From NCBI GenBank assembly GCA_016932115.1, contig JAFGDM010000199.1:1-40754 (forward strand): a stretch of 40,754 bases of DNA. Reading direction: 5' to 3'. The notes below the pieces were generated by a model. That model had not been told where the DNA came from, searched no databases, and saw only the letters and a program-made list of their open reading frames with translations. Position 1 is the stretch's first letter; every line of letters begins with the position of its first letter. Source of the stretch: Deltaproteobacteria bacterium (lineage in GTDB: Bacteria > Desulfobacterota > DSM-4660 > Desulfatiglandales > HGW-15). The translations under genes were made by a program, and so were the position numbers. Below, piece by piece: positions 1 to 40,754 of the stretch.

Positions 1-42
1 AAATTTCTTATCTGCCGTGTAATTTTGTGCCCTACAGACTGA

Positions 43-552
43 TCATAGCGGCCAGAAAGACAAGATGAGCGGTAAGGCAACCACGATGACCACCAGGGAA
101 AGCGGAAGCCCTAGGTGCCAGTAATCGCCGAATTGATATCCTCCGGGGGCCATGACCAGGGCATTGGACTGGTGGCCGATCGGCGTCAAAAAGGCACATG
201 AGGCCCCGATAGCCACTCCCATTAACAGAGGATCGGCCGATACACCCATACCGTTGGCAAGGTTGATGGCAATAGGCGCCATAAGCACAGTGGCGGCGGC
301 GTTGTTGACCACATTGGACAGCAGCATTGTTCCGACCATCAGCAGCTCACTGATGTAGGTGTCGATCTCGAACAGCTCCTCCGGCGCGCTCTGGCCTTCG
401 CGCCGGGGGGTGAGTCGCCAGCCGATCAGGGAAATGAACAGCAGTCCGGCGAGGGCCACGCCCACACCGACGGGTGAGAAGTCAAACATGCCGAAGGCGG
501 GGGGCTTCCCCGTCTGCTGCCGAAAGAGGGCAATGATGATATTGGGCGGGTT
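43..552 (-). pseudogene. SLC13/DASS-type permease, C-terminal fragment (5'-truncated)
   Basis: The open frame starts at NPPNIIIALFRQQTGKPPAFGMFDFSPVGVG... (family-like NPPN motif) and continues to the natural C-terminus. A TAG stop at 553-555 directly precedes NPPN, with no permease-like sequence upstream. Confidence 0.7.
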
Positions 553-669
553 CTATGGTCCATGGGAAAATGCGATGAGGTGTTGATTTGTCGTGAGCAA
601 AAAGCTGGCAAAGTGTCCGGGAAAACAAGCCCGGGAAAGCAAAGAAATTAAATTAAATCGATTACAAAC

Positions 670-698
670 TTGACATATTATAATTATTGATTTATATT
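670..698 (+). promoter_or_regulatory. sigma70-like promoter, TTGACA-N17-TATATT
   Basis: TTGACA at 670-675, 17-bp spacer, TATATT at 693-698, inside a very AT-rich intergenic stretch (640-800). Confidence 0.5.
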
Positions 699-829
699 AC
701 CTTTAGACTAAATATATTATTTAAACATCATATATATTTACAGATAAAAAATAATTTTGGCTAAAAACATTTTAAAATTAGCATTTTAGCTTTTCGATTC
801 ACCAGGGTTTACATGGAGGGGCGGTCAGT

Positions 830-1057
830 TTGAATGAAAACCCATCAACCAAATACCATAACGAGCCAAGGCATAACTATCAACGTGACCTTATCATTGA
901 ACAGAGGGCTGTAATTCCCTCCATCTTTTCAACCTCAAGAAAGGAGAGGAGTGGTAGTAATACCGCTACGGTCATAGCCTCAGGAAGAACCAGCATTGAT
1001 TGTCGGCATAGATGTATGCCCGCTGGAGCAATAAAGTCTCGATGTTTAACCCTCTAA
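830..1057 (+). CDS. hypothetical protein (TTG start), doubtful
   Basis: 75-aa ORF, TTG start preceded by GGAGGGG at SD distance; no recognisable domain. Confidence 0.25.
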   Translation: MNENPSTKYHNEPRHNYQRDLIIEQRAVIPSIFSTSRKERSGSNTATVIASGRTSIDCRHRCMPAGAIKSRCLTL

Positions 1058-1078
1058 AATTTAGTGGAGGAGCCTAAC

Positions 1079-1429
1079 ATGAAAAAGCAATATATAAGAC
1101 CGTTTTTGTGGGGGATGGCAGTAGGTTCGATCGTGTTGCTTATTGTCATTTTTTCGGCAGGATGGGTGGTAACGAGCGGCTCCGCCCAAGCTCAAGCCAG
1201 GGATATCGCAGCCGATGCCGTACTTGATCGACTGGCGCCTATTTCCGTCGCACAGTTTATGGAAGACCCTAACAAGGAGGCGCGATTCAAGGAGATGATA
1301 GCACTGGACTCTTGGAAGAGAGGCGATTTTGTGAAGTCACAGGGCTGGGCGAGAATGCCTGGGGAAAAAGAATCCGATAGTAGAGTTGCCGTTGAGTGTG
1401 CGAGACGGCTTGGAGATCTCAAAATGTAA
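1079..1429 (+). CDS. conserved hypothetical protein with an N-terminal membrane anchor
   Basis: MKKQYIRPFLWGMAVGSIVLLIVIFSAGWVVTSGSAQAQA: one N-terminal hydrophobic helix followed by a soluble domain. Internal Met of the 1064 ORF chosen as start. Confidence 0.6.
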   Translation: MKKQYIRPFLWGMAVGSIVLLIVIFSAGWVVTSGSAQAQARDIAADAVLDRLAPISVAQFMEDPNKEARFKEMIALDSWKRGDFVKSQGWARMPGEKESDSRVAVECARRLGDLKM

Positions 1430-1522
1430 TAGGACTCATGGGTCGTGTCATTGCAAGTTGCAGGCTGGCTCATCTCACGGCCCATGCTTTTAAAACTGAG
1501 AAAGTGAACCGGAGGGGATATT

Positions 1523-1696
1523 TTGGCGCAGATCATGACGACTAAAGAAATGGCGAGCTATTTACGATTGCATCAAATAACCATCTGTAAATTATGTAAA
1601 GAAGGCAAAATACCTTCCATTCGTATCGGGAGGGTCTGGCGATTTGACAAGGAGGTCATTGATGCGTGGATCGCCTGCTCTCATGGAGCATTATGA
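1523..1696 (+). CDS. excisionase/MerR-type helix-turn-helix DNA-binding protein (57 aa)
   Basis: Read directly (below the ORF-track cutoff): (M)AQIMTTKEMASYLRLHQITICKLCKEGKIPSIRIGRVWRFDKEVIDAWIACSHGAL, which matches the HTH_17 pattern (eva/maa-YL-l....v-kl..-g.iPa.riG..WRf.k..id.W). Confidence 0.8.
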   Translation: MAQIMTTKEMASYLRLHQITICKLCKEGKIPSIRIGRVWRFDKEVIDAWIACSHGAL

Positions 1697-1751
1697 CACT
1701 TGATATGGCAATAAGAGTAAGGAAGTTGTAGTTCATGAGGAGCCTAGAAAG

Positions 1752-1913
1752 GTGTTGAGCAAAACCCGTACGGAGTACTATCGCGCTCCGGGCTTAAAAT
1801 ACTCAGGAATCAAGTCCAAGAAGCGGAAGGCCATTTCCTACAGCCATTTTGAATGGGAAGATGATAATGAAAGTAAGACCATTAAACGACAGGGTGCTTG
1901 TTGTCAGGATTGA
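1752..1913 (+). CDS. possible small basic protein overlapping the groES start
   Basis: GTG start with AGGAG 9 nt upstream; [53 protein letters not shown]. Runs 47 nt into groES in another frame. Confidence 0.3.
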
Positions 1914-2157
1914 AGAGAAGGAGAAGACCAGTGGTGGAATTATCATCCCGGACACGGCCAAGGAAAAGCCGCAAGAAGGGCAGGTAATAGCCGTTGGTCC
2001 CGGGAAATGGGATGAAAACGGGAAACGGATCCCACTGGAAGTCAAAAAGGATCATCGCGTGCTTTTCGGCAAATATGCGGGCAATGAAATTGCTATCGAT
2101 GGAGTGGAACATCTCATTATGAGAGAGGATGATATCCTGGGTATCTTAGACAAGTGA
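1867..2157 (+). CDS. groES: co-chaperonin GroES
   Basis: [46 protein letters not shown]...: full-length Cpn10. Confidence 0.97.
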
Positions 2158-2161
2158 TTGA

Positions 2162-3799
<1,638 letters not shown>

Positions 3800-3848
3800 T
3801 GCCTATTACAGGGGCCGTCGGATGTTGTTTAGGGAAGAACCTTAAAGG

Positions 3849-3880
3849 ATAGAGTCGATCCTGAGAAGGTCGGACTCTAT
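3849..3880. repeat. inverted repeat/hairpin between the convergent groEL and transposase genes
   Basis: ATAGAGTC-N16-GACTCTAT with partial inner pairing. The right arm contains the transposase stop codon (3877-3879). Confidence 0.55.
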
Positions 3881-4362
3881 ACATATTCAACATCCTGCCA
3901 TTTTCTTTTTGTCTTGCCCATCAACGCACTGTGCCCGCAATAGGCATACTTGTCCAAGCCATTAAAATCCTTTTCGATTTTAGCCCTTAGAAGATTTAAG
4001 TGGATGTATCGGACCAGTTCCTGAAAATATGCGTCTTCTTGGCAGATGATTGATTTATATCTGTTCTGAAATAGCTGACCGTGTCGCTTGTATCTTCTGT
4101 TAAAAGAAAGCGCGTAGCCTGTTAATAATCTTCTCAATAAGGTGGAAATACCGGATAGGCCGCTTGTCAAGAGCATATGGACATGATCGGGCATTAACAC
4201 CCATGAATAATATCGGGTCTTTGTTTTCGGCAAAAGGACAGAAAGCCGTTCGATAAAGTTTTCACGGTCTTTATTGTCTCTAAATATCTTCCGGCGCTCT
4301 ATTCCCCGTATCATTAAATGTTGTAATATGCCGAGTTTATCTAATCTGGCTGTTCTGGGCAT
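3877..4362 (-). mobile_element. REP-associated tyrosine transposase (RAYT)/IS200-like Y1 transposase
   Basis: MPRTARLDKLGILQHLMIRGIERRKIFRD..., YYSWVLMPDHVHMLL (HUH motif HVH), GQLFQNRYKSIICQEDAYFQELVRYIHLNLLRA. Confidence 0.9.
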
Positions 4363-4402
4363 ATCCGTTTTTAATCTTTAAACTGTATCATATCAAGTTA
4401 CT

Positions 4403-5815
4403 TTAATATTTAAGGACGTCTTCCTGTCCCAAGGTGATCTTCATAATTTTTTTTGTTTGCGGGGTAACTTTGAATCGATCATCGATCCTGAAGCCGCAGA
4501 CCCAGGCGGGTTTGTCATCGCAGCAGAGAATGGGGGTAGATCGGCGCTGCTCCATGGGCACCTTGAGATCGACAAAAAAATCCTTCAGTTTTTTGTGCCC
4601 TTTCATGCCGAAAGGTATGAATCTGTCGCCCGGTTTGAATAGTCTGAGAGTAAGAGGGAAGCGAAGCTTTTCCCCATCGAGAAACGCCCTCCACACAGAT
4701 CCTCGAAAGGGTAAGGCCTTTGTGTTTCTGATTTCTTCGATGGAGAGGGTTCGGCCGATTTCCTCGATCTTGTATTGGCCGGGGGTGTCAAGAGTATACA
4801 GAAAGGGCGCCTCTTTTTTCTTCTGCGTCTTATGAAAACCCAGTCGATCATAGGTTCGCCGGATTTCAAAACCGCCTGGGAACTTCAAAACCGCCTGGGG
4901 TTTTTCGTCCTGGGCCAATTTCCCGATCGCTTCGATGTGATCCCAGGTGATGCGGCGGAGATCCTTCTTCACCATGCCGATGAGATGCCTCGCCGTGCGC
5001 CTTCTCAGGGCAACGGGGAGATCGAGGAAGGAAGCAATGGACATCTCGTAAGAATTGTCGGGACATTGTGTTAACGCTCTCTTTAGCCAGGCTCCTGCGA
5101 CCTTCTCCAGGTAGTCGTGTTCATCACGAAGAATCTCCGCGGTCTGCCCCAGAAGACGCACGAGCTGTGGCTGATGCTTTTCTAGGAGAGGCATGAACTC
5201 CAGTCGAATCCTGTTTCGCAAATATTCGGTGCTGAGGTTCGAAGGGTCCGTGACGGAAGCAAGCTTTTTGCCTTTCAGATACTTCTCAATCTCCGGGCGT
5301 TCGAGCTTGATAAGGGGCCTGATGATCGAACCGTCGCGACAGGGGGGGATGCCCGTCAGTCCGGATGGGCCGCTGCCCCGCAACAACCTCATCAGGATCG
5401 TTTCAGCTTGATCGTTCAAATTGTGGCCCAGGGCGATTTTTTGTGCTTTGTGTTTTTCCTTCACCCTTTCGAGAAAAGCATATCGAGTATTCCTCGCCGC
5501 TTCCTCTCTCGAAGCCGTGGCATTTTTGGCAAGCATATGGCCCTGTGCAGTTTCAAAGGGCAGTTTCAGGGATTCTGCCAGGCTGCGGACGAATGCGGTT
5601 TCCGATTCGTCATCGGCCGGTCTTAAACCATGATCGAAGTGGGCCACGATGAGACGGAGGCGCAACTTATCCTTCAGTTCGTGGAGGATGCTTAGCAGGC
5701 AAACCGAATCCGGGCCGCCCGAGACGGCGACGACCACAAGATCCTCAGGTTGGATCATCTCATAGCGCGAAATGGTTTCTTTAACCTTCTGTAAGGTTTT
5801 ATGCAGAGAATGCAT
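4403..5815 (-). CDS. tilS: tRNA(Ile)-lysidine synthase
   Basis: PP-loop VVVAVSGGPDSVCLLSIL, VAHFDHGLRP, GHNLNDQAETILMRLLRGSGPSGLTGI. Confidence 0.95.
   Translation of the reverse strand: MHSLHKTLQKVKETISRYEMIQPEDLVVVAVSGGPDSVCLLSILHELKDKLRLRLIVAHFDHGLRPADDESETAFVRSLAESLKLPFETAQGHMLAKNATASREEAARNTRYAFLERVKEKHKAQKIALGHNLNDQAETILMRLLRGSGPSGLTGIPPCRDGSIIRPLIKLERPEIEKYLKGKKLASVTDPSNLSTEYLRNRIRLEFMPLLEKHQPQLVRLLGQTAEILRDEHDYLEKVAGAWLKRALTQCPDNSYEMSIASFLDLPVALRRRTARHLIGMVKKDLRRITWDHIEAIGKLAQDEKPQAVLKFPGGFEIRRTYDRLGFHKTQKKKEAPFLYTLDTPGQYKIEEIGRTLSIEEIRNTKALPFRGSVWRAFLDGEKLRFPLTLRLFKPGDRFIPFGMKGHKKLKDFFVDLKVPMEQRRSTPILCCDDKPAWVCGFRIDDRFKVTPQTKKIMKITLGQEDVLKY
4865..4899. repeat. 16-bp direct repeat, 19-bp period, inside tilS
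   Basis: TTCAAAACCGCCTGGG at 4865-4880 and 4884-4899, separated by AAC. Confidence 0.9.
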
Positions 5816-5872
5816 TGAATGTAGGTATCTCTATTCGGGTTGCCGGTATTGTAACAAAAATCAAGCTCATTG

Positions 5873-6793
5873 TTAAAGCCACTCGATTCCTTTGAGAAGA
5901 GCTTGTGTTTGAGCCAATGCTTCACCCAGAAGATCAGCTCCGCCTTTCTCCTTTAAAATGATTCTGACTTTAGGGCCAAGCGGCCGCCACCGCACAACCG
6001 AGGTAGACCTGAAAAGTGCAAGGGTGGGGGTGCCGATCATGGCGGCGAGATGGGTTATGCCGCTGTCCTGACCTGCATAAAGTGAGGCTTGAGAGAGAGA
6101 TGAAAAAAGTTCAGCCCGATCGGGGCAAAAGAGAATCCCTTTCCAGGCAGTACCTTGGAGATGCTCCTGAAAAAAAGGCAAGAGTGTTTCTTCCGCAGGT
6201 CCCAAAAGCAAGGTCGGAGGAAAAGAATAAGATTCCGAGAAGCGCCTTGCGAAGTCCAGCCAGAATTGGGGCGGGTGGTTTTTGTTTGCACTCCCCGAGC
6301 CCGGGTGAAAAATGACCTTCCTTCTTTCTTTTTTAAAAGCGTTTTGTTTTAGGAGAGGAACCCTTATCGCTCGTTCAAATGCTTCCGCGGCTTTGAGAGG
6401 GCATCCGAAAGCTTGTAGACAAGCGGCCAGATATAGGGCTGTATGAGTTTCAGCATGGGGCGGAGGAAATCCTGGGAATACTTTGATTGGAACCCCGGGC
6501 AGGAATTCATGCAACCTGGATGCAATTTTTCCATAGGGGTCGGCATGAAAAAGAACTGCCCGGTCGATGAACGGCAACGAAAGATGCGGAACTTGCTCCT
6601 TTTCTTCCGTGTAAAGAAGGTGCCAACCGTGGCTTTCATAGTCCATAGCCTGGTGGACATAGGGCGCAAGAAAATCAATGCCCGGCCGCCTGCCGACCAG
6701 GATGGTTTCGGCCGTGCCTTTTAGGGCGCAGAGGGACGGAATGAGCATGAGCGAGTCGCCGAGTGCAGCCGGCCGGATAATGAGAAGCTTCAT
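5873..6793 (-). CDS. glycosyltransferase family 9 (ADP-heptosyltransferase-like)
   Basis: MKLLIIRPAALGDSLMLIPSL, IFHPGSGSANKNHPPQFW, AGQDSGITHLAAMIGTPTLALF. Confidence 0.88.
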   Translation of the reverse strand: MKLLIIRPAALGDSLMLIPSLCALKGTAETILVGRRPGIDFLAPYVHQAMDYESHGWHLLYTEEKEQVPHLSLPFIDRAVLFHADPYGKIASRLHEFLPGVPIKVFPGFPPPHAETHTALYLAACLQAFGCPLKAAEAFERAIRVPLLKQNAFKKERRKVIFHPGSGSANKNHPPQFWLDFARRFSESYSFPPTLLLGPAEETLLPFFQEHLQGTAWKGILFCPDRAELFSSLSQASLYAGQDSGITHLAAMIGTPTLALFRSTSVVRWRPLGPKVRIILKEKGGADLLGEALAQTQALLKGIEWL

Positions 6794-7127
6794 ATGGATT
6801 CCAAGATAGAGGAAGCAGGTTGTTTTTACAGAATTATTAAACGTTTTTAAGTGGTTAAAAACATGGGTAACCGGTTGATAATCACTTTGCTTTTAGAGCT
6901 CTTGACCCTGGTTATCATTTTTCACCAGCGACCTTACGGGCGGGCAGCAGGGCACGATCTTCGCTTTTATCCTTGGCATGGGCGGCCGTTTTAGGGGAAA
7001 AGTAACTCCCACACCGGCATCTGATCATAGGGTATCAATGTTCAGTAGAGCAACTAAAAGGTACTATAAGGCTTGTTTCTTTTCTTCACACCCGTCTACT
7101 CCGAAGAGACGGGATTGCTTCATCCGG

Positions 7128-7142
7128 TTTACAGTCTGTAAA
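7128..7142. promoter_or_regulatory. palindromic putative activator-binding site upstream of a sigma-54 promoter
   Basis: Perfect TTTACAG-T-CTGTAAA inverted repeat, about 108 bp upstream of the -24 element. Confidence 0.5.
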
Positions 7143-7248
7143 GAACCCGGTGGGGTGAAAGGAGCATAAGAAGAAGAGCTGACAAGCGGGCAAGTCAAAT
7201 CAATAAAAATATCAGCTTCCTATCCCGGTGTCTTGAACGGCGTTTCCC

Positions 7249-7264
7249 TGGCATGGCCTTTGCA
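7249..7264 (+). promoter_or_regulatory. sigma-54 (-24/-12) promoter
   Basis: TGGCATGGCCTTTGCA fits TGGCACGRNNNTTGCW with correct GG/GC spacing and lies 130 bp upstream of the kinase ATG. Confidence 0.7.
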
Positions 7265-7393
7265 AAAACTGACATTGGATCCTCATGATCGATAAGGTGT
7301 GAAGGCTCTTTAAAAAAACGCCCTCCGTGCAGACAGAGAAAGCTTGGCTGGGCAGCTTTTGTGGGCGGGAAGACTTGGAGATAGGTTGCGGGC

Positions 7394-9319
7394 ATGCTCT
7401 ATTCCATCCGTGCAAAGCTGATTGCGAGCTTCATCGGTGTCTCCCTTGTGGTAGGCGCTTTTTCGCTTGTTGTGGGAACTCATCTCCTGGATCGGACCGT
7501 GCGCAACGAGGCGTCCATGCGTGTGAGCCTGGACCTAAATTCCGCGAGTGAGCTTTATAGGGTTCGAACCCATACCATCGAAGTCGCCCTCAACGTCACC
7601 ACTCTAGGGTACGGGTTCATTGTCGCTCTGAAAGAGCAGGATAGCTCTGACCTCATTTCCCGACTGGAACGGATGACCGATTATGCAAGCTTGGATTTTG
7701 CAGGGATTGTGGACGGCAAAGGGAGGCCATTGTGCCGCAACCGGCCAGATGCGGTTCTCGGTCGGAGGAAGCCCTCTTCCAATCCTATTGCTTGCTTTGC
7801 ACTGGAAAAAGGGGGCTCTGTTTCGGGAACCTTTGCGCTGAGCCGCGAATTTCTGATGGAGGAGAATCCTCAACTGGCGGAGAAAGCCAGAGTGGATGTA
7901 ATTCCCACGCCGGGTATCCAGTCCAAGTCGGAAAGGGCTGTGACCGCCGGCCTTGCCCTGGGAGCCGCAGTTCCTGTGGTTAATGAAGGAGAAGTCCTGG
8001 GTGTCCTCTACGGCGGGGTCTTGCTGAATCGTGACGAGAAGCTCGTGGATACGGTGAAGGGGACCGTTTTCCACAACGAGGAGTACAAAGGGCGCAGTGT
8101 GGGACGGGCATCGATTTTCCTAGGAGATGTCCGGATCGCCACGAACGTGCCTGCCCAGGACGGCGGTCGGGCCATCGGCACCCGGGTTGCGGAAGAAGTC
8201 CGGGAGCATGTTCTTGAAAATGGCGAGCGATGGACCAGACGAGCCCCGGTCATTGGCGATTGGTATATCACGGCCTATGAACCGATCAAAGACGTGCACG
8301 GTCACACCGTGGGCATTCTCGGAGTGGGGGTTCTGAATGAAAAATACGAGGATGTGCGGTGGAAAGTCCTTTCCGTTTTTATCTTTATCACAGCTCTCGG
8401 CATGCTCGTGGCCGCCTGCTTGGGCTGTTTTGTCGCTGAAAGAATCATTCGCCCTATAGAACGCTTGGTCAGTGCCAGCGAGCAGGTGACGGAAGGAAGC
8501 CTTACTCCAGATATCGGCCCGGTGTCGGGCGGCGAGATCGGGCTCTTGCAGAAGGCCTTCAGGGAAATGGTGTCAGCCATGGGCCGGAGAAGAATGGAGA
8601 GCCAAAACCGGCTCATCTTCTCCGAGAAACAGGCCAGCGTGGGTAGGCTTGCCGCAGGGGTGGCCCATGAGATCAACAATCCCCTTACCGGTGTCCTGAC
8701 CTATACCCACATGCTTCTGAAGCGCAAAGATCTGAACGAGGACGTGCGAGCTGATTTGCGAACCGTTGCAGAAGCCACGGAACGGGTCAGAAAAATAGTA
8801 AAAGGTCTTCTGGATTTTTCCCGCCAGACCCCACCGAACAGGGAAATGGTGAATGTCAATGCCCTGGTGAACTCCACCCTCGCTCTCATGGAGAATCAGG
8901 CCCTGGTCAAAGGAGTCAAGGTCAAATTCAAACCAGGCGAGAATCTTTCTCCTGTGAACATGGACCGCAGCCAGTTCCAAAGTGTGTTGCTAAACATCCT
9001 GATCAACGGGCTGGATGCGACGAAGTCGGGCGAAGGGATCACCGTGACGACAAAAGACAGCGATTGGGTAAATGAAGCAGGGCAAAAGGGCGTGGAAATA
9101 TCCGTAAGCGACACGGGCTGTGGTATACCGCCTGAAAACCTCAATAAGCTGTTTGACCCCTTTTTCACCACCAAAGAGGTCGGCCGGGGCACGGGACTCG
9201 GCCTCGCAGTTTCTCTCGGGATCGTCCAAAGACACGGGGGGAGCATTCGGGTCCAGAGCGAGGTCGGCAAAGGCAGCACGTTTACCATCCGGGTGCCTCT
9301 TGATGGACGAGTCGTGTAA
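7394..9319 (+). CDS. membrane sensor histidine kinase (Cache-type sensor, HAMP, HisKA, HATPase_c)
   Basis: N-terminal TM; long periplasmic region ending in GVLNEKYEDVRWK plus second TM; HAMP; VGRLAAGVAHEINNPLTGVLTYTHMLL; DTGCGIPPENLNKLFDPFFTTKEVGRGTGLGLAVSLGIV. Confidence 0.93.
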   Translation: MLYSIRAKLIASFIGVSLVVGAFSLVVGTHLLDRTVRNEASMRVSLDLNSASELYRVRTHTIEVALNVTTLGYGFIVALKEQDSSDLISRLERMTDYASLDFAGIVDGKGRPLCRNRPDAVLGRRKPSSNPIACFALEKGGSVSGTFALSREFLMEENPQLAEKARVDVIPTPGIQSKSERAVTAGLALGAAVPVVNEGEVLGVLYGGVLLNRDEKLVDTVKGTVFHNEEYKGRSVGRASIFLGDVRIATNVPAQDGGRAIGTRVAEEVREHVLENGERWTRRAPVIGDWYITAYEPIKDVHGHTVGILGVGVLNEKYEDVRWKVLSVFIFITALGMLVAACLGCFVAERIIRPIERLVSASEQVTEGSLTPDIGPVSGGEIGLLQKAFREMVSAMGRRRMESQNRLIFSEKQASVGRLAAGVAHEINNPLTGVLTYTHMLLKRKDLNEDVRADLRTVAEATERVRKIVKGLLDFSRQTPPNREMVNVNALVNSTLALMENQALVKGVKVKFKPGENLSPVNMDRSQFQSVLLNILINGLDATKSGEGITVTTKDSDWVNEAGQKGVEISVSDTGCGIPPENLNKLFDPFFTTKEVGRGTGLGLAVSLGIVQRHGGSIRVQSEVGKGSTFTIRVPLDGRVV

Positions 9320-9323
9320 GGCA

Positions 9324-9719
9324 ATGAAGATCCTTGTCGTCGATGATGAACGGATCGTGCTTGAGAGTTGCAAGAGGGTTCTGGGGGAACGATTTGATGT
9401 GAGCCTTGCAGAATCCTCCGATCGCGCCCTTGAGCTGATAGGCGGGGAGGCTTTTTCACTGATTCTCGTGGACATCAAGATGCCTTACAAGGACGGAATG
9501 ACGCTTATGCGACAGGTCAAAAAAACATGGCCGGAAATCCCTGTGATCATCATGAGCGGATACGTGACCCACGAGACCATAGAAGAAGTTGCCAGGACCG
9601 ATGCAGCCACGTTCCTGGCTAAACCCTTCACACCCGATGAATTGTTGGAAGCTCTAGAGAAGGTCCTCAAAAAGGAGAAGGGGCATGGGAAAAAAGAAAG
9701 CGCTGGTGATAGACGATGA
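9324..9719 (+). CDS. response regulator, receiver domain only
   Basis: MKILVVDDERIVLESCKRVL...LILVDIKMPYKDGM...VIIMSGYV...FLAKPF. Confidence 0.88.
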   Translation: MKILVVDDERIVLESCKRVLGERFDVSLAESSDRALELIGGEAFSLILVDIKMPYKDGMTLMRQVKKTWPEIPVIIMSGYVTHETIEEVARTDAATFLAKPFTPDELLEALEKVLKKEKGHGKKESAGDRR

Positions 9720-10290
9720 GAGGATTGTTCTCGAGAGCGTGAAAAAAATCCTTGAGGGAAGCTATGATATTGAAGTTACCCTGAGCGGTAAGCAAGGCCT
9801 CGAATGGGCCGTTCAAAAAGACTATGACGTTGTGTTGACGGATATTCGGATGCCCGAGAAGGGTGGTATGCATGTGCTTCGAGATATCAAGAGGGCCAAG
9901 CCTATGTTGCCTGTCATGATGATGACGGGTTACGCTTCGGTGAATTCGGCGGTTCAAGCCATGAAGTTGGGGGCCGCCGACTACATCGAAAAGCCTTTTG
10001 CGCCGGATGAGCTCATTAAGGCCGTGGACCTGGCCATCGAAAAATCGGCATCCCGTCCTCCGGATGAGCAAGCCTTGGTTCACAGGGAGGGAATTCTTCG
10101 GGTTCTTGAGCGGGCGGCAACAGATGCTGATTTCAATAAAGAGCTCGCACACCATGGGGCGGACGCTCTTGATGAGTACAATCTGAACAATGCGGAAAAA
10201 CTGGCACTTCTGACAGGAGACATCCCTTGGATCGAAAAATCCGTTGGCTCCCTCACGGAAAAGCAAAAGGGTTGGATTCGGGGGCTTTAG
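9685..10290 (+). CDS. response regulator: receiver plus a non-DNA-binding helical C-terminal domain
   Basis: ALVIDDERIVLESV...VVLTDIRMPEKGGMHVL...YIEKPFAPDEL, then REGILRVLERAATDADFNKELAHHGADALDEYNLNNAEKLALLTGDIPWIEKSVGSLTEKQKGWIRGL. Confidence 0.85.
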   Translation: MGKKKALVIDDERIVLESVKKILEGSYDIEVTLSGKQGLEWAVQKDYDVVLTDIRMPEKGGMHVLRDIKRAKPMLPVMMMTGYASVNSAVQAMKLGAADYIEKPFAPDELIKAVDLAIEKSASRPPDEQALVHREGILRVLERAATDADFNKELAHHGADALDEYNLNNAEKLALLTGDIPWIEKSVGSLTEKQKGWIRGL

Positions 10291-10323
10291 GCACCGAGGT
10301 TGTGAAGGTGTTTGAAAGGTGAA

Positions 10324-10914
10324 TCACGAATACCGGAGGGTTAGCCCCCGGAATAGCCACCCGGCGGTTTTTTCCAGAATTTTCTTCATATCCAGCACAT
10401 AGCAAGGCCGAACACCTCCTCTCCAGCGGGGATAGCCGCCGAGCCACAGGTATTCAACAAGCCGTTGAAAGACCTCTTTTGTGAAAAGATACTCGGCCAC
10501 TGTGATGGTCTCATTTTCGGCATTGGCGCTAATCGCAATTTGCCTTCTCATGCCGTATCCGCCGATCAGTGCTTCCATTACTTCTCTATGCTTGCAGCCC
10601 TCAGGTTTTTGTTTGAAGTCTTCCTCTTTTCGGGGAAAGGGGAAAAGCTTGTAAACCTTCCCGATAAAGCCGGTAAAGCGGACCCCGTGAATGGCGGCCA
10701 TAAGGTCGCCTATGTCTTCGCGGCGGTCAATGGAATAGACATCCCAGGACGTTTCAAAAGACCCTTTTATGGATTGATGCGCCATCCGGGAAAGGGAAGA
10801 GCAGAGATCTTTTGCAAAGACAAAGTAATGCTCCAGAAGGAGAAGATCCGTGTCAATGTTAAAGAACCCGAAAGCGATGGTGCCGTGATTCAAAGAAGGG
10901 AAAGCAAGAGGCAT
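10324..10914 (-). CDS. hypothetical protein
   Basis: 196-aa ORF with no strong competing frame; domain not recognised. Confidence 0.55.
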   Translation of the reverse strand: MPLAFPSLNHGTIAFGFFNIDTDLLLLEHYFVFAKDLCSSLSRMAHQSIKGSFETSWDVYSIDRREDIGDLMAAIHGVRFTGFIGKVYKLFPFPRKEEDFKQKPEGCKHREVMEALIGGYGMRRQIAISANAENETITVAEYLFTKEVFQRLVEYLWLGGYPRWRGGVRPCYVLDMKKILEKTAGWLFRGLTLRYS

Positions 10915-11083
10915 TGTCGAGTCCCGCTTTTTATCATTATTTCATTGCCATCGTGAAGTTGCATTGATATACTCAGAATTTTGATTAGTGACTAGTTTAC
11001 TTTGGAATGATGGTTTTACAACCGTCCAAAAAAACCTTTGATTTAGAAATCAATTAAATCATGCTACAAGAAGGAGTGAAAAA

Positions 11084-11935
11084 ATGCACGACGAAAACTC
11101 GTTGATCCGGTTTGCCGGCGCCTCAAAATATGTGCTCGATGAGGAACTAGCCAAGATCGTCAATATCTCGATGGCCCTTGAGATGCCTCTTCTCTTGAAA
11201 GGGGAACCGGGCACCGGTAAGACCATGCTCGCATATGCGATTGCAGAGGCGCTGAGCATGCCCCTGATCGTTCTCAATGTGAAATCCAGCATGAAGTTGG
11301 TGGAGGCCCTTTACCAGTACGACACTTTGACTCGACTCAACGACAGCCGATTCGGAGATTCAAAAAGGGATGTGAGCAATATTGAAAACTATATTCGTAT
11401 GGGAAAGATCGGTCAGTCCTTTGTTTCAGACATCCGTGTTGTTCTTCTCATCGATGAAATCGATAAGGCGGACACTGACTTTCAAGACGACATGCTGGAT
11501 GTGCTGGATCAGATGTCTTTTGACATCATTGAAATCGACAAGACAATCAAAGCCAAAAACCGGCCTGTAGTCATCATTACTTCCAATGCAAAAAAAGACC
11601 TTTCCGATCCATTTCTGGGAAGGTGTAATTTTCATCATATAGCATTTCCCGACCCGGATATGATGAGGACGATTCTTTCCGTACACTTCCCGGACATCAG
11701 CAAGGAACTGCTGGAGAATTCCGTTAGAGCTTTTTACCGGTTGAGAGATGTGCGGGGGGTTGAGAAAAAGCCTGCAACCAGGGAGCTCATAAACTGGATT
11801 CGGGCTCTCAAGGCTGATCTTGATTTCAAAGTCAAAGATCTTACCAAAGGGGAGGTGCCTTACCTCGGGGTTTTGTTCAAAAAAAGCCCGGACTACACGG
11901 TAGCCCAGGGTGCTGTGTCCCGATTCAGGCTTTAG
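11084..11935 (+). CDS. MoxR-family AAA+ ATPase
   Basis: LLLKGEPGTGKTMLAYAIAEAL (Walker A), VVLLIDEIDKADTDFQDDMLDVLDQMSF (Walker B), VVIITSNAKKDLSDPFLGRC. Confidence 0.9.
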   Translation: MHDENSLIRFAGASKYVLDEELAKIVNISMALEMPLLLKGEPGTGKTMLAYAIAEALSMPLIVLNVKSSMKLVEALYQYDTLTRLNDSRFGDSKRDVSNIENYIRMGKIGQSFVSDIRVVLLIDEIDKADTDFQDDMLDVLDQMSFDIIEIDKTIKAKNRPVVIITSNAKKDLSDPFLGRCNFHHIAFPDPDMMRTILSVHFPDISKELLENSVRAFYRLRDVRGVEKKPATRELINWIRALKADLDFKVKDLTKGEVPYLGVLFKKSPDYTVAQGAVSRFRL

Positions 11936-11938
11936 AAC

Positions 11939-13132
11939 ATGTTTACCGAATTTTTCTATACGTTGCGCAAGGTGGGCATCCCTGTTACCCCGACTTCTTT
12001 TTTAAGGCTACAGAAAGCCCTCAGCCTTGGGCTCGTCAATTCCGTAGAAGATTTCTACACCGCCGCACGATCCATCCTTGTGAAGAGCGAAAAATACTTT
12101 GATCTCTACGACCAAGTCTTCGCCCATCATTTTAAAGGGGTCGAGCTGAAAGATCCCAGTGAGGTGGAACTCACCGATATGGCGAGGACTTTGCTGGCTG
12201 AGTGGCTGAAGGACCCGGAGGGCCTGGCTCAAGCCCTTGGGGTGGATGAAGAGGAAATTTCAAAGCTCAGTCCCGAGGAACTGATCAAGTATTTTCTTGA
12301 CCGTCTCAAGGAGCAGACGGAGGCCCATCATGGAGGGAGCAAGTGGATCGGCACCCACGGCACTTCGCCGGTCGGTCATTCCGGATACCATCCGGGTGGA
12401 ATGAGGGTTGGCGGGGTGTCAGGGCATAAGTCGGCCGTCAAGGTGGCACTTGACCGACGCTACAGGGACTACTCTCAGGAGGGCCCCTTGACTCCCAGCC
12501 AAATGGCCGAAGCCCTCAAGAGACTGCGGCACATGGTTCCAGTGGGCCCGAAAGATCAAATCAACATCGATGAAACCATATATCAGACCATGAAAAACGC
12601 AGGTGAGATCGAGATTGTCTTTGATCGAAGCCTTAAAGATCGGCTTAAGGTGATCCTGGCGATCGACAACGGCGGGTGGTCCATGGATCCTTACATCGAC
12701 ATGGTCCAGACGCTTTTCAACTACGCAAGAGACCAGTTCAAAGACCTCAAGACCTTTTTCTTCCACAACACTATTTATGATAACCTATGGGAGGATCCGC
12801 CTCGTCGCTCCAAGCCTTTTTCCGTCAATGAACTGGTTCGCCTGGATCCCGACACGCGGTTCATTCTCGTGGGAGATGCGAGCATGGCGCCCTATGAATT
12901 GATGGCCACGGACGGCTCCATCCATATTGAGGAAAGGACGTATAAAGCAAGCTATGAGAGGCTTAAATTCATTGCCAAGACCTTTCGCTATGCCTTATGG
13001 GTCAACCCGAAGCTGGAAATAGAATGGCCCTACACCCGAACCATTCAGATCATCCGTGATATTTTTCCAATGTTCGAACTCACCCTCGACGGCCTGGAAA
13101 AAGCTGTTACCCACATGATGACAAAGCATTAG
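11939..13132 (+). CDS. CoxE-like VWA domain protein
   Basis: Located 4 nt after the MoxR stop; C-terminal VWA-like region LKVILAIDNGGWSMDPYIDMVQTLFNYAR... Confidence 0.85.
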   Translation: MFTEFFYTLRKVGIPVTPTSFLRLQKALSLGLVNSVEDFYTAARSILVKSEKYFDLYDQVFAHHFKGVELKDPSEVELTDMARTLLAEWLKDPEGLAQALGVDEEEISKLSPEELIKYFLDRLKEQTEAHHGGSKWIGTHGTSPVGHSGYHPGGMRVGGVSGHKSAVKVALDRRYRDYSQEGPLTPSQMAEALKRLRHMVPVGPKDQINIDETIYQTMKNAGEIEIVFDRSLKDRLKVILAIDNGGWSMDPYIDMVQTLFNYARDQFKDLKTFFFHNTIYDNLWEDPPRRSKPFSVNELVRLDPDTRFILVGDASMAPYELMATDGSIHIEERTYKASYERLKFIAKTFRYALWVNPKLEIEWPYTRTIQIIRDIFPMFELTLDGLEKAVTHMMTKH

Positions 13133-13809
13133 CGACCCCCTGATTCGGCAAGCTCTTGGAGGGATCGGCCGTCTAAGATCTTGATGCGGCGGCCTTGGGT
13201 TTCAATCAAACCTTGGGCCGCCATTTTCGCCAAGATGCGGGAGAGGGTTTCAGGAATGGTGCCGAGAAGACCGGCCAACTGGGCCTTGGTGATGGAGAGC
13301 TCAAGGTCAGGGGAACCTTTTTTTTGTTTGCTCAAGTAGAGGAGGTAGGCAGCCAGGCGGCCTGGGACCTCCTTAAGGGAGAGGTCGTCGATAAGCGCAG
13401 TGAATCTCCGCAGACGTTTAGAAAGGATTCCAAGCATGTTTAGCGCCAGGGCCGGATTTTGCTTGATGAGATTCACAAAGGATTGTTTTGGAAAGAAGAA
13501 GACCCTGCTTTCTTCCATGGCTTCCGCGTGGGCGGGAAAGTTCTGGCCCGTAAAGACCGGCACTTCCCCAAAAGGTTCTCCCGGCCCGAAAATGTGTAGG
13601 ATTTGCTCCTTTCCATCAGCAGAGAGCTTATAGACCTTTACACGGCCTTGGATCACAACGTAGAACCCTTTTCCTTCCTCCCCTTCGGAGAAAATCACTG
13701 CGCCTCTCCGGAAAACCTGATCTGCCAGAATCATGGCGAGGTCTTCCAACTGGTCGGCGGGAAGCCCCTCAAAAAGAGGGATGTGGGCGATCGCCCGTAG
13801 AATGGTCAC
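13129..13809 (-). CDS. Crp/Fnr-family transcriptional regulator
   Basis: cNMP-binding fold (GAVIFSEGEEGKGFYVVIQGRVKVYKLSADGKEQILHIFGPGEPFGE) plus HTH (LAGLLGTIPETLSRILAKMAAQGLIETQGRRIKI). Confidence 0.92.
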   Translation of the reverse strand: MTILRAIAHIPLFEGLPADQLEDLAMILADQVFRRGAVIFSEGEEGKGFYVVIQGRVKVYKLSADGKEQILHIFGPGEPFGEVPVFTGQNFPAHAEAMEESRVFFFPKQSFVNLIKQNPALALNMLGILSKRLRRFTALIDDLSLKEVPGRLAAYLLYLSKQKKGSPDLELSITKAQLAGLLGTIPETLSRILAKMAAQGLIETQGRRIKILDGRSLQELAESGGR

Positions 13810-13923
13810 AAGACGCGTGGCCTCCGAGAACTTCCTTTTAAATCCGAAATTGGTGTTTTTGCAAGCCCATCAAGTTTTATATTTGAACTTCGGGATTTGG
13901 CATTTCTTAAGGGTTCTGTCCTC

Positions 13924-14526
13924 TCATCCATTGATGAGACGGACGACGGTGGAATCCTCCAAATAATCAATGACATTCAGACAGCCGTAATTTTGGTGCA
14001 GGCGAAACATGTGTGCAAGATCGAGTCCAAGGGCATTGCATAGAATGACACGATTAACCGCCGCGTGGCCTACAATGAGGAATTCTCGTCCCTCTTGGCG
14101 ACAAAGAATATCTTGGAAACAAGACATCACCCTTTGTGAAAGCTCCGCAATCGTCTCCCCCTCTCCAGGAGATCTGAAGTTCACAGGATCGGTCATGCGG
14201 CGTCGGATTTCTTCGGGAAAGCGTAATCGAACGTCCTGTAGCCCAAGGCCTTCCCAATCACCAAAATGAATTTCCCGGAGCTCTGCAAAAACATGATGAG
14301 GAACGTTATGGTGACGGCCGATTATGCGGGCACCCATGACGCCTCTCATGAGGTCGCTTGAGTAAACGGCCTGAATCTTTGTAAAACGCAACCGTTCGGC
14401 GATTTTTTCAGACTGGAGGATCCCCATCTCGGTCAGGAGAACATCGGTATGACCGTAAATAGGGACTCTCTCATAACCTTCCACTTGTCCATGTCTGACG
14501 AGATATAGCCGGGCGCCTTTTTCCAT
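13924..14526 (-). CDS. histidine phosphatase (phosphoglycerate mutase-like/CobC-like)
   Basis: LYLVRHGQVEGYERVPIYGHTDVLLTEMG...VYSSDLMRG...FLIVGHAAVNRVIL. Confidence 0.88.
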   Translation of the reverse strand: MEKGARLYLVRHGQVEGYERVPIYGHTDVLLTEMGILQSEKIAERLRFTKIQAVYSSDLMRGVMGARIIGRHHNVPHHVFAELREIHFGDWEGLGLQDVRLRFPEEIRRRMTDPVNFRSPGEGETIAELSQRVMSCFQDILCRQEGREFLIVGHAAVNRVILCNALGLDLAHMFRLHQNYGCLNVIDYLEDSTVVRLING

Positions 14527-14685
14527 GGGGAAGCATCCTAGAGGAAGCGGGCTTTGAAGTCAATAAAAGAGAAGGCGGGCGGCGAGGCTTCACAGGCACT
14601 TCGAGGATTGATCATTCCTGGCGATTCCCCGGACGTCCTCCGTCCGCCTCACCCGTTGCCCGGTGCATGACATAGCGATGTGGCT

Positions 14686-14715
14686 TCTTCGTTTTGCAGT
14701 TTTAAGAGAGAACCC
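14686..14715. repeat. dispersed repeat, copy B
   Basis: CTTCGTTTTGCAGTTTTAAGAGAGAACCCA; near-identical to copy A at 32947-32976. Confidence 0.5.
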
Positions 14716-14949
14716 AAGCTCAGGGCCGCCGGCATCAGCATTTCAAACAGCCAAATTGTTACCATATTTGCACTTTATATAAGATAGGCAAATGTTGTAT
14801 AAATAAAATATGAGAGTAGAGTGGTTCGGGGCGCAGGGTGCGGGTGATTTTTAGAAGGGGCCGTACGAAAAGCCAAGTGGCGTGCGCTCAAAGCAACGAC
14901 GGGGAATCAAGAGCTACATCAGCCAATGATCAAGAATGATGATCCAATC

Positions 14950-15216
14950 ATGAACGGAAAAAAAGCATGCTACGGTATTCTGGATCGAGTTTTTCCTGTA
15001 GGAGTGCGAGGGTTCCGGCAGGTACCTCCAGAGTGTTTTGAATGCCCGGATAGAGTTTCCTGCCTTAGGAAAGCGGTCAGCACAAAGGAAGGATTAGAAA
15101 TGCGGACTCAGCTTCTGGTGAGGGCAGAGCGGGGAGGTTTTATAGGAAAATTTCAGAGGTGGTCGCAAAAAAAACACATGAGCCGTCAGACTCACGGAGG
15201 TAAAAATGACCGTTGA
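14950..15216 (+). CDS. conserved hypothetical small Cys-containing protein
   Basis: MNGKKACYGILDRVFPVGVRGFRQVPPECFECPDRVSCLRKAV...: CX2C/CX5C-like cysteine spacing; overlaps the start of the next CDS. Confidence 0.6.
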   Translation: MNGKKACYGILDRVFPVGVRGFRQVPPECFECPDRVSCLRKAVSTKEGLEMRTQLLVRAERGGFIGKFQRWSQKKHMSRQTHGGKNDR

Positions 15217-16012
15217 CATCGTTTGCCCTCATTGTAGTTTTTCCAAGTCTGTGCCCGAGGATAAAATTCCTTTGGGCGCAAAGACCGCTATCTGCCCTCG
15301 GTGCAGGCAGCGCTTTGAAATACCGGACTTGGAAAATCTTAGAAGAATAAGGGCCGGCGGAGACCAAAGAAGGACGGCTCCCGCCTGGGAGATGCGGTCG
15401 GAACTCGGAATCGGAAAGAGTATTCTTGAATCTCTAAAGGGTGTTCTTTTTTCTCCTTCCAGGTTTTTCAGGAAAACGGCGGTGAACGGCGGCATCAAAG
15501 AGCCCCTTGCCTTTGGAATCATGATGGGCTCTCTGGGAATGATGTTTGAGATATCATGGCAGGGAGTGATGCGCTTCAGAGATCTACCGTCTCTAAGTCA
15601 AGAATATTTTGGGGATTTCAGATTTGGTTTTCTTATTATGGGGATAGTGTTGTTATGTCCGGTGATCTCAACCATCTTTATCTGCACCGCCGGTCTCGTG
15701 CTCCATTTCTTGCTCACGCTTCTAAGGGCTGGAAAAAGCGGTTTTGAGGCAACTCTGAGAGCTGTGTGCTATTCGCAGGCAACTCAGATTTGGGCTGTCA
15801 TCCCTTTTTTGGGAAGCTTTCTAGCAGGAATTTGGCTTATGGCGGTCACTGTCGTAAGTCTAAAGGAGATCCATAATACCACCTATGCCAGAGTGATTTT
15901 AGCGCTACTTATCCCTTTTGTCGTCGTTGTGATGACGATCGCAGCAGGTCTGATTTCATTCTTCGTAACATTTTATGAAATAACCCCGCGCCTGATGCTT
16001 GCGGGTTTTTAA
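15206..16012 (+). CDS. MJ0042-type zinc-finger plus YIP1-family membrane protein
   Basis: IVCPHCSFSKSVPEDKIPLGAKTAICPRCRQRFEI (CXXC...CXXC), followed by a YIP1-like multi-TM region. Confidence 0.8.
   Translation: MTVDIVCPHCSFSKSVPEDKIPLGAKTAICPRCRQRFEIPDLENLRRIRAGGDQRRTAPAWEMRSELGIGKSILESLKGVLFSPSRFFRKTAVNGGIKEPLAFGIMMGSLGMMFEISWQGVMRFRDLPSLSQEYFGDFRFGFLIMGIVLLCPVISTIFICTAGLVLHFLLTLLRAGKSGFEATLRAVCYSQATQIWAVIPFLGSFLAGIWLMAVTVVSLKEIHNTTYARVILALLIPFVVVVMTIAAGLISFFVTFYEITPRLMLAGF
15985..16010 (+). terminator. rho-independent terminator overlapping the 3' end of the YIP1 gene
   Basis: CCCGC-GCCTGATGCTT-GCGGG-TTTTT, where the T-tract leads into the TAA stop. Confidence 0.5.
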
Positions 16013-16072
16013 AAAAGCCTAATGTTGCAGTTTTTTATATTACTCTAAGAGCCTGGAAAGGATGGCGGGGGG

Positions 16073-18232
16073 TTGGCAAATTGCATCAACTATAAAGAGG
16101 TTCTTAACGCTTCGCAACTCGAAGCGGTGATGACCCAAGAAGGTCCGCTGCTGGTTATTGCCGGGGCAGGAAGCGGAAAAACAAGGACCTTGGTCTACAG
16201 GGTGGCCCGTCTGGTGGAAACGGGAGTACCGCCGGAAAGCATTCTGCTTCTCACCTTCACGCGAAAGGCCGCCGCTGAAATGCTGGAAAGAGCGGCAAGC
16301 CTGGCAGATGAAAGATGCCGGTTCGTATCAGGAGGAACTTTCCATTCTCTTGCCCATAAAGTCCTTCGAGGGGCCGCCCATTTCCTTGGATTTGATAACA
16401 ACTTTACGATCCTTGACCGCTCAGATATGGAGGAAGTGATTCAATCTCTTGTTCAGGATATGACTATAGGAAGAGGGGCAATTCGTTTTCCGAAGCGTTC
16501 CACCTTAACCAACATAGTCAGCAAGGCGGCAAACCTCGAGTGCGGCATAGAGACCCTCATGGGCGAGGAATACGGCCAGTTCCTGGAATATGCGCCCCAA
16601 ATTAAGAAGCTTCAGGGCCTTTACGCAGAATACAAGAGAGATAATCAGCTCATGGATTATGACGACCTGATTGTCTTTTTGAGAGAACTTCTTTCCACTC
16701 ATGAGCAAACCCGCATGGTTCTAAGCGATCAGTATCGCTTTGTTATGGTCGACGAATACCAGGATACCAACAAGATCCAAGCCGACATCATTAAATGGCT
16801 TTCCAGGGACCATCACAATATCATGGCGGTAGGTGATGATGCTCAGTCGATCTATTCTTTCCGAGGAGCAAACTATAGGAATATGTTCGAGTTCCCAATG
16901 CTTTTCCCGGAGGCGAAGCTTATCAAACTGGAACAAAACTATCGTTCAACCCAACCTATCCTTAACCTGACCAACGCGCTGATGGGGCAAGCGCAAGAAA
17001 AATACACCAAGTGTCTGTTCACAGAAAGAAAGGACGGTGAGATTCCCAGGGTGGTGGATACTGGAACAGAGCCGGAACAAGCCTTCTTTGTCAGCACAAA
17101 GATCAAGGAAGAGATGTCCAGAGGGCGCTCCATTAGAGACTTTGCCGTGCTTTTCCGGGCCGGCTATCATTCTTTTGAACTGGAGGTGGAGCTGGCACGT
17201 CAGGGCATTCCATTTGTCAAATACGGCGGATTCAAATTCATGGAAGCGGCCCATATCAAAGATGTTCTCGCTTATTTGCGGGTCATCGTCAATCGGGACG
17301 ACGGCGTGAGTTGGGGACGGATCTTGAGGATGTTGAAAAACATCGGTCCTGGAAAGAGTCAAGCCATCATCGCCTGGATGAAGGAGAGCGCATGCTCTGC
17401 TTCTGAAATTGCCGCATGGCCTGGTGCCGGCAAAGCAGGTGAAGGTTTGAAGGGTCTGGCAAGTCTCTTGGGGGCACTGTCCGCTAGGGATTTTGCACCG
17501 ACCGCGGTTGTGGAACAGGTTGTGAAATACTATAAACCCATTCTTCAGGAGAAGTTCGATGACTTTCCCCGTAGGGAAAAGGACCTGGAGCAACTGGTCC
17601 TGATGGCGGAACGCTACCGGAAGATCAGCACGTTCCTCGACGATCTCCTTCTGGAACCGCCGAACAGCGCCGCAGAAATGGGCGTCGTCCATAAGGGAGA
17701 CTGTCTGACCTTGTCCACCGTGCATTCGGCAAAGGGACTGGAGTGGCCTGTGGTTTTCGTTATCTGGGTCATGGAAGGTTATTTCCCGCCTGCCAGGGCC
17801 AATGCTCATGAAGAAGCCATTGAAGAAGAAAGGCGGCTCATGTACGTTGCCGCCACAAGGGCTAAAGACAGGTTGATTCTATGCTATCCCGGCCGGGAGA
17901 CGGGTCGGAGTTGGTTTTCCTCTGAGGCGAGAGGACTTTCCTCTTTTATTCAAGCTCTTCCTCATGGCGTGGTGGAACATGCTTCATCGAGGGGACGGGG
18001 AGTTAGAGCGAGCGTGTGGGAGAGAGTCATGCCTCTCGGAAAGCGCGAAAGCAGGTTCATCGCTACAACCGAAAAACCCGAAGGGTTAAAAAAGGGGGAC
18101 AGGGTTCGACACCCAGCTTTCGGCCAAGGGGTTGTTGCCAAGCTCGTGGGCGAGGAAAAAGTTGAAGTCCTTTTCAAAAATGCGGGTAGAAAACTGCTCC
18201 ACCTGGGATATACCATTTTGGAAAAAGTCTGA
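16073..18232 (+). CDS. UvrD/PcrA/Rep-type superfamily 1 DNA helicase
   Basis: TTG start; LNASQLEAVMTQEGPLLVIAGAGSGKTRTLVYRVARL, VDEYQDTNKIQADI, AVGDDAQSIYSFRGANYRNMFEF, LSTVHSAKGLEWPVVFV, RRLMYVAATRAKDRLIL. Confidence 0.95.
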   Translation: MANCINYKEVLNASQLEAVMTQEGPLLVIAGAGSGKTRTLVYRVARLVETGVPPESILLLTFTRKAAAEMLERAASLADERCRFVSGGTFHSLAHKVLRGAAHFLGFDNNFTILDRSDMEEVIQSLVQDMTIGRGAIRFPKRSTLTNIVSKAANLECGIETLMGEEYGQFLEYAPQIKKLQGLYAEYKRDNQLMDYDDLIVFLRELLSTHEQTRMVLSDQYRFVMVDEYQDTNKIQADIIKWLSRDHHNIMAVGDDAQSIYSFRGANYRNMFEFPMLFPEAKLIKLEQNYRSTQPILNLTNALMGQAQEKYTKCLFTERKDGEIPRVVDTGTEPEQAFFVSTKIKEEMSRGRSIRDFAVLFRAGYHSFELEVELARQGIPFVKYGGFKFMEAAHIKDVLAYLRVIVNRDDGVSWGRILRMLKNIGPGKSQAIIAWMKESACSASEIAAWPGAGKAGEGLKGLASLLGALSARDFAPTAVVEQVVKYYKPILQEKFDDFPRREKDLEQLVLMAERYRKISTFLDDLLLEPPNSAAEMGVVHKGDCLTLSTVHSAKGLEWPVVFVIWVMEGYFPPARANAHEEAIEEERRLMYVAATRAKDRLILCYPGRETGRSWFSSEARGLSSFIQALPHGVVEHASSRGRGVRASVWERVMPLGKRESRFIATTEKPEGLKKGDRVRHPAFGQGVVAKLVGEEKVEVLFKNAGRKLLHLGYTILEKV

Positions 18233-18337
18233 TTTTCATGATATATTTCTTGTTTCCATATGATGCTGATTCATCAAACCTGACTGCGATGAGATGATCC
18301 TAGACTCAGAAAGTGATGAAGAAAACAGCGAAAGGTT

Positions 18338-18826
18338 TTAATACTTTATGAGGTCATCCCAAAAATCGGGATCTTGATCCTTCCAATTTTTTCCAAACCT
18401 CCTATCGCAGAACCCGCTTAGCCTCTCGTACCATTTTGTCCAGGAGTTTTGCTTTTTAGCCCTCGCTTCAAGCACATCCGCTAAGTAGAGAGCAATGTTG
18501 CTGATCTCGTCCTTCGGGGCGTAAAACGCTGCGCCCCTTTCTGCGGACTTCTTCAAATCTTCTTTGGTGAGTGCGTGGGCCGTCAGCATCAGTGCAGGGA
18601 TGTCTCTTCGGGTGGCTATGTCAAGCAAATCGTAGCCTCGGACACCCATGATGTCCAGGATAGCGGCATGGTATCGGTTTTTCTCAAGAAGCACCTTGGC
18701 GTCCTCATAGCTTGAGGCGGTATCGATTTTGCACATGTCCAAAAGTTCATAAATCATTTGGAGGATATCTTCTTCGTCGTCCACGACGAGGATCCACTTT
18801 CCCTTTAATGCCTTGCTGTTATCCAT
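18338..18826 (-). CDS. response regulator receiver protein (orphan)
   Basis: WILVVDDEEDILQMIYELL...AAILDIMGVRGYDLL...PALMLTAH...; Trp-rich C-terminal tail, no output domain recognised. Confidence 0.82.
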   Translation of the reverse strand: MDNSKALKGKWILVVDDEEDILQMIYELLDMCKIDTASSYEDAKVLLEKNRYHAAILDIMGVRGYDLLDIATRRDIPALMLTAHALTKEDLKKSAERGAAFYAPKDEISNIALYLADVLEARAKKQNSWTKWYERLSGFCDRRFGKNWKDQDPDFWDDLIKY

Positions 18827-18930
18827 TGCTCCCCCGTTGCAGATCGACAGCGTTGTCTCCTCGAGGGCCCCCTTTGCGATCAAGAGGGGTTATGCGAGGC
18901 GGCAAGCGCCGGGTGAATTGAATGAAAACG

Positions 18931-18977
18931 CCTCATACCGGGGTGAGAAGGATGTCTCAGCCCCGGTATCTGTGAGG
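18931..18977 (-). terminator. hairpin terminator downstream of the TRAP operon
   Basis: CCTC/GAGG plus ATACCGGGG/CCCCGGTAT stem with a TGAG/CTCA inner stem. T-tracts flank both sides (GTTTTTT on +, CGTTTTC on -). Confidence 0.6.
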
Positions 18978-19014
18978 TCGGTTTTTTCTATCCAGGCCTT
19001 CAGATGAAAAAAGC

Positions 19015-20055
19015 CTACTTGTATTCCTTGCTGTACTTTTCAACCATCTCTACCGTTGCCTTGAACACGGCTTCTCCATCAACACCCTTCTCGTTCGCCT
19101 GCTTGATGTATTCGTCGAAGACCGGTTTCACTGCATTCTTGAACTTTGCGGATTCTTCTTCCGAAAGTTGAATGAATTCATGGCCCAGCTTCAGGCAGAA
19201 TTGGCGTCCCGACTCATCACTGTCCCCCCACGCCTTGGCCGTGATGTCTTCATATTTCTTACTGACCTCGGTAATGATTTTTTGGAGGTCCGGCGGAAGG
19301 CTTTCCCATTTTTTGAGATTCATAGCGACAAAGAACCCCTGAGAATAGGAGCTGCTGTAGTTCAGCGTGGTATACTTGAGGACCTCGCCCTGCTTGAAGC
19401 CCTCCAGCGCCTCTATGGGGACCAAGGTGCCGTCTGCGATGTTTTTCTTAAGGGCATCATAGGTTTCACCCTGGGACATAGCCACGGGGGTGGCTCCAAA
19501 TGCCCTGACGATCAATTGGCTTGTTCCGGTTGATCGAATCTTCAACCCTTTTACCTGTTCCAGCTTGCTCACCGGCTTGTTGACCGTGTGCAGCAAACCG
19601 GGGCCATGGGCGAAGAGGTAGCACACATGGACATCGCTCAGTTCCTTGGGCTGAAACTTCCTGTTGAGCTCATTGATGACCCTTGTCGCTACAAAGGCGT
19701 TCGGGTATCCGAAGGGGTTGTCAACCGCCGATAGGACGGGGAAACGCCCCGGAGAATAGGCTAATACGGACAGGCCGAAATCCGAGATGCCTTTAACGAC
19801 TCCATCGTAGATCTGGGGGGCCGGTGTCAAAGATCCTCCGGTGAATATTTGTATCTTGATTTGACCTTTGGAGAGCTCCTCTATCTCCTTGGCCCAGGCT
19901 TCGGGAACCTTGGTTTGAATGTGAGTGGGGGGGAAGAAGGTGCTGTAGGTGAAGTTGTAGGTTGCCGCTTGGACTGTTGGGACGAAGATCGCCGCAGAAA
20001 GCACGACGAATGCCCCAAAGAAAACCAAACTTGCCGAAGTAAACACTTTTTTCAT
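19015..20055 (-). CDS. dctP: TRAP transporter substrate-binding protein (DctP family)
   Basis: Signal peptide; ATYNFTYSTFFPPTHIQTKVPEAWAKEIEELSKGQIKIQIFTGGSLTPAPQIYDGVVKGISDFGLSV... Confidence 0.93.
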   Translation of the reverse strand: MKKVFTSASLVFFGAFVVLSAAIFVPTVQAATYNFTYSTFFPPTHIQTKVPEAWAKEIEELSKGQIKIQIFTGGSLTPAPQIYDGVVKGISDFGLSVLAYSPGRFPVLSAVDNPFGYPNAFVATRVINELNRKFQPKELSDVHVCYLFAHGPGLLHTVNKPVSKLEQVKGLKIRSTGTSQLIVRAFGATPVAMSQGETYDALKKNIADGTLVPIEALEGFKQGEVLKYTTLNYSSSYSQGFFVAMNLKKWESLPPDLQKIITEVSKKYEDITAKAWGDSDESGRQFCLKLGHEFIQLSEEESAKFKNAVKPVFDEYIKQANEKGVDGEAVFKATVEMVEKYSKEYK

Positions 20056-20184
20056 TTCTCTGCCTCCTCTTTATTTAGTGGTTGTTGTGTCTATAAACTC
20101 CGCCTTCTTATACACGGTGCGAAAACCTTTCTTGTTTAAAACGCCTCCAAAAACCCTATACCTCGGCCTGTGCCGCCGATGAAA

Positions 20185-21489
20185 CTAATATGCCACAAAC
20201 TTCGGAAGAAATAGGGCGATTTGGGGGAAAAGAATCATGATCACAAGGTATGTGACCAAGGTCAGCACAAAGGGAAAGGCCCCTTTGAAGATGACTTCCA
20301 ACGGCACGTCTCTGGCAATTCCGCTGACTACATAGACATTGATCCCGACCGGCGGTGTTATTACGCCCAGTTCGGTCACGAGGACAACCACCACTCCGAA
20401 CCATATGGGATCGTAACCGATAGCAAGGGCAACCGGGTAAAAGATGGGGATAGTCAGCAGGATCATCCCCAAAGCGTCCATAAAAAGCCCCCCTATGAGA
20501 AAGAAAAGCATGATCACGAGCATAATGGCCCAGGAGGGAAGAGGGAGGCCCGCAACCCAGCCGGACAAGGTGTTGGGGATGGTGGTCACCGCCAGGAAGT
20601 GGCCGAAAACCGTGGCGCCTGCGACGATCATCAAGATCATACAGGTGGTTCGTGTTGAAGAATAAAGCCCCTCCAGAAAACCTCGCCACGAAAGCTGTCC
20701 GCGTACGAGGGGAATTACGACTCCCCCTAAAGCCCCTATGGCCCCCGCCTCAGTGGGCGTAAAAATGCCGATGAAGAGTCCTCCCATAACCAAAACAAAC
20801 AGAAGAAGGACTTCAGTAAGACCGGCAACGGCACTCAACCTTTTTTTGAAGCTCTGCTTTTCTACGCGGGGCGCGATGTCAGGTTTCAGGGAAACCCAAA
20901 TATAGATGGTCAGGATGAAAAGCAGGGAAAGAAGGATGCCGGGAAGGATCCCTGCCATAAAAAGCTTTCCTATGGATTGCTGAGTCTGGATTCCGTAAAC
21001 GATAAAGATCACGCTGGGTGGTATGAGAATGCCCAGGCTTCCCCCGGCTGCGACCACCCCTGTGGCCAGTTCATCGCTATACTTGAGTCTTTTCATCTCC
21101 GGCAGGGCGACCGATGCCATGGTGGCCGCTGTTGCGTTTGTGGAACCGCAGATGGCGGAAAAGGCGGCACAGGCGCCGACGGTTGCCATGGCAAGGCCTC
21201 CCTTATAATGTCCGAACCAGGTGAATGCGGCATCGTAAAGCTTGCGGCTGATGCCGGAGTAAAAAAGGATCTGTCCCATGAAGACGAATAGGGGAACAAC
21301 CGTCAAATCGTAAGAACTGAATACCGTGTAAAAATCTTTGATCGTGATATTGAGTGCCGCTGCAGGTGACACCAGGTATCCAAAACCCAGCAGGCCCACG
21401 AGGGCCATACAGAAGGCTACAGGAAACCTCGTAAACAAAAGGGCAATGAGGAGTAAAACGCCGATGATGCCGATGTGTGTAGGATTCAT
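20185..21489 (-). CDS. dctM: TRAP transporter large permease (DctM family)
   Basis: MNPTHIGIIGVLLLIALLFTRFPVAFCMALVG..., GGSLGILIPPSVIFIVYGI, FTPTEAGAIGALGGV; starts inside the DctQ stop (ATGA). Confidence 0.93.
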   Translation of the reverse strand: MNPTHIGIIGVLLLIALLFTRFPVAFCMALVGLLGFGYLVSPAAALNITIKDFYTVFSSYDLTVVPLFVFMGQILFYSGISRKLYDAAFTWFGHYKGGLAMATVGACAAFSAICGSTNATAATMASVALPEMKRLKYSDELATGVVAAGGSLGILIPPSVIFIVYGIQTQQSIGKLFMAGILPGILLSLLFILTIYIWVSLKPDIAPRVEKQSFKKRLSAVAGLTEVLLLFVLVMGGLFIGIFTPTEAGAIGALGGVVIPLVRGQLSWRGFLEGLYSSTRTTCMILMIVAGATVFGHFLAVTTIPNTLSGWVAGLPLPSWAIMLVIMLFFLIGGLFMDALGMILLTIPIFYPVALAIGYDPIWFGVVVVLVTELGVITPPVGINVYVVSGIARDVPLEVIFKGAFPFVLTLVTYLVIMILFPQIALFLPKFVAY

Positions 21490-21980
21490 GAAGCTCCTCT
21501 CTTCGTCCAAACGTGAAGAAGATTGACCAGAATTGCAAGGCAGAGGCCGAAAAAACAAATAGCCATGCAGTAGAGGATGGGATAGAAGGGGAGGAGCAAA
21601 GTCGGCGTGACCTCGCCTGCCGCTTTCATGTCCCCGGAGAGAAGAATAGCCTGCCAGACCAGAACAAGAAAAAGTGAAATACCGAGGAGATGGGTCAGGG
21701 TTTCAATAAACAGTTGCTTGCCTCTTGATAGGTTCTGTACCAGAATTTCAACGGCCACATGACCTTTTTTCAACATAGTATAGGGCATGGCAAAGGCGGC
21801 CAGTACGGCGCCCAGAAGGCTTACAACGTCATATGTCCCGGTTATGGGATTGTTGAAGAAATACCTCATGCAGATATCCGTACTGGTCAGCAGCATCATG
21901 GCTACAAGCGAGGCAGACGCTACCTTGTTGAATAATGAACTTAACCCTGTAACCGCTTTATCGAAAAAGGGAACTTTCAT
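21486..21980 (-). CDS. dctQ: TRAP transporter small permease (DctQ family)
   Basis: Four-TM DctQ pattern: LTSTDICMRYFFNNPITGTYDVVSLLGAVLAAFAMPYTMLKKGHVAVEIL. Confidence 0.9.
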   Translation of the reverse strand: MKVPFFDKAVTGLSSLFNKVASASLVAMMLLTSTDICMRYFFNNPITGTYDVVSLLGAVLAAFAMPYTMLKKGHVAVEILVQNLSRGKQLFIETLTHLLGISLFLVLVWQAILLSGDMKAAGEVTPTLLLPFYPILYCMAICFFGLCLAILVNLLHVWTKRGAS

Positions 21981-22026
21981 GGCGATGTGAAGCTCCTTTC
22001 ATGGGCTGGAGCAGACACTATTGTTT

Positions 22027-23682
22027 TTAATCACAAAAAGGAAGACTGTCTTTTCTCAGGGTAATCTCCCGGCCGTCTTCCTTCCTGATGAGGATGTTTT
22101 TCTGCCATTCGGGATTTTTCTCCTCCGGGCAGTCGGTGCGGTAATGGGCGCCTCTGCTCTCGGCTCTCAAAAGCGCTGCCTTACAAACCATCTTAGAAAC
22201 GAGCAACATGTTTTGGAAATCGATCCGTCTCATGATCTGAACCGGATTCTGTGCCCGGCATTTCTTGCTGAGAACCTGCAGCTCTTCGATTTGGCCCAAA
22301 GCTCTGCTGAGACCATCGGCGCTTCGGATAATTCCTGCATTTTCCCACATGATTGATCGGAGTGTGCGGCACAATTCCTTCGGGTCCTGACCGGTTTCCG
22401 CGAAAAGGGACTCCAGTAGAGCTCTTTCACCACGAATTTCTCTCTCCGGGATCTGTGAAGGAGCCGTTTCCCTTGCCCTCAGCCCCGCGTTTGTCCCTGC
22501 CGTTTCACCCGTGACGAAGACCTCCAAGAGGGCGTTTCCAGCCAGCCGATTCGCGCCGTGTAGGCCGGCACACACCTCGCCGGCGGCAAACAGTCCCTTC
22601 ATCTCTGTCTCGGCCTCCAAATCGGCCACGATGCCTCCCATAGAAAAGTGTGCCGTAGGAGAAACCACAAACTCCTTGATGGCGGGCGACCACCCTGCGG
22701 GGAGCAACGAAGAAAAGGTTGCCGTCTTTTCTTCCGGGATGTTGGTAATATCCATTACGACTCCCCCGCGGACCCCGAGACCTTGTTTGACCTCTTCCAT
22801 GATGGCCCTGGCAAGGCGATCTCTTGTAATTCTCACGGGTTCGTCCAACCCGTGTTTGGTCAAAACATCTTCGCCTGAGGCATTCTTGAGCCTTGCACCG
22901 GCTCGGAAGATCATCACCTCGTAAAGAAGGAGCCTGCTGCCCAGATTTCCCAATGCAGTGGGATAAAACTGAACAAATTCCATATCCTTCAACGGCACCC
23001 CAAGCTCGAAAGCAATGGCCTGTCCGTCTCCCTGGATCCCGGGTGCATTGTTGTTGTGAAGATAGATCCCGGCATATCCTCCGGAAGCCAGTACGGCACT
23101 TCGAAATCCCATGGAATAGAATGCACCGTCCTGAGAAATACCTGTGGCCGCACTTACCCGATCCCCTTGTCGAATGAGCGCCGTCACGGAAACCTTGTCG
23201 AGGAAGCGAACCCCGATGCGTTTTGCATAGTTCTTGATGGGTAGGATCAAGTCGCTCCCGGTCCGATTTTCTCCCCGGACGTGGCGTGGGAAGGTATGTC
23301 CCGGAACGTGATCGAAAACCATACGACCATCCTTCGTTGCGAATGAGACGCCACACTTCTCCATGAAAGGAATAACACTGTCAGCGCCTCTTGCCACCCG
23401 TTCCAGCATTCTCTTGTCGTTCAGGAAGCGGCCGCTCTGCAAGGTATCCTTCACATACACGTCAAGGCTGTCCTCCGGGTGTCCCATGCCGGGAACGGCC
23501 CAAGAGGCCTTCGAAAGGTAGGTGTTGTTTCCGAACCCCACTCTGGTTTTGGAAACCACAAGGACGTCCGCGCCCGTATCCCTACCGGCAATAGCGGCCC
23601 GAAGGGCGGCCCCGCCTCCGCCGATCACCAATAGATCACACCTGAGGGCATGGGACTTAAAAAATGTACTCGTACCTCTCAA
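22027..23682 (-). CDS. FAD-binding flavoprotein of the fumarate reductase/SdhA/AspO family
   Basis: CDLLVIGGGGAALRAAIAGRDTGADVLVVSK, EFVQFYPTALG, HFSMGGIVADLEAETEMKGLFAAGEVCAGLHGANRLAGNALLE. Confidence 0.88.
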   Translation of the reverse strand: MRGTSTFFKSHALRCDLLVIGGGGAALRAAIAGRDTGADVLVVSKTRVGFGNNTYLSKASWAVPGMGHPEDSLDVYVKDTLQSGRFLNDKRMLERVARGADSVIPFMEKCGVSFATKDGRMVFDHVPGHTFPRHVRGENRTGSDLILPIKNYAKRIGVRFLDKVSVTALIRQGDRVSAATGISQDGAFYSMGFRSAVLASGGYAGIYLHNNNAPGIQGDGQAIAFELGVPLKDMEFVQFYPTALGNLGSRLLLYEVMIFRAGARLKNASGEDVLTKHGLDEPVRITRDRLARAIMEEVKQGLGVRGGVVMDITNIPEEKTATFSSLLPAGWSPAIKEFVVSPTAHFSMGGIVADLEAETEMKGLFAAGEVCAGLHGANRLAGNALLEVFVTGETAGTNAGLRARETAPSQIPEREIRGERALLESLFAETGQDPKELCRTLRSIMWENAGIIRSADGLSRALGQIEELQVLSKKCRAQNPVQIMRRIDFQNMLLVSKMVCKAALLRAESRGAHYRTDCPEEKNPEWQKNILIRKEDGREITLRKDSLPFCD

Positions 23683-23718
23683 TGGGTTGGGCTCCGGTAT
23701 AAGGTTCGCCTTTCTTTT

Positions 23719-23844
23719 TCAGACTTCCATGAAAAGATTTTTGACTGTGTTATCATCCGGAATTCCTTGTGCGGCGTAGTGCCCGCACACCAGCGCGGAT
23801 TCTCCTCCCTCCGGCCTTGCCAAAATCATTTTCTGAAAGTCCAT
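23719..23844 (-). CDS. possible 41-aa small protein between acyl-CoA ligase and flavoprotein
   Basis: MDFQKMILARPEGGESALVCGHYAAQGIPDDNTVKNLFMEV*; ATG lies 3 nt after the ligase TGA. Confidence 0.35.
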   Translation of the reverse strand: MDFQKMILARPEGGESALVCGHYAAQGIPDDNTVKNLFMEV

Positions 23845-23847
23845 ACG

Positions 23848-25410
23848 TCAAGTGTTCGGGTTCTTCTCGGTGTGTTTCGCCCTAAGCTTCGGCTTCTCGA
23901 TTTTGCCGGTTAGGCTTCTCGGCACTTCATCGAAAATAACCCGTCTCGGCCGCTTAAAACGCGGCAAATGCTGCTCAAAAAAGGATACGATCTCCTCTTC
24001 TGTCAAAACTTCGCCTTCCTTCGGTTGTATTACTGCGACAACGATCTCCCCCAGACGGTCGTCGGGAGCCCCTATCACAGCCACATCGTGCACCTTTGGA
24101 TGCTTCTGGATAGCCGCCTCCAGTTCCACAGGATAAATGTTTTCGCCGCCGCTGATGACGAGATCCTTTTTTCTGTCGACAAGATAGATGAACCCCTCCT
24201 CGTCCATTCTCCCCAGATCACCCGTATAGAGCCAGCCGTTACGCAGCACCGTTTTCGTGAGTTCTGGATTTCTATAATATTCCTTCATCAACCCGTCGCC
24301 TTTTACGACGATCTCGCCAACCTCGCCCCGGGACACTTCTTCACCCGTATCACCGATTATCTTTGCATCCCAAAAAAGACTCGGCTTACCGATGGCACCG
24401 ACCTTTCTCTCGTTTTCGGTCCCCAAATGAATGATGCCGGGTCCGGCGGTCTCACTCAACCCATATACGGTATCATATTGCATTTGAGGAAAGTGCCCCT
24501 TTAGTCGGTGCACCAAAACCGGTGGTATCGGTTGAGCACCCATGAAAGTGCGCCGCCAGCAGCTTAAATCGTACTCCTCAATTCTAATCTCCCTTCTGTC
24601 AAGGGCGTTGAGAAGGTCCACGGCCCATGGTACCAGCAAAAAAACCGCCGTTAGACGCTCTTTCGCTACAGTTTCAATGATGTGCCGAGGGGAGATTTGC
24701 TCGGTGAGTAGCACAGAACACCCTCCCGCAAGCATGACGGCCAACAGGTGTCCTATGGCGAGATGGTACATGGGGGGCATCATCAAAAACCGGTCGGATG
24801 AAACAAAGCCGTGATTGGTGGCCTCGGTTGCGGCGACACTCATAAGACTTTTCTGTCTAAGAAGAACCGGTTTGGGAGCCCCTGTTGTTCCTGAGGTGAA
24901 ATAAAGGGCGCATTCGTCTTTGTCCGACAGAACAACCGGAACGGGGTTTGGTGAGCCCTTTCCGGCGAGGTCTTCCAGAGTTGGGAACCCCTCCGCCTGC
25001 TCGGCTGCTATCACGCTATAGTGGCGCACCGTGTCGAGTTTTTCTCGAATCCTTTTTAACCTTTCCGCATATTCTTTATCAAAGATGAAGACCGAGGGCT
25101 CTGCCACACGGGCGCAATAGAGAAGGTCGTCATCCGTGAACCGGAAGTTGAGGGGAACCGCCCATGCTCCTGTCTTCAGTATGGCGAAGTAGGCCTCTAG
25201 CCAGGGGATCGAATTCCGGCCGAGGAGAAAAATCTTATCATGTCTTTTGATGCCTTTTTCGATAAGGCTGTTTGCAATCCTGTTGATTCTGGATCGGAAC
25301 TCCTCCCATCTGATCTCATGCCGAAGACCCGATAGGGGTCGGACTTCGACGAAAACCGGGCTTTGCGGACTCAGGCGAGCGAACTTTTCAATAACGTCGA
25401 TCAGATTCAC
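23848..25410 (-). CDS. AMP-dependent acyl-CoA synthetase/ligase
   Basis: LYFTSGTTGAPKPVLLRQKSL, YGLSETAGPGI, LYTGDLGRMDEEGFIYLVDRKKDLVISGGENIYPVELEAAI, RSLTGKIEKPKLR. Confidence 0.94.
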   Translation of the reverse strand: MNLIDVIEKFARLSPQSPVFVEVRPLSGLRHEIRWEEFRSRINRIANSLIEKGIKRHDKIFLLGRNSIPWLEAYFAILKTGAWAVPLNFRFTDDDLLYCARVAEPSVFIFDKEYAERLKRIREKLDTVRHYSVIAAEQAEGFPTLEDLAGKGSPNPVPVVLSDKDECALYFTSGTTGAPKPVLLRQKSLMSVAATEATNHGFVSSDRFLMMPPMYHLAIGHLLAVMLAGGCSVLLTEQISPRHIIETVAKERLTAVFLLVPWAVDLLNALDRREIRIEEYDLSCWRRTFMGAQPIPPVLVHRLKGHFPQMQYDTVYGLSETAGPGIIHLGTENERKVGAIGKPSLFWDAKIIGDTGEEVSRGEVGEIVVKGDGLMKEYYRNPELTKTVLRNGWLYTGDLGRMDEEGFIYLVDRKKDLVISGGENIYPVELEAAIQKHPKVHDVAVIGAPDDRLGEIVVAVIQPKEGEVLTEEEIVSFFEQHLPRFKRPRRVIFDEVPRSLTGKIEKPKLRAKHTEKNPNT

Positions 25411-25436
25411 GGGACCTCCTGATTGAGAGGTTTTGA

Positions 25437-26807
25437 CTACGGGAGAAAAAGCGGAATCAATGCGCGTGCATCGCTCAGTTGCTCGATTTGAGCTACGCCG
25501 TCAACTATCTCTTGCACTTTTTCTTCCTTGGGCGGGTTCTTTGCATAGGCGATACAGTCGCGGAAACGGGCTTCGTGCTCCTCCTTCGTGAGTGGGTTGC
25601 CGGGAAAACCGGGGGCGATATCGATCCCGCGAAAGAACTCCCTTCCGTCCTTTGTCCGCACGGTCATGTCAACGGGCGTGTGACCCCGTGGTTCCATTGC
25701 CGGATCCATCACGACCTCCACCCGGCGAACGAGCTCCGACACCTTGGGATCGCGGACAGCCTCTTCTTCAAAGTGGGCCAACTTGGAGCTGCCGCGAAGG
25801 ATCGCATTTGCAACACAGTAGCGAATACTGAACTGGGCGTTTACCCGAGGTGTGGCGCCCATTTCAAAGGGGTGGCCGACAAGCTTGTAGGCGTAAGGGG
25901 GCACCTTTACCTCAACCCTGTCCACGTTGTCGGCCGAGATACTTCTCCCCTCCGTTTCACGCAACAGGTTTAAGATAACCTCGGTGCTGCCCAGGGTGAG
26001 TCCACAGCTCGGATACTTTTTAAAGAGGATATTTTTACACTCGAAGCGACTGCCCATATCAGCCAGCGCATACCTCGGATCGACAAGACCCCTTCCATAT
26101 AGGTTATAATAACCGTAAACGCCCTGGAGGAAGTTTTTCGGGCCGGTGATCCCCGCCCGCGCCAACCTGGCACACATCACGCCCGATTCTGCAACCCATC
26201 CCTGGATGACTCGAACAGCCAGTGAGCCGTCGACATTGCTTTGGAAACTCCCACCTGCTCGGTTGAAGGCCAGCGCCAGAGCGTTTCCGGTCTCCTCATC
26301 ACTGAGCCCGAGCACCCGCGAAGCGGTGGCGGCGGACGCAAACACCGTGCAAATACCAGTCGGATCGAGGCCGTTGTAAGCGGCCTCCGTCAGGTTCAGA
26401 CGGACTCCTACCTCGGCGCCTACGAGAAGGGCATTTAGAAACTCTCGGCCGGTAAGCCCGCCCCGCAGTTCCGCGGCTGCCAGGGCGGCGGGCACGGTTG
26501 AGGCACCGATATGGACACCGGGCGTAAGCGCGTCATCGAAATCGAGGGCCCGAGCCATAACCGCGTTTACAAGGGCTGCATTTTGGGCGGGGATACGGCC
26601 GCCGTGAACGAGGATGGAGGCCTCTTCTCTCCCACCCTGAGACAGGTAAAGATCAATTAGTGTCCGACAGCCGGCTTGTGTTGAACCGGCTATGGTCGTA
26701 CCGAAAACCGTCAGCAACTGGTTCTTGATCGTCTCAAGGACTTCCGGCGCAACACCGTCATAGGAGGTGTGGGAGATAAATCGCGAAAGTTCGCATTCTA
26801 TGGTCAA
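25437..26807 (-). CDS. MmgE/PrpD family protein
   Basis: MTIECELSRFISHTSYDGVAPEVLETIKNQLLTVFGTTIAGSTQAG...ALDFDDALTPGVHIGASTVPAALAAAEL...KKYPSCGLTLGSTEVIL. Confidence 0.9.
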   Translation of the reverse strand: MTIECELSRFISHTSYDGVAPEVLETIKNQLLTVFGTTIAGSTQAGCRTLIDLYLSQGGREEASILVHGGRIPAQNAALVNAVMARALDFDDALTPGVHIGASTVPAALAAAELRGGLTGREFLNALLVGAEVGVRLNLTEAAYNGLDPTGICTVFASAATASRVLGLSDEETGNALALAFNRAGGSFQSNVDGSLAVRVIQGWVAESGVMCARLARAGITGPKNFLQGVYGYYNLYGRGLVDPRYALADMGSRFECKNILFKKYPSCGLTLGSTEVILNLLRETEGRSISADNVDRVEVKVPPYAYKLVGHPFEMGATPRVNAQFSIRYCVANAILRGSSKLAHFEEEAVRDPKVSELVRRVEVVMDPAMEPRGHTPVDMTVRTKDGREFFRGIDIAPGFPGNPLTKEEHEARFRDCIAYAKNPPKEEKVQEIVDGVAQIEQLSDARALIPLFLP

Positions 26808-26867
26808 CGTATCGTCTCCTGCACAGGTTCGTGCTCTCCGTCCCGTCCCATTTCTTGATATTTAACC

Positions 26868-26884
26868 GTATGCATACTGTATAC
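26868..26884. promoter_or_regulatory. palindromic operator candidate in a divergent intergenic region
   Basis: GTATGCATAC (perfect 10-bp palindrome), then TGTATAC, between the prpD-like gene and the divergent mutase operon. Confidence 0.45.
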
Positions 26885-26985
26885 TATCCGATCCAGTTTA
26901 AGTCAAGATAAAAGGGAGCGATATTCTTGTCGAAAAGGCCAAGCACCCCTTGCGCTCAACAGGATAATGAGTTCCTGGAAACCGC

Positions 26986-27015
26986 TTGACAGGAATGACG
27001 GGTATTTTCTATTAG
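26986..27015 (+). promoter_or_regulatory. possible sigma70-like promoter of the mutase operon
   Basis: TTGACA at 26986-26991; weak -10 CTATTA/TATTAG at 17/18-bp spacing. Confidence 0.35.
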
Positions 27016-27043
27016 TGAGATGGATTAATCGAGGAGAAAAAGA

Positions 27044-28663
27044 ATGAAACGAGAGACCGATTACGGGCACCCGATTAAGGCTCTATACACGCCTGAAGAT
27101 ATAGGAAACCTAGATTACAAAAGGGATCTGGGTGATCCTGGTTCATATCCTTACACCAGGGGCTATTATCCGGATGGATATCGCAGTCGAATATGGACCC
27201 AGAGAATGACTGCCGGGCTTGGGTCTTCCCGGCAAACCAACGAAGTGCTCAAGCGATATCGTGAGATGGGCCAAAGGGGGGGTATGCTGGTCATTTGCGA
27301 CAGGACGAATGCGATGCCGATTGACCCAGATCACCCAATCGGCAGGAAAGAGGCAGGGGTATTGGGTTGGCCGGGGGCGTCACTTTTGGAATTTGAGGAA
27401 CTCATGGACGGTATTCCCCTGACGGGACAATCCATAACCCTGTTGGGTTCATGCGCGATGTCTTCCATACGTTTGGCCTATATTGTCGCTCTTGCAGAAA
27501 AGCGAGGAGTGAATTTAAAGGAAGTCCACGGCAGCGTCACGGAATACCCCTTCTGCACCACCTTCGGGCAGACCGACGCTCAGCCTTTGGATTTGGATTT
27601 GAAACTTTGGCTGGATTCTTCCGAATATATTGTTCGAAACAACATCCATATGAGATCGGGGATTCTCAGTCAACATTTTCAGGAGTCAGGCGGCAACAAT
27701 GCGCAGGCCCTTGCCGTGGAGATGGCAATGCTTAAAGAGCTTTGCACATTGTTGGTGAATGAACGGGGTCTGGATTTTGATGACGTCGCTCTCTTACCTT
27801 ATGAACTGGTGAGCGTCGGGTCGCGGTTCTTCGAGGAGGTAGCCAAAATCCGGGCTCTTCGGAGGATGTGGGCGAAAATGGCTAAAGAGACCTTCAAGGC
27901 CAAGAAGGAGAAGTCATGTCAGTTGCTCATATCCGTTCACACATCGGGTCGAACGATGACCTATCAACAGCCTCTCAACAACATAGCGCGATGCGCCATC
28001 CAGACCCTGGCGGGAGCCATTGCGGGTTGCACGGCCATCGACAATGCTTGTCTTGACAATGCCCAAGCGGAGCCCTCTGCGCTGGCAGCGAGGATGTCTT
28101 TAAATACCCAACACATTGTTGCGGATGAGACGGGGATAACGGATGTGGCGGACCCCCTTGCCGGTTCTTACTTTGTAGAGTACCTGACCAACAAGGTGGA
28201 GGAAGAAGCGTATAAAATATGGAACAAGCTAGAGGAACAAGGAGGCATGATTGCCGCAGTGAAGAAGGGTTATGTTCAGGAGATGATGAAGAAGTCGGCC
28301 CAGGAAAAACACAGGGAAGTGGAGAGGGGCGACCGATTAATCGTAGGCGTCAATGAGTTGGTAATACCCCTTGAAGAGGATTATCCGATTCCTATACAGG
28401 AGCTGAAATCGGGAGATTCGGAAGACATTGCAAGACGCATGGAGGAATGGAAGAAGACGAGGGATAAGTCTTTGCTGAAAGAAAAGATGGGGGAGCTCTA
28501 TTCGGATGCAAAAAAGGAGGATAGATATAATTTGATGCCGTCCATTATTGAGGCGGTCAAGGCTTACGGCACGGCAGGTGAAATCATGGGAGTGATTCGT
28601 AAAGCGCGCGGCCTGAGCTACGACTCTCTTGGAGTCATTGATTGTCCTTTTGAGTTCAACTGA
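27044..28663 (+). CDS. divergent B12-dependent acyl-CoA mutase, large (catalytic) subunit
   Basis: MCM-family skeleton: YPYTRGYYPDGYRSRIWTQRMTAGLGSSRQTNEV, PLTGQSITLLGSCAMSSIRLAYIVALAEKRGV, FFEEVAKIRALRRMWAKM, QQPLNNIARCAIQTLAGAIAG, DPLAGSYFVEYLTNKVEEEA. Confidence 0.9.
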   Translation: MKRETDYGHPIKALYTPEDIGNLDYKRDLGDPGSYPYTRGYYPDGYRSRIWTQRMTAGLGSSRQTNEVLKRYREMGQRGGMLVICDRTNAMPIDPDHPIGRKEAGVLGWPGASLLEFEELMDGIPLTGQSITLLGSCAMSSIRLAYIVALAEKRGVNLKEVHGSVTEYPFCTTFGQTDAQPLDLDLKLWLDSSEYIVRNNIHMRSGILSQHFQESGGNNAQALAVEMAMLKELCTLLVNERGLDFDDVALLPYELVSVGSRFFEEVAKIRALRRMWAKMAKETFKAKKEKSCQLLISVHTSGRTMTYQQPLNNIARCAIQTLAGAIAGCTAIDNACLDNAQAEPSALAARMSLNTQHIVADETGITDVADPLAGSYFVEYLTNKVEEEAYKIWNKLEEQGGMIAAVKKGYVQEMMKKSAQEKHREVERGDRLIVGVNELVIPLEEDYPIPIQELKSGDSEDIARRMEEWKKTRDKSLLKEKMGELYSDAKKEDRYNLMPSIIEAVKAYGTAGEIMGVIRKARGLSYDSLGVIDCPFEFN

Positions 28664-28698
28664 GTGATTTTCACAAAGCAGCATTATTTGAACGAGGT

Positions 28699-29118
28699 GT
28701 GCGGGATATGGATAAAAGGGAGCGAATCAAGGTGCTCGTTTCTGTTATCGGCCTTGACGGACACAGTATAGGCGCTGAGGTGGTATGCAGGATTCTTATG
28801 GACGCAGGAATGGAAGTGGTCTATCTGGGAATCTATCAGACGCCGGAGATGATTGTCCGCGCGGCCGTTCAAGAGGATGTGGATGTGATCGGGATAAGCA
28901 GCCATGCCTCAAACTACGGCCAAATTATTGAATTGTTGGAATTGCTGAAAAAAAACAACTTAAGGGATGTCTGTGTCATCTGCGGAGGGACAATCCCGAA
29001 CCATCAGATGGATGAACTCAAGAAAAAAGGCGTAGCGGAAATTTTTCCCCCTCAAAGCACTTCGGAATCTATTGTGAATTTCATTGTTTCGAATGTAAAA
29101 AGGGAGGATGTTTCCTAA
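28699..29118 (+). CDS. B12-binding small subunit of the acyl-CoA mutase
   Basis: RIKVLVSVIGLDGHSIGAEVVCRILMDAGMEVVYLGIYQTPEMIVRAAVQEDVDVIGISSHASNYGQ...VICGGTIP: DXHXXG motif. Confidence 0.93.
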   Translation: MRDMDKRERIKVLVSVIGLDGHSIGAEVVCRILMDAGMEVVYLGIYQTPEMIVRAAVQEDVDVIGISSHASNYGQIIELLELLKKNNLRDVCVICGGTIPNHQMDELKKKGVAEIFPPQSTSESIVNFIVSNVKREDVS

Positions 29119-29198
29119 ATCGTATAATATGCAACAGAGCTTTCAGGATCCGGGATCAAGAAATTCGGCATAGATATTAGAGGCTCCTGCAGCAATTA

Positions 29199-30512
29199 AT
29201 GTATCGAAATACAAAGAAGAAAAGAATTTCATACGAGGAGGCTGTTGCTTATCTCTACAGTCTTCAGAAGTACGGCATTAAATTCGGTCTTTCCAAAACG
29301 TCCAATCTATTAAAGGCGTTCGGCAATCCGCACCGGGGTGCCGCCTACCTTCATATCGCAGGAACCAACGGCAAAGGGTCTGTGGCCGCTATGATCGAAT
29401 CAATCTTGATGCGCTCAGGTTTCAAGGTGGGATTTTATTGCTCTCCTCATCTTGTAAGATTCACCGAGCGTTTCAGAGTGAATGGGCAAGAGATATCGCC
29501 GGAGCATGTGGCCGACCTGGTTAGCGAAGTTAAGGAACATGTCGATCCCGTTGAGCCGCCTACCTTCTTCGAATTCACCACAGCCATGGGATTGATTTAC
29601 TTTGCCCGGGAGAAAACGGATGTCTCCATCATGGAGGTGGGTATGGGCGGACGCCTCGACGCCACCAATGTGATCCGGCCCAAGGTTTGTGTGATCACCA
29701 ACATTTCATTGGATCACCAGGCTTTCTTGGGCCGGAGGCTGAGTGATATTGCAGGCGAGAAGGCCGGCATCATCAAGCGTGGGGTCGACTTAGTGACGGG
29801 TGCAACGCAGCCGGCGATTCTCCGGTTTTTTGAGAAGGTGTGCGAGGAGAGAGGAGCGTCTCTCCTGAGGCTCGGAAAAGACATCCGAATCAGGGTGAAA
29901 GATTCGAAACTTTACTACTATGGCTTGGATCAGTGTCTGAGAGGTCTTGAGGTGGCGCTTTTTGGAAGGCACCAGTACAGAAACGCAGCGCTGGCTCTCG
30001 GGGTCATTGAAGTGCTCAAAAGAAAGGGCTACCGGATCTCGGAAAGGGATATGCGAGAGGGGTTGAAGAGCCCCCGTTGGCCGGGAAGACTGCACACCGT
30101 TTCCCGCAATCCCCTCGTGGTTCTTGATGGGGCTCACAACCCTGCGGCTATGAAGAGCCTCATGAGAAGCGTTACCCGAGATTTAAACTACGATCGCCTG
30201 ATCCTGGTGCTTGGGGTCATGGCGGACAAGGACATAGCAGGTATCATCAGAACCATTGTCCCCGCCGCTGATTTTGTGATATGCACGAGGCCCGAGTATT
30301 ACAGGGCTGCCCCGCCCGAAACATTGATGAAGGCGGCCCTTCCCATTTGGAAAGAAGGGGAAGTCAGTCCCACTCTCTCGGTTGCTCTCAAAAGGGCGAT
30401 AGACAAAGCCGGTCCCAATGACTTGATCCTGGTGACAGGGTCTCTTTTCACGGTGGGCGAAGCCATGGCCTGTCTCGATCCCGATACGTACCATCCTGAC
30501 AAGATCCGCTGA
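29199..30512 (+). CDS. folC: folylpolyglutamate synthase/dihydrofolate synthase
   Basis: YLHIAGTNGKGSVAAMIESIL, FYCSPHLVRFTERFRVNG, VMEVGMGGRLDATNV-type motif, VVLDGAHNPAAMKSL. Confidence 0.94.
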   Translation: MYRNTKKKRISYEEAVAYLYSLQKYGIKFGLSKTSNLLKAFGNPHRGAAYLHIAGTNGKGSVAAMIESILMRSGFKVGFYCSPHLVRFTERFRVNGQEISPEHVADLVSEVKEHVDPVEPPTFFEFTTAMGLIYFAREKTDVSIMEVGMGGRLDATNVIRPKVCVITNISLDHQAFLGRRLSDIAGEKAGIIKRGVDLVTGATQPAILRFFEKVCEERGASLLRLGKDIRIRVKDSKLYYYGLDQCLRGLEVALFGRHQYRNAALALGVIEVLKRKGYRISERDMREGLKSPRWPGRLHTVSRNPLVVLDGAHNPAAMKSLMRSVTRDLNYDRLILVLGVMADKDIAGIIRTIVPAADFVICTRPEYYRAAPPETLMKAALPIWKEGEVSPTLSVALKRAIDKAGPNDLILVTGSLFTVGEAMACLDPDTYHPDKIR

Positions 30513-30529
30513 GAACAAAAAGATAAAAC

Positions 30530-32824
30530 ATGGGCACCAAAGAGGTTAGTGCAATTTCGGGCAATCGAAAATTCGCAGTGCAGACGACGGGGAGAGAAGA
30601 GAAGAGTCGGAAGCCAGGCCCTGCCGGCTGCAGAAACGCGGCTTTCCTTCTACTGATGATAATATCGCTGGTTCTTTGGAGTCATCCCTCATGGACGATG
30701 GATCACAACTTAAAAGACAGGGTTATCGACAATGAAAGCGGGCCCTGGGAGATTAGAGCCGAAAAAATGATCTACCTGCAGGAAGAAGGTCTTTATGTGG
30801 GGGAAGGACAGGTGGTGGTGAGGAGAGGGACGGAGGTCCTTTCAGCAGATCGAGCCAGGTATAACGAAAGAACGGGCATGATCGAAGTGCAAGGAAACGT
30901 TTTTCTGGAGTCAAAGGGCGACATGCTGAGAGCCAGGGAGGCGGTGTTTAATCTTCAGAGCCAAACAGGTCGAATAGCAGGGGGTCATATCTTCCTCAAA
31001 GAGAACCATTATTATATCAGCGGCGAAACCATAGAGAAGACCGGCCCCAATACCTATGCGGTCCGGAAATGCCGTGTCACGACCTGCGATGGAGAGAGAA
31101 CGGACTGGAGCATTACCGGCTCCGAGGTGAAAATTACTCTTGAAGGTTACGGCACGGTTAAAAATGCAGTTTTCAGAATCAGGGGCTACCCGGCCCTTTT
31201 CTTCCCCTACCTGATTTTTCCGGCAAAAACAAAACGCCAAACAGGCCTTCTGCCACCCAGTGCGGGATACTCAAGCCGAAGAGGCGCTGAACTGGAGATC
31301 CCCTTTTTCTGGGCGATTTCGGATCAGATGGATGCTACTTTTTACGAACGATATATGACCGATCGGGGTTACATGCAGGGCCTGGAATACCGTTACGTGG
31401 CCGAAGGCGACTCAAAAGGCACCTTTATTCTGGACATTCTTTCCGACAAAGTCCAAGAGAAGGATCTCACCGATCCGGATGAAGTGGATCTCAGCCCTTT
31501 TCCGAGAACAAACGACACCCGTTACTGGTTCAGAAGCAGAACCGATCAGCAACTCCCTTTGGGGATCCGGGCTAAACTGGATATGGATTATGTAAGTGAC
31601 CAGGACTATTTGAAGGAATTCGGGGGGAGCCTTTTTGGGTATTATGGGAAACCCGATTTAGAGAGCACATTCGAAAGGCCACTGGAGGATATACGGTCGC
31701 CCACCAGGCGATCGGCTCTCAGGCTGGATCGGGACCGGGAGGATTACAGCATTCAGGCTTTTTCGTCCTACTACCAGAGACCGGAGAATCCAACAAAGGA
31801 TTCTACACCTCAATCTCCTGCAGGCTTGAACTTCTCTTTTCTACCGAAGCCTTTTTTAAGTTCCCCACTATTTTTTCAGTTTGACACGGATTTTAACACC
31901 ATCTGGCGCGAGGACGGGCAAAAGGGAGCGCGGACGTCTCTTACGCCGCAACTGGCTTACCCCATGTGGTTCGGTAAGATCATAGAGGTGGAACCGTCGT
32001 TGGGATACACCCTGGCGGCTCAAAGGTTTGATCATTCGGAAGATGGCAGACGCCGACAAACGAAGGATGCATATTTCTTCCAGACCAGGTTCTCCACGGC
32101 GTTGGAGAAGACCTTTGATGTGGCATGGGGCGAGGCCACAAAATTGAAGCATAAGATCTCTCCTTCCTTGACCTATCGCTATCGGGTAAACCGGGACAAT
32201 AACCTCGACCAGCCTTGGTTTGAACCCATGGATAGGGAAGGTAACAATAATTTGCTAATTCTTGCCTTTGAAAACTTTTTGGATGCCAGACATGATAACA
32301 AGAAAGGAGAGGCGAACTACCGGCAGTGGGTGGCCTTCAGCCTGGCGCAGGCTTATGACATAAGCGAGGAGAGAAGGTCGGAAGAGCAAGGAGTGGAGAA
32401 AAGACCATTTTTGCCCTTGGAAGCGGATTTAACGGTTAACCCCTATAAATCAATCTATTTAGACGCCACGGCCGGGTGGGACCATTACGAGAAGGAGATT
32501 GCCTTTGCAGATATAGGTTTTCGATGGTCAATAGAAAGATCCCGGGGAAAACAAGACAGCATTAGTTTAGACTACCGGCATGTGAAGGAGACCGGGGAAG
32601 ACGGACTCAACCTTGCCGCCCACGTTAATCTTGCCGGAGGGTTTTCCGCAGGTGCATTCTTCTACCGGGATATGAGCCGAAAAGAAAGCGTCGAAGAGAG
32701 GTTTTACCTGGACTATGAATCTCAGTGCTGGGGCGTAAGAGTCACCGCAGAGCGCTTGGACGGAAAAGACAGCGTCATGGTGATTTTCAGGCTTCTCGGG
32801 TTGGGAGAATTCGGAGCCAAATGA
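30530..32824 (+). CDS. lptD: LPS-assembly outer membrane protein LptD
   Basis: OstA-like N-terminal repeats (GEGQVVVRRGTEVLSADRARYNERTGMIEVQGNVFLE), then YPALFFPYLIFPAKTKRQTGLLPPSAGYSSRRGAELEIPFFWAIS and a beta-barrel. Confidence 0.9.
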   Translation: MGTKEVSAISGNRKFAVQTTGREEKSRKPGPAGCRNAAFLLLMIISLVLWSHPSWTMDHNLKDRVIDNESGPWEIRAEKMIYLQEEGLYVGEGQVVVRRGTEVLSADRARYNERTGMIEVQGNVFLESKGDMLRAREAVFNLQSQTGRIAGGHIFLKENHYYISGETIEKTGPNTYAVRKCRVTTCDGERTDWSITGSEVKITLEGYGTVKNAVFRIRGYPALFFPYLIFPAKTKRQTGLLPPSAGYSSRRGAELEIPFFWAISDQMDATFYERYMTDRGYMQGLEYRYVAEGDSKGTFILDILSDKVQEKDLTDPDEVDLSPFPRTNDTRYWFRSRTDQQLPLGIRAKLDMDYVSDQDYLKEFGGSLFGYYGKPDLESTFERPLEDIRSPTRRSALRLDRDREDYSIQAFSSYYQRPENPTKDSTPQSPAGLNFSFLPKPFLSSPLFFQFDTDFNTIWREDGQKGARTSLTPQLAYPMWFGKIIEVEPSLGYTLAAQRFDHSEDGRRRQTKDAYFFQTRFSTALEKTFDVAWGEATKLKHKISPSLTYRYRVNRDNNLDQPWFEPMDREGNNNLLILAFENFLDARHDNKKGEANYRQWVAFSLAQAYDISEERRSEEQGVEKRPFLPLEADLTVNPYKSIYLDATAGWDHYEKEIAFADIGFRWSIERSRGKQDSISLDYRHVKETGEDGLNLAAHVNLAGGFSAGAFFYRDMSRKESVEERFYLDYESQCWGVRVTAERLDGKDSVMVIFRLLGLGEFGAK

Positions 32825-32946
32825 GCACGGCAATTGCCAAAGATTGAGTGTTGACGGCTAGATAAAAAATCCATCCGCTACGTTAAGATTCATACTTGCC
32901 GCCCGCCTTTGCCACCGGGGTATTTTCACGCTCCACCCCGAATACT

Positions 32947-32976
32947 CTTCGTTTTTCAGTTTTAAGAGGGATCCCC
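32947..32976. repeat. dispersed repeat, copy A
   Basis: CTTCGTTTTTCAGTTTTAAGAGGGATCCCC; near-identical to copy B at 14686-14715. Confidence 0.5.
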
Positions 32977-33026
32977 ATGCTCGATGCTTCCGATATTTTT
33001 CAAAAAGCTGAATTGTTAAGAAGGTT

Positions 33027-33857
33027 TCAGCTTTCAAAATAGGATATAAGTAGAGAAAGGAGGCCCACTGCCCAGCAGTAGGGGGCAAAGTAGTAAAGAT
33101 GGCCTTTTCTCAGCATACCCATCAGGACTTTAAGCGCAAAGAACCCGACAAAAGCTGAGGCAATGAATCCGGTTGCCAGCACGGGCACCGCTTCCCGGGT
33201 CAACCCCTCCGAGCCGAGCTGAAGCGTCATGGCTCCCAGTGTCGCCGGGATGGAGAGTAGGAAAGAAAATTTGGCTGCTGTTTCTTTTGAGAGTTTACAA
33301 GCCATGCCGCAGACAATGGTCGAACCTGATCTGGAAATTCCCGGAATGATGGCGACTCCCTGAGCGATGCCCACGGCCATAGCGGCAAAAAACCCTACAG
33401 AGGTCCGGGTCGAATCGTTTGCCGAAAGTTTCCTGCTCACAAAAACAATAAACCCTGTGACGATGAGCATGCAACCGACCACCGGCAAGGAGCCGAATAG
33501 AGCTTCCAAAGGAGATTTAAACCATAGACCGATTAATCCTGTTGGGATTGTCCCGATTACGACCCATAAGACCATAGAGGCGTGAGGGTATTCCCTGATT
33601 TTTCGTAATCCTTTTTCGCGTCTGATGAGCAGAGCGAAGAAGTCTCTCGTTTCCAAAAACATGCGCTTGAGGTCGCGACGAAAAAAAAGACAAACGGCGA
33701 CAAGCGTACCCAGATGAAGGCCGATATCAAAGAGGAGTTGCGGCTCTTTAAGACCTAAGAGATTCTGGGAAAGGACCAGGTGGCCTGAGCTGCTGATAGG
33801 CAGAAACTCCGTCAGGCCTTGGAGTATGCCCAAAAGGACGGATGAGGAGATGTCCAT
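33027..33857 (-). CDS. uppP: undecaprenyl-diphosphatase
   Basis: ILQGLTEFLPISSSGHLVLSQNLLGL, PGISRSGSTIVCGMA. Confidence 0.95.
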   Translation of the reverse strand: MDISSSVLLGILQGLTEFLPISSSGHLVLSQNLLGLKEPQLLFDIGLHLGTLVAVCLFFRRDLKRMFLETRDFFALLIRREKGLRKIREYPHASMVLWVVIGTIPTGLIGLWFKSPLEALFGSLPVVGCMLIVTGFIVFVSRKLSANDSTRTSVGFFAAMAVGIAQGVAIIPGISRSGSTIVCGMACKLSKETAAKFSFLLSIPATLGAMTLQLGSEGLTREAVPVLATGFIASAFVGFFALKVLMGMLRKGHLYYFAPYCWAVGLLSLLISYFES

Positions 33858-33994
33858 GGTTTGCTATTCCCCCTGTCGGTCTAATATAGGAAAAACCCTT
33901 ATCCTGACAAGACAAATCAAGCCCGATGCTTTCTTGGTTGAAAACTGGATAATGAATTCACCTAAATTGTTACGAATTCGCTGATCCGTGTGTC

Positions 33995-34023
33995 TTGACA
34001 CTCACAGGGCGTTGATCTATGAT
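33995..34023 (+). promoter_or_regulatory. sigma70-like promoter of the phosphofructokinase gene
   Basis: TTGACA (33995-34000), 17-bp spacer, TATGAT (34018-34023), 38 bp upstream of the CDS. Confidence 0.65.
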
Positions 34024-34061
34024 AGATTTTGCAGGCACTATGAACAGAGGGGAGGCAGGAT

Positions 34062-35165
34062 ATGAAGACAAGGATCGGTGTCCTGACAGCGGGCCGGGAC
34101 TGTGCGGGAATCAACAGCGCTATTCAGTGGATCACTTACTCTGCTCTGGACAAGGATCTTGTGCCTGTTCGGGGGATGATGTTTGAGGTGATCGGCATCC
34201 TTGACGGTTGGAAAGGGCTGATCGAAGTCAAACCTGAGAAGAAGGAGAGCTTGAAACGCTGGACCGTGTCTTTAGATTCAAATCTCGTCCGCACCTGGGA
34301 CCGATCGGGGGGAACCCGGCTCGGCACCAGCGTGATTAACCCCTTTGACCCCAAAAAAGATCAGGCGGGCCTAATAATCGAAAACATGAAAAAATTAGGC
34401 TTGGAGGCCTTGGTGGTCATTGGAGGTATCGACAATCTAGGAGCTGCTTATAAGCTTTTCCGTGAGGGGGTTAAGGTTGTCGGTATTCCCAAAACCATAG
34501 ACAAGGATCTTTCTGAAACGGATTACACTCTCGGGTTTGATTCGGCGGTTAACTGGATTACTGAAGATATCGACAGAATCCGGGTTACCGCCGGTTCGCA
34601 CAGCCGGGTTTTCGTTGTGGAGACGATGGGCAGAAAGGCCGGGTGGTTGGCCTTGGAAGGGGGGGAAGCCTCGGGGGCGGCCGTTACGCTCATTCCCGAG
34701 CACGACTTCGTCATGGAGCGAGTCGCTGAACTTTTGGTGAAAAGGAAAAAGGAGGGGAAACGGTACAGCATCGTGCTGGTGGCGGAAGGGGCCAAGCCAA
34801 GGGGCATGCACGAGGTGCTGGAGCGGCGCGGGCAGGATGGATTCGGCCGTGTGTATTTGGGAGGCATCGGCGGATTCATTGCAGAAAACCTGGAGAAGCA
34901 CACGAACCTGGAAGTGAGATATGTAGCGCTCCGGCATCTGCAAAGGGGAGGATCTCCCACAGCCTATGACCGCCGGATGGGCCGGAAATACGGCATTGCC
35001 GCTGTGGACATGATTGCCAATGAGGATTTCGGGCGGATGGTGAGCCTCAAGCAAGGGGAGATCACCACGGTGCCTATGAAGAAAGCACTGGATCAACTGA
35101 GTCTGGTGGATGTGGAGAAGTTTTACAACACAATGTATTACAGGAGCAAGGATCAAATTCTTTGA
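34062..35165 (+). CDS. 6-phosphofructokinase family protein (PPi-type signature)
   Basis: RIGVLTAGRDCAGINSAIQ, LVVIGGIDNLGAAYKL, VVGIPKTIDKDLSETDYTLGFDSAV, RVFVVETMGRKAGWLAL, LRHLQRGGSPTAYDRRMG. Confidence 0.9.
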   Translation: MKTRIGVLTAGRDCAGINSAIQWITYSALDKDLVPVRGMMFEVIGILDGWKGLIEVKPEKKESLKRWTVSLDSNLVRTWDRSGGTRLGTSVINPFDPKKDQAGLIIENMKKLGLEALVVIGGIDNLGAAYKLFREGVKVVGIPKTIDKDLSETDYTLGFDSAVNWITEDIDRIRVTAGSHSRVFVVETMGRKAGWLALEGGEASGAAVTLIPEHDFVMERVAELLVKRKKEGKRYSIVLVAEGAKPRGMHEVLERRGQDGFGRVYLGGIGGFIAENLEKHTNLEVRYVALRHLQRGGSPTAYDRRMGRKYGIAAVDMIANEDFGRMVSLKQGEITTVPMKKALDQLSLVDVEKFYNTMYYRSKDQIL

Positions 35166-36538
35166 GGGAAAATTTTACCGGGGTTGAGGATGCCGTTCGG
35201 ATCAAAGGCCTTTTTCACCCGGATCATTAGCTCTTGTGCCGGCTTAGAGATCTCCATGCTCAGATAGGGGGCTTTCGTGATTCCGATCCCATGTTCTCCG
35301 GAAAGGGTTCCTTTCATATCCAGAACCTTTTGAAACAGTTCTCTAACTGCCTTGTCAACTTTCGTCAATTCGTCCGGGTTCTTTTTGTCCAACATCATGT
35401 TTACGTGGATGTTCCCATCGCCGGCATGGCCGTAAACCGGCATAGGCAGTCCATATTTTTGGCTCAATCTGTTTACATAGGAGACCAAATCGGCCATTCG
35501 ATTCCTTGGTACGACCACATCCTCACTCACCTTGTCGGGCTTCAGTTTATAAACAGCAGGGGATACATTCCTCCTCGCTTCCCAGAGCCTTTCTCTCTTT
35601 TTCTTCGTGGAGGCGGCCTGGAAATCGATAGCGCCCATTTGGGAACAGATTTCTTTGACGGTGTCGGTTTCCCTGCGCGTGAGGGCCCTATCCCCATCCA
35701 ACTCAATGAGCAAAAGCGCGCCCGTCGACTTAGGGATAGACAGCCCGATTTCATTCCGGACGCATTCGATGCAGTTTCTGTCCATGAACTCCAGGGCGGT
35801 AGGAACCACCTTGCTTCGCATGATCTCCGAGACCGCCTTTACTGTGGTGCAAGGGTCTTTAAAAAAAACCATCATGCTTCTCGTGAAGACGGGTTTTGGA
35901 ATCAGGCGCAATGTAACGCCTACGATGACGGCGAGGGTCCCTTCCGAGCCGATGAGAAGGCGGGTAAGGTCATAACCGACAACGCCTTTCGCTGTTTCCA
36001 CGCCCGTCTTGATGATGTTTCCCGTGGGAAGAACAACGGTGAGTCCCAAGACATAGTCCCGGGTTACCCCGTATTTTACCGCTCTAAGCCCCCCAGCGCA
36101 CTCTGCCACGTTGCCGCCGATAGTGGAGATGTGGATGCTTGCCGGGTCTGGAGGGTAGAAGAGCCCTACCTTTTCCACCTCTTCCTGAAGCCGGGCGGTG
36201 ATCACACCGCTTTCCACCTTAGCGATGTGGTTGGATTCATCGATTTCGAGTATGCGGTCGAAGCGGTCCATAGCGAGGATAAGACCACCTTGAACAGGGA
36301 GGGCCCCACCACTTTTACCGCTCCCCGCACCTCTCGGGACTACAGGGAAACCCTCGTGGTTGGCCAGGCGGAGAATATCGGCAATCTCTCGTATGTGACC
36401 GGGGAAAGCGACTGCGTCCGGTGAATAGGCCAGCTTGGTTGCATCCGTGCCGTAGTGGTCCAACACATCCCGGCAAGTGCTGATAGCCTCGGGACCCAGA
36501 ATACGGGAAAGTTTCCTAAGAGCTTGTTTGGATATCAT
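35153..36538 (-). CDS. FAD-linked oxidase, GlcD/D-lactate dehydrogenase-like
   Basis: PVVPRGAGSGKSGGALPVQGGLILAMDRFDRI, PPDPASIHISTIGGNVAECAGGLRAVKYGVTRDYVLGL, GHAGDGNIHVNMM, GTLSGEHGIGITKAPYL. Confidence 0.92.
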   Translation of the reverse strand: MISKQALRKLSRILGPEAISTCRDVLDHYGTDATKLAYSPDAVAFPGHIREIADILRLANHEGFPVVPRGAGSGKSGGALPVQGGLILAMDRFDRILEIDESNHIAKVESGVITARLQEEVEKVGLFYPPDPASIHISTIGGNVAECAGGLRAVKYGVTRDYVLGLTVVLPTGNIIKTGVETAKGVVGYDLTRLLIGSEGTLAVIVGVTLRLIPKPVFTRSMMVFFKDPCTTVKAVSEIMRSKVVPTALEFMDRNCIECVRNEIGLSIPKSTGALLLIELDGDRALTRRETDTVKEICSQMGAIDFQAASTKKKRERLWEARRNVSPAVYKLKPDKVSEDVVVPRNRMADLVSYVNRLSQKYGLPMPVYGHAGDGNIHVNMMLDKKNPDELTKVDKAVRELFQKVLDMKGTLSGEHGIGITKAPYLSMEISKPAQELMIRVKKAFDPNGILNPGKIFPQRI

Positions 36539-37140
36539 GGGCGGAGCGGCGTCCTACTCTTGAGTGCGTGAAGTAGTGTCATGGCATCCATGTATTTAAG
36601 ATCTCCTCCCATAGGAATGCCGAGGGCGATTCGGGATAAGGCAATCTGTTTGTTCGAGAGGAGTTTGCCGAGAAACGACGCCGTTGCTTCGCCCTCGGTG
36701 GTTGGATTCATTGCCATGATCACTTCAGAGATTTTTTCTCTGTCGAGACGCATAAGGAGCTCCGCAATTTTCAAATCGTCGGGCCCGATTCCGTCCAAGG
36801 GAGAAAGAACGCCATGAAGCACATGGTACCTTCCTTTGAAAAACCCCGACTCTTCAATGGCAAGTTGGTCGCCCGGCCCTTCCACAATGCAAATGACGCC
36901 GTTGCCTCTGGTATCATCTCGGCAAATTGGGCAAGGATCTTGATCTGTAAAATTAAAGCAAACAGAACAAAAGGTGATTTTTTCTTTCACCTCAAGAAGA
37001 CTGCGGGAAAGATCTTCAGCCAAACCCTTGGGCTTCTTTAAGATATGGAGGGCCACCCTGGTAGCAGATTTTTGACCTATGCCGGGCAACTTGGAGAGGT
37101 GCCGGATGAGATTTTCGAGAGGAGGAGGGTAGATGCCCAT
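36535..37140 (-). CDS. recR: recombination mediator RecR
   Basis: YPPPLENLIRHLSKLPGIGQKSATRVALHIL, CSVCFNFTDQDPCPICRD, AMNPTTEGEATASFL, LSRIALGIPMGGDLKYMDAMTLLHAL. Confidence 0.97.
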   Translation of the reverse strand: MGIYPPPLENLIRHLSKLPGIGQKSATRVALHILKKPKGLAEDLSRSLLEVKEKITFCSVCFNFTDQDPCPICRDDTRGNGVICIVEGPGDQLAIEESGFFKGRYHVLHGVLSPLDGIGPDDLKIAELLMRLDREKISEVIMAMNPTTEGEATASFLGKLLSNKQIALSRIALGIPMGGDLKYMDAMTLLHALKSRTPLRP

Positions 37141-37142
37141 GC

Positions 37143-37478
37143 TTATCCAAAAAGTCCCGGAATGTTCGGAACGTTGAGGCCGTGGGTCAATTTTCCCATT
37201 TCTTCCTGAACCATGGTTTTGGCCTTTGTCAGTGCATCATTCACTGCAGCCATGATCAGGTCCTGGAGCATTTCTCTGTCATTCGGGTCAATGACCTCAG
37301 GGTCGATTTTCACTGTTAGGATTTCCTGTCTGCCGTTGGCCATGACGGTGATCATTCCTCCTCCTGACGAAGCTTCCACCGTCCTGTCCCCCAATTCTTC
37401 CTGGAGCTTGGCCATCTTAGCCTGAAACTGCTGTGCCTGCTTAAGGAGATTTCCCATGTTTGGGATGCCTTTCATCAT
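37143..37478 (-). CDS. ybaB: YbaB/EbfC nucleoid-associated protein
   Basis: MMKGIPNMGNLLKQAQQFQAKMAKLQEELGDRTVEASSGGGMITVMANGRQEILTVKIDPEVI; start overlaps the dnaX stop (ATGA). Confidence 0.92.
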   Translation of the reverse strand: MMKGIPNMGNLLKQAQQFQAKMAKLQEELGDRTVEASSGGGMITVMANGRQEILTVKIDPEVIDPNDREMLQDLIMAAVNDALTKAKTMVQEEMGKLTHGLNVPNIPGLFG

Positions 37479-39127
37479 TCGTCCCTCCTCGTATTTTCCC
37501 CCTGGTTCGGTTTGACGGCGATTTCCCCCTTTAACTCCCCCTGAAAGATATCCAGAACATCCTGAATCGGTGGAGGTAGATTGGAGTGCTTCGGTTTCGC
37601 CTGAGGAGGTTTGTTCCCTCCCATGTCGTGATCCCTTTGAGGGGTAATTTTGATTTGTACGTCTCTCTTGAAAAAGTCGCGACAAAGCTCCGTGAGTTTT
37701 TGAAACCTTTCAGGCTCATCAAGGTATGCGGAGGTGAATTGAGTGCCTCCTTTGCCGATCTCTATCAAGTCGCCGCTCGTGTGTAAGAGAGGCCAGTCTT
37801 TGATTACATGGACCATTGCCGGGTTCTTGGATGTCAGGAATTCCAGGAAACGCTCCCAGTCCTTTTTGTTGATTCCTCCGGAGGAGTCGACCGAAGGGAG
37901 GTCAGGCGCGCTTTTGGGTTGCCAACCCGTTCCCGGGTCGGAAAGCCGCCCGGCAGCCATGGGAGCTTCCACGAGGGCGGTAGAAGAGAGTTTCTTTTCA
38001 AGGGACTCCAGTTTCTGGAAAAGCTGCTCAAACGAGAGATACTCACCTAACCTACAAAGCTTAACCATGATAATTTCCAGAACCAATCTGGGGTGGCTCG
38101 TCATCCTGAGATTTTCTTCACGGGCGATAAGAAGACTGAGGATGTGTTGAAGTTTTTCTGAACCTGCTTGCAGGGCCTGTCTCTTAAGCTCATCACTTTC
38201 ATTATCAATGATATCAAGAAGAACTTCGTCCGGTGCCGCCAGTGTTACCAGCAGATTTCGGAACTGATCCATCAGAGCCCGATAAAACTCCTTCAAATCG
38301 TAGCCGAAGCTATAGATCTGCTCTACTATTTGGACGCATTTTTTCACGGACCCGTCCAGCACAGCCTGGGATGCTTCAAAAATGAGGCGCCGGTCGATGA
38401 TTCCAAGGATTTCAATGATATGCCTGTCTTCCACCTTTAAACCTGTGTAGGAAATCACCTGGTCAAGGAGGCTCTGAGCATCCCTCATGCTTCCGTCCGC
38501 CTCTCCGGCTATGAGGGAGAGGCCGGACTTGCTTATTTCAATCCCCTCTTCCCGGGTGACCTTCTCAATCTGTTTAATGATCATCTGCAGAGGAATCCGT
38601 TTAAAGTCAAATTTCTGGCACCGCGAAAGGATGGTTACGGGAACCTTATGGGCTTCAGTGGTGGCGAAAATAAATTTAACGTGGGTGGGCGGTTCTTCGA
38701 GGGTCTTTAGAAGTGCATTAAAGGCCTGCATTGTGAGCATATGAACTTCATCAATGATATAAATTCGAAAGGGGCTTGATGAAGGCATATAGCGGATGTT
38801 TTCTCTGAGTTCCCTGATTTCATCGATGCCGCGGTTGGATGCCCCATCGATTTCCTGGACATCCACAGAGGAACCCTGTGTGATTTCCACGCAGGAATGA
38901 CAACGGTTGCAGGGAATTCCGGGTTTTCCCCCCTTGCAATTCATAGCTTTGGCGAGAATCCTGGCTACGGAGGTCTTCCCGACGCCTCTGGGTCCGCTGA
39001 AAAGATAAGCGTGGGCTAGCCTATCCATTTTAAAGGCGTTGATCAGGGTTCGTGTAACGTGATCCTGACCGATGACATCTTCGAAAACCTGAGGCCTCCA
39101 CTTTCTCGCCAACACTTCATAAGCCAT
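37475..39127 (-). CDS. dnaX: DNA polymerase III subunit gamma/tau
   Basis: MAYEVLARKWRPQVFEDVIGQDHVTRTLINAFKMDRLAHAYLFSGPRGVGKTSVARILAKAMNC, zinc-binding CNRCHSC, IDEVHMLT. Confidence 0.96.
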   Translation of the reverse strand: MAYEVLARKWRPQVFEDVIGQDHVTRTLINAFKMDRLAHAYLFSGPRGVGKTSVARILAKAMNCKGGKPGIPCNRCHSCVEITQGSSVDVQEIDGASNRGIDEIRELRENIRYMPSSSPFRIYIIDEVHMLTMQAFNALLKTLEEPPTHVKFIFATTEAHKVPVTILSRCQKFDFKRIPLQMIIKQIEKVTREEGIEISKSGLSLIAGEADGSMRDAQSLLDQVISYTGLKVEDRHIIEILGIIDRRLIFEASQAVLDGSVKKCVQIVEQIYSFGYDLKEFYRALMDQFRNLLVTLAAPDEVLLDIIDNESDELKRQALQAGSEKLQHILSLLIAREENLRMTSHPRLVLEIIMVKLCRLGEYLSFEQLFQKLESLEKKLSSTALVEAPMAAGRLSDPGTGWQPKSAPDLPSVDSSGGINKKDWERFLEFLTSKNPAMVHVIKDWPLLHTSGDLIEIGKGGTQFTSAYLDEPERFQKLTELCRDFFKRDVQIKITPQRDHDMGGNKPPQAKPKHSNLPPPIQDVLDIFQGELKGEIAVKPNQGENTRRDE

Positions 39128-39252
39128 GGAAAAACCTTATGCTTGACTCCTAACGGCTTCTCAGAAAGGCGTCATTCTTGTCTTTTGGACAGTTCACGAG
39201 GTAGGATATTCTTCCAAGAGAGGACAGCCGGCCTTAGAAAGAACGAAAAACG

Positions 39253-39348
39253 TGGCGGAGAGAGAGGGATTCGAACCCTCGGTACCGCTTTGAAGGCGGT
39301 ACACGCGATTTCCAGTCGCGCTCCTTCGGCCATCTCGGACATCTCTCC
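39253..39348 (-). tRNA. tRNA-Ser (GGA), CCA encoded
   Basis: 5' GGAGAGATGTCCGAGATGGCCGAAGGAGCGCGACTGGAAATCGCG...GGTTCGAATCCCTCTCTCTCCGCCA; GGA anticodon, long variable arm, 7-bp acceptor stem. Confidence 0.95.
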
Positions 39349-39420
39349 GCAATAAAACTCACTGATCGCCGCAAAACACAAGGAAAAGGCCGAGGATTAT
39401 CCGGTTCCCACCGAAGATAA

Positions 39421-39447
39421 CTCCGCGATCTCTGCGCTCTTTGCGGT
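39421..39447. repeat. three degenerate tandem 9-mers between the tRNA-Ser genes
   Basis: CTCCGCGAT/CTCTGCGCT/CTTTGCGGT. Confidence 0.6.
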
Positions 39448-39489
39448 TACCTGATCTTCACGGCCAACCAAATCCTGTTTCCCGGTTCT

Positions 39490-39585
39490 TGGCGGAGAGG
39501 GTGGGATTCGAACCCACGTGCCCCGCTTTTCACGGGACAAGTCGATTTCGAGTCGACCCCGTTACGACCACTTCGGTACCTCTCC
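39490..39585 (-). tRNA. tRNA-Ser (CGA), CCA encoded
   Basis: 5' GGAGAGGTACCGAAGTGGTCGTAACGGGGTCGACTCGAAATCGAC...GGTTCGAATCCCACCCTCTCCGCCA; CGA anticodon, long variable arm. Confidence 0.95.
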
Positions 39586-39593
39586 CTGCCTTT

Positions 39594-40052
39594 TTACCTC
39601 CTCGAATGAAAAAATTTCTGCATCAGCTTGATGCATTCGTCGCCACGAATGCCGGACACGACCTCCAAGCGGTGGTTAAAGCGATCATCGGTATGGATGC
39701 TGTAAAGGGAGCCGGCGGCGCCCCACTTTGGGTCAAAGGCACCGAACACAATGCGGGAAACCCTGGCGTGAAGGGCTGCGCCGATGCACATGAGGCAAGG
39801 CTCCATCGTGACCACCAACGTAGCCCCCTGAATTCGGTAATTTCCGTAAACAGTTCCGGCCTTCCTCAGGGTCAGGATTTCTGCGTGTGCCGAGGGATCG
39901 TTCAAGGCGATGGATTGATTGTGGGCTCTTGCCACAATCGCACCGTCCGGATCGGCTAAAACAGCTCCGACCGGTACTTCGCCCTCTGCGAAACCTTTTA
40001 ACGCTTCACTCAAAGCCTCTTCCATAAAGGAGAAGAAGTCAATAGGCTTCAT
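39594..40052 (-). CDS. tadA: tRNA-specific adenosine deaminase
   Basis: DPSAHAEILTLRKAG, TLVVTMEPCLMCIGAALHARVSRIVFGAFDPKWGAAGSLY. Confidence 0.95.
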   Translation of the reverse strand: MKPIDFFSFMEEALSEALKGFAEGEVPVGAVLADPDGAIVARAHNQSIALNDPSAHAEILTLRKAGTVYGNYRIQGATLVVTMEPCLMCIGAALHARVSRIVFGAFDPKWGAAGSLYSIHTDDRFNHRLEVVSGIRGDECIKLMQKFFHSRR

Positions 40053-40190
40053 TATTAATTTTTAACATTTTATGATAATGCCCGTCAACCGTTTCAGAGA
40101 TGTCTATTTTCCCCAATTCGTCTTTGGTTTTTTATCCCGGAAATGCTAAATTAAAAATATTTGAGAAAAGAGACAGTAAGATAAAATAAA

Positions 40191-40493
40191 ATGGAATATT
40201 TAATTGTCGACCAAGAGTACCTACGAAGGGAGAAGGAAAAGGCGAGACGCCTTAGGCAAACGACATGGTGGATGAGGAAAATCCAGCCAGGCGTCTGCTA
40301 TTACTGCCACGGCGAGGTGGGGCGGAATGGTCTTACTATGGACCATGTGGTTCCGTTGAGCAGAGGAGGAAAGAGCACTAAGGGCAACATCGTGCCGGCA
40401 TGCAAGAGCTGTAACAATAAGAAAAAATACCTTCTCCCCATCGAATGGGAGGAATACCTGAAAACCTTGCAGGATGAACAGTCCCTGGAATAA
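40191..40493 (+). CDS. HNH endonuclease family protein
   Basis: CYYCHGEVGRNGLTMDHVVPLSRGGKSTKGNIVPACKSCNNKK: two CXXC pairs plus DHVVPLSRGG. Confidence 0.9.
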   Translation: MEYLIVDQEYLRREKEKARRLRQTTWWMRKIQPGVCYYCHGEVGRNGLTMDHVVPLSRGGKSTKGNIVPACKSCNNKKKYLLPIEWEEYLKTLQDEQSLE

Positions 40494-40499
40494 AACGCT

Positions 40500-40754
40500 T
40501 TAATCCCTAAGGACTCTGACTAAGGCGCCGAGCGTATCCTTCGCTTTGAGGCCGATGTAGTCTGAAGCTCTTGCAAGATTAACGGCGATTTCGAGCAGAT
40601 CCGAGCTGTTAATGAGGGCCAGGGGTGTCCCTTTTTCTTCGTCTGAATAGGTCCGGGATAGCTTCGGTATCACCAGTTTTCCCACCTCGATCCGGGGTCG
40701 CCCGGAGCCGAGAAACCGGTATAATTCCTGGGAGGAAATGTTGGTAATAAGATT
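40500..40754 (-). CDS. SAM hydroxide adenosyltransferase (DUF62 family), C-terminal part, truncated by the window edge
   Basis: The open frame runs off the end: NLITNISSQELYRFLGSGRPRIEVGKLVIPKLSRTYSDEEKGTPLALINSSDLLEIAVNLARASDYIGLKAKDTLGALVRVLRD. Confidence 0.75.
   Translation of the reverse strand, partial: NLITNISSQELYRFLGSGRPRIEVGKLVIPKLSRTYSDEEKGTPLALINSSDLLEIAVNLARASDYIGLKAKDTLGALVRVLRD

Follow-up and report, generated by a model that had tools for sequence, protein, structure and literature searches.

Few substrate types of acyl-CoA mutases have been characterised, and the residues at positions Tyr89 and Arg207 help to define them. In methylmalonyl-CoA mutase (MCM), we take Arg207 to be the carboxylate-binding arginine, following the P. 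shermanii structure, and Glu370, Asn366 and Lys604 contact the cofactor. The closest described systems, besides MCM, are HcmAB (HCM), isobutyryl-CoA mutase, and IaaGH, a two-subunit mutase of anaerobic aromatic degraders (PMC8360864). In this study, these systems are compared with a mutase encoded in the window, i.e., the whole 40,754-nucleotide stretch of DNA analysed, which is likewise a two-subunit mutase and belongs to a protein clade found mostly in such degraders.

Identification of the mutase genes

The following two genes encode the mutase:

27044..28663, plus strand: mutase large subunit (substrate-binding, TIM-barrel), 539 aa, ATG start, PF01642
28699..29118, plus strand: cobalamin-binding subunit, 139 aa, GTG start, PF02310

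The original prediction of a divergent, two-subunit, B12-dependent acyl-CoA mutase was borne out, as both ORFs lie at these coordinates and the Pfam assignments agree with it. The large subunit scored 417.7 bits against MM_CoA_mutase (PF01642; cut-off 22.1) and its gene (27044-28663) has a GAGGAG on the 5' side, while the small subunit scored 79.7 bits against B12-binding (PF02310) and matched 2yxb and 4r3u_C by phmmer. The same genome (3.73 Mb, 323 contigs) carries three mutase paralogues, with 581-783 bits on MM_CoA_mutase, which are only ~35% identical to the window mutase. Equivalog profiles for methylmalonyl-CoA mutase (NF006944, 270.4 against 876 bits; TIGR00642, 148.3 against 617) and for IcmF (NF045497, 99.5 against 1500 bits) all stayed below their cut-offs.

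All the altered motifs that had been quoted from the sequence were found, and they aligned where claimed without gap tricks. In the large subunit these are RMTAGLG (54-60), GSVTEYPFCTTFGQT (163-177), SQHFQESGG (209-217) and HTSGRT (299-304). The small subunit reads GLDGHSIG, so that DxHxxG is kept, as predicted, with D-x-H present in all orthologues read, and the SSLAGGH-type segment reads SSHASNYG in the alignment. The motifs thus stay divergent in a real alignment rather than becoming normal after gap adjustment.

An AlphaFold2 model of the large subunit, built from 30 sequences including outgroups, had a mean pLDDT of 79 and a pTM of 0.83 (pLDDT 68 from the 25 orthologues only), and its best Foldseek matches were HCM 4r3u (TM 0.85) and MCM, followed by IcmF. 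The model is weak at 28-53, 302-310 and 335-344 (the Glu370 position falls in this third stretch), so that the active-site loop is too poorly modelled for docking.

Residue changes and phylogeny

We aligned 110 mutase sequences from the fetched loci with PDB-derived HCM (4r3u) and human, M. tuberculosis and P. shermanii MCM (the last being the Y89F entry); positions are given in P. shermanii numbering. The window mutase belongs to a clade of 29 proteins, all of which carry Thr at the Tyr89 position, as foreseen from the change of the MCM segment RQYAGFS to RMTAGLG, and all of which keep the His244 equivalent. Gln330 is replaced by His, position 117 is Cys, Ser or His, and the DGHDRG of the cobalamin subunit is without its Asp-Arg (DGHSIG in the window), although DxHxxG retains its Asp, His and Gly. 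The alignment also brought out changes beyond the original prediction: Arg207 is absent in 29/29 (MAFFT places a gap there, and phmmer against HCM gives Gln), Asn366 is Ala in 29/29, Glu370 is Asn in 29/29 and Glu in all 85 other aligned sequences, Arg283 and Ser285 are lost, and the Lys604 position is Val in the window and Val or Met among orthologues.

Large-subunit residues T56, H211, D333, N334, A335 and N339 are invariant among 25 aligned orthologues, and therefore the residue changes reflect neither chance nor decay. Because the carboxylate-binding Arg207 is absent in all 29, methylmalonyl-type or other dicarboxylyl substrates are unlikely for the clade, judging from sequence. The loss of Glu370, Asn366 and Lys604 leaves room for altered cofactor handling.

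In the tree, the clade stood on a stem of 0.86 substitutions per site with a FastTree support of 1.0. Its members are 65-89% identical to the window protein and ~35-40% to everything else. It falls outside MCM, HCM and the Phe89/Gln207 (ICM-like) clade, in a tree without named ECM, pivalyl-CoA mutase, alkylsuccinyl-CoA mutase or IaaGH; IcmF was compared by phmmer and Foldseek only. The residues agree with this placement. The Tyr89 and Arg207 pair of the MCM/ECM type is lacking in 29/29; against the Ile89 and Asp117 of HCM, with clustering beside HcmA, the clade has Thr89, Cys/Ser/His117 and a separate position; and against the Phe89 and Gln207 of isobutyryl-CoA mutase it has Thr89 and, again, a separate position. 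Alignment and tree together support the predicted acyl-CoA mutase subclass with an unassigned substrate over a place inside a characterised clade. The enzyme class and the clade assignment, which like the residue changes were read from sequence, are strongly supported. The tree neighbour of the clade (L070, on a Paraburkholderia plasmid, 37%) is without His244.

A GTDB scan returned ~28 orthologues of 65-89% identity, all from MAGs, in Desulfobacterota, Syntrophorhabdus, Syntrophus, Desulfosporosinus, Rhodocyclales, Burkholderiales and Rhodospirillales. The spread is patchy, with 5/85 genomes of the window's class, 6/399 in the family of L043 and 6/317 in the order of L042. Orthologues of 87-89% identity turn up outside the window's genus, and also in a second family of its order, which suggests horizontal transfer; in plasmid records, we found relatives of <40% only. 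We found no description of the clade in the literature on pivalyl-CoA mutase, 2-phenylpropionyl-CoA and uncharacterised mutase clades. It is a well-conserved, uncharacterised branch, mostly in uncultured aromatic-degrading anaerobes. The clade has replaced Tyr89, Arg207 and a cofactor-site residue kept in all other aligned sequences, yet across several phyla of uncultured anaerobes it is well conserved.

Several other mutases were encountered in the fetched loci. One MAG holds two diverged copies of the window-type mutase (L033 and L034), which are 83% and 77% identical to that of the window and differ in their ligases and transporters. A separate mutase clade, with Val89 and with Asp in place of His244, is common in the window's order (L008-L015, L019, L075, L076), and no characterised member of it was recognised in the alignment or tree. 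Locus L103 (G036:C105) has four divergent large-subunit ORFs within 15 kb (3510-5141, 5701-7509, 13596-15359 and 16493-18475), with Asn, Glu, Ile and Glu at the His244 position and Arg207 lost in all four, and is possibly an array of repurposed mutases. The contig of the window-type mutase in L058 also encodes, at 17917-21620, a second B12 subunit (DGHDRG type) together with a tandem pair of mutase-like ORFs that have Leu89/Asn207 and belong to another clade.

Genomic context

Upstream of the mutase in the window, the following genes are read divergently:

25437..26807, minus strand: MmgE/PrpD-family protein, divergently transcribed (PF03972, PF19305)
23848..25410, minus strand: acyl-CoA ligase (PF00501), partner of the mutase in 8 loci
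22027..23682, minus strand: lone FrdA/SdhA-type flavoprotein (PF00890, PF02910), shared with L031
21486..21980, minus strand: TRAP small permease DctQ (PF04290), linked in 6 loci
20185..21558, minus strand: TRAP large permease DctM (PF06808; TIGR00786 over cut-off)
19015..20055, minus strand: TRAP substrate-binding protein DctP (PF03480), linked in 6 loci

The MmgE/PrpD protein has the fold of a dehydratase, decarboxylase or epimerase; its nearest PDB entries are IRG1/cis-aconitate decarboxylase and IDS-epimerase (~85-104 bits), and it scored far under every named equivalog (41.5 bits against a cut-off of 575). Its gene adjoins the mutase in four loci, namely the window, L031, L033 and L035. 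The ligase is nearest to fatty-acyl-CoA and feruloyl-CoA synthetases in the PDB (247 bits), and a PaaK-like ligase stands in for it in most other loci. The flavoprotein reads QFYPT, where Tyr replaces the His that binds fumarate, as in urocanate reductase; by its sequence it is possibly an enoate reductase and may reduce an aryl-acrylate. Elsewhere in the window, the ORF at 39441-39959 (plus strand) is spurious, being antisense to tRNA-Ser (cga) at 39490-39585 (minus strand).

In the compared loci, whose ORFs were called by codon usage, the recurrent partners across several phyla are a TetR regulator, MeaB, a CoA ligase (often PaaK-like) and TRAP or Liv-type transporters. In L035, TetR, mutase, B12 subunit, MeaB, ligase, PrpD, ECH and DctPQM are all encoded on one strand, and the module is followed by an adenosyltransferase-like gene. 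The window and L031 share the divergent set of PrpD, ligase, FrdA-like flavoprotein and TRAP transporter. An acyl-CoA dehydrogenase or ECH lies nearby in L042, L137, L033 and L035, the dehydrogenase being in L042 and L137. In L038 (5597-9798), two HGD-D proteins and a BadFG-type activase lie on the same strand directly upstream of the mutase; the scores are under the benzoyl-CoA reductase cut-offs, so that the cluster does not count as proof here.

A racemase-type protein of the CoA_transf_3 family (GHDxNY) is encoded near the mutase in 7/32 loci (L037, L042, L048, L051, L053, L136 and L138), of which L048, L053 and L136 are related to each other; the GHD was read in L136 and L138. Against M. 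tuberculosis MCR, an alpha-methylacyl/2-arylpropionyl-CoA racemase, the L042 and L138 proteins scored 403 and 410 bits, far above their top CoA-transferase matches (~138 and ~124); the L037 protein is ambiguous by score, with a CoA-transferase ahead of MCR. CoA_transf_3 genes are over-represented near the mutase: over 20 loci, the genomes' own densities predict 0.81 such genes, and six were seen (Poisson P ~2e-4). The window neighbourhood itself has no racemase-type gene. The reaction of alpha-methylacyl-CoA racemases depends on an alpha-hydrogen, and a quaternary substrate has none. The racemase therefore points to an epimerisable alpha-carbon, and from this linkage we infer a substrate R-CH(CH3)-CO-SCoA with R larger than methyl.

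As a marker of the benzoyl-CoA pathway, we used the ring hydrolase Oah/BamA (TIGR03200), which was over the cut-off in 22/28 bearer genomes, with fragments in three more. It was found in 5/6 bearers against 30/149 sampled non-bearers in Rhodocyclaceae (P 0.002) and in 4/5 sampled bearers against 33/194 (17%) in Rhodospirillales (P 0.005), with kinship and habitat uncontrolled in both. Within the window's class, where the marker is common anyway, the difference was not significant (4/5 bearers against 45/80). Part of the enrichment may be due to a shared anoxic habitat.

Proposed activity and alternatives

The neighbours suggest a branched 2-methyl acid, probably 2-aryl-propionyl, that would be rearranged for beta-oxidation and the benzoyl-CoA route; the linkage and co-occurrence are read from the genome sequences, and the activity, substrate and direction of the mutase are what we infer. 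In the reading that we favour, for which we consider the case finely balanced, this new subfamily of heteromeric AdoCbl mutases would convert a 2-methyl-branched, probably 2-arylpropionyl-CoA, to its linear isomer for beta-oxidation. More tentatively, the enzyme could be a so far undescribed B12-dependent mutase of 2-arylpropionyl-CoA, in which the adenosyl-binding site is remodelled and which would turn 2-phenylpropionyl-CoA or its hydroxylated analogues into 3-arylpropionyl-CoA, on a mobile peripheral pathway funnelling 2-arylpropionates to benzoyl-CoA metabolism in anaerobes. The fact that 2-methyl acids can usually be beta-oxidised without a mutase counts against the favoured reading, as do the small share of loci with a racemase-type gene (7/32, the window not among them) and the MmgE/PrpD and FrdA-like partners of the Desulfobacterota loci, to which it assigns no step.

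In the proposed route, the acid would be taken up by the TRAP or Liv-type ABC transporter and activated by the linked ligase. Where present, the racemase would epimerise the thioester before the mutase acts, and beta-oxidation to benzoyl-CoA or an analogue would follow; in the Desulfobacterota loci, PrpD and the flavoprotein make an aryl-acrylate step possible. The cobalamin subunit would hold base-off AdoCbl via DxHxxG, and homolysis would give the 5'-deoxyadenosyl radical, which would abstract hydrogen from the CoA thioester in the large-subunit TIM barrel. The thioester carbonyl would then migrate in a 1,2-shift with the conserved His (MCM His244) as acid catalyst. The substrate would have no second carboxylate and would most likely be R-CH(CH3)-CO-SCoA, in which a bulky group, probably aryl, stands at R, giving R-CH2-CH2-CO-SCoA. 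The pocket would be opened by the Tyr89 to Thr change and would be without the carboxylate clamp, with otherwise ordinary AdoCbl radical chemistry.

An acid with a quaternary alpha-carbon, i.e., pivalyl-CoA converted to isovaleryl-CoA or an HCM-like tertiary hydroxy acid, whose product would enter central metabolism directly, is an unlikely alternative to the 2-methyl-branched substrate, albeit one with several points in common with the clade. In Methylibium PM1, HCM sits in a cluster of the same make-up (regulator, B12 subunit, AMP-binding protein, MeaB and mutase). Arg207 is absent in HCM also, HCM is the nearest solved structure, and 2-hydroxyisobutyryl-CoA synthetase is among the matches of the PaaK-like ligase (107 bits). 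However, the racemase-type proteins in the module require an alpha-hydrogen, the Asp117 of HCM is Cys, Ser or His here, and the aromatic-pathway enrichment is not predicted by a quaternary substrate.

It is improbable that the clade is an AdoCbl mutase with an altered cofactor site, using a different upper ligand, cobamide or radical chemistry. The uniform replacement of Glu370, kept in 85 others, in concert with the changes of the B12 subunit would fit it, but DxHxxG, the His244 equivalent, the MeaB linkage and the adenosyltransferase-like gene of L035 point to ordinary AdoCbl. IaaGH, the phenylsuccinyl-/benzylmalonyl-CoA mutase of anaerobic indoleacetate degradation, was our first reading, and was demoted to a rival on the absence of Arg207 and of conserved iaa genes. 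Such an aryl-dicarboxylyl-CoA mutase, or an alkylsuccinyl-CoA mutase, would agree with the benzoyl-CoA-pathway hosts, in which IaaGH too is a two-subunit mutase (PMC8360864), and with the indolepyruvate oxidoreductase alpha subunit near the L036 mutase. Judging by residues and context, we hold it to be decidedly improbable: Arg207 is missing in all 29, and the conserved surroundings of the mutase include neither an IaaF-like benzylmalonyl-CoA dehydrogenase nor any other iaa cluster that we could recognise.

If 2-arylpropionyl-CoA is indeed the substrate, the clade would open a route by which branched aryl acids, such as isoflavone breakdown products, profens and alkylbenzene intermediates, could be degraded where sediment and groundwater are anoxic. 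It would also provide a radical mutase for bulky substrates that is useful in biocatalysis.

Comparison with known systems

Methylmalonyl-CoA mutase shares the fold, His244, DxHxxG and the MeaB chaperone with the window mutase, but at 29-31% identity its Tyr89, Arg207, Asn366, Glu370, Arg283, Ser285 and Lys604 are all replaced in the window. The substrate of IaaGH has a free carboxylate, whereas the window clade is without the carboxylate-binding Arg and the iaa context. Isobutyryl-CoA mutase (IcmF, Phe89/Gln207 clade) resembles the window clade in its monocarboxylyl substrates, in Gln for Arg207 and in the proposed branched-to-linear chemistry, and differs in that IcmF is fused to its GTPase, carries Phe89 where the window has Thr, and forms a distinct clade. 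HcmAB is 35% identical and has Ile89, Asp117 and the conserved Glu370, where the window clade has Thr, Cys/Ser/His and Asn, and the HCM cluster was seen without the racemase-type genes and the Oah association found here. Nevertheless, HcmAB (Aquincola tertiaricarbonis 4r3u; Methylibium PM1) has separate subunits, no Arg207 and the same fold (TM 0.85) as the window mutase, and shares with the clade a module of ligase, MeaB, mutase and regulator.
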